The notes under the pieces were generated by a model. It searched no databases. It was not told the origin of the DNA and worked only from the letters and a program-made list of their open reading frames with translations. From the NCBI RefSeq assembly GCF_002020135.1, contig NZ_MPZS01000002.1, forward strand, positions 496,001-560,000: a stretch of DNA of 64,000 bases, given 5' to 3'. Every line of letters begins with the position of its first letter. Positions within the stretch are counted from its first letter, which is position 1. A program made the position numbers and the translations under genes. This DNA is from Thioclava marina. Its GTDB lineage: Bacteria; Pseudomonadota; Alphaproteobacteria; Rhodobacterales; Rhodobacteraceae. Below, in pieces: positions 1-64,000 of the stretch.

Positions 1-526
1 AGGATGCCGTATCGGCGAGACGCGATCCTGTCCGGACTGCTCGCCCGAAAGCGGGAGGTTCAGGAGATCGGCAGCGTGACCGCCTGTGGCGCCCATGACA
101 CCCCAAAATGCCATGATGCGAACGGTAGCCGGGCGATCATGTCGTCTGATCACCACGAAAGGCGCGAGACCTCGAACCGCTATGAAGCGCTCGGAATGCA
201 CGTCGCCGAGGTAGCGCGACAGGTTGGTCCGGGGAACGGGAAAGTGCGTCCCTCACCCGATTTGCGCACCTGCCCCCCGAGGGGCGCGATCGCCATACAC
301 TCGCAATTGTCGGGCTCGTTTACGGTCTGGCTTCTCGACCCCAGCGCGAACCGCAAAAGCAAAGTGGCGAGAAAATTTCGCATGGGCCGGGCAATTTCGA
401 TCATTTTTTGAGCAGGGTCGACCTCGAGCATTTGCCAGCGCATGAGTGGCCGGATTGCCGCTTTGGCGACAAGACATTTTCAGTAGGGTCATTCCATCAA
501 TGAAACTATCGAACCCGAGGCCCGAC
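1..526. other. Gene-poor left edge with a possible decayed regulator
   Basis: No convincing intact gene is seen. Read on the minus strand, the DNA from about 440 down to 1 resembles the C-terminal part of a Crp/Fnr-type regulator in pieces: a helix-like stretch ending in LATLLLRFALGS in one frame, then, after an in-frame TGA at 253-255 in another frame, PVPRTNLSRYLG, which looks like a winged-helix recognition segment. A change of frame would be needed to join them. This is weak pattern evidence. The plus-strand reading frames here show no family features. Confidence 0.3.
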
Positions 527-1102
527 ATGAAAAGACTCGCTTCCGCATTGATCGCCCTGACATTCGCGTCGCCATCCTACGCGCATCTGAACCCCGACGA
601 GCACGGCTCGTTCATGGCGGGAGCATCGCATCCATGGTTCGGGAGCGATCACATCCTGGCCATGGTCGCTGTGGGCCTCTGGGCTGCTATGTTTGGCGGA
701 AGAGCCGTCTGGAAGCTACCCACCGCGTTCGTGGGAGCAATGGTGGTCGGGTTCTTCCTGGCGCTCGGAGGTGTTCCGTTGCCGTTTGTCGAACCAATGA
801 TCCTCGCCTCGGTGGTCGTACTCGGACTGGTGGTGGCAACGGCGGCGAAAATGCCGGTGAATGCCAGCATTGCGCTTTGTGCGCTGTTCGGGTTGTTCCA
901 CGGCCACGCGCATGGCGGCGAACTTGGCAGCGCCGGTGCCACGGCATTCGGTTTCGGCTTCGCGCTTTCGACGGCAGTTCTTCATGCGATCGGCGTCGGG
1001 ATCGCAGTGACCCTTTCGCGCCAGCTCAAGTCCGCGCATGCCACGCAGATGCTCGGCGCGCTCACGGCCATGGCAGGCGCGTGGCTGGCTTTTTCCGGCT
1101 GA
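527..1102 (+). CDS. HupE/UreJ family membrane protein
   Basis: A 191-aa protein with an N-terminal signal peptide ending at SYA, so the mature protein begins with His, as usual for HupE/UreJ proteins. The family signature HPWFGSDHILAM follows about 30 residues in, and the rest is five to six hydrophobic segments. The family is linked to nickel or cobalt entry and hydrogenase/urease accessory roles. No hydrogenase or urease genes lie nearby, so a general metal role beside the DUF2946 protein and the FecCD-type importer downstream is more likely. ATG 527 is preferred over the upstream GTG 446 because the signal peptide starts there. Family assignment is firm; the metal is inference. Confidence 0.85.
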   Translation: MKRLASALIALTFASPSYAHLNPDEHGSFMAGASHPWFGSDHILAMVAVGLWAAMFGGRAVWKLPTAFVGAMVVGFFLALGGVPLPFVEPMILASVVVLGLVVATAAKMPVNASIALCALFGLFHGHAHGGELGSAGATAFGFGFALSTAVLHAIGVGIAVTLSRQLKSAHATQMLGALTAMAGAWLAFSG

Positions 1103-1467
1103 TATCTGAAAGGCGCGACCGGAGCGACGCTCATCACTGTCTGTTTCGGTCGTGCTTTCGCCCAAGCGTCACGCCGATCTCATAGCACTCCGCCTGCGCT
1201 CACGCCCCGAAGCAACCGGGGTTTGTCGTCGGTTAGGCTTGAGCGACTCACCGCGAGAGGCACAAGAGGCTGCCGGTCGCGCATCCCTCTCCGACTGCGG
1301 CAAAGCCCCAAATCGCTGAACGGATCGCACGAACAGCTTGCCAACGCGGTCCTTTTGCATGGGCCTTCTATCGCGCCGGCGGGGATGGACTCATTTCAGG
1401 CCGTTCAGAAATCATCTCCTGAATTGTCCACTTGCGTCGGACGACTTCCCTCCATACCGTCGCTCAC
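1103..1467. other. Intergenic region between hupE-like and DUF2946 genes
   Basis: 365 bases without a credible gene. A short inverted repeat (CCCCG 1205-1209, CGGGG 1217-1221) followed by TTTGT could end the hupE-like transcript, though the stem is only 5 bp. No riboswitch core (for example the B12 box) was recognised. Confidence 0.4.
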
Positions 1468-1866
1468 ATGAACGTGATCGGCGTCAAAACTATCGGCGGG
1501 CGGCTTGCTCGCCTTCTCCTCCTGCTGGCGGTTTTGCTGGCCGGGTTGGTGCCCGATGGCATGATGCGTCAGGCCAGCGCTGACGGGATGCGCCTGGTGC
1601 TTTGCACCGCAGACGGCGTCCAAGAGGTCTGGCTGACGGACGATGGCAAGACAACACCGGTCGATCCGGGCCACGAACAAACAGAAACCCACGAACAGCA
1701 TTGCGTTCAGGTCAACCTGATCGCCCATGCCTTTTCGCTTCCCGACATCGAACCGCGGAACATAGCCATCACCCCGGTCGTTCTGGCCGGGATTTCCCAT
1801 CAGGTCCTGTCCCGCCAGGTTGTTGATGACGCCCGGCGCAGCAGAGCTCCACCTGCTTTCATGTGA
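1468..1866 (+). CDS. DUF2946 family protein
   Basis: A 132-aa secreted or membrane-anchored small protein. A hydrophobic segment (about residues 13-30, LLLLLAVLLAGLVPDG) is followed by DGMRLVLCTADG and a His/Cys-containing segment (HEQHCVQVN), matching the usual DUF2946 layout of an N-terminal hydrophobic stretch and a conserved LCTADG-like motif. DUF2946 proteins are often found with TonB receptors or metal transporters, but their function is unknown. ATG 1468 is chosen because the only upstream in-frame start is a TTG at 1432 with no signal-like sequence. A hairpin (1865-1880) overlaps the stop. Confidence 0.7.
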   Translation: MNVIGVKTIGGRLARLLLLLAVLLAGLVPDGMMRQASADGMRLVLCTADGVQEVWLTDDGKTTPVDPGHEQTETHEQHCVQVNLIAHAFSLPDIEPRNIAITPVVLAGISHQVLSRQVVDDARRSRAPPAFM

Positions 1867-1880
1867 GCCTGCCCAGGCTC
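1865..1880 (+). terminator. Hairpin at the end of the DUF2946 gene
   Basis: GAGCCT-GCCC-AGGCTC is a perfect 6-bp stem (7 bp if the loop is shortened) that overlaps the stop codon. No T-run follows, so it may be a weak or Rho-assisted terminator or an mRNA-stabilising hairpin. Confidence 0.35.
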
Positions 1881-2101
1881 GGACCGAGGTAGCGATCCGC
1901 GAAACAGGCGATGATCGCCCTTTCTCCTCGCGCGCATGTGGGCAAAGCCCCGGTTCGCTTGGCGAGACCAAAAAGCTCCCGGCCCCTTTGCCCGCATGCC
2001 AGCTGCTGCTTGCCAGGCAGATTTGCGTCACGGGACTTCGACGTTTTCCGAGCGCGGCATCACTGCCGGTGCCACGCCGACCGAAATTCTAGGGAAATAC
2101 C

Positions 2102-3202
2102 ATGAAACCCATCTTCAAATCCGCAGCCTTCGCGGCTGCTTTCCTTGGCGCCTTCGCCGCCCCCGCGCTGGCCGAGATCACGATCACCGACCTGCGCGAC
2201 CGCTCCGTCACTCTGGAAGAGCCGGCGCAGCATGTGCTCCTGGGCTTCTATTACCAGGAATTCCTGGCCGTGGCCGGCGAGGGCGGCGTCGACAGGATTG
2301 CGGCGCTCTCGCGCGGACCCTGGGCCGATTGGCGACCCGGACAGTGGGAGGTCTACACCGCAGCCTTTCCGCAGCTGAAGGATCTCCCCGATGTCGGCGA
2401 TACCGAAAGCGCGACATTCTCGATCGAGGCCGCGATCGCCGCCGAGCCCGATCTCGTGCTGCTCGCGGCCTGGCAATATGACGCCTTGGGTGAAAGTGTG
2501 GGCCAGTTCGATACGGCTGGCATTCCCGTGCTCGTGCTCGACTACAATGCCCAGACGCTGGAAAAGCACCTCGCCTCGACCCGTGCGCTTGGAGCGGCGC
2601 TGGGGGCCGATGAGCGTGCCGAAACGCTGGCCAGGCTTTATGCAGACATGAGCGCCGACACCGCCGCACGCGTGGCCAAAGCGGGCCCCTCTAACGCCAA
2701 GGTCTATGTCGAGCTGGCACAGAAAGGCCCGGACGAGGCCGGAAATTCCTACGCGGGCGGCATGTGGGGCGGCATCATCGACGGGCTGGGCGGGCAAAAC
2801 ATCGCCAATGGCCAGATCGAGAACTGGGGGCCGCTCTCGCCGGAATACGTGCTGGCCGAGCAGCCCGACGTGATCTTGCTCGCGGGCTCCGAATGGCTGA
2901 ACCGTCCCGCCGCCGTGACGCTGGGTTTTGCCCAGGACAAAGCCGTCGCGCAAAAGCGGATGAAAGCCTACCTGGGACGTGCTGGCTGGGCCGAGCTGCC
3001 CGCGGTCAAGTCCGGCAATGTCTATGGCGTCTATCACGGCGGCACGCGCGCGCTTTCGGACTTCGCCTATTTCCGCTTCATCGGCAAGGCGATCCACCCC
3101 GAAGCTTTTGCCGATGTCGATCCGCAGGCCGAGCTTGCACAGTTCTATGCCGACTGGCTGCCGGTCGAGGCCGACGGCGTCTTCATGATCCAGGCGGAAT
3201 GA
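2102..3202 (+). CDS. Periplasmic substrate-binding protein, FecB/BtuF type
   Basis: A 366-aa secreted protein with a signal peptide ending APALA. The fold of this class (two lobes joined by a long helix) is suggested by the pattern ITDLRDRSVTLEEPAQ near the mature N-terminus, SIEAAIAAEPDLVLL in the middle and YVLAEQPDVILLAGS in the second lobe. These proteins capture iron-siderophore, haem, cobalamin or similar metal complexes for a FecCD permease. The gene overlaps the permease by ATGA and has a clear ribosome site (AGGGAAATACC) before ATG 2102. The neighbouring HupE-like and DUF2946 genes favour a metal chelate, but the ligand cannot be read from sequence. Confidence 0.88.
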   Translation: MKPIFKSAAFAAAFLGAFAAPALAEITITDLRDRSVTLEEPAQHVLLGFYYQEFLAVAGEGGVDRIAALSRGPWADWRPGQWEVYTAAFPQLKDLPDVGDTESATFSIEAAIAAEPDLVLLAAWQYDALGESVGQFDTAGIPVLVLDYNAQTLEKHLASTRALGAALGADERAETLARLYADMSADTAARVAKAGPSNAKVYVELAQKGPDEAGNSYAGGMWGGIIDGLGGQNIANGQIENWGPLSPEYVLAEQPDVILLAGSEWLNRPAAVTLGFAQDKAVAQKRMKAYLGRAGWAELPAVKSGNVYGVYHGGTRALSDFAYFRFIGKAIHPEAFADVDPQAELAQFYADWLPVEADGVFMIQAE

Positions 3203-4248
3203 GCACCGCCACAACATACCGGAGCGACGCGCTGCGTCGCTCCGGCGCGATCCGGGCGGGGACGCTTCTGGCCGCCCTCGCAGCCTTGTGCGCGCTCATG
3301 GTGGCCGACCTGATCACCGGTCCTGCCGGGATCGCCCTGCTCGATGTACTGCACGGGCTGGCCGAAGGCCCGGGCGGCGAAGACCGCCGCCTTGCCACGA
3401 TCCTTTGGTTTCTCAGAATGCCGCAAACCCTGACCGCCGCCCTCGTGGGGGCCAGCCTCGGCATCGCCGGGCTGATGATGCAGACCATCCTCGCAAACCC
3501 GCTCGCCAGCCCCTACACACTGGGCTTTTCCGCCGCCGCAGGCTTCGGAGCGGCCTTCGTCATTCTCTTTGGCACGGCACTACCGGTGGCGATGTGGATC
3601 GGGGTGCCGCTGGCCGCCTTCGCGGGAACCTTGGTCGCGGCCTCGCTCGTCTACCTCGTGGCGCGCTATCGCGGCGCCTCGCCCGAAATGCTGGTCCTCG
3701 CCGGCATCGCGGTTCTCTTCTTCTTCCAGTCCCTGCAATCTCTCTTGCAGTTCATGGCCGCCCCCGAGGTGCTGCAACAGATCGTCTTCTGGCTATTTGG
3801 CAGTCTGCTCAAATCCACCTGGACGAGCGTCAAGGTGATCGCGCTGATCCTCGCGCTGAGCCTGCCCTTCATCCTGCGCGACGCCTGGAACCTCACCGCG
3901 CTGCGGCTGGGCGATGGCAACGCGGCGAGCCTCGGGCTCGATATCGACGCGCTGCGCCGCCGGGTGCTCGTGATCGTGGCGCTGCTGACGGCGGGGGCGG
4001 TCAGCTTTACCGGGACGATCGGTTTTGTCGGTCTGATCGCGCCGCATGTCGGCCGCTCCCTCGTGGGCGAGGACCATCGCTTTTCGCTACCCATGGCCGG
4101 GATCATGGGCGCAATCGTTCTGGTCGCCGCCTCGGTCGTCGGCAAGGTTATCTCGCCCGGCGCGGTGATCCCGGTGGGCATCATCACCGCGATCGCTGGT
4201 ATTCCGATGCTGATGGGCGTGATCCTTAAGAAAGGGGGACGGCAATGA
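3199..4248 (+). CDS. FecCD-type ABC transporter permease
   Basis: A 349-aa polytopic membrane protein of the FecCD/BtuC family. Landmarks are MPQTLTAALVGASLGIAG early, NPLASPYTLGFSAAAGFGA after it, and the coupling region GFVGLIAPHVGRSLVGEDHR close to the C-terminus, which contacts the ATPase. It probably works as a homodimer because only one permease gene is present. It starts at ATG 3199, overlapping the binding-protein stop, and its own stop overlaps the ATPase start, so the three genes are translationally coupled. Confidence 0.93.
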   Translation: MSTATTYRSDALRRSGAIRAGTLLAALAALCALMVADLITGPAGIALLDVLHGLAEGPGGEDRRLATILWFLRMPQTLTAALVGASLGIAGLMMQTILANPLASPYTLGFSAAAGFGAAFVILFGTALPVAMWIGVPLAAFAGTLVAASLVYLVARYRGASPEMLVLAGIAVLFFFQSLQSLLQFMAAPEVLQQIVFWLFGSLLKSTWTSVKVIALILALSLPFILRDAWNLTALRLGDGNAASLGLDIDALRRRVLVIVALLTAGAVSFTGTIGFVGLIAPHVGRSLVGEDHRFSLPMAGIMGAIVLVAASVVGKVISPGAVIPVGIITAIAGIPMLMGVILKKGGRQ

Positions 4249-5009
4249 CCGGGCTTTCGCTGACGGATTTCTCGGTCACGATCGGGCGGCAGAAGGTGCT
4301 GCGCATCGACCGGCTCGACCTGCCAGCCGTTGGCCTTGTCGGGGTCGTCGGGCCGAACGGGGCAGGCAAATCCACGCTGCTCAAGGCGCTGGCGGGGGTG
4401 CTTCCGCATCGTGGCGTGAAGACACTCGGGACCGGCTGGCCCGCTCCACGCCAGATCGGGTTCATGCCGCAGGATTTCATGGTGCGCGCGGCGCTGAGCG
4501 TGACCGAATGCGTGTTGCTGGGGCGGCGCGAGCGCCTCGGATGGCGGATCACCCCGCAAGATCATGCCGAGGTCGAGCGAGCGCTGGAGGCCTTTGGCCT
4601 CGGCGCGCTCGCCACGCAGCGCATGGACAACCTCTCCGGAGGTCAGCAGCAGCTGGTTCTGCTGGCCCAACGTCTGTTGCGCAGCCCGAGGCTCCTGATC
4701 CTAGACGAGCCCACCAGTGCGCTGGATCTGCATCGCCAGATCGAGGTCCTCACCCATCTCAAGGCCACCCGCCGACACGATATCCTTGTGATTACCGCAT
4801 TGCACGACCTCACCCTTGCGGGGCGTTTTGCCGACAGGCTCGTGATGATCGAGAACGGCCGCTTGCGTGCGGTCGGCCCTCCCGCAGAGGTCTTGACACG
4901 GACGATCCTTGATCCGGTCTATTCGATCTCGTCGGAATGTCTCAGTGACCGAGAGGGCAGCCCGGTGATCGTCCCGCACCGCGTTGCGTCACTGCCGATC
5001 CGGGGGTGA
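4245..5009 (+). CDS. FecE/BtuD-type ABC transporter ATPase
   Basis: A 254-aa nucleotide-binding subunit. Walker A GPNGAGKST lies at residues 36-44, the signature is LSGGQQQ, Walker B is LLILDEPTSALD, and the switch His is in TALHDL. It powers the FecCD permease encoded just upstream and starts inside that gene's stop codon (ATGA). It is last in the operon, and no TonB receptor is adjacent; the only receptor in the window is at 50.2-52.8 kb. Confidence 0.93.
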   Translation: MTGLSLTDFSVTIGRQKVLRIDRLDLPAVGLVGVVGPNGAGKSTLLKALAGVLPHRGVKTLGTGWPAPRQIGFMPQDFMVRAALSVTECVLLGRRERLGWRITPQDHAEVERALEAFGLGALATQRMDNLSGGQQQLVLLAQRLLRSPRLLILDEPTSALDLHRQIEVLTHLKATRRHDILVITALHDLTLAGRFADRLVMIENGRLRAVGPPAEVLTRTILDPVYSISSECLSDREGSPVIVPHRVASLPIRG

Positions 5010-5435
5010 TTAGGACGACCGGGATTTGAAGACAGCTCGGTGATCAGAGCATTTTCCTGCAACGCGGCGCGTCGTGCATTCCGCAGAGAAAGCCCATCCA
5101 CCCGATCACCTGATGTCTCAGCAGGCCTTTTCTGTCGCGAACCTTGGCTTGCCTGAAGGGCTAAGGAAGAGCGATATGTACTGGAAAACCCGATCATGAC
5201 GTCCTGATCGGCTCCGAAATGGTGCGAGCATGACGTCGGCCTCTTCACCTCGCCAAAATCGGCAGTTTGCTCAACGCGAGATCTCGATCCTTGGGAAGAC
5301 TCGGCTCCAATACCCGACACCCGACCACCCGGCGCCTTGTTCGAAATCAATGCAACATGGCCCAATCCGCCCCAAAATCGCTCTCACACCCGCATGCTCA
5401 ACGCATTCGGTGGATTCGTTACATGGAGGTTTGCA
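5010..5435. other. Intergenic region with a perfect inverted repeat
   Basis: 426 bases without a credible gene between the importer operon and the lipoprotein gene. It contains a perfect 7-bp inverted repeat, CCGATCA (5190-5196) and TGATCGG (5205-5211), which could be a terminator stem or an operator. No T-run follows. Confidence 0.4.
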
Positions 5436-5894
5436 ATGCGTTTCCTTCTACTTCTGCCAGCAGTGCTGGCCGTCGCAGCCTGTTACCCCACACCTGGTCC
5501 ATATCCGGACGGCCCACGGCCGAGGCCTTACTCATCCTACCCTGCTGAGACCATTGAATACGGTCGCATCGTTGCCGTACGTCCGGTGACGATGCAGCGA
5601 ACGAGCGATGGGGACCGGATCGTCGGCACCGTCACCGGCGCGCTGGTCGGTGCCGTGATCGGACACCAGTTCGGGTCTGGAACCGGCAAGGACCTGATGA
5701 CAGGGGCCGGCGCAGTGACCGGTGCGATCGTGGGCAGCAATATCGCGAGCCAAGGCGGCACCTACACGTCTTACGCCTGGACCGTGCGCCTCGACAACGG
5801 CGGCTCGATCACCGTGATTCAGCTCTCGAACACCTTCCGCGTCGGCGACAGAGTGAGCGTCGTGCGGAGGGGCGATCAGGTTTACCTGAGATAA
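5436..5894 (+). CDS. Glycine-zipper (17 kDa antigen/SlyB-like) outer-membrane lipoprotein
   Basis: A 152-aa lipoprotein. The signal peptide ends in LAVAAC, so Cys16 is the likely lipidation site. A Pro/Tyr-rich linker follows, then two glycine-zipper segments (GTVTGALVGAVIGHQFG and GAGAVTGAIVGSNIA) typical of SlyB/17-kDa antigen proteins, and a C-terminal beta-rich domain (YAWTVRLDNGGSITV). Such proteins sit in the outer membrane and affect envelope integrity. ATG 5436 has a strong GGAGGT site at 5425-5430. It appears to be a single-gene unit. Confidence 0.85.
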   Translation: MRFLLLLPAVLAVAACYPTPGPYPDGPRPRPYSSYPAETIEYGRIVAVRPVTMQRTSDGDRIVGTVTGALVGAVIGHQFGSGTGKDLMTGAGAVTGAIVGSNIASQGGTYTSYAWTVRLDNGGSITVIQLSNTFRVGDRVSVVRRGDQVYLR

Positions 5895-5923
5895 ACCTGG
5901 ACCCTGCGGCCCGGGGCTTGACG

Positions 5924-5939
5924 CCTCGGACCGCCGAGG
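5924..5939 (+). terminator. Hairpin after the lipoprotein gene
   Basis: CCTCGG-ACCG-CCGAGG, a perfect 6-bp stem 30 bases after the lipoprotein stop. It lacks a T-run and also lies downstream of the converging minus-strand ABC operon, so it could serve either direction. Confidence 0.35.
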
Positions 5940-6010
5940 GACTGGCATGATCCCGAGGGGCGACATTGTTGCCTCGTCAACTCGTGGCGTCACGGCCGCC
6001 GGTCGAGACG

Positions 6011-7849
6011 CTAGACGGCCATGCTCCCAACGTCTTCGCTCCTCACGTTGCGTGGCGTCTCCGACGCGGCGCCTGCCCTTGTCCGGTAATCCAACAGCTC
6101 GACCGTGTCGCGAATGGCAACGAAATGCCCGTCTTCGACTTCGCGGAGCGCGATACGCTCGGGGTCAGTGTCGCGCGGCAGCAGGAGCTTTGGCATTCGG
6201 AGGTCGGTCGCGCGTTCCCGCTCGAGCGGTCTTCGCTGCGGATCCGGATGCGGCACCGCCGACAACAGCCGCCGGGTATAGGGATGCAGCGGTCGGCTGA
6301 GAACGGTTTCGGTCGGCCCGGTCTCGACGACTTGCCCCGCCCACATCACGGCAATGCGGTGGCTGACGCGTTCGACGACCGCGATGTCATGGGAGATGAA
6401 GAGGAAGGAAACGCCCTCTTCCTTCTGCAGTCTGGCGATCAGATCCGTGATCTGGCGCGCGACCGAAACGTCGAGGGCCGAGACCGCTTCGTCCGCGACG
6501 ATGATTGCCGGTTTGACCGAGAGCGCGCGGCAGATGCAAAGCCGTTGGCGCTGTCCGCCGGAAAACTGGTGCGGGTAGCGGTCCATCGCAGCGCTTTCCA
6601 GGCCCACCCGCTCCAAAAGTTCTCCCGCCATCGCTCGACGCTCGGCGCGCGTCATCGGATTGCGGATATGGGCCGGTTCGGTGATCAGGTCGTAGACCGG
6701 GAGGCGCGGGTTGAGGCTCGCATAGGGGTCCTGGAAGACCATCTGCATGTTTCCGCGCAGCGGGCGCAGTTCTTGTGATGTCAGACCGGTCAGCTCCTGC
6801 CCGCTCAGTCGGACCCGCCCTCCGAAGGACGTCTCGAGCCCGAGCAGCGTCCGCGCCAGCGTGGATTTTCCGCAACCGGATTCACCCACGAGCCCGAGCG
6901 TTTCGCCCCGGCCGAGGGTCAGCGAAACCCCATTGACCGCGTGATAGTCGAGCGCGGGCCGCCCCGGCAAGGCGCGACGCACCGGGAAACGGACACAAAG
7001 CCGGTCGACTTCGAGCAGCGGCGCGCCGGCGCCAAGCGGCCGCTTCGGGGCGCCCCCGCCCAGCATTGGCGTCGCTGCCATCAGGTTCCGGGTGTACTCG
7101 GCCTGCGGAGCTGAAAAGATCTGGGCAACCGGCCCGGATTCGACCTGTTCGCCACGACAGAGCACGACGACGCGGTCGGCGATCTCTGCCACCACCCCCA
7201 TGTCGTGCGTGATGAACAGCACGGCCATGCCGCTTTCTTCCTGCAGCTGCTTGATCAGCGAAAGAATTTCCGCCTGCGTCGTGACGTCGAGCGCCGTCGT
7301 CGGTTCATCGGCAATCAGCAAGTCGGGCTGGCAGGCCAGCGCCATCGCGATCATGACGCGCTGACGCAGCCCGCCCGAAAGCTCGTGCGGATATTGCACC
7401 AGCCGCCGCTCGGGCTCGGGGATATTGACCCGTTCGAACGCGGCACGGGCCGCCGCCAATGCCGCTTTTCGGTCCAGCCCCTGATGCAGGCGCAACACTT
7501 CCGCCACCTGCTCACCAAGAGGCATCACCGGGTTGAGCGCCGTCATCGGCTCCTGAAAGATCATGGAAATCCGGTTGCCGCGCACCTGCTGCATTGCGCG
7601 TTCATCGAGCGACGTGATCTCGAGGGGCGCGTCGCCAGCCAGATCTATGCGCCCTCCGGTCACGCTCCCGCCCTCGCGCTCGATCAGGCGCATCAGCGCA
7701 AGCGCGGTGGCGGATTTGCCCGACCCGGATTCCCCCACCAGCGCGACGGTTTCGCCGCGCGCGATGTCGAAGCTGAGCCCCGACAGCGCGGTATGGGAGC
7801 CGAAGGCGAGGCTCAGGTTCTGGACCGAAAGAAGCGATGCGCGGCTCAT
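6011..7849 (-). CDS. Fused dipeptide/nickel-type ABC ATPase (two NBDs)
   Basis: A 612-aa protein with two complete nucleotide-binding domains, equivalent to DppD and DppF fused as in GsiA. The first Walker A is GESGSGKS (residues 39-46) with signature LSGGLRQR and Walker [13 protein letters not shown]. The second Walker A is GESGCGKS, with signature FSGGQRQR and Walker [13 protein letters not shown]; the usual DEP is DEA in the second domain, a conservative variation. It drives the permease pair at 10422-12237 and follows the metallophosphoesterase gene after 3 bases, so it is the last gene of the operon. Confidence 0.93.
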
Positions 7850-7852
7850 GGA

Positions 7853-8728
7853 TCAACTCGCGGCTGCGGCGGCGCGACGGGCGCGCGCCTCGGGATGGTC
7901 GGCAAAGGACGGCAGCGGAGGCGTCCAGCGGCGGTGGCGGGGGGTGGTCTCGAAGGCGAAGGGATCGTCGCCCACCACTTCCCATTTGAAGCTGTCGCCC
8001 AGCTCGATCATCCCCATCGCGCCGGCGGGTTCGCCTTCGGTGGTGAAGCTTTCGGTCAGCGATTGCTGGGTCAGATGGGTGATGCCATCGACGGTGGTGA
8101 CGGTGTTCCAGTGCACGTGCCCGGCGAGGCAGACGACCGGCACGTTGGCGCGGGCAAGGGCGGCGCGGGCGCGCTCGGCCATCGGATAGGTCGAGCTGGC
8201 GGGGTTGTTCTCGAAATAGTAGTTGCCCACCTGCGAATGACCCGAGATCGGCACATGGCTGACCACCAGCGTCGGACGGTCGGTCGCCTGCATGGTGCGC
8301 GAAAGCCAGATCACGTCGGGCTCGGTCAGCACGAAGCCGGAATAGTCGGGCGTGCGGCGGATGCGGCTGTCGGCGCGCCACAGCACGATGCGCCAGCCGC
8401 CGATATCGACAACTCCATGATCGAGCGACTGGCCGAGGATGTCTTCGTTGTCCGAGACGTCCAGATGGTCGCGGTCATGGTTGCCGTTGAGATGCAGGAT
8501 CGGGGCATCGACGTCGCGGAAGGCCTCGGCCACCTCGCCTTCCAGCCGCAGGTCGGTGTCGCGGTTCTCGTCCGAGATCCGGTCCCCGAGATCGAGCACC
8601 AGATCGGCGCCGCCATCGCGAACGTAACGGGCAAATTCTTCCATCAAGGGAAGCGCCATGTCGCCGCGCTTCGCGGTCGAGGGCTTGCCGTGGTGGATAT
8701 CGGTGACGATGGCGATACGGGTGGACAT
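7853..8728 (-). CDS. Calcineurin-like metallophosphoesterase
   Basis: A 291-aa probably cytoplasmic hydrolase with the full metallophosphoesterase signature: DIH at residues 10-12, DLGDRISD, GNHDRDH, SHVP and AGHVHW. These residues bind a two-metal centre that cleaves phosphomono- or phosphodiesters (CpdA/GpdQ-like class). It lies inside an ABC-importer operon, between the binding protein and the ATPase, and a HAD phosphatase heads the same operon. This suggests the imported compound carries, or acquires, a phosphate that is removed in the cell. The substrate is unknown. Confidence 0.87.
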   Translation of the reverse strand: MSTRIAIVTDIHHGKPSTAKRGDMALPLMEEFARYVRDGGADLVLDLGDRISDENRDTDLRLEGEVAEAFRDVDAPILHLNGNHDRDHLDVSDNEDILGQSLDHGVVDIGGWRIVLWRADSRIRRTPDYSGFVLTEPDVIWLSRTMQATDRPTLVVSHVPISGHSQVGNYYFENNPASSTYPMAERARAALARANVPVVCLAGHVHWNTVTTVDGITHLTQQSLTESFTTEGEPAGAMGMIELGDSFKWEVVGDDPFAFETTPRHRRWTPPLPSFADHPEARARRAAAAAS

Positions 8729-8759
8729 GGTGAAACTTTCCGAAGAGTTGGGGGAAGGT

Positions 8760-8789
8760 GCCCGCCGCCGCCCGAAAGCGGCGACGGGC
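8760..8789 (-). other. Intercistronic hairpin after the binding-protein gene
   Basis: In the minus-strand RNA the arms form a 12-bp stem around a UUUCGG loop. The single mismatch seen in the DNA (C8765/A8784) becomes a U-G wobble in the transcribed strand, which supports function as RNA. It sits just after the binding-protein stop and before the metallophosphoesterase, as expected for a 3' stabilising or partial-termination element that raises binding-protein levels. Confidence 0.55.
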
Positions 8790-8797
8790 GGGCAGTG

Positions 8798-10363
8798 TCA
8801 GTTGGACGCGAAGGCGATCGCGCCGGCGCGGAAGTCGAGCACGTAGGGGATATGGCCGGGCTTGGGCGCCCATTCGACATCCTTGCGCATCGCCCAGCTC
8901 TCATAGGGGCGATAGAGCGGCAGAACCGGCGGATCCTGCTGGATGCGGTCCATCAGCTCGGCATAGGCGGCGCGGCGATCGGCGACATCCTTGGAGAAGC
9001 GGAACTTGTCCCAGGTCTTGCGATAGGCCTCGTCGGTGGTGAAGCGACCTTCCGATTCCGACGCCGCATCCGGAGCCCACATCACGCCGAACGAGCCGAA
9101 GGGGTCCGCGAAATACATCGGGTTCGACCAGTTGCGCGTCATCATGTCCTTGCTGTTGCCGGTCCATTTCTCGACGACGTTCACCTTGCCCTTGACGCCG
9201 ACCTGCGCCCACATCTCGGTGATCGCCTGCGCGGCCAGAAGGCCGTTGGTGTAATAGACCGCGTCGGTGTCATAGGTGATCTCGAACCCGTCATAACCGG
9301 CTTCCTTGAGCAGCTCGCGGGCCTTGCCGGGATTGTATTCGAAGGTCTTCAGCTCCGGCATGTAGAGATCGCCGTATTCCTTCATCGTGTGGGTCGAGGG
9401 CACGACGGCCTTGCCCATCCACAGCGCCTCGTTCAGCGCGTCGCGGTCGATCGCGAGGCTGAGCGCCTGACGGATGCGCGGGTCACGCAGCTTGGGATGG
9501 TTGGTGTTCATGATCATGACGTGGAACAGCGGCGTGACGCTGCCCGCGGCCTTGAGATTGGGATCGGCGTCGATCAGCGGCAGCTGGTCAGGCGCGACAT
9601 TGGTGATCATGTCGACTTCGCCGGTCTTGAGCGCGGTGATGCGCGAGGCGGTTTCCGGGATGTGGATCACGGTAACCTTCTCGAGCGGCGCCTTGTCGCC
9701 CCAGAAATTGTCGAAGCGGGTATAGACCACGCGCTCGCCCGGTTTGAACTCGCTGATCGCATAGGGGCCGGTGCCGACCGGCGCCATCGAGAAGGCCTCG
9801 TAATCGCTGTCCTCGGCCACGTTCGGATCGCCGGTCAGGGCTTTGGTGTAGTCTTCGGGGATGATCATGACCTGCTGCAGGTTCACGAGCGTCTCCCAAA
9901 GCGGCTCTTCGCGCTTCACGGTGATGCGGACGGTGTAATCGTCGACCTTCTCGGCCTTCTCGAAGTTGTTCAGACGGTCCTTCGAGCGCACCATGTAAGG
10001 CGGGAAGGTGGCCTGGTACATGCGGTTGAGCGAGAAGACGACGTCACCGGCGGTCATCGCTTCGCCGTTCTGGAAGGTCACGCCTTCGCGCAGCTTGAAT
10101 TCCATGACCTTGGGCGACACGAGATGCCATTCAGTCGCCAGACCCGGGCGCCATTCGCCGCCGATCTTTTCGTGATCCTTGTCGATCAGCGTGTCGAAGC
10201 TGTTGTAGTAGAACTGCGAGCCGACATTCGAGTGGTCGCGGCCAGGGTCGAGATACTTGGCGACGTTGGCAGCGCCGACCTTGAGTTCGCGGGCCTGGGC
10301 CCCCGTGACGCCGGCGGCGGCGAGGCCGGCGGCAAGAGCGGTGGAAATGAGCAGTCTGAGCAT
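8798..10363 (-). CDS. Family 5 (peptide/nickel-type) ABC substrate-binding protein
   Basis: A 521-aa periplasmic protein of the large SBP family 5. The signal peptide (MLRLLISTALAAGLAAAG) ends at AQA. Family landmarks include PGRDHSNVGSQFYYNSFDTL, the FKLREGVTFQNGEAMTAGDV region and RQALSLAIDRDALNEALW. ATG 10363 is chosen over an upstream GTG-like extension because the signal peptide begins there. Family members bind di- and oligopeptides, nickel, haem, glutathione or sugars; the phosphatases in the operon argue for something other than a plain peptide. Confidence 0.92.
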   Translation of the reverse strand: MLRLLISTALAAGLAAAGVTGAQARELKVGAANVAKYLDPGRDHSNVGSQFYYNSFDTLIDKDHEKIGGEWRPGLATEWHLVSPKVMEFKLREGVTFQNGEAMTAGDVVFSLNRMYQATFPPYMVRSKDRLNNFEKAEKVDDYTVRITVKREEPLWETLVNLQQVMIIPEDYTKALTGDPNVAEDSDYEAFSMAPVGTGPYAISEFKPGERVVYTRFDNFWGDKAPLEKVTVIHIPETASRITALKTGEVDMITNVAPDQLPLIDADPNLKAAGSVTPLFHVMIMNTNHPKLRDPRIRQALSLAIDRDALNEALWMGKAVVPSTHTMKEYGDLYMPELKTFEYNPGKARELLKEAGYDGFEITYDTDAVYYTNGLLAAQAITEMWAQVGVKGKVNVVEKWTGNSKDMMTRNWSNPMYFADPFGSFGVMWAPDAASESEGRFTTDEAYRKTWDKFRFSKDVADRRAAYAELMDRIQQDPPVLPLYRPYESWAMRKDVEWAPKPGHIPYVLDFRAGAIAFASN

Positions 10364-10421
10364 GGGTGTCTCCGTTGCAGGGTTTGGCGGGCGCTTTGGC
10401 CTTCTGGTCTTGTTGCGGGGT

Positions 10422-11303
10422 TCAGCGTGCGCGCAGGCGCACATCGACACTGTCGCGCAGCCAGTCACCGACCACCTGGACGGCGAAGGTCAGCAGCACG
10501 ATCAGCAAGGCGGGGACGATGACGATCCAGGGGGCGGTCGGCATGTAGTCGCGGCCGATGCCGACCATCGAGCCAAGCGTCGCGGTCGGGGGCTGCACGC
10601 CGAGGCCGAGGAAGGACAGCGTGCTCTCGAGCAGCACGATATTGGACAGCGACAGCGTGAACTGGACCACCAGCGGCGAGACGATATTGGGCAGCAGATG
10701 GGTGAAGGCGATGCGCCGCGGTCCGGCGCCCGCGGCACGGGCGGCCTCGATGAACGGCAGGTGCATCAGGCGGCGCACGTCGCCGCGCACGATGCGGGCG
10801 TATTGCTCCCAGCCGGCAAGGCCCAGCACAATCACCATCACCTGAAGCGAGCTGCCGAAGATCGCCAGCGTGAACAGCGCGATCAGCGTGAAAGGCACCG
10901 CGATCTGGGTGTCGACAGCCGACATTATGACGGCATCGGTGCGTCCGCCGACCACGCCGGCAAGCAATCCCAACAGCCCGCCAAAGAGCAGACCCAGCAG
11001 CGCGCCAAGGATCGCCAGCATCAGCGTCAGCCGCAATCCGTGCAGGCTGCGCGACAGGATATCGCGCCCCAGCTCGTCCGTGCCCAGCGGATAGGCCGGA
11101 TTGGCACGCTCGAACCCGATCGGCGGACGCAAACGGGCCAGAAGGCTCTGCGCATCGGGATCATGCGGCGCGACAAGCGGGCCGAGAAAGGCCATGACGA
11201 GCAGGGCGAGCCCGACCGCGAACGCGATCTTCTGGATCGTGTTCGTATCGGTCCACATGCGGCGCAGGGCCGAAGACGCGGGAATGTTGAGGGCCATGCT
11301 CAT
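10422..11303 (-). CDS. Dipeptide-type ABC permease (DppC-like)
   Basis: A 293-aa inner-membrane permease. It has the DppC pattern of a first membrane helix, a periplasmic loop with HDPDAQSLLARLRPP and YPLGTDELGRDILSR, then the EAARAAGAGPRRIAFTHLLPN coupling motif and a final LSFLGLGVQPP segment. ATG 11303 is taken as the start because AAGGGG lies about 8 bases upstream and the extra N-terminal codons upstream are not conserved in character. It pairs with the DppB-like protein encoded just upstream. Confidence 0.92.
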   Translation of the reverse strand: MSMALNIPASSALRRMWTDTNTIQKIAFAVGLALLVMAFLGPLVAPHDPDAQSLLARLRPPIGFERANPAYPLGTDELGRDILSRSLHGLRLTLMLAILGALLGLLFGGLLGLLAGVVGGRTDAVIMSAVDTQIAVPFTLIALFTLAIFGSSLQVMVIVLGLAGWEQYARIVRGDVRRLMHLPFIEAARAAGAGPRRIAFTHLLPNIVSPLVVQFTLSLSNIVLLESTLSFLGLGVQPPTATLGSMVGIGRDYMPTAPWIVIVPALLIVLLTFAVQVVGDWLRDSVDVRLRAR

Positions 11304-11307
11304 CGGA

Positions 11308-12237
11308 TCACCCCTTGAGTTGATGGCGAAGACGCGGATCGGCCCAGGCATAGGCAAGGTCGATGGCGGCATTGATGACGATTACGGCGATGGCGACGGT
11401 GATGACCCCGAACTGGAGCACCGGGTAGTCGCGCCGGATCGCCGAGGAGACGAGCAGGTCGCCGATACCGGGCCAGGCGAAGATTGATTCCACCACCACG
11501 GACCCCGAGGCGGCGAGCCCGGCGATCTGAAGACCGATCACCGACAGAAGGGTGATCGAGGCGTTACGCAATCCGTGGCGCAAGATCACCGCGCGCTCGG
11601 GCAGACCTTTGGCGCGGGCGGTGCGCATGAAGTCCTGCCCCAGCACATCGAGCATGGCGTTGCGTGTGAAGCGCGTCAGTGCGGCGATCAGCACCCCCGA
11701 CATCGCCAGCGTCGGCATGATGAAATGCAGCGGCGTTCCATTGCCGACAACGGGCAACCAATTCAGCCAGTAGGCGAAGACCAGCACCATCACCACGGCG
11801 AGGATGAAATTCGGGACCGCGTAGCCCAGGAAGGCCACAACCATCGCCGCGCTGCCCAGCCAGTGCTTGCGCCAGATCGCGGCGATCACTCCCAGCGGAA
11901 GCGCCACGACGAGGGTGAGCCCGATCGCCGACAAGAGCAGCTGCGCCGAGGGCCACAAGCGCTCCACCACGATCTGGATCACGGGCCGACGCTCGATGAA
12001 GGACAGACCGAAATTCCCGTCGAGGAAGGCGCGCAGAAAGGCGAGATACTGGTCCCAGATCGAGCGGTCGAGTTCGTAATATCGGATCAGGATCTCGCGG
12101 TCCCGCTGGGTCATGCCCTCGCCTGCGAGGAAATCGATGGCGTTTCCTGACAGGCGCGTGGCGAAGAACACAAGTGTGACGATGACGAAGAAGGTCAGCG
12201 CCATCCGGACGAGCGTCCGCAGGGTATAGGTCAACAT
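11308..12237 (-). CDS. Dipeptide-type ABC permease (DppB-like)
   Basis: A 309-aa inner-membrane permease with the N-terminal LVRMALTFFVIVTLVFFATRLSG helix, a periplasmic loop containing LDRSIWDQYLAFLRAFLDGNFG, and the RTARAKGLPERAVILRHGLRN coupling loop followed by VVVESIFAWPGIGDLL, all typical of DppB. It overlaps the HAD gene by 7 bases and precedes the DppC-like gene by 4. Confidence 0.93.
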   Translation of the reverse strand: MLTYTLRTLVRMALTFFVIVTLVFFATRLSGNAIDFLAGEGMTQRDREILIRYYELDRSIWDQYLAFLRAFLDGNFGLSFIERRPVIQIVVERLWPSAQLLLSAIGLTLVVALPLGVIAAIWRKHWLGSAAMVVAFLGYAVPNFILAVVMVLVFAYWLNWLPVVGNGTPLHFIMPTLAMSGVLIAALTRFTRNAMLDVLGQDFMRTARAKGLPERAVILRHGLRNASITLLSVIGLQIAGLAASGSVVVESIFAWPGIGDLLVSSAIRRDYPVLQFGVITVAIAVIVINAAIDLAYAWADPRLRHQLKG

Positions 12238-12992
12238 GTGACGATCTCCTGGGCGAGGGTCACGCCGCCCGGGCGGGCGAGCAGAACGAACTCGACCCCG
12301 GCAGCGGCGGCGGCACGGCCGTCTGTTTCGGGCGTATCCCCAAGAAATACCGCCGCGCCCGGCGCAACCCCCGCGCGCGACAGCGCCGCGTGGACCAGAT
12401 CGGGCGCGGGCTTGGCGAGGCTCGAGGCGGTGGCGGCGGGTACCGCGGCGCGCGCGGCAGCCCAGAGCGCGCCGGTCTCGGGCTGTGGCGTGCCGTCAGG
12501 GCCGGGGTGGAAGGTATCGGCATTGCTCAGCAGCACGGGCAGGCCGCGCGCGGCCATCGCGGTAAGCTGCGTCAGATCGGCGAAACTGAAGCCGGTGTCG
12601 CGCGCCAGGAGCACCAGCTCGGGTTGGGTCCGGTCGGGCACCAGCCCCAGTTTGCGCGCCAGCGCCACGAGCGGCGGTGCGGCGAAGAGGGCGACACGGG
12701 CGCCCGGTCGGCGGCGCTGCAGATTGCGGAGCGTTTCCTCGCCCGCCAGCACCATCCGCTCTGCCGACACCGTAAGCCCCATCCGGCCGAGCCGGGCCGA
12801 GAGGTGCTCGGCGGTGTCGGTGGAGTTGTTCGAAACGACCCAAAGCCGCTCGCCGCACCGCTCGATCAGCTCGGGCACGCCCGGCAACACCCGGTCTCCG
12901 GCGATCAGACAGCCATCGAGATCGGCCAGGACCGCGGCACGTTCGGGGAGCGGTCCTGACAGGAACTCGGACAGTCCGATAGGCTGGGTCAT
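12231..12992 (-). CDS. HAD-superfamily phosphatase (NagD/PGP-like)
   Basis: A 253-aa hydrolase of the HAD IIA (NagD-like) class. The nucleophile motif is DLDG (Asp24, Asp26), followed by GDRVLPG, the second motif WVVSNNSTDTAEHL, the Lys in KPAPDL and the third motif FLGDTPETDG. Enzymes of this group act on small phosphorylated metabolites such as phosphoglycolate, glycerol phosphate or pyridoxal phosphate. It is the first gene of the importer operon and overlaps the permease. ATG 12992 is used because a GAGAGGA site precedes it; a TTG two codons upstream is less likely. Confidence 0.85.
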   Translation of the reverse strand: MTQPIGLSEFLSGPLPERAAVLADLDGCLIAGDRVLPGVPELIERCGERLWVVSNNSTDTAEHLSARLGRMGLTVSAERMVLAGEETLRNLQRRRPGARVALFAAPPLVALARKLGLVPDRTQPELVLLARDTGFSFADLTQLTAMAARGLPVLLSNADTFHPGPDGTPQPETGALWAAARAAVPAATASSLAKPAPDLVHAALSRAGVAPGAAVFLGDTPETDGRAAAAAGVEFVLLARPGGVTLAQEIVTC

Positions 12993-13116
12993 GGGCAAAT
13001 CCTCTCCGTTCGGGGCCCCGGCCCCGTTGATGCGCTGTGCGACTGTTCATGCGGTGATGGGGCGGCGCCCCGGACTGCTCACGGTTTGACGAGTCTCTGT
13101 GACGGAGATGTTACAT

Positions 13117-13131
13117 CTGCAAGCTAAGCAG
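13117..13131 (+). promoter_or_regulatory. Candidate LysR-type binding site
   Basis: CTGC-N7-GCAG (13117-13131) is a LysR-box-like palindrome in the 146-bp divergent region, ending 7 bases before the LysR ATG. Its position fits autoregulation. A second short repeat (TCTC/GAGA) lies just upstream. Confidence 0.35.
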
Positions 13132-13138
13132 TCGGACG

Positions 13139-14080
13139 ATGAAAGCTTCGGTTGGATCCTTGGCGAGCGCCCTGTCGCTCTCGCGCCTGCGCTCGGTGAC
13201 TGCGGTCGCCGAGGAGGGCTCTTTTTCGGCCGCCGCTCGCCAACTGGGGGTGTCGCATTCCGCGGTCGCGCAGCAGATTCGCGATCTCGAGACCGCCTTC
13301 GGCGTGCGGCTGTTCGACAGGTTCAACGGAACCCTCTGCGCGACACCGCTTTGCGCGCAGCTTTGCGACATCGGCGCCCGGATGCGCGAGGCCGAGCATG
13401 ATGCACTGCGAATCCTCGAGCGCCGTGGTCCGACCGGCAAGCGCAGGCTGCGTGTCGGTCTGGGAAATTCCATGCCGGGGATCGCGATCGTCAACCAGCT
13501 CCTGCGCCAGCATCCCTCGCTGACGGTCTCGGTCGAGAGCGGTTCGCACCAGGACATCCTTGCGGCATTGCTGCGCCGCGAGGTGGATGTCGCGGTATTG
13601 CCTGACCTTCCAAAGGACGGCCGGTTCCGCACTGCGCGCGTGCTGTCGCAAGAGGTGGTCGGCATCGTTTCCGCCGATAGCCCCACCGGATTGCGCGACG
13701 AGGTCAGCCTGGAGGAATTGGCGCAACTGCCGCTGATCTTCCGCTCGCAAGGGTCTTCGACGCAGAAGGTCGTCGATCGCGCCTTCCGTGCGGCCGGCCT
13801 TTCACCCGAGCCGCAACTGATCGCCGATACCCGCGACGCCGTCTACGAGGCGGTGGCCCTGGGGATCGGGATCGGCTTCATGTGGCGCTTTGGCACCTAC
13901 CGCACCGATACCGTGCGTCGGCTTTTGATCCGCGAAATCCGCTCGACGGTGGACGAGGTCGTATTCGCCCTCAAGGACGAAAGAAACGAGTTGATCGAGC
14001 TGTTCTTCAACGCCGCGAGCCAGATCGACCCTGCGAGAGCAGCCGGCCCGGACGCCGCCCAAGATCAGCGTCCCCGTTGA
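13139..14080 (+). CDS. LysR-family transcriptional regulator
   Basis: A 313-aa regulator. The N-terminal winged helix-turn-helix is clear (LRSVTAVAEEGSFSAAARQLGVSHSAVAQQIRDLE), followed by the linker helix and a periplasmic-binding-like effector domain (RRLRVGLGNSMPGIAIVN onward). It is transcribed divergently from the HAD/dipeptide-importer operon, the usual arrangement for a LysR regulator and its target, so it probably controls uptake of that substrate. The ribosome site is weak. Confidence 0.9.
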   Translation: MKASVGSLASALSLSRLRSVTAVAEEGSFSAAARQLGVSHSAVAQQIRDLETAFGVRLFDRFNGTLCATPLCAQLCDIGARMREAEHDALRILERRGPTGKRRLRVGLGNSMPGIAIVNQLLRQHPSLTVSVESGSHQDILAALLRREVDVAVLPDLPKDGRFRTARVLSQEVVGIVSADSPTGLRDEVSLEELAQLPLIFRSQGSSTQKVVDRAFRAAGLSPEPQLIADTRDAVYEAVALGIGIGFMWRFGTYRTDTVRRLLIREIRSTVDEVVFALKDERNELIELFFNAASQIDPARAAGPDAAQDQRPR

Positions 14081-14218
14081 GCGCGGCCGGGCCGTTCGGC
14101 TCATCGCGCATAGGGACCTTTGCGAGCGTCTTGGGCGGGATCTTGCGATCGGGTTTCTCTTCGGCCGCCGGGAAATCCTTTCCGCCGCCAAATCTTGGAG
14201 TTCGCGAGCCGGGGAGGT

Positions 14219-15166
14219 CTAGAACCGCTCCACTCTGCATTTGGCAAACAAGGCCTCGGTCTCGGCCCGACCGAGCAGCGCGGTTCCCTCCGTGCCGACT
14301 GTCGCCGCGGCAGCCGCCACGCCCCATTTCAGCGCCTCTTCCGGCGTCTCTCCTTGCGCGAGCGAGAAGGTAAAGGCGCCGACCAGCGCGTCCCCGGCAC
14401 CGATCTTGCTGCGCACCGGCACCTGCGGAGCGTGGCAGAAGACCTGCCGGTCGCCCGCGACCATCGCCGAACCTTGCGCACCATGCCCCGAAACCACGAT
14501 CCGCGCGACGCCGCGGGCAACAAGTTCGCGGCAATAGGCCAGATTGTCAGCCACCGAGCGCATCGAGCGGCCCATCGCTTTTTCCATCTCGCTTCGGTCG
14601 AGCCGCAGAACACCCAGCGGCGCCGTGGGTGCCGAGATCAGGTGCAGCAACGGCGCCTTGGAGGTGTCGACGATCAATCTCGCGTGCCTTTGCGCAACAA
14701 GCGCCTGCACTTTTTGCGGAAAATCGTCGGGAAGCCCCTTGGGGACACCACCGCTGAGCACGACGAAGCCGTTCTCGGGAACGGCCTCGGATATCCGTTC
14801 GAGGATTGTCTGCGCTTCGCTCTCGCTCACCGGTCCGCCCGGCACGGTAAAGCGGAACTGTTCACCTGAAGCAGCGTCGGTGACCGCGAGGCTGTGTCCC
14901 GTTTCGCCGGCCACCCGGCACGCCTCGACAGGGACACCCTCAGCCGCCAGCAATGACAGAAGTCGATCGCCCATCGCGCCCCCGACCACGACAAGCGCCC
15001 GCACGCCTCCGCCGAGCCGCGAAATCGCGCGCGCGACATTGACCCCGCCGCCACCCGGATCGATCCGCGGCTCCGCGCAATAGAGCTTCGGCCCGGCCTC
15101 GACATGGTCGGTGGAGGTTGCAAAATCGACCGCCGGTTTGAGGGTGATTGTCAGAATGTCAGGCAT
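14219..15166 (-). CDS. pfkB: 6-phosphofructokinase, PfkB family
   Basis: A 315-aa sugar kinase of the PfkB (ribokinase-like) family. The N-terminal ITLKPAVDFATSTD, the GGGGVNVARAISRLGG motif, SGEQFRF and the C-terminal catalytic KIGAGDALVGAF match E. coli Pfk-2 closely by eye, more so than 1-phosphofructokinase. It would phosphorylate fructose 6-phosphate, though tagatose 6-phosphate is possible. It lies downstream of the metallo-beta-lactamase gene but is separated by 459 bases, so it is probably its own unit. Confidence 0.85.
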   Translation of the reverse strand: MPDILTITLKPAVDFATSTDHVEAGPKLYCAEPRIDPGGGGVNVARAISRLGGGVRALVVVGGAMGDRLLSLLAAEGVPVEACRVAGETGHSLAVTDAASGEQFRFTVPGGPVSESEAQTILERISEAVPENGFVVLSGGVPKGLPDDFPQKVQALVAQRHARLIVDTSKAPLLHLISAPTAPLGVLRLDRSEMEKAMGRSMRSVADNLAYCRELVARGVARIVVSGHGAQGSAMVAGDRQVFCHAPQVPVRSKIGAGDALVGAFTFSLAQGETPEEALKWGVAAAAATVGTEGTALLGRAETEALFAKCRVERF

Positions 15167-15625
15167 GCCCCCTCCCCCGGTTCAGATGATGGTAACGATG
15201 CAGGGCAAACCCGCTCCTGAGACGACGCCCAACGTCCCTGGATGCCCCATGATTGCCCCGCGCACTGCAAGCCCGCAAGCCTTTCAGCCTATCCGCGAAG
15301 CTCACGGTTACTGCCGAAGCCTATCACGCCCGCGGAACTGCCGCGCCACAAAGCCCCCATCCGTCGCTTGGCAAGTCGCAATGCCGACGAGGGCCCCGAC
15401 CTCGCGCAGGTTCTGCCTTCCATACGTGCGTGCTCTTGGGCGCCACGCGCGCAAGATCGTCGACAAACGCTGCTGCGACGTGAGTTTGATCGCGGAAGCA
15501 GCCTCAGACCGAATTCAAAATGAAAGGGAAAGACCGGCCGCGCGGTGCTAGCCGCATCGGGCGCGATTGCGGCCCTCATCCGAATGTCCGGCGGAGACGG
15601 GCCTAAAGATCCGTTCGGCCCGATC
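15167..15625. other. Intergenic region with terminator-like stem
   Basis: 459 bases between pfkB and the hydrolase gene. CGGGCC (15598-15603) and GGCCCG (15617-15622) form a 6-bp stem just after the hydrolase stop and may end that operon. No coding sequence is convincing in the rest. Confidence 0.4.
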
Positions 15626-16354
15626 TCACGCTTGTTTCTCGCGCAGCCACTCTGTGATGAGGTCGTGCAGGCGCTCGCCTGAAAAGGAGGGAAAGTGCCC
15701 GCCATGCACGACGCGCACCGGCAGCCGAAGAAGACGCTCCATAGACCGCATGTAATCGGCCGCATCTGCGTGATAAGTGTCCTCGATGAGCGGCCCGTCA
15801 TAGACGATGTCACCCGAGATCAGGATACCGGTCGCCGCTTCCCAGAGCGCAATACCGCCGGGGCTGTGACCGGGCGTATGGATCACCTCGAAATGCCTGT
15901 CGCCCAGGTCGATGATGTCGCCATCGACGAGCAGCCGCGTCGCGGGCGCCCCTTTCACTGCATAGGTCGTCGACCTGTAGGGCACGTCCGGAAGCGCGTC
16001 GAAGATCTCGTCGGTGACATAGGGATCGGCCAGGGTGCTCGCGCGGGTCGGATGCGCCAGGATCTCGGCCTCCGCCTCGTGGCAAAGCCTGCAGGGGAAT
16101 TCGTGGTGACAGCCGATATGATCGAAATGGGTGTGGCTCGCCACAGCGTCGAGCGGACGTTCGCTGACCAGCGGGACCCATTCGCGCAGCGACACCACCC
16201 CCATGCCGCTATCGACCATCAGATCACGATCGCGCCCGCGCACATGCCAGATGTTGCAGCGGTAAAACTCCTGAATCCACGGCTCGTCGATCCAGGTGAT
16301 CCCGTCCCCGACATGGCGCTGCCGATACCAGTCCTTCGGAGGGATAGGGTTCAT
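15626..16354 (-). CDS. Metallo-beta-lactamase-fold hydrolase
   Basis: A 242-aa protein with the metal-binding motif HTHFDH (His74, His76, Asp78, His79), HTPGHSPGG and SGDIVYDGPL, and a late His in VVHGGHF. The family includes lactonases, thioesterases and glyoxalase-II-like enzymes; this one is not assigned. Its ATG overlaps the stop of the importer ATPase gene (ATGA at 16351-16354), so it is translated as part of the polyamine-type importer operon and probably acts on the imported compound. Confidence 0.85.
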   Translation of the reverse strand: MNPIPPKDWYRQRHVGDGITWIDEPWIQEFYRCNIWHVRGRDRDLMVDSGMGVVSLREWVPLVSERPLDAVASHTHFDHIGCHHEFPCRLCHEAEAEILAHPTRASTLADPYVTDEIFDALPDVPYRSTTYAVKGAPATRLLVDGDIIDLGDRHFEVIHTPGHSPGGIALWEAATGILISGDIVYDGPLIEDTYHADAADYMRSMERLLRLPVRVVHGGHFPSFSGERLHDLITEWLREKQA

Positions 16355-17376
16355 CGGCCATCCTCCGAGAGCAGCACAGGATCCCGCCCGAAAAGCTCGA
16401 CCTCCGCTCCCGGCGCGGGATGCGCGCCCTGCGGCAGATTCACCGTCAGGGTCAGATCGGGCGCGTTGAGCGGGACGAAATGACAGCGATGATGGGTTCC
16501 GAAGAACGCGGCTTCCTGCAATCGTGCGCGCCCAAGACTGAAGCTGCCTTCGAACCCGATATTCTCCGGCCTCAGACACAAGAGACCTTCGCCGAGATCG
16601 AGCGGCAGCGGACCGAGCGGCGAGACCGAATTGCCGCCGTCTCGGCGCACCGGGATGCGGTTCATCTCGCCCATGAAATCGGCAGAAAACAGCGTGCGCG
16701 GGCGCAGGTAGACATCCTCGGGCGTTCCGAAATGTTCGATATGGCCGCGATTCATCACCACGATCCGATCGGCGATCGCCATCGCCTCCTCCTGATCATG
16801 CGTCACATGGATGAAAGTCGTGCCGACCTTGCGCTGGATATTCTTGAGTTCGTCCTGCATCTGGCGGCGCAGTTTCAGATCGAGCGCGCCGAGAGGCTCG
16901 TCGAGCAAGAGCACATCCGGCTCCACCGCAAGCGCCCGGGCAAGTGCCACCCGCTGTCTCTGTCCGCCTGAAAGCGCATGTGGTTTGCGCGCGGCGAACG
17001 CCGAAAGCCCGACCATCTCGAGCATCTCGAGCGCCCGGTCATGACGCGCTTTACGCCCGACGCCGCGCATTCTCAGGCCGAAGGCTACGTTGTCGCGCAG
17101 GTTCATATGCGGGAAAAGTGCGTAGTCCTGAAACATCGTGGTGGTCGGGCGATCCTTGGGCGCGACACGTGTCATATCGCGACCACCAATCACGATCTCG
17201 CCCTCCGACGGCGTCAGAAATCCTCCGATGATCGACAGAAGCGTGGTCTTGCCGCAGCCGGAGGGGCCCAGAAGCACGATGAATTCTCCCGCCGCGATCT
17301 CGAGATCAATTCCTTCGAGCGCCGTGAAACTCTGGAACCTGTGACTGACGGAACGGATCTGCACCTCGGCGGTCAT
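16351..17376 (-). CDS. Polyamine-type (PotA-like) ABC ATPase, transporter 1
   Basis: A 341-aa ATPase with Walker A GPSGCGKT (residues 37-44), Q-loop FQDYALFPHM, signature LSGGQRQR, Walker B LLLDEPLGALD and switch HVTHDQEEA. A C-terminal TOBE-like regulatory domain follows (LCLRPENIGFEGS). It overlaps the PotC-like permease gene by ATGA. The substrate is likely a polyamine or related cation, as for the PotABCD/PotFGHI group. Confidence 0.92.
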   Translation of the reverse strand: MTAEVQIRSVSHRFQSFTALEGIDLEIAAGEFIVLLGPSGCGKTTLLSIIGGFLTPSEGEIVIGGRDMTRVAPKDRPTTTMFQDYALFPHMNLRDNVAFGLRMRGVGRKARHDRALEMLEMVGLSAFAARKPHALSGGQRQRVALARALAVEPDVLLLDEPLGALDLKLRRQMQDELKNIQRKVGTTFIHVTHDQEEAMAIADRIVVMNRGHIEHFGTPEDVYLRPRTLFSADFMGEMNRIPVRRDGGNSVSPLGPLPLDLGEGLLCLRPENIGFEGSFSLGRARLQEAAFFGTHHRCHFVPLNAPDLTLTVNLPQGAHPAPGAEVELFGRDPVLLSEDGR

Positions 17377-18143
17377 TTGGACCCCTTTCGGAAAAGCGTA
17401 AGTTCGAGCGTCACGACGACAGCTACAGAGACAAGGAACACGAGTGAGCCCACCGCGTTCGTCGCGGGCGAAAGGCCCGAGCGCAGCATCGACCAGATCT
17501 CGACCGGCAGCGTCACGTCGAAACGCGTCAGCAGGAAGGCGATGATGAACTCATCCCAGCTGAAGGTGAACGACAGAAAGAAGGCGGCAGCCAGCGAGGG
17601 GGCAAGCATTGGCGCTGCGATATGCCAGAGCACCTGCCACTCCCGCGCGCCCAGATCGCGGGCGGCCTGAAGCGCGCTTTTCTGGTGCTCCCCGATCGCG
17701 GCATAGACGATCGCGAAGCAAAGCGGCAGGTTGATCACCACATGACCGATCCCGGTGGCCAGAAGCGAAGGCCGGATGCCCACCTGGTTGAACATCTGCA
17801 AGAGCCCCAGCCCGATGATCAGGTAGCTTACCGTCATCGGCGCGATCAAAAGCCCGCGCATCAGCGCGCTGCCCGGCAGAACCGTCCGCGCCAGACCCGA
17901 GGCGGCCAGAAAACCCAGCGTGACCGCCACCAGAGACGACAGGACGGCAACCATCAACGAATTGACGAGCGCTTCCATCAGGTCGCGGTCGGCGAGGATC
18001 TTGGCATACCATTTCAGCGTCGCGCCCTTGAAGGGCGGAACGGGCAACCGGCCGTCCTGAAACGAGAAGATGACCAACACGACGACGGGAAGCAGGATGA
18101 AGGTGAAGATCGCGCCGAGATAGACCCAGGAGAGCGTGCGCAT
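17373..18143 (-). CDS. PotC-like ABC permease, transporter 1
   Basis: A 256-aa inner-membrane permease with six predicted helices. The coupling motif is QAARDLGAREWQVLWHIAAPML, and FTFSWDEFIIAFLLTRFDVTLP is the family's late conserved segment. It shares TGATG with the PotB-like gene upstream and ATGA with the ATPase gene downstream. Confidence 0.92.
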   Translation of the reverse strand: MRTLSWVYLGAIFTFILLPVVVLVIFSFQDGRLPVPPFKGATLKWYAKILADRDLMEALVNSLMVAVLSSLVAVTLGFLAASGLARTVLPGSALMRGLLIAPMTVSYLIIGLGLLQMFNQVGIRPSLLATGIGHVVINLPLCFAIVYAAIGEHQKSALQAARDLGAREWQVLWHIAAPMLAPSLAAAFFLSFTFSWDEFIIAFLLTRFDVTLPVEIWSMLRSGLSPATNAVGSLVFLVSVAVVVTLELTLFRKGSK

Positions 18144-18997
18144 CAGACCCGCTCCATCTTGAGCCAGCGTGCGCAGGCGAGATAGGCAAGCGTCACGATC
18201 AGCATCAGAACCAGTGAGAGCGCGGACGCCATCGGGTAATCGCCGCGCCGCCCGAGTTGCAGCATGATGAGCTGCGGCAGCGTCAGCTCGTTATTGCCGC
18301 CGAGGATCTGCGGGGTGATGTAATCGCCAATGCACAGCACGAAGGTCAGGAACGCGCCTGTCACGACCCCGGGCAGCGTGAGCGGCAAGATCACCAGCCG
18401 GATCACCTGCCATCGCGAAGCACCCAGATCCTCGGCCGCACGGGCATAGTTCGGCGAGAGCTGGATGAGATTGGAATAGATGGTCAACGTCAGCAGCATC
18501 ACGAAGAAATGGACAAAGCCGATCACGGTCGCGCTGCGCGTGGCCATGATCTGCACCGGCTCGGATAGCATGCCGAGACCGACGAGGGCATTCATCACGA
18601 CCCCCTTCTCTCCCAGCACGAGCGCCCAGGAATAGGACCGCACCACATAGGAGGTCCAGAACGGCAGAACTGCGAGCAGGAGCGCAAGGCGCCGCCAGCG
18701 CACCGGGATACGGGTGGCGATGATCCAGGCGAGCGGCCAGGCGAGCGCCACCGAAATGACGGTGACAAGCGCCGTGATCTCGAGCGAGACGGCGATCCCC
18801 TTGAGCAGCGACGGTTCGGTGAAGATCTTCGCGTAGTTCCGCAAGTCCGGCCCCGAAACCACGGAGCGTCCCTCGAGATGCGACAGGCTCATCAGCGCCA
18901 TCGCGAGGAAGGGAAGGACGAAGAAGACCAACGTCCACAAGAGCGCGGGAGCGACGAGCGTCGCTCCCTGACGTTTCTCGATCCGTTCAATGCTCAT
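18143..18997 (-). CDS. PotB-like ABC permease, transporter 1
   Basis: A 284-aa inner-membrane permease. It shows LPFWTSYVVRSYSWALVLGEKG, the coupling loop RAAEDLGASRWQVIRLVILPLTLPG and FVLCIGDYITPQILGG, all classical PotB landmarks. ATG 18997 is chosen because the longer reading frame upstream runs back into the binding-protein gene. It ends in a one-base overlap with the PotC-like gene. Confidence 0.92.
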   Translation of the reverse strand: MSIERIEKRQGATLVAPALLWTLVFFVLPFLAMALMSLSHLEGRSVVSGPDLRNYAKIFTEPSLLKGIAVSLEITALVTVISVALAWPLAWIIATRIPVRWRRLALLLAVLPFWTSYVVRSYSWALVLGEKGVVMNALVGLGMLSEPVQIMATRSATVIGFVHFFVMLLTLTIYSNLIQLSPNYARAAEDLGASRWQVIRLVILPLTLPGVVTGAFLTFVLCIGDYITPQILGGNNELTLPQLIMLQLGRRGDYPMASALSLVLMLIVTLAYLACARWLKMERV

Positions 18998-19010
18998 GAG
19001 CGCACCGCCC

Positions 19011-20060
19011 TCAGTTCTGGAGCATGTCGGTCCACAAGTCCTGCATCGCCGAATCCGTCTGCGCATCCGGCACAGGGTAGAGCTGCGCCCGGGCGAGATA
19101 ATCGGCCTGGTCGCTCCAGCGAAGGACCGCCTTCTCATCTTCGCTCAGCGCGTCACCCGCAGCCTTGTTCGCGGGCATGCCCCAATAACAAGACGAGGTC
19201 GCAAGCCGTGCCTGCCCCTCTGGCGAGGTGATGTATTTGATAAACTCGATCGCGAGTTCGGGTTTTTGCGTGCCCTCGACCATCCCGATCGACTGCGCCC
19301 AGAGAAGGCCGCCCTCCTTCGGGATTGTCCAGTCGAGATCGGGATTTTCGGAATGAAGTACCGCAGTCAGCCATTCGCCGCCGCCGATCAGCACATCGAC
19401 TTCGCCGGTCGCAAGCGCGGTCTGGCTCGCCACCACGTCCGAGACCTGCTTGGAGGCCGCCTTGAGTTTCATCAGCGGGTCGCGCAGCTTCTCGAGCGCG
19501 GCGGCGTCGAGATTGGCGGTGTCGATCCCCTCCGCGAGGCCAACCAGCCCGAGGACCGGCAGGTAATAGTCATAGACAGCAATCCGGCCGTCATATTTAC
19601 CCGACCAAAGCGTGGCGAGGCTTTCCATGTCCTTTGGATCCACCTTCGCCTTGTTGTAGGCCAGCGTGTTGTAGCCGAACTTCTCGGTCACCGCGTAGGT
19701 CTTGCCATCGACGGAATTATGGTCTGCCAGCACGACCTGCGGGAAGTAATCAGCGGTCGAGACCGCCCCGTCGGGCAGCGGAGCGAGATAGCCCTGCTCC
19801 ACGGCGCGCGCGACATCGACAGCGTCGATCACCATCACGTCCCAATCTCCGGGCCGCGATTGCTGGAGGATCGTCAATCCAGCCGCCGTCCCCTCGTATT
19901 CCTTCACATTCACCCGGACATCATGGGCCTTCTCGAAAGGCTCGAGCAGCTCCGGGTCCGCATGGTCGCACCAGATCAGTGCATTGAGTTCTTCAGCCTG
20001 CGCCGCGGGGACCAGACCGAGCAGCAACGCCGCAGCGGCGCATGTTCTCTTGAAAGTCAT
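19011..20060 (-). CDS. Polyamine-type periplasmic binding protein (PotD/F-like), transporter 1
   Basis: A 349-aa secreted protein with signal peptide ending AQAEEL. It carries the early LNALIWCDHADPELLEPFEKAH segment, the middle VTEKFGYNTLAYNKAKVDP and the ligand-site region IGGGEWLTAVL. It is the first gene of the operon, 13 bases before the PotB-like gene, and is divergent from the TetR gene. Confidence 0.9.
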   Translation of the reverse strand: MTFKRTCAAAALLLGLVPAAQAEELNALIWCDHADPELLEPFEKAHDVRVNVKEYEGTAAGLTILQQSRPGDWDVMVIDAVDVARAVEQGYLAPLPDGAVSTADYFPQVVLADHNSVDGKTYAVTEKFGYNTLAYNKAKVDPKDMESLATLWSGKYDGRIAVYDYYLPVLGLVGLAEGIDTANLDAAALEKLRDPLMKLKAASKQVSDVVASQTALATGEVDVLIGGGEWLTAVLHSENPDLDWTIPKEGGLLWAQSIGMVEGTQKPELAIEFIKYITSPEGQARLATSSCYWGMPANKAAGDALSEDEKAVLRWSDQADYLARAQLYPVPDAQTDSAMQDLWTDMLQN

Positions 20061-20115
20061 CTCTCTCTCCTGTTGCGTGCCGGCATCTTTTCGCGCCGTG
20101 CGATGACGAAAAAGT

Positions 20116-20127
20116 TGAACGGGTTCA
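20116..20127. promoter_or_regulatory. Palindrome between the importer operon and tetR-type gene
   Basis: TGAAC-GG-GTTCA lies in the 110-bp divergent region. It overlaps a possible TTGAAC -35 element for the TetR gene, with CAATAA about 17 bases downstream. It fits an operator for the TetR regulator acting on both directions. Confidence 0.4.
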
Positions 20128-20170
20128 TTTTTGTAGTCAATAATAATTTTAAGGCAGATCAGGAGGACCC

Positions 20171-20806
20171 ATGGCGGGGCTTCGCGAAAAACAAAAAGCC
20201 AAGCGCAATCGCGCCATTCTCAAGGCAGCAAGCGCGCTTTTTGGGCAAAGCGGATACGAGGCGGTGCGGATCGAAGCGATCGCGGAGCGTGCCGAGGTCT
20301 CCGTCGGCACGTTCTACAATTACTTCGAGACCAAGGCCGATCTGCTTCTTGCGATCGTGTCGATGGAGGTGGAAGAGGTTCTTCATCAGGGCGAGGAGGT
20401 TCTCGCCAACCCGCCTGCCAGCCCCCAGGACGCTCTTTGCGCGCTGATCTCCGTCTACTACGATCACTCGCTGGTCTATCTGACCAAGGAGATGTGGCGC
20501 ACGGCAATGGCGCTCGCGATCCAGCATCCCGAAACACCTTTTTCCAAGCGCTATCGAGGGCTCGATACCGCCCTGAGCGATCAGGTGGTTGCATTGGTGC
20601 GCAGCTTGCAAAGCCGCGGCGCCATCCGGGAAGAGGCGCGTCCGCAGCGTCTCGGCGAGATGATCTTTCTCTGCCTCAATGGACATTTCATGGCCTTCAC
20701 GACCTCCGAGACGATGAGCCTCTCCACGCTGAAGGAGACGGTCTTCGCCCAGGTTCATGAAGTGATGCAGTTCTTTGAGCACTCGGACGATCGCACCGAC
20801 GCATAG
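20171..20806 (+). CDS. TetR/AcrR-family transcriptional regulator
   Basis: A 211-aa repressor-type protein. The N-terminal helix-turn-helix is typical (RNRAILKAASALFGQSGYEAVRIEAIAERAEVSVGTFYNYFETKADLL). The C-terminal ligand domain is helical and not assignable. An AGGAGG-type ribosome site precedes ATG 20171. It is divergent from importer 1 and convergent with importer 2, so importer 1 is the more likely target. Confidence 0.92.
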   Translation: MAGLREKQKAKRNRAILKAASALFGQSGYEAVRIEAIAERAEVSVGTFYNYFETKADLLLAIVSMEVEEVLHQGEEVLANPPASPQDALCALISVYYDHSLVYLTKEMWRTAMALAIQHPETPFSKRYRGLDTALSDQVVALVRSLQSRGAIREEARPQRLGEMIFLCLNGHFMAFTTSETMSLSTLKETVFAQVHEVMQFFEHSDDRTDA

Positions 20807-20898
20807 ATGGCCGTGAGAGACAAGGCGCCGCCGACAAACCCCGCAGTCCTCGATCGCGACTTCCGCCCCCGACAGATCCATGCGAGCAACCAGTTCGC

Positions 20899-21699
20899 TC
20901 ATTCGCTCCGACCGCGTTCCGATCCCATCAGGCGCGGCAGATCCCCGAACCGGCCGATCAGACCGAAGACCAGCGCGGCGAGCAGAACGAAGAGAACCGA
21001 CACCACGCCGAGGATTGGCGTGTAGCCATAGCGCAGGGCGTTGAAGATCTTGATCGGGATCGTCTCGACGGTGAACCCGGCGACCATGTAGGCGATGATG
21101 TATTCGTTCAGGCTGAGCACGAAGGCGAAGGCATAGCCAGAGACGATGAAGGGCAGCACGAGGGGGCCGATCACCGTGCGCATCACCGTCCAGCGCCCTG
21201 CCCCCATCACCCGCGCCGCCTCCAGCAGGGATCTGTCGATACCTTTCAGGCCGAGAGAAATCGTCACGAGCGGCAGCGTCACGAGGAAAACGGCATGCGC
21301 GATGATCGTCGCCCAGATCTGGCCGTATCCGCCGACCGTCATCCAGAACACCATGAACCCAAGCGCCGAGATCACGGGCGGCAAGGTAAAAGGGGCAAGC
21401 CCGAGCCCCGTCAACACGCGCGCCGCGATGCCGTTGCGCTCCCAGGCGAAAAGCGCGAGCGGCAGCGCGATCGACACGGAGAGCGCGGAGGCGCAGGCGG
21501 CGATCAAAAGCGAATGGCCGAGCGGAACGAGCCATGCGCTATCCTGAAACAAGGTCCCATACCAGCGAAGCGACGGCTCGACTGGCGGGAAGCGCAGCGT
21601 CTGCGGTCCGTTGAGAGACACACCCGTCACCACCACAAGCGGCGCAAGCAACATCAGCAGGATCGCTACCACATAGGCGCGTTTGAGCAGTTGCGTCAT
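20899..21699 (-). CDS. PotC-like ABC permease, transporter 2
   Basis: A 266-aa inner-membrane permease with the coupling motif EAARVMGAGRWTVMRTVIGPLVLP and the late segment FVLSLNEYIIAYMVAGFTVETIP. It is last in the guanidino-compound operon and overlaps the PotB-like gene by ATGA. Confidence 0.92.
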   Translation of the reverse strand: MTQLLKRAYVVAILLMLLAPLVVVTGVSLNGPQTLRFPPVEPSLRWYGTLFQDSAWLVPLGHSLLIAACASALSVSIALPLALFAWERNGIAARVLTGLGLAPFTLPPVISALGFMVFWMTVGGYGQIWATIIAHAVFLVTLPLVTISLGLKGIDRSLLEAARVMGAGRWTVMRTVIGPLVLPFIVSGYAFAFVLSLNEYIIAYMVAGFTVETIPIKIFNALRYGYTPILGVVSVLFVLLAALVFGLIGRFGDLPRLMGSERGRSE

Positions 21700-22550
21700 G
21701 CCGCCCTCCTCTGCCGCCCCGCAAGCGAAGCAAGCCCGACAAGCGCCAGCGCCACGAGCATCAGGAAGATCGACATCGCCGCGGCGAAGGGCAGGTTCGT
21801 CTGGTAGATCGCCTGATCGGTGATGTGGACCGACAGCGTCCAGTCCTCGGAACGCCCCAGAAGCTGCGGAAGAAGATAGGAACCGAGCGTGAAGACGAAG
21901 ACGAGGATGAACGCCCCGACGATTGCGCCCCTGAGGTTAGGCACGACCACTCCGAAGAAGGCCCGGCTAGCCGACGCCCCCATCACGCGGGCGGCCTCCA
22001 CGATTTCGGGATCGAGCCGCGAGACGGGCGGGTAGAGCACCAGAACCGCGAAGGGAAAGCCGATGTAGCAAAGCCCGGTCACAAGGGCGAAGAGAGATGG
22101 CGTATAGGCTTGCGGCTCTGAGATCAGCCCAAGCCAGTAGAACAGGTTCGAAATTCCGGCTGTCTTGGACAGCAAAGTCGAAAGCGAGAAGCCGATGATC
22201 ACCTCGGAGAGCGACAGCACCGAGAGCAAAACGACAAGCGCCACGGTCTGCGTGCGGTGGCTCATCGACGCGAGAAACACGGTGAAGGGAAAGGCCAGCA
22301 CGACACAGATCGCGGCAGCCGCGACCGACACCCCGACCGAAACCGCCATCACCTTGGCGAAGAAAGCGGACAGGAAGCGCGCGTAATGGGTGAGCTCGAA
22401 GCCCGGAATGAATGCGCCCGCCGGATCGCGATGCGAGACCGAGACCGCCAGCATGATCCCGAACGGAACGAGGAAGAAGATCGCCAGCATCAGCGCCGGC
22501 CACAAGGCGACCCAACCCGGCGTCGCGCGCATCTCGGCCCCGTCGCTCAT
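21696..22550 (-). CDS. PotB-like ABC permease, transporter 2
   Basis: A 284-aa inner-membrane permease. It contains the coupling loop EAARVMGASASRAFFGVVVPNLRG and FVFTLGSYLLPQLLGRSED near the end. It overlaps the ATPase gene upstream and the PotC-like gene downstream by ATGA, so stoichiometric translation is likely. Confidence 0.92.
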   Translation of the reverse strand: MSDGAEMRATPGWVALWPALMLAIFFLVPFGIMLAVSVSHRDPAGAFIPGFELTHYARFLSAFFAKVMAVSVGVSVAAAAICVVLAFPFTVFLASMSHRTQTVALVVLLSVLSLSEVIIGFSLSTLLSKTAGISNLFYWLGLISEPQAYTPSLFALVTGLCYIGFPFAVLVLYPPVSRLDPEIVEAARVMGASASRAFFGVVVPNLRGAIVGAFILVFVFTLGSYLLPQLLGRSEDWTLSVHITDQAIYQTNLPFAAAMSIFLMLVALALVGLASLAGRQRRAA

Positions 22551-23587
22551 GCCACCACCACGCGCTCGCCCGGCCGGAAGTCGAGGCTCACCCGGTCGCC
22601 GGGGCGATAGCTCGCCTGCGTCTCGGGGGTGAGTTGCGCGATGACCTCCTGCCCGCTCGCCTGCAACAGCACATGGCGGCTCTCGCCCAGATCGCGCACG
22701 AAAGTCACTTCGGCCTCGATAGCGCCTTCGCCAGCGGGCATGATCGCGACATGCTCGGGGCGCACCGAGAGCTGCGCCGCCCCGTGATCGACCCCGACCC
22801 GGTCACCCTCGACAATCGGCAACCGCGCGCCCAGCAGCTCGATCGCCCCGTCATGGATCGCGCAGGGCAGAAGGTTGGTCGTGCCAATGAAGCCTGCCAC
22901 GAAGGCATTCGCCGGATTTCGGTAAATCTCCATCGGTGCGCCTGCCTGCTGGATGACGCCATCCTTCATCACGATTACCAGATCGGCCATGGTCAGGGCT
23001 TCCTTCTGGTCATGGGTGACGACAATGGTGGTCACGCCAAGGCTCTGCTGGATCTGGCGCAGCTCGATTTGCATATGCTCGCGCAGCCCCGCATCGAGGG
23101 CCGAAAGCGGCTCATCGAGAAGGAAAACCTTCGGATCGATGGCGAGGCCGCGCGCGATCGCGACACGCTGGCGCTGTCCGCCCGAGAGCTGGTCGATCCG
23201 CCGCGCACCCATCCCCGGCAGCCGCACCAGCTCGAGCAATTCCTCGGCCCGCGCCTCGCGCGATGCACGATCCGCCCCGCGGATCGCGAGCGGATAGGTG
23301 ATGTTTCCGGCCACGTCGAGATGTGGGAAAAGCGCCAGAGACTGAAACACCATTCCCATGTCACGCCGGTGCGTCGGCACCTGGGTCTGATCCTCTCCAT
23401 TGACGAGGACGCGGCCGCCGCTCGGAGTCTCAAGCCCCGCAACCAGCCGCAACAGCGTGGTCTTCCCGCAACCCGAAGGCCCGAGAAGGCAGACGAATTT
23501 GCCCGTGGGAATTTCGAGCGAGACATCGTCGAGCGCGGTGAACGACCCGAATGTCTTGCTAAGCCTCTCGATGCGCAGATTTGTCAT
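22547..23587 (-). CDS. Polyamine-type (PotA-like) ABC ATPase, transporter 2
   Basis: A 346-aa ATPase: Walker A GPSGCGKT (residues 36-43), Q-loop FQSLALFPHL, signature LSGGQRQR, Walker B FLLDEPLSALD and switch VTHDQKEA, followed by a TOBE-like domain (LSVRPEHVAIMP). ATG 23587 is the true start; the open frame extends far upstream antisense-free but runs into the binding-protein gene in another frame. Confidence 0.92.
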   Translation of the reverse strand: MTNLRIERLSKTFGSFTALDDVSLEIPTGKFVCLLGPSGCGKTTLLRLVAGLETPSGGRVLVNGEDQTQVPTHRRDMGMVFQSLALFPHLDVAGNITYPLAIRGADRASREARAEELLELVRLPGMGARRIDQLSGGQRQRVAIARGLAIDPKVFLLDEPLSALDAGLREHMQIELRQIQQSLGVTTIVVTHDQKEALTMADLVIVMKDGVIQQAGAPMEIYRNPANAFVAGFIGTTNLLPCAIHDGAIELLGARLPIVEGDRVGVDHGAAQLSVRPEHVAIMPAGEGAIEAEVTFVRDLGESRHVLLQASGQEVIAQLTPETQASYRPGDRVSLDFRPGERVVVA

Positions 23588-23615
23588 CGCTCTCCCGTTC
23601 CGCCTGAGCAAATGA

Positions 23616-23646
23616 GTGCCGTGGCGACATCGAGACGCCACGGCAC
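23616..23646 (-). other. Intercistronic hairpin after binding-protein gene, transporter 2
   Basis: A perfect 11-bp stem (GTGCCGTGGCG at 23616-23626, CGCCACGGCAC at 23636-23646) with a 9-base loop lies between the binding-protein stop and the ATPase start. It probably stabilises the binding-protein message or partly terminates transcription. Confidence 0.6.
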
Positions 23647-23667
23647 CGATTTCGAAGTTCGGCCAGA

Positions 23668-24732
23668 TCAGCCGGTGATCATTTCCGACCACTTCTGATT
23701 GATCCAGTCGCCGCGATCCACATAGATGTCGTAGAGCGGCAGGATCGGCGCCTTGTCCGAGGACACGGAAGCGAATTCCTCGTCGGTCAGATCGGTCAGA
23801 TCGCGCGGCACGGTCGGCGCGGTGCCGACATTGCGCGACATCTTCGCCTGGATCTCGGGTTGCGCCATGTAGTCGATGAAGATTTGCGACTGTTCGAGCG
23901 CGCTCGAGGCTTTTGACACCACCCAGGAGCCGGAATCGAGAACGGCACCCTCTTGCGGGAAGGTCGACCGGACAGGCTTGCCCTGCGATGCGGCGAGCGA
24001 GGTGACATCGTGGTAATACTCGCCCATCGGGATTTCCCCGGTTTCGAGCGCCTGCTGGAACTGGCCCTCGTCGCGATACCAAAGGCGCACATTCGGCTTC
24101 ACCTCGGCGAGCTTCTCCATGACCTTGAGGATACCCTCTTCCGTCTTGAGAATGTCGGTGCCGCCAAAATGGGTGCTCGCGGTGATCTCGAGCAAGAAGG
24201 AGTTGGTCGCGAGCGACATCAGCCCCAGCTTGTCCTTGTTCGCCGGATCCCACAGCGCCTGCCAGGACGCCGGCGCCTCGGGATAGGCGTCGGTATTGGT
24301 CACGAGCGTGACATACCAGCTCACGGCTCCGGTGCCGTAGACGCTGCCATCCTCGTAGCGATGAACGAAGTGGTCGGGCAGCGCCGCTATCTTGCCCATC
24401 TTGTCGGCGTCGAGCTTGGCCCAAAGCCCCGAACGTTCGCCCTTGATGCGCGGCAATTGCGCCATCATCGACACGTCGGCCGGTGCCTGCCCCGCACGCG
24501 CGGCCTGAGACAGCTGAACAAGCCACGCTTCGCCCGTAGGCTCGGCGATACTCTCGATTTCGATGCCGGTGGCCGCCGTGAAATCGGGATAGATGAACTT
24601 GTCGAAACTGTCCTTGAAGTAGCCACCATAGGTGCCGACCTTCAGTGTCGAACCGGCCGCGCGCAGCACCGTCGGGGCCGCGAGGGCCGCCGTTCCAAGA
24701 GCCGCACTCAGTAGAAACTCACGTCTTTTCAT
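23668..24732 (-). CDS. Polyamine-type binding protein with Tat signal, transporter 2
   Basis: A 354-aa periplasmic protein of the PotD/PotF class. The N-terminus KRREFLLSAALG is a twin-arginine signal, so the protein is probably exported folded. The mature part starts near AAGSTLKVGTYGGYFKDSF. The C-terminal YDIYVDRGDWINQKWSEM ends the family domain. The agmatinase-family gene lies 26 bases upstream, so the ligand may be agmatine or a guanidino acid rather than putrescine. Confidence 0.9.
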   Translation of the reverse strand: MKRREFLLSAALGTAALAAPTVLRAAGSTLKVGTYGGYFKDSFDKFIYPDFTAATGIEIESIAEPTGEAWLVQLSQAARAGQAPADVSMMAQLPRIKGERSGLWAKLDADKMGKIAALPDHFVHRYEDGSVYGTGAVSWYVTLVTNTDAYPEAPASWQALWDPANKDKLGLMSLATNSFLLEITASTHFGGTDILKTEEGILKVMEKLAEVKPNVRLWYRDEGQFQQALETGEIPMGEYYHDVTSLAASQGKPVRSTFPQEGAVLDSGSWVVSKASSALEQSQIFIDYMAQPEIQAKMSRNVGTAPTVPRDLTDLTDEEFASVSSDKAPILPLYDIYVDRGDWINQKWSEMITG

Positions 24733-24758
24733 TGGATAATCTCCCTGTTGTCCGGCTC

Positions 24759-25718
24759 TTATTTTCGCCCATGCGGCACGCCGGGCAGCGCGCAGAGCAT
24801 TTCATAGAGGAAGTTGGCGGCGATCACGGCGGTATTGCCCGCCATGTCATAGGGCGGCGACACCTCGACGAGATCACAGCCCACGAGATTGAGCCCCGCC
24901 GTCCCGCGGATGATCTCTAGTCCCTGCATCGTCGTGAGGCCGCCGACCTCGGCCGTTCCCGTTCCTGGCGCGAAGGCGGGATCGAGACTGTCGATATCGT
25001 AGGAAAGATAGACGGGCGCATCGCCGATCTGTGCCCGGATTTCGGCCATAAGGGGCGAGAGCGATTTGTGCCAGCACTCTTCGGCTTGAATGCAGGTCCA
25101 GCCGCGTTCGCGGCCCCAGCCGAAATCATCCGGTCCGTAGCCAGTACCTCGCAGGCCGATCTGGAAGACCTTGTCGTTGATCAGGCAACCCTCTTCCCAG
25201 GCACGCCGGAACGGGCACCCATGGGCGACAGTCTCGCCGAACATGTCCTCGTTCGTGTCAGAATGTGCATCGACGTGAATCAGGGCGACTGGCCCGTGCT
25301 TCTCGGCGATCGCCCGGAGAATGGGCCATGTCAGCGTGTGATCGCCCCCGAGTGTGAGCGGGATCACGTCATGGGACAGAATGGATCGGTAATGCTGCGC
25401 GATGATCTCCACCGATTTTTTCAGGTCGTAGAGATTGATCGGCACATCCCCGATATCGGCCACCTGCAGATGCTCGAAGGGCGCAGCCCCCGTCGCCATA
25501 TTGTAAGGCCGGATCATCCGGCTTTCGTCGCGGATCTGACGCGGGCCGAGCCGGGTGCCGGGGCGGTTGGAGGTTCCGATATCCATCGGAATTCCGACAA
25601 AGCACGCGTCGAGCCCTTCCGCTGTGGGTGCGGAAGGCAGCCGCATCATCGTTGCAGGGCCACCGGTGCGCGGCATGGCATTGCCGCTGAGGGGTTGATT
25701 GAAGCGGTGTTCGGTCAT
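24759..25718 (-). CDS. speB: Agmatinase/guanidinobutyrase-family ureohydrolase
   Basis: A 319-aa arginase-fold enzyme. The dimanganese ligands are in GGDHT (124-128), DAHSD (150-154) and DIDSLDPAFAPGTGT. By eye the N-terminus NQPLSGNAMPRTGGPATMMRLP and MIRPYNMATGAAPFEHLQVADIGD resemble Pseudomonas 4-guanidinobutyrase and 3-guanidinopropionase (GbuA/GpuA) more than E. coli SpeB, so hydrolysis of a guanidino acid to urea plus an amino acid is at least as likely as agmatine hydrolysis. It sits in one run with a LysR gene, a nitrilase-family amidase and importer 2. The symbol is a family label only. Confidence 0.9.
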   Translation of the reverse strand: MTEHRFNQPLSGNAMPRTGGPATMMRLPSAPTAEGLDACFVGIPMDIGTSNRPGTRLGPRQIRDESRMIRPYNMATGAAPFEHLQVADIGDVPINLYDLKKSVEIIAQHYRSILSHDVIPLTLGGDHTLTWPILRAIAEKHGPVALIHVDAHSDTNEDMFGETVAHGCPFRRAWEEGCLINDKVFQIGLRGTGYGPDDFGWGRERGWTCIQAEECWHKSLSPLMAEIRAQIGDAPVYLSYDIDSLDPAFAPGTGTAEVGGLTTMQGLEIIRGTAGLNLVGCDLVEVSPPYDMAGNTAVIAANFLYEMLCALPGVPHGRK

Positions 25719-25773
25719 CGCAGTCTCCGTTACGCAGGCGGAGAATGCGGCGCAGAGTTGATCTGAAAAATAT

Positions 25774-25813
25774 CGATGCGTTGAAATTCACTTCGACAAA
25801 AATCGAAGCATCG
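25774..25813 (-). promoter_or_regulatory. Nested palindromes upstream of the ureohydrolase gene
   Basis: CTTCGA-N6-TCGAAG (25791-25808) lies inside a wider repeat, CGATGC (25774-25779) and GCATCG (25808-25813). The inner palindrome contains T-N11-A spacing typical of LysR boxes and lies just past the LysR stop, about 75 bases before the ureohydrolase ATG. A LysR operator is the natural reading; a terminator stem is the alternative. Confidence 0.5.
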
Positions 25814-25814
25814 C

Positions 25815-26735
25815 TCAGCAGCTGTCGCTTTTTTCAGCATCACTCGCGTAGAGCGCTTGGAGCTCCGTGCGCATCGCCTGTGCAAGTGGCGATGCCTCGG
25901 CATCGGGCCGTGTGATGGCCTCGAACGGACAGCGATAGAGAAAGCGCTCAGGCAGGATCGCCCGCAAGCGACCTGCCTCGACCCAGCGACGCGCCGAATG
26001 ATCCGGCATATAGCCGATGAAGGCGCCCGACAGGATCATCACGAGCTGCTGCTCAAGCCCCTGCGCGACTGCGGTCGTGTGCGGAAAATCTCGATTGTTC
26101 CAATGATCGTCACGCCAGTAGCTGCGCCCCACCGCGCGCATCGAACTGACGAATTCCGGTGTCAGAGCCTCGTCGGGCACCCCCCAGAGCGGATGCCCCG
26201 GCGCGCAGTAGAGGAAATTCTCCTCCTCATAGAGCTTTTGATAATGCAGCCCCGCGACCTTGTGCGGAAACGATCCGATCGCGAGATGAAGCGAGCCTTC
26301 GAGAACGCGGGTCTGGAATTCCTGCGGAGAGCCTTGGGCAAGTTCGAACCGCAACGAGCGTGCGCGCCTTTCCAGCGCCGCGATCGCCTGGGGCAACCGG
26401 AAATTCGGATCTGTGACGACATGATCGACAAGGCCGACGCGCAAAGTTCCGGAAAGCGTACCTCGCAAGGCGGCGGTTTCGCTGACGAACTCCTCCGTCG
26501 CGGCGAGCAGCCTGATCACGGCCGCATGAACGACCTCACCTTTCTGGGTCAGCCGGAACCCGGCACGCCCCCGACGGCACAGCGTCACGCCCAGACGATC
26601 CTCCAGAGCGGTGATCTGGGTGGAGATCGTCGACTGGCTGACGTTGAGCTCTGCCTGCGCAGCGGCGAAACCGCGATGGCGCACGACCGCGTCAAACACT
26701 CTGAGAAGGCGTAGATCCGTTCCCGCAAGCTGCAT
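25815..26735 (-). CDS. LysR-family transcriptional regulator
   Basis: A 306-aa regulator with N-terminal helix-turn-helix (LLRVFDAVVRHRGFAAAQAELNVSQSTISTQITALE) and a C-terminal effector domain starting near LSGTLRVGLVDHVV. Its start shares one base with the amidase stop (TGATG), so it is co-translated with the amidase, and it precedes the ureohydrolase. This in-line position differs from the usual divergent layout. The likely effector is the guanidino compound or its product. Confidence 0.9.
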   Translation of the reverse strand: MQLAGTDLRLLRVFDAVVRHRGFAAAQAELNVSQSTISTQITALEDRLGVTLCRRGRAGFRLTQKGEVVHAAVIRLLAATEEFVSETAALRGTLSGTLRVGLVDHVVTDPNFRLPQAIAALERRARSLRFELAQGSPQEFQTRVLEGSLHLAIGSFPHKVAGLHYQKLYEEENFLYCAPGHPLWGVPDEALTPEFVSSMRAVGRSYWRDDHWNNRDFPHTTAVAQGLEQQLVMILSGAFIGYMPDHSARRWVEAGRLRAILPERFLYRCPFEAITRPDAEASPLAQAMRTELQALYASDAEKSDSC

Positions 26736-27526
26736 CAGCGATCCTCTTCGATCGGCCGAAAATCGCGCGCTTGGGTTGAGAGCAACGCGGCGTCGTATTG
26801 CGGCTTCAGCGCCGCGAGGAGCATCGCGGGTTCCGCTCCTGCACGCACGAGGGTCTTGCCATCCGGCCCCACGATCACCGACAGGCCGAAATACTCCAGA
26901 TCGGCTTCTGTACCGCAGAGATTGGAATAGACGATTGCCAGTCCGTGATTGGCCGCCATCGCGGGCACGACATTCTCGCCCACGTGCTCGAAAGGATACA
27001 TGGCCGCGGTCGGAGCAAGAATGAGATCGACACCCCGCGCGCGCAGAGCTGCGATATGCGGTGCGAATTCGACATCGTAGCAGATGAGAATCGCTGCGCG
27101 TTTCCCTCCCAGATCAAAGATCGTGTATCGCGAACCTCTCAAGAAACGCTCGGCTTCCGCAGCTCCGTAGAGCTGGATCTTTCGATGATTGCCCAGCAAC
27201 GCGCCTGCTGACGACATGCAGAGCGCAGAGTTGTAGAGCCCCTCCTGCGCGCGCTCCGGGTAGCCCACGCAAATCGCTCCGCTGGCCGCTCGTGCCAGCG
27301 GAGCGATCCGCTCCGCCATTTCCTCGACGCTCATTGCGAGCTCGCCTAGGTCCTCTCGTTGATACCCGGTCAGGAAAAGTTCGGGAAAGACCACAACCTC
27401 AGCCCCGGCCCGACCCGCAGCGCCCGCGACCCGCGCGATTTGATCGAATGCGGCCTCGCGATCTCCAGCGACCGTTTGCCCCTGCCAGAGCGCCACAACC
27501 GTTCCGGTCTGCGTCTCGATGCTCAT
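26735..27526 (-). CDS. Nitrilase-family (C-N hydrolase) amidase
   Basis: A 263-aa protein with the complete nitrilase-superfamily triad: Glu49 in FPELFLTGYQ, Lys116 in NHRKIQLYG and Cys149 in LICYDVEF. Family members hydrolyse linear amides or carbamoyl groups. Next to a guanidinobutyrase-like enzyme it could convert 4-guanidinobutyramide to 4-guanidinobutyrate (arginine monooxygenase route) or act like N-carbamoylputrescine amidase (AguB). No agmatine deiminase or arginine monooxygenase is present in the window, so either would need an enzyme elsewhere. It is first in this run. Confidence 0.87.
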   Translation of the reverse strand: MSIETQTGTVVALWQGQTVAGDREAAFDQIARVAGAAGRAGAEVVVFPELFLTGYQREDLGELAMSVEEMAERIAPLARAASGAICVGYPERAQEGLYNSALCMSSAGALLGNHRKIQLYGAAEAERFLRGSRYTIFDLGGKRAAILICYDVEFAPHIAALRARGVDLILAPTAAMYPFEHVGENVVPAMAANHGLAIVYSNLCGTEADLEYFGLSVIVGPDGKTLVRAGAEPAMLLAALKPQYDAALLSTQARDFRPIEEDR

Positions 27527-28053
27527 CGTTGTTCTGTTCTTTCGTCTTTGCGGAAAATTTGCCGCCAGCGATATCCGATCGCCGCGTTGCGATAATCTCG
27601 CCGGTCTGGACTATGCCTGCAAGCCTGGATGCGGCCGACGCTCAGGGACGCCCGGGATACGCCCGCGCGCTACGCACATAAAGCGCCGCGTGAAAGGCAG
27701 CCATCCGATGGGCGGCGGCCCTGCGACATGAGCAAGTCTCGCCCCCAAGTCCCAATGACATGAAGTGCGCCGCGCTCCAAACCCGACTGGTCACCCTCAT
27801 ATCAGGTCGCCAAGGAGGCGAAAGGTGGTGGTTCCCTCTCGGCAGATAGCGACGCCCCCTCCCCGGCCAGGCTCGCGACTAAGGGAAAACGTCGGGGACT
27901 TCCAAGCAGGTTGTTCGCCTCGATCACGCGCGGATCAAGCAAAAATCACGAAAGTGTTGACAGAAAGGTGGTGCCTTACTCACCCTGTATGCGGCCTCGC
28001 GTCGCTTGAGGGAGAAGCGAAATGGCGCGGGGCCGTCATTTTGGGAGGATGAA
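27527..28053. other. Intergenic region upstream of the PQQ-dehydrogenase-like gene
   Basis: 527 bases with no convincing gene, holding the divergent promoters of the amidase run and the dehydrogenase pair. A good -35 hexamer TTGACA is at 27957-27962, but the -10 region is weak. A GGGAGGA ribosome site lies at 28043-28049. Confidence 0.4.
27957..27991 (+). promoter_or_regulatory. Candidate sigma-70-type promoter
   Basis: TTGACA at 27957 matches the -35 consensus. Sequence 17-18 bases downstream (CACCCTGTAT) is a poor -10, which is common in this lineage. It lies about 65 bases before the dehydrogenase start. Confidence 0.3.
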
Positions 28054-29316
28054 ATGAAGATCAAAACGCTCATCCCGGGCATAATGCTCGGGACAGTGAT
28101 TGCTATGCCGGTAATCGCTCAAGAAAACATGGAAAAGCTGTCCAACATGCAGCGGACAGATGCGAGCTTCACCTATGTCGATCAGGAGGGAGAACGCGCC
28201 AACGCGCTTCGCGATATCGTCCAGCACATAAAGGTGCCCGAGGGATTCGAGGTCAGCCTCTATGCTGTCGTGCCCGATGCGCGCTCGATGGCAGTGGCGC
28301 CGCAGGGGACCGTGACTTTCGTGGGCACCCGCAAAGACAAGGTCTGGTCAGTGGTTGATCGTGATCGGGATCGCGTTGCCGACGAGGTCAAGGATTTCGC
28401 GCCTTCGGTCAGCTTTGATATTCCGAACGGGCCGTGTTTCTCGCCCGACGGCTTTCTCTTCATCGCCGAGCGCAACCGCGTTCTGACGTTCCCGGCGGCC
28501 GAGTTCTTCTTCGAGGGGCCCGATCCGGCGGTGGGCGAGGTCGTGCCGCAGGGCCAGCTCATCCCCGCCGAGGAGGAAAGCTTCAACCATACCGCCCGGG
28601 TCTGTCGCATCGGTCCCGACGGAAAGCTCTATATCTCGCTGGGTCAGCCGCATAACGTTCAGCCGGCCGACAAACTCGAGATGTATGACAAGATCGGCAT
28701 CGGCGGCATCATTCGGATGAACACCGACGGCTCCGGACGCGAAGTCTACACACGCGGCATCCGCAACTCGGTCGGGCATGATTTCAACCCGGCCAATGGC
28801 GAACTTTGGTTCACCGACAACCAGGTCGACGGGATGGGCGACGACATCCCGCCGGGTGAATTGAACCGCCAGAATGCAGCAGGTCAGCATTTCGGGTTCC
28901 CTTGGACCAATGGCGGCGTCGATATCCCCGCCTATAAGGACGTGCCGAGACCGGAGGCGGTCGAATTCGTAGAGCCTCAAGTCCAAATGGACGCGCATGC
29001 GGCCGATCTCGGGATGCGCTTTTACAAGAAGGGTTCGTTCCCGGAAAAATATCATGGCGGGATCTTCTCGGCCCAACACGGTTCTTGGAACCGCACCACC
29101 CCTGTCGGCGCCCGCGTGATGTTCACGGCTCTCGACGAAGAGGGTAACGCCGCATCGACCGAAGTCTTTGCCGAAGGCTGGTTGAACCAGGAGACTGGCG
29201 AATACCGGGGGCGCCCGATGGATATCGCATTCCTGCCGGACGGCTCGATGCTGGTTTCCGATGACTTCGCCGGCGCGATCTGGCGGATCACTTACAATCC
29301 TGTGAGCCCTCAATGA
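28054..29316 (+). CDS. Soluble PQQ sugar-dehydrogenase/sorbosone-dehydrogenase-like protein
   Basis: A 420-aa periplasmic beta-propeller protein. The signal peptide ends near VIAQ. Repeats typical of the GSDH/L-sorbosone dehydrogenase family include VPEGFEVSLYAVVPDARSMA, FIAERNRVLTF, NHTARVCRIGPDGKLYISLG, RGIRNSVGHDFNPANGELWFTDNQVDG and PMDIAFLPDGSMLVSDDFAGAIWRITY. Such enzymes oxidise sugars or aldehydes with PQQ. The immediately overlapping di-haem cytochrome is the probable electron acceptor. No PQQ biosynthesis genes are in the window. The substrate is unknown. Confidence 0.87.
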   Translation: MKIKTLIPGIMLGTVIAMPVIAQENMEKLSNMQRTDASFTYVDQEGERANALRDIVQHIKVPEGFEVSLYAVVPDARSMAVAPQGTVTFVGTRKDKVWSVVDRDRDRVADEVKDFAPSVSFDIPNGPCFSPDGFLFIAERNRVLTFPAAEFFFEGPDPAVGEVVPQGQLIPAEEESFNHTARVCRIGPDGKLYISLGQPHNVQPADKLEMYDKIGIGGIIRMNTDGSGREVYTRGIRNSVGHDFNPANGELWFTDNQVDGMGDDIPPGELNRQNAAGQHFGFPWTNGGVDIPAYKDVPRPEAVEFVEPQVQMDAHAADLGMRFYKKGSFPEKYHGGIFSAQHGSWNRTTPVGARVMFTALDEEGNAASTEVFAEGWLNQETGEYRGRPMDIAFLPDGSMLVSDDFAGAIWRITYNPVSPQ

Positions 29317-29891
29317 GGCTGGCAGCAATCACGATCCTCGGCGGGCTCATGCTCGCCGGGGGGACACCCGCTTTCGCCGATGATCCCGTCGAGGGTCAGA
29401 AGGTCGCAAGAATGTGCCAGACCTGTCACGGCATTGACGGCCTTGCACGCATGCCGATCGCACCCAACATCGGAGGGGAGCCGAAAGAGTATCTCGAGGC
29501 TCAGCTCATGGCGTTCAAGACCGGCGCGCGCGAACACGAGATGATGACGGTCGTGGCGTCGACCCTTTCTGCCCAGCAAATTTCGGACGTTGCGGCCTGG
29601 TATGCATCCCATACCGCCAGCGCCTCGCTTCCCGCGGGAACGAGCGAAGACGAGGCTCCGTCTGAATGTGTCTCCTGTCACGGGATCGATGGCATCTCGA
29701 TTGCACTGAATGCGCCGAACCTGGCGGGAGAAGCGAATACCTATATCGTCACGCAGCTCAGAGCGTTTCGGATAGGTACGCGAAAGCATGAAATCATGTC
29801 GGAGATCGCCGCGAAGCTTTCGGATGAGCAGATCCGACAATTTGCGGATTGGTATTCGAAAGTGAATTTGCAGATCACGAGAGAGGAATGA
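29313..29891 (+). CDS. Di-haem class I cytochrome c (c4-like)
   Basis: A 192-aa periplasmic protein with a signal peptide ending AFA and two haem motifs, CQTCH (residues 35-39) and CVSCH (119-123), each followed by a similar HGIDG segment, showing that the protein arose by duplication of a cytochrome domain. Distal Met ligands are plausible in EHEMM and KHEIM. It overlaps the dehydrogenase by ATGA and probably passes its electrons to a terminal oxidase. Confidence 0.9.
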   Translation: MRLAAITILGGLMLAGGTPAFADDPVEGQKVARMCQTCHGIDGLARMPIAPNIGGEPKEYLEAQLMAFKTGAREHEMMTVVASTLSAQQISDVAAWYASHTASASLPAGTSEDEAPSECVSCHGIDGISIALNAPNLAGEANTYIVTQLRAFRIGTRKHEIMSEIAAKLSDEQIRQFADWYSKVNLQITREE

Positions 29892-29902
29892 CATCCAGCG
29901 CC

Positions 29903-29926
29903 CAGCCTTTGTGAGGGGCTGTTTTT
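29903..29926 (+). terminator. Intrinsic terminator of the dehydrogenase/cytochrome pair
   Basis: CAGCC-N9-GGCTG followed directly by TTTTT, 12 bases after the cytochrome stop. Confidence 0.65.
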
Positions 29927-30408
29927 CCGCAATCTTTATGGCGCGACTTTAGATCTCTCGGAAGCGAATGCCGGCTTTCGAGCCTCGCCGTATACTGCAT
30001 GTTCGGATCTTGTCCCCCACGGATGCCCTTCAGCATCGTTTCCGCCGCCGGTTTCGCTGTTCCGGCTTTCCGTCGCCAACGTCACGCTTTGGTGGGGCCG
30101 ATGAGCCAGAAACTCTCGATTAATGAATCAACTCAGTTGTCCGACGGATGCTGACGGGGGCACGACAGATATCCCGTATCCGCTCTGCGCGTGCTACCTG
30201 ATCTACGCGGCGGGATTTGGCGTGAAGCGGGCGCTGCGGATTTGGCTGCGAGGACGTCTTGCGGGCAGCTAGTCATAGCGGGCCAGCAACTGTTGCCAGT
30301 ACCGGAACCGAAAACGATCTCGATAAAGTCCCGATTTTTTCATACCTCATATCGGAAAACTCCCCGCCGATCGAGACGACCAACGGGGAGCATGGCTTCA
30401 GGAGACTG

Positions 30409-30431
30409 CGCGGCGCCCTGTCGGCGCCGCG
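30409..30431 (-). terminator. Hairpin after the DUF4387 gene
   Basis: A perfect 9-bp GC stem (CGCGGCGCC, loop CTGTC, GGCGCCGCG) 14 bases past the DUF4387 stop. There is no long T-run, but the stem is very stable. Confidence 0.55.
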
Positions 30432-30444
30432 TGCGCAATGACTT

Positions 30445-30774
30445 TCAAGCGCTCAAATCCACTTCCACGTCGAGGAAGGGTGCGTATTGTTGCGCGCCGA
30501 AAATATCGCCATCCCCTGCGCTGCCCGACGGGCGTTCGCGCAAGATAGTGAACTTGATCGCATATGCCGGATCATATTCGACAAAATCCGTCAGACGCGC
30601 CGCGTCGACGCCTAGCACCGCGCAGACGCTCTCCGGCGTCAGCGCCTTCGACCGCTTGACCATCTCGTAGGTATCTTTCTCTCGAAAGATGATGTCGAAG
30701 GTGATCTTGTCCGTGCCTGCATTCTTGGAGCGGATCGTCTTGGCCAGATCAGCGAGTTTCTTACGGGTATTCAT
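30445..30774 (-). CDS. DUF4387 family protein
   Basis: A 109-aa small protein matching the DUF4387 type by its opening KLADLAKTIRSKNAGTDKITFDIIF and the following VLGVDAARLTDFVEYDPAYAIKFTILR. The function is unknown. The gene normally follows a DUF1446 (AtuA-like) gene, and some published split forms of AtuA-like enzymes place this small unit as a partner. Here it is 10 bases after such a gene. ATG 30774 is used; an upstream ATG falls inside the DUF1446 gene. Confidence 0.85.
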   Translation of the reverse strand: MNTRKKLADLAKTIRSKNAGTDKITFDIIFREKDTYEMVKRSKALTPESVCAVLGVDAARLTDFVEYDPAYAIKFTILRERPSGSAGDGDIFGAQQYAPFLDVEVDLSA

Positions 30775-30784
30775 GGGCCTCTCC

Positions 30785-32143
30785 TCAGCCGATCGTAGCA
30801 CTATGGGTCGGGAACAGTTCCAGCGGATCATCCACCGCCATCGTGTGGTTGAGCGTCCAGCGATAGGCCGGGCTTGCCTGCATCACCTCGTCGAGGACGA
30901 AGGACACACCGCCTGCGGTCCCCTTCACATCGGGCAACCGGGCGTAGAACAATTGCCGCGTGCCGGTCATGGCCACCTCTTCGGCCATTTCGCGCGTCGG
31001 GGCGACGCCCTGAACGACGACGCATAGCTCGTGGCCGGGCTGATCCCGGAGCGGCTCCATGTCACCCATCACGCCGTCGCGGCCAAAGACCGAATAGTGC
31101 AGCTCCCAGCCTTCGGGACCAAACCGGTCCACGGTCTGCTGGCGGGCCCATTCGATCACCTGATCGACATTGGCGATCGTGTAGGGGTCACGGATACCCG
31201 CCATGCCGACGAAGCGCTCGCCAACCTTGCCCGACCCTTCGAGCTTGACCCGGAATTCCTCGGCCGGATCAAAGGTCATGCCAGTGACACGGGTCGTCTT
31301 TTCCGCAGCCTGCTCGTAATGGCAGTTCGTCATGTCGAGCTTGCCGCCCGCCACGAATTCGTGAAACGGGTTCGAGCGCTCATACATGGCATGGCCCGCG
31401 ACCGACGCGATGGTGCAGCGCTGCTCGGGCGCCATGGCGGTGACCTCGACATGATCCGAGGTGATCTCGCCCATGACGGTCTCTTTCGCGCCGTAAGGCT
31501 CTGCGCAGAAGGACGCACATTCGAGGACCTTCCCGAGGTAGTAGCTTTGCGCCTCGGGGAAGCCGCGGTGCAAGGCCGCCGAAGCGAAGATCGCGCTGTC
31601 AGAGCAACGCCCGCCGATGATCACATCGCAGCCCTCGTCGAGCAGCTTCATGAACGGATGCACGCCGGCCATCGCGACGATGCGCTGCGTCGCGTCAAGC
31701 TCTTCCTCGCTCAGGTCGGGACGGGCGTCGAGCCCCTTGACCGCCGAGCCCGAACGGATCTTGGCGCGGACATATTCCCGGTCGACCTCGGAATAGAACC
31801 AGCCGAGCTTGAAGGGGGCGAGGTTGTGGCGCTTGGCGATGTCGCGGATGATCTCGACATACATATCGACATGGCTGTTGGTGCCGGTATCGCCGGCCGA
31901 GCCGATCATCATCGGCACGTCCAGTTTGCGTGCGGCGAGCAGCATCTCTTCGAGATCGTGCTCTTGCCAGGCGCGCGGGCTTGCGCAGCTGTCGTTGCCC
32001 AGCGGGACCGGGCCGATGTCATCGCTGCCCGAATCCGCCGCGATGAAGTCGGGCTTAGCGGCGACGCCAAGATGGAAGCTCCCTGTCTTGAGGGGGGCGA
32101 AGCCGAGATGCCCGTTCGGGCAGATGATCTTGAGCGATGCCAT
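30785..32143 (-). CDS. DUF1446 / acyclic terpene utilisation (AtuA-like) protein
   Basis: A 452-aa cytoplasmic protein of the DUF1446 family. Recognisable blocks are AADSGSDDIGPVPLG, MMIGSAGDTGTNSHVDMYVEIIRDIA, GCDVIIGGRCSDSAIFASAA and the C-terminal FVLDEVMQASPAYRWTLNHT. The best-known member, AtuA, belongs to citronellol/geraniol degradation, but other Atu genes are missing here, so that pathway is unlikely. A clear sigma-54 promoter (32180-32197) with an upstream palindrome drives it together with DUF4387, placing both in the regulon of the adjacent enhancer-binding protein. The role is probably a carbon-skeleton reaction on a product of the imported compound (inference). Confidence 0.85.
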   Translation of the reverse strand: MASLKIICPNGHLGFAPLKTGSFHLGVAAKPDFIAADSGSDDIGPVPLGNDSCASPRAWQEHDLEEMLLAARKLDVPMMIGSAGDTGTNSHVDMYVEIIRDIAKRHNLAPFKLGWFYSEVDREYVRAKIRSGSAVKGLDARPDLSEEELDATQRIVAMAGVHPFMKLLDEGCDVIIGGRCSDSAIFASAALHRGFPEAQSYYLGKVLECASFCAEPYGAKETVMGEITSDHVEVTAMAPEQRCTIASVAGHAMYERSNPFHEFVAGGKLDMTNCHYEQAAEKTTRVTGMTFDPAEEFRVKLEGSGKVGERFVGMAGIRDPYTIANVDQVIEWARQQTVDRFGPEGWELHYSVFGRDGVMGDMEPLRDQPGHELCVVVQGVAPTREMAEEVAMTGTRQLFYARLPDVKGTAGGVSFVLDEVMQASPAYRWTLNHTMAVDDPLELFPTHSATIG

Positions 32144-32179
32144 GGATGCCTCGTTTTGCTATCGTTCCTGCAGTCTAAG

Positions 32180-32197
32180 ATGCAGGTTTCGTGCCAA
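32180..32197 (-). promoter_or_regulatory. Sigma-54 promoter of the DUF1446-DUF4387 unit
   Basis: On the minus strand the -24 element TTGGCACG is followed by AAAC and the -12 element CTGCAT, giving GG-N10-GC spacing. The -24 part is a perfect match to consensus; the -12 part differs at one base. Transcription should start near 32170, leaving a leader of about 27 bases to ATG 32143. Confidence 0.85.
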
Positions 32198-32235
32198 CGG
32201 TTTTTACCCGAAATCTCGACATATTCGCGGAGTTG

Positions 32236-32272
32236 GCGTGCAAAATCGACGCGCCACGCGCAAATTGCACGC
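32236..32272 (-). promoter_or_regulatory. Palindromic upstream activator site, DUF1446 promoter
   Basis: GCGTGCAA (32236-32243) and TTGCACGC (32265-32272) are exact inverted repeats 21 bases apart. A further CACGCG half-site lies between them. They sit 40-80 bases upstream of the -24 element, the right place for an enhancer-binding protein. Confidence 0.65.
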
Positions 32273-32306
32273 AGCACGTCGTATCAGCGAAAAAATTCGG
32301 AAAAAC

Positions 32307-33305
32307 TCAGTCTTGCCGGAGACCGAGCTTGATCATCTGGTGGCGCAGCGCATGACGGCTTAGCTTGAGAGCTTCGGCTGCCGATTGGAGATTGCCGTTC
32401 GCGTCCGCAAGTGCCTGAGCGATGATCTGGCGCTGAAATTCCGCGGACAGTTCGTGAAACCCGCCCTTGGGGAGTGACTGCATCGGGGCTGCTTCTCCCG
32501 CGCTTTGGCGCAGGCTGCGTGGGATCCGTTCGGGAAGGTGGCTCGGCAGGATTTCATCCTCTTCCTCAAGAATGAAAATCCGCTCAAGCAGGTTCTCCAG
32601 CTCGCGCACATTGCCCGGCCAGCGATAGGCACGAAAAATCTCGGCCGTTTCGGGGTGCAGGCCGTGTATGTTGCGATTGTACTGGCGATTGTAACGAGCA
32701 ATGAAATGCGCCGCGAGGGTGATCACATCCTCACCGCGATCGCGCAGCGACGGAATATTCAGCGCCACGACCTGCAAGCGGTAATAGAGGTCCTCTCGGA
32801 ATTTGCCCGAATTCACTTCGGACAGAAGGACCTTGTTCGTCGCGGCGATGAAGCGGACATCGACCGAGGTGGATTTCACCGCGCCGACCCGGCGGAACTG
32901 CTGCGTGTCCAGAAGGCTGAGTAACTTGGCCTGAAGCGTCAGGTCCATCTCGCGAATTTCATCAAGGAAAATAGAGCCTTGATTGGCCGCCTCGACGAGG
33001 CCGACTTTGCGTTCAATAGCTCCGGTAAACGCGCCGCGTTCGTGACCGAACAGCTCGGATTCCATCAGACTTGCGGGGATTGCGGCGCAGTTCAGGTCGA
33101 TGAACTCCTTGGAGGCACGGCTGGAGGCGCGATGGATCATGCGTGCGACCAGCCCCTTGCCGGTGCCGGTCTCGCCATAGATCAAGACCGTGCGCACGGG
33201 ACTTTTCGCCACGCGCGCGACCAGTTTTCGCAAGGCGAGAATGCCGGGATGCGACCCGATCAGTTCGTTCTCGTATTCGGCCATTCCCTGCGCTGTCCCC
33301 GCCAC
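32307..33305 (-). CDS. Sigma-54-dependent enhancer-binding protein without sensory domain
   Basis: A 332-aa regulator that begins almost directly with the AAA+ domain. Walker A is GETGTGK (residues 44-50), the sigma-54 contact loop GAFTGA is at 91-96, Walker B is SIFLDEI (111-117), and a Fis-type helix-turn-helix (LQSAAEALKLSRHALRHQMIKLGL) ends the protein. There is no receiver, GAF or PAS domain, so activity is probably set by expression or by a partner (as with PspF). The GTG start at 33305 has GGAG upstream; ATG 33284 is the alternative. It is the last gene of the peptide-importer operon and lies next to the DUF1446 promoter. Confidence 0.92.
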   Translation of the reverse strand: MAGTAQGMAEYENELIGSHPGILALRKLVARVAKSPVRTVLIYGETGTGKGLVARMIHRASSRASKEFIDLNCAAIPASLMESELFGHERGAFTGAIERKVGLVEAANQGSIFLDEIREMDLTLQAKLLSLLDTQQFRRVGAVKSTSVDVRFIAATNKVLLSEVNSGKFREDLYYRLQVVALNIPSLRDRGEDVITLAAHFIARYNRQYNRNIHGLHPETAEIFRAYRWPGNVRELENLLERIFILEEEDEILPSHLPERIPRSLRQSAGEAAPMQSLPKGGFHELSAEFQRQIIAQALADANGNLQSAAEALKLSRHALRHQMIKLGLRQD

Positions 33306-33317
33306 TGATCCGCGCTC

Positions 33318-34385
33318 CTATCCGGCCAGGGGATGATGGGCATACCACGCATCGCGACAGGGGGAGCCCGCACAGAGTAGCAGCCCGGGTGCAGCGCAGG
33401 AATAGACAGCCGACGCGATGGTCTTGGTGCCATCCTCCGCGCCGTGTTGGCAGACAGGGGCGCCCTGCTCGGGGTGGCTCGCCATCAAGACCCGTGCGCT
33501 CGCACGATCCCAGCTGCGCGTCGGCAAGGTCGATGCCAGATATTCGTAGCGGCGCACCGAATTGGAGGCGATGCAATCGCCCTCGGGCAGCAGCGTGTCC
33601 TTTGCCAGAGCATCCGAGATGTAATGGTTGGTGCGCAGCACCAGACTACCCTCGACAATCTGTGGGCCGCTGGCGCCAAGCTCGACCGCCGCGACGGCCC
33701 CTCTGGCGTCCGCCATCACCAGAGTACCGCCGCCGGCATGTGGCTGCGACCGGATGATGTCCAGCGCCTGAGCGACCGTGTCGCAGCGCGCCAGAAGCCG
33801 TGTCATCAGGAAATAGCGCAGCCATCCGACGCGATGGTGGCGCACCGCGACCTGGGTATCGGCCAGCGCGAAGCCGCGTGCATTCACGCCCGAAGAATAA
33901 GCGCCCGGACTGCCTATGGATCCAAGGCACAGCATCGCCCCGGTCGTCACATCCGGACCCGCATGGCGCGCCACGGACTGGATGCCCAGATGAGTGCCGG
34001 AGAAGTCACGGTTCTTGACGACGAGCGGCCCCTCGGGCCCGTCAGAGACCGCCCAGGCGGAACAGCCATCCTCGAGACGCGCGCCCCCCTTGAGGTCACG
34101 CAACGTGCCCAGATGCAGATGCGCGAACAATTCCGCGGGATCCAGCGCAAAGCCGACCGCGATGCCGTCGAGCTCGGCAAGCCCTTCGGGGTCGATCTGC
34201 TCATGGAGCGCACGTTGCGCCGAGAGGTAATCCTCGGCCGCAGCATCGATCAGCCCTTCCGAGCGCGCCTGAGCGACGCGCCCGATCGTGGCGGCGCGCA
34301 CCTGATCGGCGCGCCCGGCATGCGCTTGCCCGCGCCCACGCTCCTCGGCCGAGCCGCTGAGTTCGAGCGTGATCGCCGCGCTCAT
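33318..34385 (-). CDS. C45-family autoproteolytic acyltransferase/hydrolase
   Basis: A 355-aa N-terminal-nucleophile hydrolase of the isopenicillin-N acyltransferase class. Self-cleavage is expected before Cys108 in DGCSAW, which becomes the nucleophile, and the family motif KNRDF follows at 124-128. Members hydrolyse or transfer acyl groups on amides such as N-acyl amino acids, penicillins or linear peptides. It overlaps the importer ATPase by ATGA, so it very probably acts on the imported amide or acyl-peptide in the cytoplasm. The exact substrate is unknown. Confidence 0.85.
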   Translation of the reverse strand: MSAAITLELSGSAEERGRGQAHAGRADQVRAATIGRVAQARSEGLIDAAAEDYLSAQRALHEQIDPEGLAELDGIAVGFALDPAELFAHLHLGTLRDLKGGARLEDGCSAWAVSDGPEGPLVVKNRDFSGTHLGIQSVARHAGPDVTTGAMLCLGSIGSPGAYSSGVNARGFALADTQVAVRHHRVGWLRYFLMTRLLARCDTVAQALDIIRSQPHAGGGTLVMADARGAVAAVELGASGPQIVEGSLVLRTNHYISDALAKDTLLPEGDCIASNSVRRYEYLASTLPTRSWDRASARVLMASHPEQGAPVCQHGAEDGTKTIASAVYSCAAPGLLLCAGSPCRDAWYAHHPLAG

Positions 34386-35392
34386 GCTTGCGTCTCGTCG
34401 AGAAGGGAGAGGTTCTCGGCCAGTCGGTGGCAGGCCGCGGTGTGACCGGGGCCAACAGTCTCCGCTCCAGGCTGTTGACTGCGACAAGCATCGATCGCCA
34501 GCGGGCACCGGGTGTGGAACTTGCACCCTTTCGGCGGATTGAGCGGCGAAGGCAGATCGCCGGCCAACCTGATCCGCTTGTTCCGCCCGGCATGGTCAAC
34601 CTCGGGCACCGCCGACATCAGGCTTTGCGTATAGGGATGGCGCGGATTGGCGAGGATCTGCTCGACCGGCCCCATCTCGACGATCTCGCCCAGATACATG
34701 ACTGCGACCCGGTCGGCGAGGTAGCCGATCACCGAGATGTCGTGACTGATGAACAGATAGGTCAGCCCCATCTCGCGCTTCAGTTCCAGAAGCAGTGCAA
34801 TGATCTGCGCCTGGATCGATACGTCGAGAGCCGAGACCGGTTCGTCGCAGACGATGAATTCGGGATGCGAAATGAGGGCACGCGCGATACCGATCCGCTG
34901 ACGTTGCCCACCCGAGAACTGGTGCGGATATCGGTCGATCTGGCCGGGCTTCAAACCAACCTTCGCGCAGATCGCGGCGACCTTCTCACGCAGTTCAGCG
35001 TCGTTCGCGGCCAAGCCGTGAAGCTTCAGCGGCAACCCGACGATCTCGGCAACGGTGCGCCGAGGGTTGAGACAAGCATAGGGATCCTGAAAGATGATCT
35101 GCATCCGCCGCCGCATCGCCTTGAGTGCAGCGGCGTCCAGCGCGGTCACCTCGGTTCCGTCGAAGGTTACCTCGCCGCGGGTCGGTTCGTGCAGACGCAG
35201 GATCGCGCGGCCAAGCGTGGACTTTCCGCAGCCCGACTCCCCGATCAGACCGAGGATCTCGCCCTTCTCGACCGTGAGGTTGATCTCGTTGACCGCACGC
35301 ACCACCGTGTGCTTCGCGCCAGTCAGGCGATCGAAGATACCGCGCCTGCCCTCGTAGTGTTTCGACAGGCCTTCGACTTTGAGCAGGCTCAT
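34382..35392 (-). CDS. Oligopeptide-type ABC ATPase (OppF-like)
   Basis: A 336-aa ATPase: Walker A GESGCGKS (residues 51-58), FQDPYACLNPRRTV, signature FSGGQRQR, Walker B FIVCDEPVSALD, and a C-terminal Cys-containing oligopeptide/dipeptide extension (GCKFHTRCPLAIDAC) characteristic of OppF/DppF, which may hold an iron-sulphur cluster. It pairs with the OppD-like ATPase. Confidence 0.93.
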   Translation of the reverse strand: MSLLKVEGLSKHYEGRRGIFDRLTGAKHTVVRAVNEINLTVEKGEILGLIGESGCGKSTLGRAILRLHEPTRGEVTFDGTEVTALDAAALKAMRRRMQIIFQDPYACLNPRRTVAEIVGLPLKLHGLAANDAELREKVAAICAKVGLKPGQIDRYPHQFSGGQRQRIGIARALISHPEFIVCDEPVSALDVSIQAQIIALLLELKREMGLTYLFISHDISVIGYLADRVAVMYLGEIVEMGPVEQILANPRHPYTQSLMSAVPEVDHAGRNKRIRLAGDLPSPLNPPKGCKFHTRCPLAIDACRSQQPGAETVGPGHTAACHRLAENLSLLDETQA

Positions 35393-36384
35393 TCTTCATC
35401 CCCTCCGATCAGGATGCAGCGCGCATTGTGCGCGGGGCCGGCAGCCCGCATTTCCACGGGCGCAAGGCAGGCTTCGCGCCGCTGCGTGCACCGCGAGTAG
35501 AAGCGGCATTGCGGCGCGAGCCCGATGAGGTCCGGCACCTGACCCTCGATAGGGTGGATCGGCTGGCCGCGCAGAGCAGGCCGCGGGATCGACGCCAGAA
35601 GCCCCTGCGTATAGGGATGTTTCGGCGCGCCGATCACCTCTGTGGTCGGGCCTTCCTCGACGACCTGTCCGGCATACATTACCATTACACGGTCGCAATG
35701 CTCGGCCACCACGCCAAGATCATGCGTGATCAGCGCCACGCTCATTCCGAGCTTCGCGCGAATGTCCGAGATCAGTTCGAGTACCTGCGCCTGGATCGTC
35801 ACATCGAGCGCAGTGGTGGGTTCGTCGGCGATCAGCAGCTTGGGTCGGCAGGCCAGCGCAATCGCAATCATGATCCGCTGCCGCATCCCGCCCGAAAACT
35901 CGTGCGGATATTGCCGGAGCCGGGTCTCGGCCGACGGAATGCCGACAAGCCCGAGCATCTCGATCGAGGCCTTGCGGATCGCCTTGCGCCGCGCAGCTCC
36001 GCGTGCGGGCAGAGTCTCATCATGGGCCTCCAGCACTTCGGCGATCTGCTCGCCCACGCTCAGCGCAGGATTGAGCGCTGTCAGCGCGTCCTGCATCGTC
36101 ATGGCGATGTCGCGTCCGCGGACCGCACGCATTTGACGGGGGCTGAGACCGCGCAGGTCGCGGCCGTCGAACACGATTGTCCCGCTCTCGATCCGGCCCG
36201 GCGCTTTCACCAGCCCCATGACCGAGGCGAAGGTCACGCTTTTGCCCGAGCCACTCTCGCCCACGATGCCGAGACATTCGCCCCGTCGCACCGCCACGCT
36301 GACACCGTCCACCGCACAGATCCGCCCGGCCCGCGTCTCGAATACCGTGCGCAGGTCGCGCACTTCCAGCAAAGCGTCTTTCAT
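35389..36384 (-). CDS. Oligopeptide-type ABC ATPase (OppD-like)
   Basis: A 331-aa ATPase with Walker A GESGSGKS (42-49), MQDALTALNPALSVGEQ, signature FSGGMRQR, Walker [13 protein letters not shown] and a C-terminal Cys-rich segment (PQCRFYSRCTQRREAC). ATG 36384 is used; the frame stays open upstream but antisense to nothing and within the OppC-like gene. ATGA overlaps on both sides. Confidence 0.93.
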   Translation of the reverse strand: MKDALLEVRDLRTVFETRAGRICAVDGVSVAVRRGECLGIVGESGSGKSVTFASVMGLVKAPGRIESGTIVFDGRDLRGLSPRQMRAVRGRDIAMTMQDALTALNPALSVGEQIAEVLEAHDETLPARGAARRKAIRKASIEMLGLVGIPSAETRLRQYPHEFSGGMRQRIMIAIALACRPKLLIADEPTTALDVTIQAQVLELISDIRAKLGMSVALITHDLGVVAEHCDRVMVMYAGQVVEEGPTTEVIGAPKHPYTQGLLASIPRPALRGQPIHPIEGQVPDLIGLAPQCRFYSRCTQRREACLAPVEMRAAGPAHNARCILIGGDEE

Positions 36385-37271
36385 TCGGAAAACCTCGGAT
36401 CGAAAGCGTCGCGAAGACCCTGGCTCGCGACATTGATCGCCAGCACCAGAAACAGGATCGCAAGGCCGGGGAAGGTCGAAACCCACCAGGCTTCGAGCAT
36501 GAAGGCGCGCCCGTCGGCCACCATAGAGCCCCAGGATGCGGTAGGCGGCTGGACCCCGAGGCCCAGGAAGGAGAGCGAGGCTTCGAGAATGATCACATGC
36601 GCCATCCGGATCGTGGCCACCACGATCACCGGAGAGAGCACGTTGGGAAGGATCTCGCGCAGCATGATATGACCGCGCGAGGCGCCCAATGCGCGCGCCG
36701 CTTCGACATATTCCAGCTCTCGCGTCACCAGGGTTTCGCCCCGCACGACACGTGCCGGGATCACCCATTCCTTGTAGGCGAGCGCAAAGATGATGTTCCA
36801 AAGCCCTGGCCCCATCATCGCCATCAGGCCGATCGCGAAGATCAGATAGGGGAAGCCGAGAAGGATATCGACGATCCGGGAGATCAACATATCCACCCAG
36901 CCCCGCAGATAGCCCGCAGCCAGACCGGCGAGAATGCCGATCGTGGTCGCGACCAGGATCACCACGATCCCGATGAAGATCGAGATCCGCGCCCCATAGA
37001 CGATGCGCGAGAGGATATCGCGCCCCAGCGCGTCGCAGCCCAGAACATAGGACCACTCCCCCCCGGCCATCCAGCCCGGCGGCTGCAGGCGGCGGAACAG
37101 GTCGGTCTCGTTCGGGTCATGCGGAGCGATCCAGGGCGCAAAGACCGCCATCACCACGAACAACACGACGATCAGCGCACAGAGCATCGCCAGCCGGTTG
37201 CCAGTAAAAGTCGCGAGATTGCGGCGCAGGATGGTTTCCGACGCGGCGGGGGTTTCGGCTGCAAGGCTCAC
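36381..37271 (-). CDS. Oligopeptide-type ABC permease (OppC-like)
   Basis: A 296-aa inner-membrane permease with HDPNETDLFRRLQPPGW and VLGCDALGRDILSR in the first periplasmic loop, the coupling loop EAARALGASRGHIMLREILPN and the end segment LSFLGLGVQPPTASWGSM. It overlaps both neighbours by ATGA. Confidence 0.93.
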   Translation of the reverse strand: MSLAAETPAASETILRRNLATFTGNRLAMLCALIVVLFVVMAVFAPWIAPHDPNETDLFRRLQPPGWMAGGEWSYVLGCDALGRDILSRIVYGARISIFIGIVVILVATTIGILAGLAAGYLRGWVDMLISRIVDILLGFPYLIFAIGLMAMMGPGLWNIIFALAYKEWVIPARVVRGETLVTRELEYVEAARALGASRGHIMLREILPNVLSPVIVVATIRMAHVIILEASLSFLGLGVQPPTASWGSMVADGRAFMLEAWWVSTFPGLAILFLVLAINVASQGLRDAFDPRFSE

Positions 37272-38275
37272 AGTTTCACCCTCGGATTCAGAACGGTGTA
37301 AAGCAGGTCGGCGACGAAGTTCAAAAGCACGTAGGTCACGGCGTAGAACAGCACGGCCGCCTGAACGAGTGGGTAGTTGCGCAAGAAGATGCTCTCGACA
37401 ACGAGGCGGCCCAGGCCCGGCCAGCCATAGACAGTCTCGACGATCATGTTGCCACCTAGCAGGCTGCCGGTCTCGATCGCGGCCACCGAGACGGTCGGGA
37501 TCAGGGCATTCTTGAGCGCATGGCGAAACAGCACGCGACGACGCGACAGCCCCTTGGCATCGGCAAAGGTCACATAATCCTGTCGCAACACTTCCAGCAT
37601 CGAGGTGCGCGTGACCCGCATCAGGATTGCGGTCATCGGCAAGCCAAGCGTAATCGCAGGCAAGATGAGATGGGCGACAGCGTCCCCGAACGCCTTCATG
37701 TTCCCCGCGACCAGGGTGTCGATCAGAAGAAAGCCGGTGACGCTGGGCACTTCGGAATCGAAGCCGATCCGACCCGACACCGGGAGGAGATGCAAATGCA
37801 CCGCAAAAAGCATCAGCAACAGAATTCCGAACCAGAACCCCGGTAAAGATACTCCCAGCAAAGACCCCACCGTGGCGATCCGATCGAAGATCGAGTTCTT
37901 TTTGATCGCGGCCAGAACGCCCAGGGGGATTGCGGTCGCAAGCGCGACGACCAAGGCCACGAGGCTGAGTTCGATCGTGGCGGGCAGCCGCTCGGCGATC
38001 ACATCGGCAACCGGACGCTTGTGATAGAAGCTTTCGCCAAAATCGAAATGCGTGGTATTTCCGAGGAAGATGAAGAAGCGTTCAACCATCGGCCGGTCGA
38101 GACCCATGTCGTGACGCAGTTGCGCCTCTTGTTCTGCGGTAATGGCCTGATCACCGATCATGATCTGCACCGGATCGCCCGGTGTCAGTGCCATCATCGT
38201 AAAGGCGATGACGCTGACACCCAGCAGAACGGGCACAAGTTGTGCGATACGCTCCAGGAGCTTGCTGAGGCTCAT
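37268..38275 (-). CDS. Oligopeptide-type ABC permease (OppB-like)
   Basis: A 335-aa inner-membrane permease. It carries the N-terminal LLERIAQLVPVLLGVSVIAF helix, LRHDMGLDRPMVERFF, and the coupling loop ADAKGLSRRRVLFRHALKNALIP followed by GGNMIVETVYGWPGLGRL. It is the second gene of the operon, 21 bases after the binding-protein gene. Confidence 0.93.
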   Translation of the reverse strand: MSLSKLLERIAQLVPVLLGVSVIAFTMMALTPGDPVQIMIGDQAITAEQEAQLRHDMGLDRPMVERFFIFLGNTTHFDFGESFYHKRPVADVIAERLPATIELSLVALVVALATAIPLGVLAAIKKNSIFDRIATVGSLLGVSLPGFWFGILLLMLFAVHLHLLPVSGRIGFDSEVPSVTGFLLIDTLVAGNMKAFGDAVAHLILPAITLGLPMTAILMRVTRTSMLEVLRQDYVTFADAKGLSRRRVLFRHALKNALIPTVSVAAIETGSLLGGNMIVETVYGWPGLGRLVVESIFLRNYPLVQAAVLFYAVTYVLLNFVADLLYTVLNPRVKL

Positions 38276-38296
38276 GCCCGTTCTCCCTCTCTGATC

Positions 38297-39835
38297 TTAT
38301 TCGATGCAGGCGTCGTGCAGGTTGATGCGGCTGTCGGCACTGGGCTTCCATCCCTTCAAGCGCTTCGACACACCGTAGAGGTCCGCCGGCACCCAGAGGT
38401 AGATGTAGGGCAGGTCCTTGTTCACGATGACCTCGGCCTGATGATACATCCCGGCGCGCTTCACAGTGTCGACTTCGACAGCAGCCTCATCGAGCAGCTT
38501 GTCGACCTCGGGATTGGAATAGCCCGCCGAGTTGCCGCGATCGTTCGTCTTGTGGGTCGGCGTGAAGATGTCGAAGGGGTCGAGCGAGCCATTCCCCCAG
38601 CTGGTGAAATACATGTCACCAGTCTTTTCGCCGCCCTTGGTGCGCCACTTTTCCGAAAGCTGCGCGCCTTCGCCGACGACAACCTTGGTGTGGAAGCCAG
38701 CCTTGCTCAGCAACGAAGCCGTGGCCTCCGCGGTGTCCTTGAACGCACCTTCCACATCCATCGTGATGTCGATACCGTCCGGGTAACCAGCCTCGGCCAG
38801 AAGCTTCTTCGACAATTCCGGATCGTAGCTGTACTTGTGCAAGTCGGTCGAGGCCGCGAAGGCGTCAGGCGAAAGGATGCCCTCGATCGGCGCCGCGTTT
38901 CCGCCCAGGATTTTGTCGATGATCAGCTGCTTGTCGATCGCATGCGCCGCTGCTTCGCGCACACGGTGATCCGCGAAATACTTGCCTTGCATGTTCATCG
39001 CGATGAAGAAGCTGCGCGTGCCATTCACCTTCATCACGACGGTGTCGGGGTTGTTCTCGACCTGCTTCACCGAGAAGGGAGGCAATTCGTTGATGATATC
39101 GACATCGCCCGCCAGCAGCGCGGCGACGCGCGAAGCGCTCTCGGGGATAATCTTGAAGATCACGCGATCGACACAGGCCTTGCCGACCGGCGGGATCTCG
39201 GTCGAGCCACCATAGTATTCGTCGAAACGATCCATGATGATCGCGTCGCCTTTGCGCCATTCGGCCAGCTTGAAGGGACCGGTGCCGTTTTCCGAGGTCG
39301 CCGCGCCCTCATTGCCGACCTTCTCGATCCAGGCCTTGGAAACCACCTCTTCGAAAGGCAGCATCGCGGGCAGGATCGGCCAGGGCTCCTTGAGGGTGAT
39401 CCGCACGGTGTCGCCATCAATGACCTCAGTGCCGGCGACCGGGCCCATCAGGCTTTGTCGCGGGCTGGTCTGTCCGTTGCCCATGCCGCCATCCTCGGTG
39501 ATGCGATCGATCGTGAACTTCACATCGTCCGCAGTCAGATCGCTGCCATCGTGGAACTTGATGCCTTTGCGGATCTTGAAATCGTAGACGGTCGGCGAAA
39601 CCTGAACCATCGACTCCGCAATCTGCGGAACGACCTTCATGTTCGCATCGCGCGTCAGAATGCCGTCATACATGTTGCGAATGATGGTTTCAGTTTCGCG
39701 CTTGCGGTGGTTCGCCGGGTCCAGCGTGTTCGCGTCGAGGGTAAATCCAACCGTAAGGTCAGTCGCCCACGCGGCAGGTGTCCCGAAACAAGCGGCCACC
39801 GCCGCCGCAGTTAGCATCTTATGCAGTGTCTTCAT
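38297..39835 (-). CDS. Family 5 ABC substrate-binding protein of the sigma-54 module
   Basis: A 512-aa periplasmic protein. The signal peptide (MKTLHKMLTAAAVAACFG) ends near AWA. The mature N-terminus DLTVGFTLDANTLDPANHRKRETE, the FKIRKGIKFHDGSDLTADDVKFTIDR block and VREAAAHAIDKQLIIDKIL are classical for SBP family 5. It is the first gene of the importer operon and follows a sigma-54 promoter at 39899-39916. Confidence 0.93.
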   Translation of the reverse strand: MKTLHKMLTAAAVAACFGTPAAWATDLTVGFTLDANTLDPANHRKRETETIIRNMYDGILTRDANMKVVPQIAESMVQVSPTVYDFKIRKGIKFHDGSDLTADDVKFTIDRITEDGGMGNGQTSPRQSLMGPVAGTEVIDGDTVRITLKEPWPILPAMLPFEEVVSKAWIEKVGNEGAATSENGTGPFKLAEWRKGDAIIMDRFDEYYGGSTEIPPVGKACVDRVIFKIIPESASRVAALLAGDVDIINELPPFSVKQVENNPDTVVMKVNGTRSFFIAMNMQGKYFADHRVREAAAHAIDKQLIIDKILGGNAAPIEGILSPDAFAASTDLHKYSYDPELSKKLLAEAGYPDGIDITMDVEGAFKDTAEATASLLSKAGFHTKVVVGEGAQLSEKWRTKGGEKTGDMYFTSWGNGSLDPFDIFTPTHKTNDRGNSAGYSNPEVDKLLDEAAVEVDTVKRAGMYHQAEVIVNKDLPYIYLWVPADLYGVSKRLKGWKPSADSRINLHDACIE

Positions 39836-39898
39836 TCCTTATCTCCCTGTTTCGTCGCGTTGCTACGTGACGTATTTTTTTGGTGGACATAACATCTG

Positions 39899-39916
39899 AT
39901 GCAGGAACTGTTCCAC
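39899..39916 (-). promoter_or_regulatory. Sigma-54 promoter of the peptide-importer operon
   Basis: On the minus strand TGGAAC-N5-CTGCA has exact GG-N10-GC spacing (GG at 39913-39914, GC at 39901-39902) with one mismatch in each element. The start would be near 39889, about 54 bases before ATG 39835. Confidence 0.7.
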
Positions 39917-39983
39917 GAAATCCAAGACGAGAAAAAAGAGAAAAGGCACCAAAAATCAAAGATATAAAGAAAATTCACGAGAT

Positions 39984-40006
39984 GCCCGCGAAAGCTCGGC
40001 GCGGGC
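39984..40006 (-). terminator. Terminator-like hairpin after rpoN
   Basis: GCCCGCG (39984-39990) and CGCGGGC (40000-40006) form a perfect 7-bp stem with a 9-base loop about 32 bases after the rpoN stop. A T-rich stretch follows on the minus strand, but not at once. Confidence 0.5.
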
Positions 40007-40008
40007 TC

Positions 40009-40046
40009 GCGCGCATTTCACACGCATCGCGTGCGGATTACGCGCG
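40009..40046 (-). promoter_or_regulatory. Palindromic upstream site of the importer promoter
   Basis: CACGC-ATC-GCGTG (40021-40033) is a perfect core palindrome inside a wider repeat with GCGCGC at the left edge and CGCGCG at the right. It shares the GCGTGC half-site with the site at 32236-32272 and lies about 95-145 bases upstream of the promoter, partly inside the rpoN end. It is a candidate enhancer site. Confidence 0.45.
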
Positions 40047-41351
40047 AGCGGATTGGGCTCTTTCGCTGCGGATCGACGCGTTCGGAATTCCCAGCTGCCC
40101 CCGGTATTTCGCGACCGTACGGCGCGCCAGAGCAATGCCTACATCCGCGAGTTCCTGAACGATCTGCGCGTCGTTCAGCGGGGCATCCCCCTCCCGCTCT
40201 ATCATCGCCGCGATGCGATGGCGCAGCGCCACCGCCGAGATCTGCCCCCCATCTTGCGTTGTGATCGACGCGCTGCACAGGGCACGCAATGTCACCGTTC
40301 CGCGCGGCGTGGCCATCATCCGTCCGGCGGCCAGACGGCCCACCGTCGTCTCATGCAGCCCGAGCGCCGCCGCCAGACTGGCGAAGCTCATCGGCGCAAG
40401 GCGTGCAGGTCCTTCTTCAAGCCATCCAGTCTGGCGCTGAACGATCTCGCTTGCCAGGTGTAGCAGCGTTTCGTTGCGTCGAACCACCGCGCGTCGCAGA
40501 AGCTCTGCCTCACGACGCTCCTTGCTTCCCTGACTTGCGTCGTCATTGATCTCAACCTCAGGAAGCGTCGAGCGATTGAGCGAGACGCGCCAGGCCCCTG
40601 CCTCGCGGCGCACGATGATATCGGGTTCGCTGGGCGGTGGAGGAGCTGGATCGAAACACAGGCCCGGCTTGGGATCGAAGCTGCGGATCAGCGCCAGTTG
40701 CACGCCGATTTCCCCTTCGGTTGTGCCGCCCAACCGCGCAAGATCGCTCAGGCGCCCCTCGGCTAGCAGAGGTAGGTTGTTCAGCACGCTGGCCATTACC
40801 GGCGTCAACAAGCCACAGTCCTTCGCCTGCAACCACAGGCATTCCCGCAAGTCGCGCGCCAACAGGCCCGCAGGTTCGATTTGCTGCGCCCGTTTCAGCA
40901 CCGCTTCTACCTGCGGCACAGGGACCCTAATTTCTTCAGCGATTTCATCGATGGGACGATCTAACCACCCCCAAGGAGAGACAGCCTGCGCCAGAGCCTC
41001 TCCGATCGCGAGATCGAGCGGCTCGCGCAGCAAGAGACGCAGCTCGGACAGGATATGTTCCTGCAATCCCGGACTGCCTGCGACCCCCAGCGCCTCCGCC
41101 AAACCGCCACCGATACCAAGCTGCAAACGAGGCGGTCGGGCATTCGCGCCCGAAGTTGGCTTCCACAGGTGCAATATCGTATCCTGCGCAGGTAGCCTCA
41201 CTGCTAGCGCCGGGTTCGAGGCAGCCTCGCGTGTCAGTTCCTGGGCCAGTTCCGAATTGGAAAGTTTCAACAAACCGATCGCGCGTCGCAGCTCTGGCGT
41301 CATGGCAAGAGCTGACGCCTGTCGCGCGACGATCTGGGGGCCTGTAAGCAT
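40038..41351 (-). CDS. rpoN: RNA polymerase sigma-54 factor (RpoN paralogue)
   Basis: A 437-aa sigma-54 factor. Region I is visible as ARQASALAMTPELRRAIGLLKLSNSELAQEL, which contacts enhancer-binding proteins. The core-binding domain follows, with DIIVRREAGAWRVSLNRSTLPEV. The RpoN box ARRTVAKYR is at residues 409-417 near the end. The full set of functional regions makes it likely active. No ptsN, hpf, lptB or other genes normally beside the housekeeping rpoN are present, so this looks like a second, dedicated copy. The neighbours are two sigma-54 promoters and one enhancer-binding protein. Confidence 0.93.
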   Translation of the reverse strand: MLTGPQIVARQASALAMTPELRRAIGLLKLSNSELAQELTREAASNPALAVRLPAQDTILHLWKPTSGANARPPRLQLGIGGGLAEALGVAGSPGLQEHILSELRLLLREPLDLAIGEALAQAVSPWGWLDRPIDEIAEEIRVPVPQVEAVLKRAQQIEPAGLLARDLRECLWLQAKDCGLLTPVMASVLNNLPLLAEGRLSDLARLGGTTEGEIGVQLALIRSFDPKPGLCFDPAPPPPSEPDIIVRREAGAWRVSLNRSTLPEVEINDDASQGSKERREAELLRRAVVRRNETLLHLASEIVQRQTGWLEEGPARLAPMSFASLAAALGLHETTVGRLAAGRMMATPRGTVTLRALCSASITTQDGGQISAVALRHRIAAMIEREGDAPLNDAQIVQELADVGIALARRTVAKYRGQLGIPNASIRSERAQSARA

Positions 41352-41876
41352 ATTTTGACCTTGCGAATTGACCTTCGTCAGACACACCACCCACGCGAGG
41401 CAAATGAGGGGCAAACAAGCAGACTCGTCATCCTCCCAGCCTATGCCGCAGTCCGACACTGGGGCAAGCCATGCATGTTGATGGTTTCGCATTGACGTCG
41501 GCGGCCCGCCTCAATGCTGGTCCGCCGCCCCGGCTTTTACAGCCCATCGGCAGAATTTGCCGGCTTCGCACAGGGTGACGGACTGGCGCCGCAGCGCCGT
41601 GCGGGCGCTCCTCAATGCAGTGATTGATCGAACCACCGACACGCGGATTTTCAACCCGAAATGGGCACATTTTACGGGAGTCACGGCGCTCCAAAAAAAA
41701 CCATGCCGCACGACGTTTGCATATATTTTTTCGCACCAATTCAATAGTTTATGTGGATAGTGGCGAAAAATTCGTGACTCACGAGCCGACAACTCTCAAC
41801 ATTGAAGGACGCAGCATTTGGAACCCCGGTGGAACCCCGGAAGCGCTCCGCCACCCCGCATCCAAGGAGGGATCCC
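41352..41876. other. Divergent region between rpoN and the integrase gene
   Basis: 525 bases with no credible gene. The right half is AT-rich (41690-41770) and probably holds the integrase promoter and the left end of the integrated element. A direct repeat of GGAACCCCGG occurs twice (41820-41829 and 41831-41840), just before the AAGGAGG ribosome site of the integrase. No tRNA gene was seen to serve as attachment site. Confidence 0.45.
41820..41840 (+). repeat. Tandem direct repeat upstream of the integrase
   Basis: GGAACCCCGG, T, GGAACCCCGG. Two 10-base copies separated by one base, about 37 bases before the integrase ATG. It could be an arm-type site for the integrase or chance. Confidence 0.4.
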
Positions 41877-43277
41877 ATGTCGACTAGAGTTTCATTGACC
41901 GATCTGTTTATCCGCAAACTGAAGCCGCAGGGCATTCGCACCTCCTATTCGGACGCTCAGCAAATCGGGTTGCGCCTGCGTGTCGGCGCAAACGGGCATC
42001 TGACCTTCGCCTATCACGGACGGGCGCTCAACGGCACGAAGAAGACCGTCACGATCGGAGACTACCCGACCTGGAGTCTGAAGGCCGCTCGCGAAGAAGC
42101 TGAGCGGATCCGTCGAGAGCTGAAGGAAGGCAAGGATCCAAATGAAGAGAAGCGTCGCCTGCGCGAAGAAGCAGCTTCCGAGAAGGTCACGCTTCGCGAT
42201 GTGCTCGACGATTACGAGGCGAAGATGGCCGGACAGCAGAGGATCTGGACGCGATCGCCGAAAGGACGATGTGAAGCCCGTCTGCGGATCGACGCGGTGT
42301 TCGACAAGCTGCTCGACCGCCCGGTGTCAGACATCACCGTGGATGACTTTGCGAAAGGAATGAGAACCTACGAGCCGCGTCAGAACCGCGGCAAAGCCAC
42401 CGCGCATGGTCAGACTTCGCGCGCACGGAGCTACCTCATCAAACCTCTGGACTGGGCTGCGAGGCGTAACAAGTTCAGAAAGGCTGGGGCGGGGCGTGAG
42501 CCGAAGGTGAACACGCCTGATATCCGCGACACCCACGATTTCGCCGAGGATGATCCGACGATCACGGGGAAGCGCACCCGCGTCCTTTCGGGGGCCGAAC
42601 TCGCGAAGGTGCTTCCCTATTTGAGATATCCCGCACCGAAAGAGCTGAAACTGGTCGATGTCACGACGCAGGACCTTCGCCCTGTCGCGATGCGCTTCAT
42701 CTTGCTAACCGCCGCGCGCCGACAGGAGGTGATCGACATGCGCTGGTGCGACGTGGATTTCGAGGCGGGTAAATGGTTCAAACCAAAAGTGAAATCGAAG
42801 GGGCAGGAGCGGAGCCAGGTTTTGCCGCTTTCGGATGAAGCTCTGCGGATCTTGACTTGCCTGCCCGGATATCAAGACAGGCATTCGAATGCCTATGTCT
42901 TTGCCAATGAGGCCGGCGGACCGGCGGGGAACTTTCAGCGTGCAAACGACGCGATCAAGCGGGAGAGCGGCACCAGCGACTGGCATCGTCACGACCTGCG
43001 CCGCACGGCCAGCCAGATCATGCTCGAACTCAACACTCCGCCGATGATCGTCGACACGATTCTCGCCCACACGAACGCACTCACGAAGACGGGCGCGTCG
43101 AATTCGATTGATCACTACGCCGAGGTCACGCGGAAGATCATGCTGCATGTCGAAGATCCGCAAAAGATTGCGCTGGACCGGCTTGCAGCCGCGCTCGATG
43201 CCTTCGAGCGGATGAGCGAGGAGGAAATCAAGGAGCTCGAGCGGCGCGAAGAGATCGAGCTGCGGCGGAAAAGATAA
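41877..43277 (+). CDS. P4-type tyrosine integrase
   Basis: A 466-aa site-specific recombinase. An N-terminal DUF4102 arm-binding domain (residues about 5-95, ending in ELKEGKDPNEEKRR) is followed by a core-binding domain and the catalytic domain. Catalytic residues are readable as Arg281 (AARRQE), His372 and Arg375 (HDLR), His398 (LAHTN) and Tyr414 (IDHYAE), so the enzyme looks active. ATG 41877 follows an AAGGAGG site. It is the only recombination gene in the window and faces the giant helicase gene, which suggests both belong to one integrative element. Confidence 0.93.
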   Translation: MSTRVSLTDLFIRKLKPQGIRTSYSDAQQIGLRLRVGANGHLTFAYHGRALNGTKKTVTIGDYPTWSLKAAREEAERIRRELKEGKDPNEEKRRLREEAASEKVTLRDVLDDYEAKMAGQQRIWTRSPKGRCEARLRIDAVFDKLLDRPVSDITVDDFAKGMRTYEPRQNRGKATAHGQTSRARSYLIKPLDWAARRNKFRKAGAGREPKVNTPDIRDTHDFAEDDPTITGKRTRVLSGAELAKVLPYLRYPAPKELKLVDVTTQDLRPVAMRFILLTAARRQEVIDMRWCDVDFEAGKWFKPKVKSKGQERSQVLPLSDEALRILTCLPGYQDRHSNAYVFANEAGGPAGNFQRANDAIKRESGTSDWHRHDLRRTASQIMLELNTPPMIVDTILAHTNALTKTGASNSIDHYAEVTRKIMLHVEDPQKIALDRLAAALDAFERMSEEEIKELERREEIELRRKR

Positions 43278-43658
43278 CCGCGACCATGTCGTCTGCGGGT
43301 CGGACTTCTCAGGTTTCCGAGCGCAACGGCCCCACGTGCTGTTCTTAAGTTTCGCTTTGCAGCCCCTCAGACGAATTTGCTGCAGAAGCCATAATTGAGT
43401 CACCGAACGCCTGCCGCCGTTCCTCCTAGGTGTTCATGGCGATAGGGCTAGGCCAGGCGTCGGGCTCTTAGGTCAGAATGTCCGCGCCTTTCGATGGCGA
43501 GACGGTTGTCATGACCGATCATGCGCCGCACTCGGCCGCATAATGGCTGCTTTCGCAATCCGCTCCAGACAAGATGAGAGTGCCGAAATTCTTTTCTTTC
43601 CATCTGGAAAGGATAAGGTCATCAAAGATTTGTGTAGAGAACGGACACCACTTCACGC
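43278..43658. other. Region between the integrase and the giant helicase gene
   Basis: 381 bases without a credible gene. A short palindrome CTTTCC-ATCT-GGAAAG (43596-43611) lies 48 bases before the helicase start and may be an operator or a leader hairpin. The ribosome site of the helicase is weak. Confidence 0.4.
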
Positions 43659-46600
43659 ATGCAAGGGAGCGCCAACAAGACGGGATCAGATCTTCTGGCG
43701 CGATGTGTGGCCATTGATTTGGAGGTCGACCCTTCGACTGCTCGCATATTCTCTTTCGCGGCGGCAAAATCTGCCTTCGAAAGCGAGGCTCTCGTGGTTC
43801 GAGCCGCGGTCGAAGCTGGATTGCAGAGCCTCGATGCTTTCTGCGACGGCTTCAATCATGTGATTGGGCATAATATCCTGCGGCACGATCTGCCTCATCT
43901 CATGGCAGCCTCGATGCGTTTCGCTCGTCTCGCCGAGTCCCCGATCGACACACTCTGGCTCAATCCGCTCGCCTTCCCGCGCAACCCTTATCACCACCTG
44001 GTCAAACACTATCAGGATGGGCGCTTGCAAAGCGGACATGTTAATGATCCCGAGTTCGACGCCAGACTCGTCTTCGAAGTCCTGAACAATCAGATCGAAG
44101 CCTTCGCCGAAATCGGGAAAAGGTCGCCTGACGCACTGACCGCTTATCATTACCTGTGCAGCCGACCGCCGCGCAGCGAGGGGTTCGAAAAACTCTTCGA
44201 TACGATCCGACAGACGAAAAGGCCCGACAAGCAGGAGGCGCATGCCGCGATCCGGCGCCTGCTTGAGACAGCGTGCTGTTCGACCAATCTGGAGCGAACC
44301 CTCGAAAACCTCGATGACATCTCCCTAAGTTGGCCGATGGCCTATGCGCTCTCCTGGATCTCAGTTGCGGGTGGTGACTCGGTCATGCCCCCCTGGGTGC
44401 GCGCTCAGTTCCGCGATGCGGCCCGGATCGTTCGCGACTTGCGCGACACTAAGTGCGGCGATGCCGCATGCGCCTATTGTCGGGCTCACAACGATCCCAG
44501 ACGCGCCTTACATCGCTGGTTTGGCTTCGAGAGTTTCCGCCCTGAACCCGTCGACGAATTTGGACGCCCGCTGCAGGAGCGCATCGTCGAAACAGCAATG
44601 CACGGAGAGAGCCTTCTCGGGATCCTGCCGACCGGCACGGGGAAATCCATCTGTTATCAGATCCCCGCCCTGTCGCGTTTCGACAAGACCGGTGCGTTGA
44701 CAGTGGTCATCTCGCCCCTTGTGGCTCTGATGGCCGATCAGGTGCAGGGACTTGCAAGAGCGGGGATCGCATCGGCAGTCACGGTGAACGGTCTTTTGTC
44801 GCTTCCCGAACGGCAGGATGCGCTGGACAGGGTTCGTCTTGGCGACGCAGCGATCCTTCTGATCTCCCCCGAGCAATTGCGCAGCACATCGGTCCGCTCC
44901 GTCCTCGCCCAGCGCGAAGTCGGGCTCTGGGTTCTCGACGAGGCGCATTGCGTGTCGAAATGGGGCCACGACTTCAGGCCGGATTACCGCTATATCAGCC
45001 GCTTCATCAAAGAAAGTTCGGGCGAGGACGTCGCCCCCGTTCTCTGCCTCACCGCCACTGCAAAACCCGATGTCGTCAGGGATATTCGCGAGCATTTCAG
45101 CGAGCGTCTCGGCTGTGAACTCACCTTGCTTGATGGCGGCGCATCCCGCACGAATTTGAGTTTCAGCGTCCTTCCGACCCAGCGACAGACAAAACTGGCC
45201 GATATTCTCGATGCGCTCGAGTCCGATTTGCCAGCCACCGGGGCATCCGGCGCGGTTGTCTATTGCGCGACCCGGAATACCACGGAACGGGTGGCAGAGT
45301 TTCTTAAGCAGCAAGGGCTTGCTGCCGAACGCTATCATGCCGGCCTGAGCCCCGACGAAAAGCGCGACATCCAAGAGGCTTTTCGCGTTGGCGAGTTGCG
45401 GGTGATAGCTGCGACCAACGCCTTTGGCATGGGCATCGACAAACCCGATATTCGCCTCGTCGTGCATGGCGATGTTCCGGGTTCGTTGGAGAATTACTTA
45501 CAGGAAGCAGGTCGAGCGGGGCGCGATCGTGATCCTGCAAAATGCGTTCTCTTGTTCAACTCTGACGACGTGGATCGACAGTTCAGTCTGAGTGCTCGCT
45601 CTCGCCTCGCACGCCATGAAATCGGCGCCATCTTGAAAGCTGTGCGCAGGCTCGACGTCAGATCTGGCAAGAAGGGCGAGGTGATCGCCACACCCGGCGA
45701 AATCATTCATGAAGAAAAAGACCGGGAATTTCTACGCGACAACGCAACGGAAGACACTCGCGTCAAGACTGCGGTCGCCTGGCTTGAAGAAGCAGCTCTT
45801 CTAAGGCGCGAGGAAAACCGTGTGCAGGTCTTTCCTGCATCGCTTCTCGTGCGAAGCCTCGAACAGGTGCGAAAAATTCTCGATCAGGCGGAGATTACCG
45901 GGACGCGCAGGCAGCAGCTGCTTGGAATCGTTCAGCACATCATCAATGCGCCTGCCGATGAGGGGATCTCGACTGATGACTTAAGCGGCGCGAGCGGATT
46001 GACGGGTCCGGCATTACGAAAGGCAATGACGGACCTCGAGGCTCTCGGGATCGCCAACAACGACACTAACATCACGATTCACGTGCATGTGGCGGTCGAG
46101 AACGCCTCGCGTGCGAGGTTCGAAGCCGCAGCGCGGCTGGAGCGTGATCTGATCGCACAGATGCGCGAGGATGCGCCCGATGCCGATAATGGCGAAGCAT
46201 CAGCTTTCAATTTGGCGGCGACCAGCCAAGCGCTTCGTGAAAAAGGTCATGGCACGGTTCGTCCCGATGTCATCGAAGGGCTTCTTCGCGGCATGGCACA
46301 TGACGGGCGCGATATGGAGGGCGGGCGCGGCAATCTGCATCTGCGCAAAGCCTCACGCACAAGCCTTTTCGTGCGCCTGCAACGCTCATGGTCCGTCATC
46401 GAGAAGACTGCGGAACTGCGCAGGCTGGGCGCAGAGCGCCTGCTGGAGCATCTTGTCGGAAGGGTTCAGAAAGGCCTGCGCGGCAAAGACATCCCTGTCG
46501 AAACAACCCTTGGCGCACTGCTCGGCGCTATCAATGGCGATGCAATGCTGCGTGGGGCGGTCAACGATCCGAACAAATTGATGGACCGGGCACTACTCTG

Positions 46601-48773
46601 GCTTCACGAGCAACAGGTTGTGGCGCTTGGCAAAGGGCTCTCGGTTTTCCGTCCTGCGATCACCCTGCATCTCAATCCCAAGGGCGGCCAGTTTACCACC
46701 CAGCATTTCGCACCACTTGAAGAGCATTACACCGAGCAAACCATCCAGACTCATGTGATGGCCGCCTATGGCGAGAAAGGCCTCAAAAGCATCGACGATG
46801 CGGAGAGGCTGGCGGCCGATTACTTCGTGCTCGATCGCGACGCCTTCATGCGCCGATGGATGCCCGGACGTGGAACCGAATTCCGACGGCAGGCGACCGG
46901 CGAGGTCTGGAGGCAGATTGTCGACGCACTTGGCAACAGCACGCAAGAAAAGATCGTCCAGGATGATCGCGAGCAAACCAACGTTCTCGTGCTCGCAGGT
47001 CCGGGGTCAGGCAAGACCCGCGTCCTTGTCCACCGCATCGCCTATCTGGTGAAGATCAAGCGCGAAGATCCGAACGGCATTCTCGTGCTCGCCTATAACC
47101 GTCACGCCGTCGCAGAAATCCGCGAACGCCTGCGCCGCCTTATTGGCGACGATGCGCGTTTCATTACGGTCTCGACGATCCATGCCCTGGCGATGCGGCT
47201 GGTCGGCGCAAGCTTCGCTGGACGCACCGGTGCGGAGGGCCAGGATTTCGACACGCTCCTAATGGATGCCGTGAAACTCCTGCGAGGCGACGGGTTGGAC
47301 AAGGTCGAAGCTGAAGCGCTACGCGACACGCTGATCCAGGGCTACCGGTGGATCCTCGTCGACGAGTATCAGGATGTCGGCCCTGAAGAATACGCCTTGA
47401 TCTCCGCGGTGGCAGGCCGAAGCCTCGACGACCCGGACATGCGCATCAGCCTCTTTGCCGTGGGCGACGACGATCAGAACATCTATTCCTTCGCTGGCGC
47501 CTCGATCCGGCACATCCGGCAGTTCGAAGAGGACTACTCGGCAAAGCCGTTTTTCCTAACCGAGAATTATCGCTCGACCGGTCACATCATCACCGCCGCA
47601 AATGCGGTGATCGAAGCGGCCTCCGCGCGGATGAAGATTGGTCACGACATCACGGTCACTAATGGCCGGAGCAAAGAACCAATGGGCGGCATCATGGCGA
47701 CGCTCGATCCCGTCGCACATGGCAGGGTGCAGATTCTTGGCTGCCCAGCGGGTAATGATGCACAAGCCATGGCTGCACTTGATGAGCTTGTGCGCCTGTC
47801 TCGACTGATACCCGACTGGACCTGGTCGCGCGCCGCAATCATCTCACGCGACTGGCGCAAACTGGCCCCCGTGCGCGATTTCGCGGAAGCGCTCGGCATC
47901 CCTGTCGAATATGCGAACGAGAAGCTGCCCGGCCTCTGGCGCATGCGAGAAATGCAGATCTTCATCGAAGCCTTGCGCGCCGATCACGGGCGTGTCGTGT
48001 CCTTGAGCGACCTGACCGGCATCTTGAACTCGATCCCGTCTTCGCGCTGGACCGACCGGATCGGCGAAGGCCTTGGCCTGCTCGCGCGCGAAGTCGACGG
48101 GCGTAACCTTCCCGCTCCGGACGTGATCGAATGGTTTGCCGAATGGTCTCGCGAGGCCTGGAGCGAGCAACGGGGTCTAAAACTTCTGACCGCTCATCGT
48201 GCGAAAGGGCTCGAATTCGACGACGTTGTCATTCTGGATGGCGGCTGGGAGCGACCGTCTCGTAACGAAGACCAAGATGCGCCCCGCCGGCTCTTCTACG
48301 TCGCGATGACAAGGGCGCGCCGCAACCTCATCGTCATGAGCAACGACAATCACGAATATCTCCCCGAACAATCGCCCTCGATCATCAACCGCCATGTCAC
48401 ACCGGATCTCTCGGCCTTTCCCGGCCCCCGGCGCTATTTCCAGTCTGCCGAAATGCGCATGGTCGACCTGTCTTTCGCAGGGCGCCAGAGAGCCGGTCAT
48501 CCCGCGCTCCGCGCCATCGCAGAGGCGCGCGTCGGAGAGCCGATCTTCCTGACGCATGAGCTCGACCGTTGGCAGCTGAAGGACGTCCATGGCCGGAGTT
48601 TGGGCCGCATGTCCAAAAGCTTTACACCTCCGGCGAACGCGCGATTTCTCCGAGGCGAAATCGCCGCAATTCTGCGCTGGCGCAAGGAAGATGGCCACGA
48701 AGCGTTTCATCACACCCTGAGACGGGACGCTTGGGAGGTCATCATCCCGGAACTCGTTTTTGAAGCATGCTAA
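43659..48773 (+). CDS. Exonuclease-like / RecQ / UvrD triple-domain helicase
   Basis: A 1704-aa protein with three parts. Residues about 10-150 look like a DEDD 3'-5' exonuclease: AIDLE (Asp20, Glu22), GHNILRHDLPHL (Asp77) and NDPEFDARLVFEVL (Asp134). Residues about 260-280 have a Cys/His cluster (C266, C271, C274, H277). Residues about 300-720 are a RecQ helicase: TGTGKS (325-330), DEAH (427-430), LTATA and QEAGRAGRDRDP. Residues about 1090-1590 are an SF1A UvrD/Rep helicase: AGPGSGKT (1113-1120), VDEYQD (1234-1239), GDDDQNIYSFAGA and ENYRS, plus a late AHRAKGLEFDDVVI and YVAMTRARR. The linker at about 720-1090 is unassigned. All nucleotide-binding motifs are intact. It is alone downstream of an integrase. 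Unwinding plus degradation of foreign or damaged DNA is a reasonable inference, not shown. Confidence 0.9.
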   Translation: MQGSANKTGSDLLARCVAIDLEVDPSTARIFSFAAAKSAFESEALVVRAAVEAGLQSLDAFCDGFNHVIGHNILRHDLPHLMAASMRFARLAESPIDTLWLNPLAFPRNPYHHLVKHYQDGRLQSGHVNDPEFDARLVFEVLNNQIEAFAEIGKRSPDALTAYHYLCSRPPRSEGFEKLFDTIRQTKRPDKQEAHAAIRRLLETACCSTNLERTLENLDDISLSWPMAYALSWISVAGGDSVMPPWVRAQFRDAARIVRDLRDTKCGDAACAYCRAHNDPRRALHRWFGFESFRPEPVDEFGRPLQERIVETAMHGESLLGILPTGTGKSICYQIPALSRFDKTGALTVVISPLVALMADQVQGLARAGIASAVTVNGLLSLPERQDALDRVRLGDAAILLISPEQLRSTSVRSVLAQREVGLWVLDEAHCVSKWGHDFRPDYRYISRFIKESSGEDVAPVLCLTATAKPDVVRDIREHFSERLGCELTLLDGGASRTNLSFSVLPTQRQTKLADILDALESDLPATGASGAVVYCATRNTTERVAEFLKQQGLAAERYHAGLSPDEKRDIQEAFRVGELRVIAATNAFGMGIDKPDIRLVVHGDVPGSLENYLQEAGRAGRDRDPAKCVLLFNSDDVDRQFSLSARSRLARHEIGAILKAVRRLDVRSGKKGEVIATPGEIIHEEKDREFLRDNATEDTRVKTAVAWLEEAALLRREENRVQVFPASLLVRSLEQVRKILDQAEITGTRRQQLLGIVQHIINAPADEGISTDDLSGASGLTGPALRKAMTDLEALGIANNDTNITIHVHVAVENASRARFEAAARLERDLIAQMREDAPDADNGEASAFNLAATSQALREKGHGTVRPDVIEGLLRGMAHDGRDMEGGRGNLHLRKASRTSLFVRLQRSWSVIEKTAELRRLGAERLLEHLVGRVQKGLRGKDIPVETTLGALLGAINGDAMLRGAVNDPNKLMDRALLWLHEQQVVALGKGLSVFRPAITLHLNPKGGQFTTQHFAPLEEHYTEQTIQTHVMAAYGEKGLKSIDDAERLAADYFVLDRDAFMRRWMPGRGTEFRRQATGEVWRQIVDALGNSTQEKIVQDDREQTNVLVLAGPGSGKTRVLVHRIAYLVKIKREDPNGILVLAYNRHAVAEIRERLRRLIGDDARFITVSTIHALAMRLVGASFAGRTGAEGQDFDTLLMDAVKLLRGDGLDKVEAEALRDTLIQGYRWILVDEYQDVGPEEYALISAVAGRSLDDPDMRISLFAVGDDDQNIYSFAGASIRHIRQFEEDYSAKPFFLTENYRSTGHIITAANAVIEAASARMKIGHDITVTNGRSKEPMGGIMATLDPVAHGRVQILGCPAGNDAQAMAALDELVRLSRLIPDWTWSRAAIISRDWRKLAPVRDFAEALGIPVEYANEKLPGLWRMREMQIFIEALRADHGRVVSLSDLTGILNSIPSSRWTDRIGEGLGLLAREVDGRNLPAPDVIEWFAEWSREAWSEQRGLKLLTAHRAKGLEFDDVVILDGGWERPSRNEDQDAPRRLFYVAMTRARRNLIVMSNDNHEYLPEQSPSIINRHVTPDLSAFPGPRRYFQSAEMRMVDLSFAGRQRAGHPALRAIAEARVGEPIFLTHELDRWQLKDVHGRSLGRMSKSFTPPANARFLRGEIAAILRWRKEDGHEAFHHTLRRDAWEVIIPELVFEAC

Positions 48774-48830
48774 ACGACCCAACATTCGTGTTTGACGGCA
48801 CATTGCCGATTAAGTTGAGCATCTGATCGT

Positions 48831-48851
48831 AAAAACCGCCTCGCGGTCTTT
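48831..48851. terminator. Bidirectional intrinsic terminator
   Basis: ACCGC-CTC-GCGGT with A5 on the left and CTTT on the right. On the minus strand it reads as a stem followed by TTTTT and would end the peroxidase operon; on the plus strand it would end the helicase gene. Confidence 0.7.
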
Positions 48852-49031
48852 CAGCTCTTGGGCGCGGCGTGTGCCAGTACACCGGTAAGGATACCGGGTC
48901 GATGGATACTGTCGTTTCATCCATCAAGAGGGTTTCCGGGCTCGATGAAAATGCACGCGGGATCATAGGCGCGGCTGGCCCTCTCTGAACATTTCCGCTC
49001 CATCTCTGCTCAGAACCCGGTCCCGGCGCGT

Positions 49032-50174
49032 TCAAAGTGCGTTCAGGAAAGCCACAAGCGCTGCCCGCTCGTCTTGGCTCAAAGCAAGCGGGCGGAGATG
49101 CGGGGAGCTGGTTTTTGCGGCGCCGAACAACGGTCGGTCACTCGTTTTCTCGTCACGAGCATGCGAAGCACCGCCGCCGCCGTTATACAAGGCCACCACA
49201 CCGCTAAGGCTTGGGAAGAGGCCGTTGTGCATATAGGGTGCCGAGCGAGCTACGTGACGCAGGCTTGGGGTAAGAAAACGGCCCGCATCCTCGCTTACCC
49301 CGGTGACCTCGTAGCGACCAAGATCCTCGAAACGACGCCCGAAATAGGAGAGGCCCAAATTGTGGAACCTTCCATCCGAGAGCGTGGGGCCGAAATGGCA
49401 ATTGGCGCAACGCGCCTTGGTCCGAAACAGATGCAACCCTTGGACCGCCGGATCACTTAGAGCATCAGGCTTTCCTGACAGGAAACGGTCCAGATCGCTC
49501 TGGCGGTCCAATTGGCGCTCGAAGCTGGCAAGTGCCTGGGTAATGGCGTCGAGAGTGACCTCTTCCTCGCCAAACGCCTCGCCGAAAAGCGTGAGGTAGG
49601 GTGCCTTCGCCTCAACCCGCGCAACCATTTCTTCAAGATCGCGCACAGCCATTTCCTCAGGCGCCGTCAGGGGCCCGATCGCTTGCTCTTCGAGACTGGC
49701 GGCCCGCCCATCCCAAAACAACGCATCACGCGTGCTTGCGGCATAGAGCGAGGGCGCATTGCGTCGGCCCTCGGCGCGTTCGTGCCCGAAGGAACGCGGC
49801 AACCCGTCGGACCAGCCAAGCCGGCGGTTGTGACAGCTCTCGCAGGCGATATGGCCCGAGTCAGATAGAACCGGGTCTTTGAAGAGCTGCTCTCCCAATG
49901 CCACGCGGGCCGCTTGCGCACTGCCCGGGGCGGGCGGATCAGGAAGCACCATCGGCGCCAATTCGACGAAATCCACGCCCTCGTCGATCCAGGCGCGTGG
50001 CCAGAGTGCGGGGTCGCCCGAATAAATTTGGCGCAGATCGGCGGGGTCTGACAGGTCGGGGCGGCGGCTCTCCTCCACCCCGACGAGAAGCACAAGCGCC
50101 ACCGCGCCCCAGATTGGCCAGAGCCAGCGTTGAGTCCACACGGCGGTCAGCAGAGGGCGATGCAAAGCAGACAT
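49032..50174 (-). CDS. MauG/CcpA-family di-haem cytochrome c peroxidase
   Basis: A 380-aa periplasmic protein, anchored or exported by an N-terminal hydrophobic segment (residues about 18-33). Two haem motifs are present, CESCH (111-115) and CANCH (256-260), with NAPSLYAASTRDALFWDGRA between them and TPSLRHVARSAPYMHNGLFPSL after, as in MauG/MbnH/CcpA proteins. These enzymes reduce peroxide or oxidise a protein partner. The start lies 5 bases past the TonB-receptor stop, so the two are co-transcribed, which suggests a redox step linked to uptake of a metal or metallophore. Confidence 0.9.
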   Translation of the reverse strand: MSALHRPLLTAVWTQRWLWPIWGAVALVLLVGVEESRRPDLSDPADLRQIYSGDPALWPRAWIDEGVDFVELAPMVLPDPPAPGSAQAARVALGEQLFKDPVLSDSGHIACESCHNRRLGWSDGLPRSFGHERAEGRRNAPSLYAASTRDALFWDGRAASLEEQAIGPLTAPEEMAVRDLEEMVARVEAKAPYLTLFGEAFGEEEVTLDAITQALASFERQLDRQSDLDRFLSGKPDALSDPAVQGLHLFRTKARCANCHFGPTLSDGRFHNLGLSYFGRRFEDLGRYEVTGVSEDAGRFLTPSLRHVARSAPYMHNGLFPSLSGVVALYNGGGGASHARDEKTSDRPLFGAAKTSSPHLRPLALSQDERAALVAFLNAL

Positions 50175-50178
50175 CGGC

Positions 50179-52818
50179 TCACCATGTCATCGTGGTGCCG
50201 AGCCAGCCCGAGCGCCCCGCAATCCAGGGATTTGACGTGGAGGCGGTCCGGTTCCCGCGCTCGTCAAACAGATTGGAAATCTTCAGTTCGAGCATCACCG
50301 GGTTTCCGCGCACTTCGGCAATCCGGGCCTGCATATTGAGATCGACGGTCACCACGGCATCATAGTGGAAAGGTTCGAAAAGCAGGTGGGGCTGGGTTCC
50401 ATAGACCGGATTGTCGCGGTCGGATTCGGCGCAATTCGAGCTGGACGAAGCCTGACACCGCGCCCCGTCATAGGCGAAGGTCACGCCGGTAGACAGACCG
50501 GCAATCAGCCCGCCGTCGTTCCAGCTGCCCGTCACGTCCAGTGCTGCCCGCACCGGAATGTCGAAATTGCCAGTGGCCGCATCGAATTCGTCGCGGGTAT
50601 AGGACTGGTCCTTATACCAGATGAATTCCATCGCCTCGCCATTTTCCGAGCTGCCGAAATAGCTCTCGGCAGAAACCTTCCGCGCGGCGACGACGCCTGA
50701 GAAAGTCAGCCCGACATAGTCGAGCCGGGACTGTGTCCTAGGCTGCCACTTCTTCTCATATTCGAGCGTGAAGGAGCGATAGCGGCTGGTGCCGTCATTG
50801 GTCAGGCGCCGATACAGCGAACGGCTTCCGTCAGCCCTGCCCTCATAGGTGCCCGCGAACTGATCCTTGCCGTGGCGGTCGATGATGCGTGCGCGCCAAG
50901 TGCCATCCGTCACACTGTCGGTCCAGGTCGCGCCGAAAGACAATTCGTCGGTGTAGGGGGTCCGGAGGTTCCCTTGCGAGTAGTAATAGGAGCCGTTGTC
51001 GATCAAGGTCGTCCACTCGCCGACCACGCCATCGGTCGCGGTGCGCCGCTGGGTGATCCCACGGGGCACAGCGTCATGGATCGCGTAAGTCAGGAAATCG
51101 GCGCTGTAGTAGCGGTTGGCCCCCAGCGTCAGAGTGGTGGAGGGGGTCGGCGTCCAGGTAGCAACGAGGCGTGGAGCGATATCGAGATTCCTCAGATAAT
51201 CGTTGTAATCCGCGCGCAATCCGGCCCGCAGGCCGAATTCGCCCCATTTCTGGTCGAGTTCGAAAAAAGCCTCGGCCTTTGTCGCATCGACCTCGACATC
51301 ATACGCGGGCTGCACGACGCGGGTGGAGAAGAACTGGGTCGGGATGCAATCGTCCGCGTCGGCCGGGCAGACATAGCTGCCCGTTGTGGTCCGGGTGGTG
51401 GAGGAATTGTAGACATAGCCCTCGCCCTTGCGCCGTGCATTTACATGCTCGACGGCGGCCCCGAACTTGAAGGTGCCGTGCCAAATGTCGCCGGTGAGTT
51501 TTCCGGCGAGCCGCGCGCGCTGGTCTTCATAGGCCCGGTCGCCGATCCCGCCGGTGCGACACGGGACCCCCGTGGCGCCGGTATAGTCGATGGAACTGTC
51601 GCACCAGTCGTTGAAGGCATCTGTCTCGTAGCCATCGCGATACGCGCCATACCACGAATAGTAGACGTTCGAATTCGCAAGATTGCGGGTGGCGTTATCC
51701 TGAATGTTGACATCAAGCGAGAAACGCAGGTTGCTCAGTTGCGTTCGCCCGAGAGCATAATCTCCCAATCCACCTTGCCAACTTGCCGTCAACGCCCGCG
51801 ACTCGTTGGTTTGGTCGATTTGCTGCCCGTCGACATAGTAGGATTCCCAGTCTTGATAGTAGTCGCTCCAGGTTCCAGTCAGGTTAAACGTGTTGTCACT
51901 TTTGAAATCATGCGCGAAACCGAGCAGCCAGAAGCGGGAGTCGCTCTCGCTCTCCGCCGTCCCGCGGCGGTATTGGGGCAAGACCTCCTTGACCGATTCC
52001 GCGTGCTGGGTCGAATGTCCGATGACCAGCGAGGAAGCTTCGCCAACCGGCATTGTCTGTTGGAACGAATAGCTCCATTTGCTCCAATCCGGCTTGGCCC
52101 TGTCCTTGGGGTTGGTGCCGTCTTCGGTGCCCAGTTCATAGCGGGTCATACTGTCATTCTGAAACGAGACGCTCAGCTTGCCCGAGGCCTCGCGCGAAGG
52201 TTTTACGAGATCATATTGCAGGACACCGCCTTGGAACCCGCCCGTCTCCGCCGAGGCGTTTGAATCCGTCAGCGTGGCCGTTTCCACGAGGCTCGAAGGA
52301 ATGAACTGGGTCTGCGAATGGAGCCCGTAGATCGAATTGAAATTGACGTTGCCGAATTCCTCGTCCAGCGGGGTGGCGCCGAACGGGTCTTCGTTTCCGG
52401 TCAGAGAGTTGACCGGCATGCCGTTGACGATGACCGTATTCTGATCGGTTCGGGCACCCGAGATCGACATTTCGCGCGGTCGCAGGTCAAGAACCGTATC
52501 CGCGTTCTCACCGGCCGTATTGTCCGCATCTCCAGCCACCTGCACCGTGGGAAGCTTGGTGAACGCCTCGTTGGCGTCATCCGATCCGTCGCCCCGGTTG
52601 CGCAACGCGGTGCTATCGAGCGTCGTCGTGCCGGTATCTGCCGGATCTTCGGTCAGAAGAGAGCTGAGCCATTCCCAGGCCGACCGCCGGACGGTGATCG
52701 GGTCAAGCTCGATGCTTTCCTGTGCTTGTGCGGTCGAGGCAGTCAGTGTGAGGGCTTCGAAGGCGCAAGCTGTGAGCAAAAGAATGCGCGATGCGCGCGT
52801 GAGAGGTCTATGAGACAT
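50179..52818 (-). CDS. TonB-dependent outer-membrane receptor
   Basis: An 879-aa protein with a signal peptide ending AQAQ, a TonB-box-like segment ELDPITVRR, a plug domain (NTVIVNGMPVNSL, GGFQGGVLQYDLVKP) and a large beta-barrel with many aromatic-rich strands, ending in a Trp (GTTMTW). The usual short plug spacer is longer than average because residues 28-95 hold an insertion around WEWLSSLLTEDPADTG. ATG 52818 is chosen over an earlier frame start because the signal peptide begins there. It lies 280 bases after tonB with two palindromes in the gap. The ligand is unknown; a metal complex fits the MauG-type neighbour. Confidence 0.88.
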   Translation of the reverse strand: MSHRPLTRASRILLLTACAFEALTLTASTAQAQESIELDPITVRRSAWEWLSSLLTEDPADTGTTTLDSTALRNRGDGSDDANEAFTKLPTVQVAGDADNTAGENADTVLDLRPREMSISGARTDQNTVIVNGMPVNSLTGNEDPFGATPLDEEFGNVNFNSIYGLHSQTQFIPSSLVETATLTDSNASAETGGFQGGVLQYDLVKPSREASGKLSVSFQNDSMTRYELGTEDGTNPKDRAKPDWSKWSYSFQQTMPVGEASSLVIGHSTQHAESVKEVLPQYRRGTAESESDSRFWLLGFAHDFKSDNTFNLTGTWSDYYQDWESYYVDGQQIDQTNESRALTASWQGGLGDYALGRTQLSNLRFSLDVNIQDNATRNLANSNVYYSWYGAYRDGYETDAFNDWCDSSIDYTGATGVPCRTGGIGDRAYEDQRARLAGKLTGDIWHGTFKFGAAVEHVNARRKGEGYVYNSSTTRTTTGSYVCPADADDCIPTQFFSTRVVQPAYDVEVDATKAEAFFELDQKWGEFGLRAGLRADYNDYLRNLDIAPRLVATWTPTPSTTLTLGANRYYSADFLTYAIHDAVPRGITQRRTATDGVVGEWTTLIDNGSYYYSQGNLRTPYTDELSFGATWTDSVTDGTWRARIIDRHGKDQFAGTYEGRADGSRSLYRRLTNDGTSRYRSFTLEYEKKWQPRTQSRLDYVGLTFSGVVAARKVSAESYFGSSENGEAMEFIWYKDQSYTRDEFDAATGNFDIPVRAALDVTGSWNDGGLIAGLSTGVTFAYDGARCQASSSSNCAESDRDNPVYGTQPHLLFEPFHYDAVVTVDLNMQARIAEVRGNPVMLELKISNLFDERGNRTASTSNPWIAGRSGWLGTTMTW

Positions 52819-52895
52819 GAGGCCAGTTCCCTGTCTGAAGTTCGACGGAATTGGCGCGCGGTTTTGCTGGCTATCCCTTTTGAGCGGTGTCCGGA

Positions 52896-52931
52896 AACAC
52901 GCTTGAGCGTGTTCCTGCACCAAGCGTGCAG
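52896..52931 (-). promoter_or_regulatory. Two adjacent palindromes upstream of the TonB-receptor gene
   Basis: AACACGCT-TG-AGCGTGTT (52896-52913) is a perfect palindrome. Next to it CTGCAC-CAAGC-GTGCAG (52915-52931) is another. They lie 78-113 bases before the receptor ATG. They could be tandem operator sites that control the receptor separately from tonB, or transcription-attenuating hairpins. Confidence 0.55.
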
Positions 52932-53098
52932 CCCGTTTCCGTTCTCGGTCGGGCTATGAGGTGATCGCATCACACGAATGAGGACACCCCCGGTTCGCCA
53001 GGCGCTCGCCAAGCGGAGCCATCCAGCCGCGCCATGGCGCGAGTTGCGGACAAGCGTGTCGGCGCGTCGGGAGTAGCGGCGTGGGTTTTCGGTGCGTG

Positions 53099-53944
53099 TC
53101 ATCGGGTGAAGCGAAGAGCGATGCTGAATGAATAACTTGGTTTGGTTAGTCCGGCCGGTGCGCGCGGAAACGGGCTCGCAGCCTGCACCGCAGAGATCGC
53201 CGCGCGATCGAGGGCGGAATTTCCGGACGAGTTCAAGATCGACACGCCCGCAAGACGTCCCGCCAGCGTGACCGTCACCCTCAGTGTCACGGTGCCGCTC
53301 GCTCGTCCGGCGGCGGATGGATAGCTTTTGCGTCGCTCGATCCGGGACCGGATCTGTCCGTTGCCCCACTGCTGGATCAGATTGGCGCGCCGTTCAGCGG
53401 GTAGCGAAGTTGTGCTTTCCGATCGGCGCGTGCCGGCCGCCGTCTGACCGCCTAGGCCTTCGGCGCGCTGAGCCGTCGAATCGCGGCTTTGAGGGGCCGG
53501 CCTCTTCGGGGCGGGAGCCGCCTTGCGCGGAGGCGGTTCGGCTGTCTGCTGCTTGGGCTTGGGCTGCGGCGGCTTCGATACTTTCGGCGCGGCGGTGGTC
53601 GCCTCGACCTCGGGCTTCGGTTCAGGTGGCCGTTCCTGCGGCGGCGTCGATATCCGAGGCAGGTCAAGCATCGCGGGTAGAGGGGGCAATTCGATTTTCG
53701 GCATCTCGAGCCGAGGCGGGGGCAACGGCTCGGCGAGTTCCGGCATGGTTCTCGCCGGGTTGTCGAAACGCTCGACCATCTCCTGCACGGATGGGCTCGC
53801 GGCGGCGAGGCTGATCAAGCTGTCGCCCTCGGCCCCGGCCGAGCCGAGCCCCTTCGACTCGGGCCCCACCCAGAAAACGACGGCATGCACCGCGCAGGCG
53901 AGCGCGATGAAAAAGCTGAGTTCAACAAGGCCGCGCAGCGTCAT
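53099..53944 (-). CDS. tonB: TonB family energy transducer
   Basis: A 281-aa protein. One N-terminal membrane helix (residues about 7-25), a Pro/Lys/Glu-rich spacer (about 85-160) that spans the periplasm, and a C-terminal TonB domain (PSAAGRASGTVTLRVTVTLAGRLAGVSILNSSGNSALDRAAI) that contacts the receptor. It transmits energy from ExbB-ExbD to the outer-membrane receptor. It overlaps the exbD gene by ATGA. Confidence 0.92.
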   Translation of the reverse strand: MTLRGLVELSFFIALACAVHAVVFWVGPESKGLGSAGAEGDSLISLAAASPSVQEMVERFDNPARTMPELAEPLPPPRLEMPKIELPPLPAMLDLPRISTPPQERPPEPKPEVEATTAAPKVSKPPQPKPKQQTAEPPPRKAAPAPKRPAPQSRDSTAQRAEGLGGQTAAGTRRSESTTSLPAERRANLIQQWGNGQIRSRIERRKSYPSAAGRASGTVTLRVTVTLAGRLAGVSILNSSGNSALDRAAISAVQAASPFPRAPAGLTKPSYSFSIALRFTR

Positions 53945-54381
53945 TCTACCGCCTCTGACTGAACGACGAGATCGGTCTGGGCAAAGCCCGCTTGGCCGAG
54001 AGCCGGTAAAAGCCCGGCAATCCGCGCCACGGGCGCCTTGCTATCTGCGCGCAGGAACAGCCGGGGCGGCAACGCGTCACAATCATGCGCGGCGCAATAG
54101 CTCGCGCGTGCGCTCTGCAACGCGGCTATCAAGGGCGCGTCATTTGCAGCTTCGCCGCTCATCCCTTCGAGGTAGCCCAGCTGGCCGGACGCATCGAGAT
54201 AGAGTGTGAAATCAGCCGTCTGTTGTTCCTGATCCCGCGCGCTGGGGGGCGTGACGGGGAAAGGCTCGGGCGGAGCAAGCTGCGCCGAGATCAGAAAGAA
54301 AATCAGCAACAGGAAGACGACGTTGATCATCGGCAGGAGATTGGCGTCGTTGCCGCTTCTGCGCGGGTGTGGGAACTCCAT
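53941..54381 (-). CDS. exbD: ExbD family protein (second copy)
   Basis: A 146-aa protein: short cytoplasmic N-terminus, one membrane helix with the conserved LLPMINVVFLLLIFFL (the family's proton-carrying Asp of PxxD is Asn here, at PMIN), and a periplasmic domain with Cys-containing loop. The Asp-to-Asn change means this copy may not carry protons. It is preceded by a second exbD gene with the normal Asp. Confidence 0.88.
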   Translation of the reverse strand: MEFPHPRRSGNDANLLPMINVVFLLLIFFLISAQLAPPEPFPVTPPSARDQEQQTADFTLYLDASGQLGYLEGMSGEAANDAPLIAALQSARASYCAAHDCDALPPRLFLRADSKAPVARIAGLLPALGQAGFAQTDLVVQSEAVE

Positions 54382-54384
54382 CGC

Positions 54385-54765
54385 TCACTCCACCAGAACC
54401 AATCGGGTGAAGCCGGCGGCGCGCAGACTCTCGACCACCGAGACCAAACCCTGCAACGCCGCTTCGCGTCCGCGCAGCACCACCGGCGCGTCGGGTGTGC
54501 TGTCGATCGCGGCGAGTGCGGCCGGCAAACCCTCGATGGAGACGGGACTACCGTTGAGCTCAAGCCCCTCCCGGCCGATGTCGACAAGCCGCAGCGGGGC
54601 GGGATCTTGCCCGCCCTGCCCCGCCGCGTTGGCCAGCGGGACCGTGCTCTCCGAGATGAAGCGCGACGCCAGCATGAAGAAGACGAGCAGAAGAAAAACC
54701 ACGTCAATCATCGGCGTGAGGTTGGGCCGCCGCGCGGGACGGTGCGCCTCGAAACTCAGCATCAC
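54385..54765 (-). CDS. exbD: ExbD family protein (first copy)
   Basis: A 126-aa protein with the classic membrane motif NLTPMIDVVFLLLVFFML, where the Asp is the expected proton-path residue, and a small periplasmic domain. It overlaps exbB by ATGA and precedes the second exbD by 3 bases. Two different ExbD chains next to one ExbB suggests a mixed complex. Confidence 0.9.
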   Translation of the reverse strand: MMLSFEAHRPARRPNLTPMIDVVFLLLVFFMLASRFISESTVPLANAAGQGGQDPAPLRLVDIGREGLELNGSPVSIEGLPAALAAIDSTPDAPVVLRGREAALQGLVSVVESLRAAGFTRLVLVE

Positions 54766-55481
54766 TCCGCTCCCACGATCCGTGGCTGGGCTTGGGCTCC
54801 GTTCTCCTGGAGATCGCGGGCGGCGGACCGGGCCACGAAGACCCGCGTCGCTGCGTCTTCCATGTCGTGCCGCATCCTTTCGACCACGGAGTCGAACCAG
54901 GCGAGGGCGACCTGCGCGGGAATGGCGACAGCCATGCCTGCCGCCGTAGTCAGCAGCGCTTCCCAGATGCCCCCTGCAAGCGTCGCGGGGTCGGCGCGCG
55001 AGCCGGCCTCCTGAAGAGCCTGAAACGCTGAGATCATGCCGGTAACCGTGCCGAAAAGGCCGAGAAGCGGGCCGATCACCGCCGCCAGCTCGATGCCGCG
55101 CAGTCCTGCGCGTGCCTGAGCGAGCAGCTTCCGCGCAACGCGCACAGTTTCTTCCTGTGCCGCCTCGAGCGGCAACGCTGGGTCACGGGCCGCGACCATT
55201 GCCGCACGCACAAGTCGTGCGCGCCCGGAATGGCGGTTTGACAATTCCGCGACCGCCTCAGCGCGTTTTCCCTTCGACCAGAGTTCAAGCGCGCGTTCGC
55301 TATGGCGCCCGCCCGACCACGCGCCGAAGAGGATCAACCGCCACAGCTTCCACAGGATCACCGCGAGGGTCGCGACTGAGAGCGCAGCGATCGCCCACAT
55401 TGCAGGTCCGCCGAGCAGAACGAAATCGCGGATGCGCTCGAGGGTCGTAGCGAAAATCGGAGAGAGATCATTCGGGAACAT
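54762..55481 (-). CDS. exbB: ExbB/TolQ/MotA-family proton channel protein
   Basis: A 239-aa inner-membrane protein. A first helix (WAIAALSVATLAVILW), a long cytoplasmic loop and two late helices (AAVIGPLLGLFGTVTGMISAF and LLTTAAGMAVAIPAQVA) match ExbB. ATG 55481 follows AAGGAAA and avoids an improbable N-terminal extension. It is first in the operon exbB-exbD-exbD-tonB. Confidence 0.9.
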   Translation of the reverse strand: MFPNDLSPIFATTLERIRDFVLLGGPAMWAIAALSVATLAVILWKLWRLILFGAWSGGRHSERALELWSKGKRAEAVAELSNRHSGRARLVRAAMVAARDPALPLEAAQEETVRVARKLLAQARAGLRGIELAAVIGPLLGLFGTVTGMISAFQALQEAGSRADPATLAGGIWEALLTTAAGMAVAIPAQVALAWFDSVVERMRHDMEDAATRVFVARSAARDLQENGAQAQPRIVGAE

Positions 55482-55954
55482 CGTCTGTTTCCTTGGAACT
55501 TGTGCGTCTTGGAAGGAGGCCAAATTCAAGGACTTCAGATGAGTGAGGGTTTCGAAGCGATGGCTTCCGAACGGGAAGCCCGAGACATCCCCCCAAAGAG
55601 CACCCAATCATCCTCTATCCTCCAGCGAACTATTCGTGGCGTGGCTGATGATTGGCTGCGCACCGCGGTCTCACTATCGCGTTACCGGGCGCTTGACCAG
55701 ATATTAGTTTACTTTTTTCGTCGGAATTGTTCTGGATGGACTGGGTGTTCTTCCCGATGGACCGTCGCTGCGAACTATCCTCACCCGAAAGGCGTCAGAT
55801 CGCCCCCAGCGCTTTGGCCTGCCCCGGCTCGCGGGAGACGAGTGCTCCGCGCCTCGGGCGATTGCTCTGTCTGCGCCGATCGGCATGAGCACCAAGCGGG
55901 CTCTCGGAGGGATGGGCGAAAGTTCTGTGGCGGGTCCCATCGAATGAGCCCCCC
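55482..55954. other. Intergenic region upstream of exbB
   Basis: 473 bases without a credible gene, between exbB and the stop of the downstream-facing amidase gene. A perfect 7-bp inverted repeat GGCTTCC-N5-GGAAGCC (55562-55580) lies about 80 bases upstream of exbB and could be an operator. No recognised iron-box motif was seen. Confidence 0.4.
55562..55580 (-). promoter_or_regulatory. Inverted repeat in the exbB upstream region
   Basis: GGCTTCC (55562-55568) and GGAAGCC (55574-55580) with loop GAACG. Candidate operator or leader hairpin of the exb-ton operon. Confidence 0.35.
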
Positions 55955-56728
55955 TTACTCCAAGCTCCGCAAATCGTCGAACTGGACCGAGATTGCTTCT
56001 TTTGGATAATCCGTCGGCTCCGGCACGTCCGCAATAAGCATTGCCGGCCCTCTTCCGGCCTGCGCCAAAGCTTGTCCGTCGGAACCCGCAATCACCGATA
56101 GGCCGCCGAAGACGACTTCTCGATCAGGGCCTGAGTAGTTTGCATAGACAACCACTGCAGCGTTCTCGCTCGCGCGGGCCCGCACAAGCAGATCAGGGGC
56201 GTGATCATAGCCAACCGGGTTCGCCGTGGGCACAAGGATCAACTCGGCCCCGGCTCTTGCCAAGGCGCGTGCATGTTCAGGGAACTCGATATCGTAGCAT
56301 ATCAGCAGCCCCGTCCGGGTGCCGTTCAGGTCGAAAACTGGCGGTGGCTCGGTGCCGAAAGCGAAGCTCGCTCGCTCCATGTCACCGAAAAGCTGAATCT
56401 TGCGATAGTGGCCGACCCGCGCGCCGGTCTTGTCGACCACAGAGGCCGCGTTGAACACATCATCGTCCAGCCGCTCTGCCCAGCCATAACAAATAGCGCA
56501 GCCGTTTTTGCGCGCGATGTCACCCATCGCCTTGCACCAAGAGCCCCCCAATGGCTGCGCCTGCGAGCGATGGTCCTCGGGCCGATTATAGCCAGGCAGG
56601 ATCAGCTCTGGAAGCACGACCATATCAACGCCAAGCGAGGACAAACCGTCTACCCAGGTCTCGATAATCGCAAATATCTGAGCCGGGTCAGAAGAGAGCG
56701 GTTGCGGTTGAACGATCGCGACTCTCAT
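55955..56728 (-). CDS. Nitrilase-family (C-N hydrolase) amidase
   Basis: A 257-aa cytoplasmic enzyme with the complete triad: Glu41 (LPELILPGYN), Lys110 (HYRKIQLFG) and Cys144 (LICYDIEF). By eye it resembles the amidase at 26735-27526 in length and motif wording. ATG 56728 is used because a GGAGG sits 6 bases upstream; ATG 56740 would place that site inside the gene. It is the last gene of the operon with the glutamine-synthetase-like ligase, so hydrolysis of a gamma-glutamyl amide or another amide made in that pathway is possible. Confidence 0.87.
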   Translation of the reverse strand: MRVAIVQPQPLSSDPAQIFAIIETWVDGLSSLGVDMVVLPELILPGYNRPEDHRSQAQPLGGSWCKAMGDIARKNGCAICYGWAERLDDDVFNAASVVDKTGARVGHYRKIQLFGDMERASFAFGTEPPPVFDLNGTRTGLLICYDIEFPEHARALARAGAELILVPTANPVGYDHAPDLLVRARASENAAVVVYANYSGPDREVVFGGLSVIAGSDGQALAQAGRGPAMLIADVPEPTDYPKEAISVQFDDLRSLE

Positions 56729-56782
56729 GTCTGCCTCCATTTTCCGCGGGCAAGGTGATCGAGCGTGTTGCAGGCCACCCGA

Positions 56783-57958
56783 TCAGAGCGCAGCTCGCAA
56801 GATCTGCTCGACACCGGCCTCATTGAGGGGGATCGGATTTCCCAAGGCGCACGGGTCTCGCAATGCATCAGCAACCAAGCCGGGGATTTCGGTTTCGTCC
56901 ACGTTCACGCCCATCTTGCTCAGGCTCGACGGCATATCGACCCGCGCCTGCAACGTCTCGAGCCAAGAAAGAACGGCCGCACCGGGATCGCTTCCCTCCA
57001 GACGCAATTCATGCGCGAGCGTCGCCATCTGTTCGCTGACAGCGGGGAGATTGAAGCGGAGCACATGGGGCATCAAGACCGCGTTGAGCATGCCGTGATG
57101 CGCATCGTAACGCGCGCCCAACGGATGCGCCAAGGCATGAACCGCCCCAAGCCCTTTTTGCAGAGCCGTGCAAGCCATCGCTGATGCAACAAGCATATTC
57201 GAGCGCGCAGTAAGGTTGCCCGGCTCCGAATAGGCAGACGCCAAAGCGCCGTCGATCATCTTCAAAGCCGTAAGCGCCAAGCCATCGGCCATCGGGTGCC
57301 ATCCCGGTGCGCATAGTGCTTCGAGTGCATGCGAGAGCGCATCCATGCCCGTTGCGGCCGTCAGAACAGGCGGCAGGCCGACCGTGAGCTCAGGGTCGAG
57401 GATGACCAGTTCGGGCAACATCTTGGGGTGGAAGATGATGACCTTGCGGTGGCTGTCAGTATCGGTGATCACCGACGACCTTCCGAATTCAGAGCCCGTC
57501 CCTGCAGTGGTCGGGAGTGCGATGACCGGCAGCATCCCATTTGTCTGAACGCGCCGGAAATTGTCGCCGATGTCTTCGAAATCCAACAGCGGACGGGTTT
57601 GCCCCGCCATCATCGCCACGGCCTTGGCGGCATCCATCGCGGACCCACCGCCGATCGCGATGACGCAATCGTGGCCGCCTTTGCGCAATACCTCGCACCC
57701 GGCGACGACATTTTCGCCGGTCGGGTTCGGCTGCACTTCACAGAAGAAACCGGAGGCGATGCCAGCGGCTTTGAGCGTTTGCTGTGCCCCAGTGATGATT
57801 GAAGACGCGGCCAGACCTCTATCGGTGATGATAAGCGGTGCTTTTCCGCCAATCTCCGCCAAAGCGCCCGGCAGATCGGACAGACGCCCGGCGCCGAACC
57901 AGACCAGCGTCGGAAAGCTCCAGCGGGTTTGAAGATTTGCGAAATCGTATTCGGTCAT
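56783..57958 (-). CDS. Iron-containing (group III) alcohol dehydrogenase
   Basis: A 391-aa enzyme. The NAD(P)-binding motif GGGSAMDAAKAVA and PTTAGTGSE are present, and the metal ligands lie in TGMDALSHALEAL, HALAHPLGARYDAHHG. Members oxidise or reduce small alcohols and aldehydes, such as 1,3-propanediol or gamma-hydroxybutyrate. In an amine-catabolic operon it could oxidise the alcohol part of an amino alcohol or reduce an aminoaldehyde product. It is between the permease and the amidase genes. Confidence 0.9.
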   Translation of the reverse strand: MTEYDFANLQTRWSFPTLVWFGAGRLSDLPGALAEIGGKAPLIITDRGLAASSIITGAQQTLKAAGIASGFFCEVQPNPTGENVVAGCEVLRKGGHDCVIAIGGGSAMDAAKAVAMMAGQTRPLLDFEDIGDNFRRVQTNGMLPVIALPTTAGTGSEFGRSSVITDTDSHRKVIIFHPKMLPELVILDPELTVGLPPVLTAATGMDALSHALEALCAPGWHPMADGLALTALKMIDGALASAYSEPGNLTARSNMLVASAMACTALQKGLGAVHALAHPLGARYDAHHGMLNAVLMPHVLRFNLPAVSEQMATLAHELRLEGSDPGAAVLSWLETLQARVDMPSSLSKMGVNVDETEIPGLVADALRDPCALGNPIPLNEAGVEQILRAAL

Positions 57959-57979
57959 CGAGTTTTCCTGTCAGATTGA

Positions 57980-58813
57980 TCAGCTATCGGCGATCTTGCT
58001 CAGGCGACGACGAGCGGCACGTTTGCGCAGTCTGTCGACAGCAAAGATCAACACCAAGGCTGGCATGAAGGTCAGAGTGGCAAGTGCCGGATAGATCGGG
58101 GAAGAGCCCACTGCGATCCCTGAAAAGACGAAAGTCGGCAAAGTGCGCGTCGAGCCCGAGAGGCTGTAAGTTATGTAGAAATTCCCCCAGGAGAGCAGGA
58201 AAGCAAAAACCGCTGCAGAGAAAATACCCGGCCAGATCAGCGGGAGCGTTATCTCTCGCAAAATCTGCCAGCGGGTCGCCCCCGCATCCTCGGCGGCATA
58301 GTCGAGCGTGTTGTCATAGCCTTGCATTTGCACCGAGATGATCACGATGCAGAAAGGCGTGATGTAGATGACATGCCCGATCACTGCAGACCAAAGCCCC
58401 GGCGACAAATTCAGCCATCCAGCCAGAACCGAAAACCACAAGAGCATCACGACGCCCAACAGCAGTTGCGGGAACAGGAGCGGTGCGAAGGTCAGGATCC
58501 GGAAGCCCCACTGGAAGCGGAACTTGTAGCGGGTCCAGGCGAAGGCTCCGCCAATGCCCAGAAGCGTGGCGAACAGCGTTGCCAGAACCGCCAGGAGTGC
58601 AGAGTTCCCCAGCGACGACCAGAAGTCGCGATCTGCCAGCAGCTCTCCATACCAGCGCGTCGAAAACTCCGGGATCGGCCAGGATAGAAAGCGGCTCTTG
58701 GTGAAAGAGAAAAGAACGAGCGTGGCAATCGGAATGTAGAAGAAAATAAGCGCCGCGATCACCGAGCCATACAGCACGACATCCGCAATCCGCTTTTCCA
58801 TGAGATCAGTCAT
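57980..58813 (-). CDS. PotC-like ABC permease, transporter 3
   Basis: A 277-aa inner-membrane permease. It has the coupling loop YAAEDAGATRWQILREITLPLIWPG and the late FAFLLSWGNFYITYSLSGSTRTLP. It overlaps the PotB-like gene by 8 bases. Confidence 0.92.
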   Translation of the reverse strand: MTDLMEKRIADVVLYGSVIAALIFFYIPIATLVLFSFTKSRFLSWPIPEFSTRWYGELLADRDFWSSLGNSALLAVLATLFATLLGIGGAFAWTRYKFRFQWGFRILTFAPLLFPQLLLGVVMLLWFSVLAGWLNLSPGLWSAVIGHVIYITPFCIVIISVQMQGYDNTLDYAAEDAGATRWQILREITLPLIWPGIFSAAVFAFLLSWGNFYITYSLSGSTRTLPTFVFSGIAVGSSPIYPALATLTFMPALVLIFAVDRLRKRAARRRLSKIADS

Positions 58814-59678
58814 TTGCCACCCTCCGAGCCTGCCAGAGAGCGACCGCTCCGAACACCGTCAAAGCCGCTGCACCGATCACGATCAGAACGAGCGTCAGAG
58901 CCGCCCCAAGCGGCCAGTTGACCCTGGTTTCGAAACTCTGCCGGATCAGCTCTGCCGCGAGTGGAGAGGTCCCGCCCCCCATAACCTTGGGTTCGAGGAA
59001 AACCCCGAGACTTAGGACAAACACCAAGACCGCACCCGCCCAGATGCCGGGTTTGGCAAGCGGCAAAGTCACCTCGACAAAGGCTCGCAACCGCGAGGCG
59101 CCGGCATCGCGTGCCGCCAGCACCAGATCCCCGTCGATCCGCGCCATCGAAAGCGCAACCGTGAAGATCGTGTAGGGTAGCAAATTGTAGACCATGCCGA
59201 TCATCGTCGCGTTCGGCGTGAACAGCACGTTCACCGAAGCGGCCGGAAATCCAATCGCCTCGAGCGTGCCGTTCAACACGCCTGAGCGGTCGAGAAACAG
59301 AACCCAACCGAAGGTCTTCAGAACGGCGTCTGTGAGAAAGGCAAAGACCATCAACAGGGTGATATGGTCGGACCAACGCGACAGCCGATGGAGCATGCCA
59401 TAAGCGATCGGGATCGCCAGGACCGTGCAGAGCAAAGTGCAGATCAGCGCCATCACCAAGGTGCGCCACATGATCGTCCAGTAATGGACCTGGCTGAACA
59501 CGTCGGTCCAGACCTTCAGATCCCAGGTCCAGACCAGACGATAGTATTGGGTGCCCTGAAAGCTCAGAAGCGCCGTCATGATCAGCGGGATCACGAAGAA
59601 CAGCCCCATCAGCAGCAAGAGCGGCAAGGTCGACAGGCGCAACGCTCCGTCTCGCCAGGATTTCTGTATCTCAGCCAT
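58806..59678 (-). CDS. PotB-like ABC permease, transporter 3
   Basis: A 290-aa inner-membrane permease with DAVLKTFGWVLFLDRSGVLN, the coupling loop LAARDAGASRLRAFVEVTLPLAKPG and FVLSLGVFLEPKVMGGG. It starts 3 bases after the ATPase stop. Confidence 0.92.
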   Translation of the reverse strand: MAEIQKSWRDGALRLSTLPLLLLMGLFFVIPLIMTALLSFQGTQYYRLVWTWDLKVWTDVFSQVHYWTIMWRTLVMALICTLLCTVLAIPIAYGMLHRLSRWSDHITLLMVFAFLTDAVLKTFGWVLFLDRSGVLNGTLEAIGFPAASVNVLFTPNATMIGMVYNLLPYTIFTVALSMARIDGDLVLAARDAGASRLRAFVEVTLPLAKPGIWAGAVLVFVLSLGVFLEPKVMGGGTSPLAAELIRQSFETRVNWPLGAALTLVLIVIGAAALTVFGAVALWQARRVAND

Positions 59679-59681
59679 CGC

Positions 59682-60770
59682 TCAGGCCCCCACAGCGAAC
59701 AGGTCGCCCAGCGCGAGACCGAGCCTCACGGCATCGCCCTGCTTTGCGGGCAGAGTGGAGGTGCCGGGGATATCCATCACGATTTCGGTGCCAGCCGCTG
59801 CGATCCGATACTGGATGGAAGCGCCACGGATGAAATACTCGTTCACCGTGCCGACAATGGTGCATTCGGCATTCTCGCCTTGCGGAAGCAGGCGCAGCAT
59901 TTCCGGCCGTATCATAAGCGCCGCATCGCCTCCTGCTGCAACTCCGGGCGCCACCTGATCGGCTGAAAGGAGAGGTTCGGTGCAATCCAGTATCTCGCAC
60001 GAGAACCGGAACCCCTCGCCAACTCGCGTGACCTTGGCGGGCAAGAGATTGGTGTCTCCGATGAACCCGGCAACGAAGGCATCCGCGGGGCGATAGTAGA
60101 TTTCGGATGGCGCACCCAGCTGCACAATCCGTCCCGCGCGCATCACGCAGATCCGATCGGCGAGCATCATCGCTTCCTCGAGATCGTGAGTGACGTGAAC
60201 GAAACTCGTCCCGACATGGCGGTGCAGGTGTTTGAGTTCTGCCTGCAGGGATTTCTTCAGCTTCGCGTCGAGCGCGCTCATCGGTTCGTCGAGCAGCAGC
60301 ACCGGAGGTTGCGACACCATGGAACGGGCGAGCGCCACGCGCTGCTGTTCGCCTCCCGACAGCTCATGCGGAAATCGGTTGAGATAGCTTTCCTTGAGGT
60401 GCATCAGCTCCAACATTCTGCGCACCGCAGTGTCGATTTCCGATTTCGGGCGTTTGGCAAGATGAAGCGGAAAGCCGATATTCTGCGCGACGGTCTTGTG
60501 AGGAAACAGCGCGAGTTTCTGAAACACCATCCGCGTCGGTCGGGCCGAGGCGGGTATCCCCGCCATGTCCTTTCCGTCGATCACGAGGCTGCCCGCCGAG
60601 AGATCCTCAAATCCGGCGAGGATCTTGAGCAGCGATGTCTTTCCGCACCCTGATGGTCCGACGAGCGCCAGAAATTCACCGTTCGCGACTTCCAGAGAGA
60701 TATCGGAAAGCGCGCGATAGGTGCCGTAGTATTTTTCGATTCCGGAGGCTTTGATGATGGGAGAAACCAA
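59682..60770 (-). CDS. Polyamine-type (PotA-like) ABC ATPase, transporter 3
   Basis: A 362-aa ATPase: Walker A GPSGCGKT (38-45), Q-loop FQKLALFPHK, signature LSGGEQQR, Walker B LLLDEPMSALD, switch HVTHDLEEA, and a TOBE-like tail. No ATG lies at the expected N-terminus; TTG 60770 (with AGGAA upstream) is the best start, and a GTT right after it would be Val. The longer open frame upstream to 60899 runs into the binding-protein gene in another frame. An inefficient TTG start would lower ATPase relative to binding protein. Confidence 0.85.
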   Translation of the reverse strand: MVSPIIKASGIEKYYGTYRALSDISLEVANGEFLALVGPSGCGKTSLLKILAGFEDLSAGSLVIDGKDMAGIPASARPTRMVFQKLALFPHKTVAQNIGFPLHLAKRPKSEIDTAVRRMLELMHLKESYLNRFPHELSGGEQQRVALARSMVSQPPVLLLDEPMSALDAKLKKSLQAELKHLHRHVGTSFVHVTHDLEEAMMLADRICVMRAGRIVQLGAPSEIYYRPADAFVAGFIGDTNLLPAKVTRVGEGFRFSCEILDCTEPLLSADQVAPGVAAGGDAALMIRPEMLRLLPQGENAECTIVGTVNEYFIRGASIQYRIAAAGTEIVMDIPGTSTLPAKQGDAVRLGLALGDLFAVGA

Positions 60771-60797
60771 GGGGGGAGTTCCTGTCTCAGAAATAGA

Positions 60798-60823
60798 GCA
60801 AGGGCGGCGAAAGCCACCCTTGC
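60798..60823 (-). other. Intercistronic hairpin after binding-protein gene, transporter 3
   Basis: In the minus-strand RNA, an 11-bp stem GCAAGGGUGGC...GCCGCCCUUGC closes a UUUC loop. The one DNA mismatch is a U-G wobble in the RNA of the transcribed strand. It lies between the binding-protein stop (60835) and the ATPase start (60770). Confidence 0.6.
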
Positions 60824-60834
60824 AAAGCAGTAGT

Positions 60835-61944
60835 TCAACGCGCGGCGGCCAGTTCCTGAGACCAAATCTCAAGCATCTGGTCGATGTTCGGAGCGACATT
60901 GTGGAAGTGGGACTTGTCCCAGGCCTCCCACATGTAATCCATCTGCAGCACGTCTTTCTGCTCGTCCGTGAACAACGCCTCGGCCTTCTGCGACGGGACG
61001 AGGTTGCAGGTCGCTTCCGTCCAGGCGAGCTTGACGGCGACCTCGGGCGAGGTCAGATCGCGCAAGAGCGCTTTGGCCTTCGCGTCATCGACCGGATCTT
61101 TCACGATGCCGCCCGCTTCCATCCAGATGATACCCTGCTTCAGGCCGTCTTTCGGCTCGGGCACGATCGACATGATCTCTTTCTGTCCATCCTTGCGCAG
61201 CGCCGAGGTGCAGTAGGTCCCACCGCCGATCAGGGTCCTGAACGAGCCGTCCATCAAGCCTTTTTGCGCGACCGACAGGTCACCGACGATCGCCCGTGTA
61301 TTCTTGAAGAGCGCGCGCAGCACCAAGCGGATCTCGTTGAGCTCGGCGTCATCGAGCTCCTTGTAGGGGTCGATCCCGGCGTAGAGCGCCATCGGCATGA
61401 TCGGCCAGTCACCCCAGTCGAGCACGCATATCTTGTCCTTGTAGGCTGGATCGAAGCAAGGCGCGTAGCTGCGCCAGCTTTCGAGCTTGTCATATTTGGT
61501 GTTGACGGTCGGCCCGACCCACCCCCAACGCGTCGGAAGACCCGTTGTCTTTCCCTCGAAGTTGAGCGGCTCGAAAGGCGCGCGAAACTGCGGATAGAAG
61601 CTGTCGTAGACATCGGCGAACTCGGCATCGTCGAGAAATTCTCCGATACCCGCCGGCCCCATGCGCTGCACCCAGGGGCTGTCGGTTGCGACCACATCAA
61701 AGTCACGCCACGCACCTGCCGCGAGCTTCGCGAAGCCGCCGGGACTGTCGGTGATAAGGTCGATCGAAATCGAGACGTCATTCGCCTCCTCGAAAGGCTT
61801 GATGATGTCGGGGCTGTCATAGCCCTCCCAGCACATGAACTTCATCGATGTGGCGGCCTGCGCGGACCGAGGCATCAGGCCAGCACCCGCGAGCCCGGCG
61901 GCACCCATGCCTTGCAGGAAAGTGCGGCGATTGGGCGAAAACAT
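60835..61944 (-). CDS. Polyamine-type binding protein with Tat signal, transporter 3
   Basis: A 369-aa periplasmic protein of the PotD/PotF class. The twin-arginine signal NRRTFLQGMGAAGLAG ends near AQA. Mature landmarks are MKFMCWEGYDSPDIIKPFEE and VNTKYDKLESWRS. ATG 61944 is preferred because AAGGGA lies 6 bases upstream; ATG 61968 has no spacing. The gene is second in the operon, after the ligase. Confidence 0.9.
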   Translation of the reverse strand: MFSPNRRTFLQGMGAAGLAGAGLMPRSAQAATSMKFMCWEGYDSPDIIKPFEEANDVSISIDLITDSPGGFAKLAAGAWRDFDVVATDSPWVQRMGPAGIGEFLDDAEFADVYDSFYPQFRAPFEPLNFEGKTTGLPTRWGWVGPTVNTKYDKLESWRSYAPCFDPAYKDKICVLDWGDWPIMPMALYAGIDPYKELDDAELNEIRLVLRALFKNTRAIVGDLSVAQKGLMDGSFRTLIGGGTYCTSALRKDGQKEIMSIVPEPKDGLKQGIIWMEAGGIVKDPVDDAKAKALLRDLTSPEVAVKLAWTEATCNLVPSQKAEALFTDEQKDVLQMDYMWEAWDKSHFHNVAPNIDQMLEIWSQELAAAR

Positions 61945-62017
61945 TGGTATTCCCTTGGACTTTGTCATCTCTCTTAACTCCCGGTTGGTTTGATCTAGGC
62001 CCGTTTTTTTGTTTGTT

Positions 62018-63364
62018 TCAGACGACCTCTAGGTATCTTTCGCGTTCCCATGTGCTCACGTGGCGCAGGAAAGACGCGTATTCGTGACGGCGCGCCCGCA
62101 CGAAACTGTCGATGAAGACATCCCCGAAAAGAGCGCGGGCGATCCGGCTCTCATTCAGCCGGTCGGCCGCCATACCAAGATCGCTCGGAAAGCGGCTTTC
62201 GGGGGAAGGCTGAAGCACATATTGATCGCCAGACGCCGGTGGCCCCGGATCGACCTCATTTTCGATGCCCCACAATCCGGCGCCGAGACACATGGCCAAC
62301 GCCACATGCGGGTTCGTATCTGCCGAAGGAACCCGAAACTCCACGCGCGTCGCATCCGGGGAGTCATTCATCACCCGGGCCGCGACAGTGCGGTTCTGAA
62401 TCCCCCAAGATGCCGAAGTCGGCGCCCACATTCCCGGAACCATCCGGCGATAGGCATTCACGGTGTGACTGCAAAGCGCGAGCATCTCGGGCATCAAGGC
62501 GACCAGCCCGCCGATGAAATGCCGAGCAGTCCGGCTCAAGCCGTCCGTATCGTCGGGATCCACGAAGGCAGCGCTCTTGTCTTTCAGACTGCGCAGCGAG
62601 ACATGAAGGTGACCGGATTGCCCCGAGAGATTTTCGTTTAACTTCGACATGAAACAGGCGGTGAGCCCATTGCGCCGGAAATAGGTCTTCGCGAAATTCT
62701 TGAACAGCGCCGCATCATCGGCAGCTTTGACACCCTGCGCATGGGTCAACGGGACCTCAAGGCAGCCGGGGCCCAATTCCGTATGGAGCGCATCCAGGCC
62801 GATCCCAAGCCGCTCCATCATGTCTACAAGGCCATCCAAAAGACTGTGCTCGTTCGCCAGCGTTTCGAGAGAGTAGGTTTTGTTACCGAGGGCATAGTGC
62901 TTCGGCTTGTCGAAGCCGCCTTCGCGCAGGCTCGACGCGTTCTCATCGAGCACATTAAATTCGAACTCGAAGGCCGATTGGACTGAGAAGCCCATCTCCG
63001 CTGCCTTCTCGATCTGCCTGATCAACTGGTTGCGCGCAGAGCGTTCTCCGAAAGGCATCGCGTAGTCGGCGATGCAAATCGCTTGCTCACCCTCGAAGGG
63101 CCACGCGCGCAATGTTTCGGGGAAAAGCTGCGCCGGAACATCCGTATAGTCGCCGCCACCGTAGGTTTTCTCAGCGCTGTCCCAATTGTAAAGCACATCA
63201 CAGAACGGATAGCCGCCCCGACCGAGCTTCTCCGCCTTCGAGCGCGCGACCCGTTTGACGCGGAACATACCGTCCTGGTCGAAAATCCCGATGTGAACAT
63301 GCTGCGCGCCGATCCGATCGAGCATTTCGTGCATATCGACATGATTGGGGGTATCAGCTTGCAT
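62018..63364 (-). CDS. Glutamine-synthetase-like amine gamma-glutamyl ligase
   Basis: A 448-aa GS-fold enzyme. Recognisable active-site blocks are FEFEFNV, ELGPGCLEVPL, GQSGHLHVSLR, the NAYRRMVPGMWAPTSASWG region and RVEFRVPSADTNPHVALAM. The N-terminal FDQDGMFRVKRV replaces the usual GS opening, and the Tyr adenylylation segment of true GlnA is not evident. This places it among the PuuA/IpuC/GlnA3-type ligases that join glutamate to amines. It is the first gene of the amine operon and faces a divergent regulator (63493 onward). The amine is unknown. Confidence 0.87.
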   Translation of the reverse strand: MQADTPNHVDMHEMLDRIGAQHVHIGIFDQDGMFRVKRVARSKAEKLGRGGYPFCDVLYNWDSAEKTYGGGDYTDVPAQLFPETLRAWPFEGEQAICIADYAMPFGERSARNQLIRQIEKAAEMGFSVQSAFEFEFNVLDENASSLREGGFDKPKHYALGNKTYSLETLANEHSLLDGLVDMMERLGIGLDALHTELGPGCLEVPLTHAQGVKAADDAALFKNFAKTYFRRNGLTACFMSKLNENLSGQSGHLHVSLRSLKDKSAAFVDPDDTDGLSRTARHFIGGLVALMPEMLALCSHTVNAYRRMVPGMWAPTSASWGIQNRTVAARVMNDSPDATRVEFRVPSADTNPHVALAMCLGAGLWGIENEVDPGPPASGDQYVLQPSPESRFPSDLGMAADRLNESRIARALFGDVFIDSFVRARRHEYASFLRHVSTWERERYLEVV

Positions 63365-63426
63365 TTCCGCAGCATTCCATTTTTTCCTAATTATGGTCAG
63401 CTTAGAGCTTTGAATGTGCCCACCAA

Positions 63427-63464
63427 TACCCCCCGAGGGGTAGAGCCTTACCCCCGAAGGGTTA
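63427..63464. promoter_or_regulatory. Two tandem palindromic operator candidates
   Basis: TACCCC-CCGA-GGGGTA (63427-63442) is a perfect palindrome, and TACCCCCGAAGGGTTA (63449-63464) is a near copy. Centre-to-centre distance is 22 bases, about two helical turns. Both lie in the 128-bp divergent gap, 29-66 bases before the regulator ATG. Confidence 0.65.
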
Positions 63465-63492
63465 GGCGCGGATCGAAACGAGACCCGGAACG

Positions 63493-64000
63493 ATGTCTGG
63501 ATGGAACGAACGCATCGCCGATGCGATCACCACAGTGGGAACGGATGAATTCGCCCGAACGCTTGATCGGGCGACAGAGACGCTGTTCCCATACAAGATT
63601 TGCATGGTTTTCGCTTATGAGGGCAACGCGACACCACAATCGCTCTATCACAACCTGCCGCCAGACGCGGCGCGGATCGTGATCTGGGATTACTGCGTCG
63701 GGCCCTACTTGCTTGATCCGTTCTACGCGCAGACCGAGGCCGGACGCCGCACCGGAGTGGCGGGGCTCCGGCAGATGGCACCGGACAAGTTTTTCCAATC
63801 GGAATATTACGCCAAGCACTACAGCCGCACGGGCATTCGCGACGAGATCGGGGTCTTCGCTGCTATTGGTCCGCGCCGGGTCGCTGTCATCAGCTTCGCA
63901 AGAGAACGCGGCCAACCAATCTTCAGCGCACGCGAGCGCGCGAAGCTTGCCGAAGTAGGGCCAGTGATCGAAGCCCTTATGCGCGCCCATTGGGGCGTCT
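63493..64000 (+). CDS. Autoinducer-type LuxR-family regulator, N-terminal part (cut by window end)
   Basis: At least 169 codons are open from ATG 63493 to the window end; the DNA-binding part is missing. The N-terminal region starts SGWNERIADAITTVGTDEFARTLDRA and contains WDYCVGPYLLDPFYAQTEAGRRTG and YYAKHYSRTGIRDEIGVFA, a PAS/GAF-like sensing pattern seen in LuxR-type regulators next to amine-utilisation genes. The last coding part (SARERAKLAEVGPVIEALM) is typical of the linker before a LuxR helix-turn-helix. The gene is divergent from the amine operon, so it is the likely controller. LuxR assignment is inference because the HTH is outside the window. Confidence 0.7.
   Translation, partial: MSGWNERIADAITTVGTDEFARTLDRATETLFPYKICMVFAYEGNATPQSLYHNLPPDAARIVIWDYCVGPYLLDPFYAQTEAGRRTGVAGLRQMAPDKFFQSEYYAKHYSRTGIRDEIGVFAAIGPRRVAVISFARERGQPIFSARERAKLAEVGPVIEALMRAHWGV

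Follow-up and report, generated by a model that had tools for sequence, protein, structure and literature searches.

A catabolic gene cluster of Thioclava marina with a putative sigma-54 factor, activator and promoters of its own

Ten genes on the minus strand of the window (the whole stretch of DNA analysed, 64,000 nucleotides of Thioclava marina) appear to form a self-contained sigma-54-driven catabolic cluster with a dedicated RpoN, a reading to which a probability of about 75% is given. It rests on features of the sequences: gene content and order, protein domains, predicted promoters, the numbers of rpoN and activator genes, and the co-variation of RpoN with the enhancer-binding protein (EBP) of the cluster. 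The private sigma-54 circuit of the original prediction is supported by a second rpoN in the genome, the conserved neighbourhood, the matched numbers of rpoN and EBP genes, and the joint occurrence of promoters and activator loop.

Gene content and predicted catabolic function

Open reading frames and a profile search give the order rpoN, SBP (solute-binding protein), dppBCDF, C45, EBP, AtuA/DUF1446 and DUF4387. All genes originally named (RpoN, EBP, importer, C45-type amidase, DUF1446/DUF4387) are present on the minus strand. The single block of about 9 kb, 32180-41351, in which they had been placed holds for gene content but not for extent, as the cluster runs past it, as far as DUF4387 at 30445. 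SBP, dppBCDF, C45 and EBP are assigned to unit 1, AtuA and DUF4387 to unit 2.

The rpoN gene (40038..41351) encodes a putative dedicated sigma-54 factor of 437 aa, from the ATG at 41351. Its AID, core-binding and DNA-binding domains each score above the Pfam cut-off (PF00309, PF04963 and PF04552; TIGR02395 is also above cut-off), and the RpoN box reads ARRTVAKYR, in agreement with the proposed full-length paralogue. A terminator-like hairpin in the interval between rpoN and the SBP promoter (39974..39992, minus strand) is weak, since 11 such sites are found in the region vs. 8.1 expected.

The gene set of a Dpp/Opp importer is complete, as established by profile search: a family-5 solute-binding protein (SBP_bac_5, 38297..39835; nearest solved chains 5u4o, 1uqw (YliB) and 6hlx (AgaA)), two permeases of the dppB (37268..38275) and dppC type (36381..37271), and two oligo_HPY ATPases of the dppD (35389..36384) and dppF type (34382..35392). 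Among the matches listed, no NCBIfam substrate-level model exceeds its cut-off for the importer. The next gene (33318..34385) codes for a predicted C45 autoproteolytic amidase/acyltransferase, an Ntn-hydrolase, scoring 138 bits with NF040521 against a cut-off of 85; the Gly-Cys cleavage site (G107-C108) and N253 are kept in at least 97% of 63 alignment rows.

AtuA/DUF1446 (30785..32143, PF07287) and DUF4387 (30445..30774, PF14330) match, with 247 and 85 bits, chains 9erq_A and 9erq_B of one solved citramalate lyase, CmlAB (PDB 9erq and 9evf, names as deposited). The resemblance of the two proteins to the CmlA-like and CmlB-like subunits, based on sequence similarity, adds to the original prediction. 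The similarity to CmlA is moderate, so that a different acid may be the substrate of the lyase. Searches of the literature found none on DUF4387 and none joining citramalate lyase with AtuA; among publications since 2015 on citramalate lyase or DUF1446, no title names the AtuA and DUF4387 pair. A DUF1446 gene of unknown function is described in one source beside methylaspartate ammonia-lyase (PMC4682846).

The cluster is likely to serve the import of an amide conjugate, its hydrolysis and the cleavage of the freed hydroxy acid. We infer the direction of the pathway and its substrate as follows: the importer would bring in an amide- or peptide-like conjugate, the C45 enzyme would split its amide bond, and the lyase would convert the freed hydroxy acid (citramalate-like) into an oxo acid and a short carboxylate. 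It is unlikely that the substrate is a common di- or oligopeptide and that AtuA/DUF4387 have a role other than C-C cleavage; this would suit the Dpp/Opp type of the importer, and the enzyme roles given here are predicted, but the match to two chains of one solved lyase and the presence of a dedicated C45 amidase speak against it. The same holds for the neighbours of the lyase genes in some other contexts, namely a TctC- or DctM-type transporter gene. An amidohydrolase gene is also found beside them; such neighbours would be expected if different imported forms call for different hydrolase steps.

Predicted promoters and the activator

Sigma-54 promoters are predicted upstream of unit 1, before SBP (TGGAACAGTTCCTGCAT, 39899..39915, read 39915-39899 on the minus strand), and of unit 2, before AtuA (TGGCACGAAACCTGCAT, 32180..32196, read 32196-32180 on the minus strand). 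Both carry an extended motif which is kept in relatives: GG[AC]A[CT]N6TGCAT, a pattern written after these upstream regions had been seen, occurs before both units in 14/14 upstream regions of seven rpoN-linked modules, against a shuffle mean of 0.018. The GG-N10-GC promoters originally proposed before each unit thus stand in this extended form. Taken in a single stretch, the bare GG-N10-GC is not above chance, as 247/500 and 225/500 shuffled versions of the regions upstream of the two units contain one. Scanned loosely for -24/-12 elements, the whole window shows no excess (64 matches vs. 67.8 in shuffles). GG-N10-GC within a TGGCAC/TTGC context is conserved across relatives; the SBP promoter of the window, with TGGAAC, is off this consensus.

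The EBP gene (32307..33305, alternative start 33284; open reading frame and profile search) encodes a sigma-54 interaction domain with a GAFTGA loop and a Fis-type HTH. Only 36 (from ATG 33284) or 43 residues (from GTG 33305) precede the Walker A motif, and the N-terminal sensory domain, usual but not obligatory in bEBPs, is absent, as expected for the sensor-less activator that had been described. Most EBPs of relatives have a start codon 34-46 residues before Walker A.

Promoters and loop go together in the named loci, in a comparison for which ten EBP loops were read separately. In rpoN-linked modules the AtuA and the SBP promoter are each found in 26/27 cases, and in unlinked modules with a GAFTGA EBP in 17/17 each; modules with a degenerate loop (L273, L275 and L294) show 0/3 and 0/2, respectively. 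Decay of the loop only where rpoN has been lost is true of L273 and L294 and fails in L275, whose MAG has a canonical rpoN; a degenerate EBP together with a canonical rpoN is the combination in NORP78. NtrC of Rhodobacter is without GAFTGA and works with sigma-70. A similar activator type would explain, by analogy, how the three degenerate EBPs could persist without sigma-54. No sigma-54 promoter above threshold was found for a second (aldehyde dehydrogenase) module, in L299 and L315.

Putative EBP sites lie upstream of AtuA (TGCGTGCAATTTGCGCG, 32257..32273, minus strand), where 4/500 shuffles are as good, and of SBP (CGTGTGAAATGCGCGCG, 40008..40024, minus strand), centred about 101 bp before the GG; the latter, with 12/17 matches to a held-out site and 29/500 shuffles as good, is weak alone. 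The palindromic upstream DNA of the original prediction is not significant in a consensus-free test (83 vs. a shuffle mean of 80.5 and maximum of 87), but the signal is clear with a single query site, taken from a genome that is not in the set: the summed matches reach 181, against a shuffle maximum of 149.

In the proposed working, RpoN would be made from a non-sigma-54 promoter of its own; a -24/-12 motif upstream of rpoN itself was found in none of the seven cases looked at. RpoN would load RNA polymerase at the two -24/-12 promoters, and the EBP, bound about 70-120 bp upstream of them (in places at two sites about 20 bp apart), would open both. Expression of unit 1 would supply importer and amidase and raise the amount of EBP, and that of unit 2 would supply the CmlAB-type C-C lyase. 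Such positive feedback would fit the layout, the EBP gene lying inside unit 1.

Dedicated or shared sigma factor

Genes of relatives were called by a home-made caller, and by a simpler one for five loci. Among 198 genomes of the family the module order is kept in five other genera, plus one case split over two contigs; it is also kept in 26 of the best 80 named relatives, four of the 26 being genomes of the family set, and a 27th named locus has rpoN within a rearranged order. The search for the same order in relatives, suggested originally, hence reveals a neighbourhood conserved across genera. The catabolic genes and the EBP also occur without a linked rpoN in many relatives, which makes rpoN the added part. 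A relative of AtuA is found in 32 plasmid records, only five of them at 60% identity or more.

The genome holds two rpoN genes, each clustered with a GAFTGA activator, so that the cluster does not contain an only copy serving all sigma-54 genes. More than one copy had been expected, and this stands; the second is not a housekeeping gene, but forms the end of another self-contained cluster with a GAFTGA EBP, and neither copy is a housekeeping one. In six relatives that carry the module, its rpoN is the sole copy, and the circuit there may be the whole sigma-54 system. Of the named relatives, Gemmobacter aestuarii has two rpoN matches and Maritimibacter fusiformis one. No RpoN above cut-off is found in 136 of the 198 family genomes. 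Among PF00158 matches above about 84 bits, the number of rpoN genes equals that of GAFTGA/GSFTGA EBPs in 6/7 rpoN-module genomes, the exception being G074.

It is quite improbable that the module RpoN is a general sigma-54 which accidentally adjoins one of its many targets and serves other genes too. In favour of such a role, the module rpoN is the sole PF04552 match in 13/27 linked named genomes, where any other sigma-54 gene would depend on it, and G074 combines a single rpoN with two GAFTGA EBPs. Against it, no GAFTGA/GSFTGA EBP besides that of the module was found in five genomes (G114, G012, G129, G152 and G168), at the same PF00158 score. Further matches to the promoter pattern, which would favour it, occur in every genome searched: in ten whole genomes TGGMAYN6TGCAT exceeds its reversed control in 10/10, with nine places in G000, two of them those of the module. 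The excess is also seen in the rpoN-less G183 (6 vs. 1) and G014 (11 vs. 3), and the pattern is therefore uninformative on regulon size. Against a general role also stands the ten-gene order, which is kept while the genes upstream of rpoN have, in the family sample, no family in common. Finally, the divergence of RpoN tracks that of the EBP best (Mantel r 0.845, top of 7 genes, 0/1000 permutations as high).

In a first RpoN tree the neighbourhood labels need 8 changes (minimum possible 7; shuffled 37.6), and the module RpoNs, in 7 rows, group with 70/93 support, apart from the nif and flagellar groups and from those linked to selD and monooxygenase. A larger tree with 30 module RpoNs needs two changes, and a single branch sets them apart from all others in 21% of bootstraps, so that they are not clearly one clade.

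Alternatively, the EBP might drive the cluster with any RpoN, the linked rpoN being a spare kept after loss of the housekeeping gene. This is conceivable, if doubtful. It would agree with the single rpoN in all 11 unlinked-module genomes examined (of 17), where the promoters are kept, with the many family genomes devoid of RpoN, and with two of the three degenerate-loop modules being in genomes without an rpoN match. However, at least 5/27 linked genomes hold a canonical rpoN too (Frigidibacter, an Actibacterium, a Paracoccaceae MAG, Aquamicrobium and a Hoeflea MAG), and the idea that a linked rpoN implies loss of the housekeeping copy was rejected on these grounds; cross-talk would be possible there. 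Moreover, the -12 element of the SBP promoter is GCAT in 24/26 linked vs. 1/17 unlinked modules, lineages not being independent.

Within the preferred reading of a dedicated RpoN, we infer that RpoN, EBP and promoters form an exclusive set. A more tentative extension, for which the odds are rather low, is an orthogonal channel, where the -12 preference of RpoN (GCAT) would have shifted together with both promoters and the EBP, and other RpoNs and EBPs would be excluded. The EBP being without a sensor, regulation would then rest on the supply of the sigma factor, against the general rule by which sigma-54 systems are controlled through the activator.

Relation to known systems

Methylosinus trichosporium reportedly has rpoN, mmoR and mmoG beside its soluble methane monooxygenase cluster. 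The likeness is an rpoN and an EBP tied to one catabolic cluster, the difference lies in enzymes and lineage. Cereibacter (Rhodobacter) sphaeroides, of the same bacterial order, has the specialised paralogues RpoN1-RpoN4, and, in the accounts cited, each studied paralogue is paired with one EBP: NifA (RpoN1), FleQ (RpoN2) and AprX (RpoN3) (PMC11999139, PMC12316311). The targets there are nif, flagellar and xrpA genes, whereas here RpoN, EBP and catabolic targets make up one cluster. The nifU2-rpoN superoperon of R. capsulatus is similar in that rpoN lies within the regulon that it serves and has a weak constitutive promoter (PMC6925177). It belongs to nitrogen fixation and NifA, and its rpoN has, according to the same source, a NifA-RpoN-activated promoter as well, of which there is no sign at the module rpoN. 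Compared with CmlAB, both subunits of which are matched, the module adds a Dpp importer, a C45 amidase and sigma-54 control. A dedicated RpoN as such is already known, and this module differs in gene set; no title among the literature matches listed names such a module.

A CmlAB-type lyase acting after an amidase would offer a function-level lead for DUF1446/DUF4387 genes. The module is a candidate orthogonal expression system and may serve as a compact natural case for how sigma-54 paralogues gain specificity: in some genomes of the family, the sole RpoN sits inside one catabolic cluster with its own sigma factor, activator and predicted promoters.

Organization and distribution of the module

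Ten genes in series were identified by the Pfam/NCBIfam scan on the minus strand of the window, from 41351 to 30445: rpoN, SBP_bac_5 (family-5 solute-binding protein, SBP), dppB, dppC, dppD, dppF, the C45 hydrolase, a sensor-less enhancer-binding protein (EBP) with a GAFTGA loop, AtuA/DUF1446 and DUF4387. They include every gene of the original prediction (RpoN paralogue, activator, importer, C45 protein, DUF1446/DUF4387). From SBP through EBP, neighbours overlap or lie at most 21 bp apart, and are therefore read as a single unit. The gaps between rpoN and SBP (about 200 bp) and between EBP and AtuA (about 160 bp) each contain a -24/-12 element. A terminator-like hairpin lies 3' of rpoN, where the count of such sites barely exceeds expectation.

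The divergent genes adjoining rpoN (41877-48773) encode a tyrosine integrase that has an Arm-DNA-binding domain, and a protein of 1704 aa combining DEAD/DEAH and UvrD-like helicase parts; this is a possible mobile element. The tRNA search found no tRNA genes in the 64-kb window. A MauG-type di-haem cytochrome c peroxidase gene lies at 49035-50174.

At E values of 1e-20 or below, C45 relatives are present in 10 of the 198 family genomes. The full order, rpoN first, is present in the window, G114, G012, G074, G152 and G168, and split over two contigs (L018 and L088) in G129. Two genomes (G183, G040) carry the module genes in changed order without linked rpoN; at this locus G014 lacks both rpoN and EBP. 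In the order, 11 of 390 genomes pass 1e-60; among the listed genomes of the window's own genus, the match is partial in one other and absent from at least two. The cluster is therefore accessory.

An AtuA alignment searched against 84,980 species genomes, part of the compared genomes being MAGs, gave 154 relatives, the best 80 of which form the named set. It overlaps with the family sample, since L219, L240, L260 and L263 are contigs of G114, G012, G152 and G168. In 27 of these best 80, rpoN lies in the cluster on the same strand ("linked"). Of these, 25 come from records assigned to Rhodobacteraceae, Rhodobacterales or genera that belong to them; the order is conserved across several genera. 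The other two are Aquamicrobium defluvii, ordered AtuA-DUF4387-rpoN-SBP (L251, 9929-18861), and a possibly misbinned Hoeflea MAG. In Salipiger thiooxidans the module is cut (L221) and rpoN adjoins an SBP gene on a separate contig. Either the module or EBP with AtuA-DUF4387 is present in Rhizobiales, Burkholderiales and others, with no in-line rpoN; in L258 and L288 an rpoN on the opposite strand of the fetched DNA groups with canonical copies (lpt-rpoN-hpf-ptsN).

Promoters and activator loops

GG-N10-GC alone is frequent in shuffled DNA, and the two promoters originally predicted from it are therefore weakly evidenced by the bare motif. The conserved form GG[AC]A[CT]N6TGCAT, written from the same 14 regions on which its count rests, is found in 14/14 regions upstream of SBP and AtuA in seven modules, versus 0.018 regions per shuffle. 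At the level of sequence, conservation settles that both predicted promoters exceed chance. In the seven linked modules inspected, the DNA upstream of rpoN showed no -24/-12 promoter, so rpoN is probably transcribed from an ordinary promoter of its own.

The 80 named loci were scored with a generic sigma-54 consensus, its threshold and distance window being chosen after a first look. An AtuA promoter 40-100 bp upstream was found in 26/27 linked loci, in 17/17 loci that carry a GAFTGA EBP and are demonstrably unlinked, in 24/26 loci lacking SBP or cut by contig ends, in 0/3 with a degenerate EBP loop, and in 1/6 without EBP in the fetched DNA (a seventh was too short to score); 0.3 to 1.6% of shuffled regions passed, by class. 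SBP promoters were found in 26/27 linked, 17/17 unlinked and 2/4 cut loci, and in neither of two degenerate-loop loci nor the one locus without EBP. For these classes, ten EBP loops missed by the loop pattern were taken from locus sequences. In Haematobacter (L235, 9866-11670), AtuA-DUF4387 has a perfect promoter match and no EBP in the fetched DNA; its sole rpoN match is canonical.

The loop reads GSFAGA in Oceaniglobus (L273, contig of G183) and Boseongicola (L294), whose genomes gave no RpoN match, and GTISSA in NORP78 (L275), a MAG with canonical rpoN. The generic consensus found no -24/-12 element at AtuA in these three. An EBP-site-like repeat persists in G183, which suggests an altered mode of action. 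In G040, which has canonical rpoN and a GAFTGA EBP, the DNA before AtuA retains TTGGCACGGAAATTGCT together with a perfectly palindromic site; G014, which has no rpoN and no EBP, lacks such a promoter.

RpoN copies and lineages

The module's rpoN is not the only copy in the window's genome, which has two. The second (C1:1989361) ends a cluster (L014, C1:1980000-1990000) with a GAFTGA EBP, SBP_bac_8, an ABC ATPase, two permeases, an aldehyde dehydrogenase and a class-I glutamine amidotransferase. This cluster is itself self-contained, with relatives in L108 and L315. Among PF00158 proteins of the window's genome above about 84 bits, GAFTGA occurs only in two EBPs, one per rpoN cluster, the others having GAFPGA or no loop. 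G114, G012, G129, G152 and G168 each have one rpoN and, at the same threshold, one GAFTGA/GSFTGA EBP, both belonging to the module; in G074 a single rpoN goes with two EBPs of this kind. Weaker PF00158 matches were read in part, and the DNA pattern covered exact GAFTGA only. A single PF04552 match was found in 13 of the 27 linked named genomes; of the second copies in the remaining 14, seven were assigned a type: canonical (five), selD-linked (one) and aldehyde-dehydrogenase-module type (one). A. defluvii has a canonical rpoN in addition to its distant linked one. Of the 17 genomes with an unlinked GAFTGA module, 11 were examined, and each had exactly one PF04552 match, of at least 202 bits.

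Sixty-seven RpoN proteins were sorted by neighbourhood, by Pfam scan of one or two loci per type and clustering for the remainder: lpt-linked canonical (24), flagellar, nif, selD-linked, diiron monooxygenase, aldehyde-dehydrogenase module, C45/AtuA module and four more. The tree of 65 (two fragments left out) requires 8 label changes, against a minimum of 7 and 37.6 in shuffles; RpoN copies therefore largely go with their neighbourhoods. The seven module RpoNs form one side of a branch (support 70/93); with 23 more RpoNs from named loci added, module RpoNs need two changes.

Of the selD-linked loci (L077, L080, L082, L085, L086, L090, L092, L093, L095, L098, L100), clustering places a fused oxidoreductase-AIRS (SelD-like) gene near 10/11, a rhodanese-type gene near 9/11 and a hydantoinase A gene near 8/11 (Pfam run on L082). 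RpoN adjoins a diiron monooxygenase-type cluster in L102, L106, L109 and L113; with Phenol_Hydrox and a chaperonin by Pfam in L102, these would recall methane monooxygenase clusters.

Of eight proteins compared across the 27 linked modules, RpoN diverges most (mean distance 0.56). RpoN distances track those of EBP best (r 0.845; C45 0.794, SBP 0.605), a correlation that comes in part from shared ancestry alone. GCAT at -12 is found at 24/26 SBP and 25/26 AtuA promoters of linked modules, versus 1/17 and 10/17 of unlinked ones; Aquamicrobium, whose linked RpoN is on a long branch, has GCTT at both. This pattern, in lineages that are not independent, fits co-evolution of a private sigma factor and its putative promoters. 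For C. sphaeroides, recognition of position -11 is reported to contribute to RpoN1/RpoN2 specificity (PMC11999139).

Proposed function

By sequence, AtuA matches chain A and DUF4387 chain B of 9erq/9evf, entries that carry the name citramalate lyase CmlA/CmlB in the PDB. The C45 protein exceeds its NCBIfam family cut-off, and at least 97% of 63 alignment rows conserve its Gly-Cys and Asn. In other organisms, the lyase genes adjoin a TctC gene (Pfam-scanned in L297, assigned by clustering at further loci), a DctM gene (from a scan of L265), or genes for an amidohydrolase and an FAD oxidase (L284). Genes for an acyl-CoA dehydrogenase, a CoA-transferase and a RipC-like lyase, the latter two below NCBIfam cut-offs, lie within 6 kb in Advenella (L270); in Aquamicrobium (L251), clustering gives relatives of the dehydrogenase and RipC-like lyase. 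From these matches, residues and contexts a pathway is proposed, in which an amide conjugate would be imported, its amide hydrolysed, and the freed hydroxy acid cleaved by the lyase.
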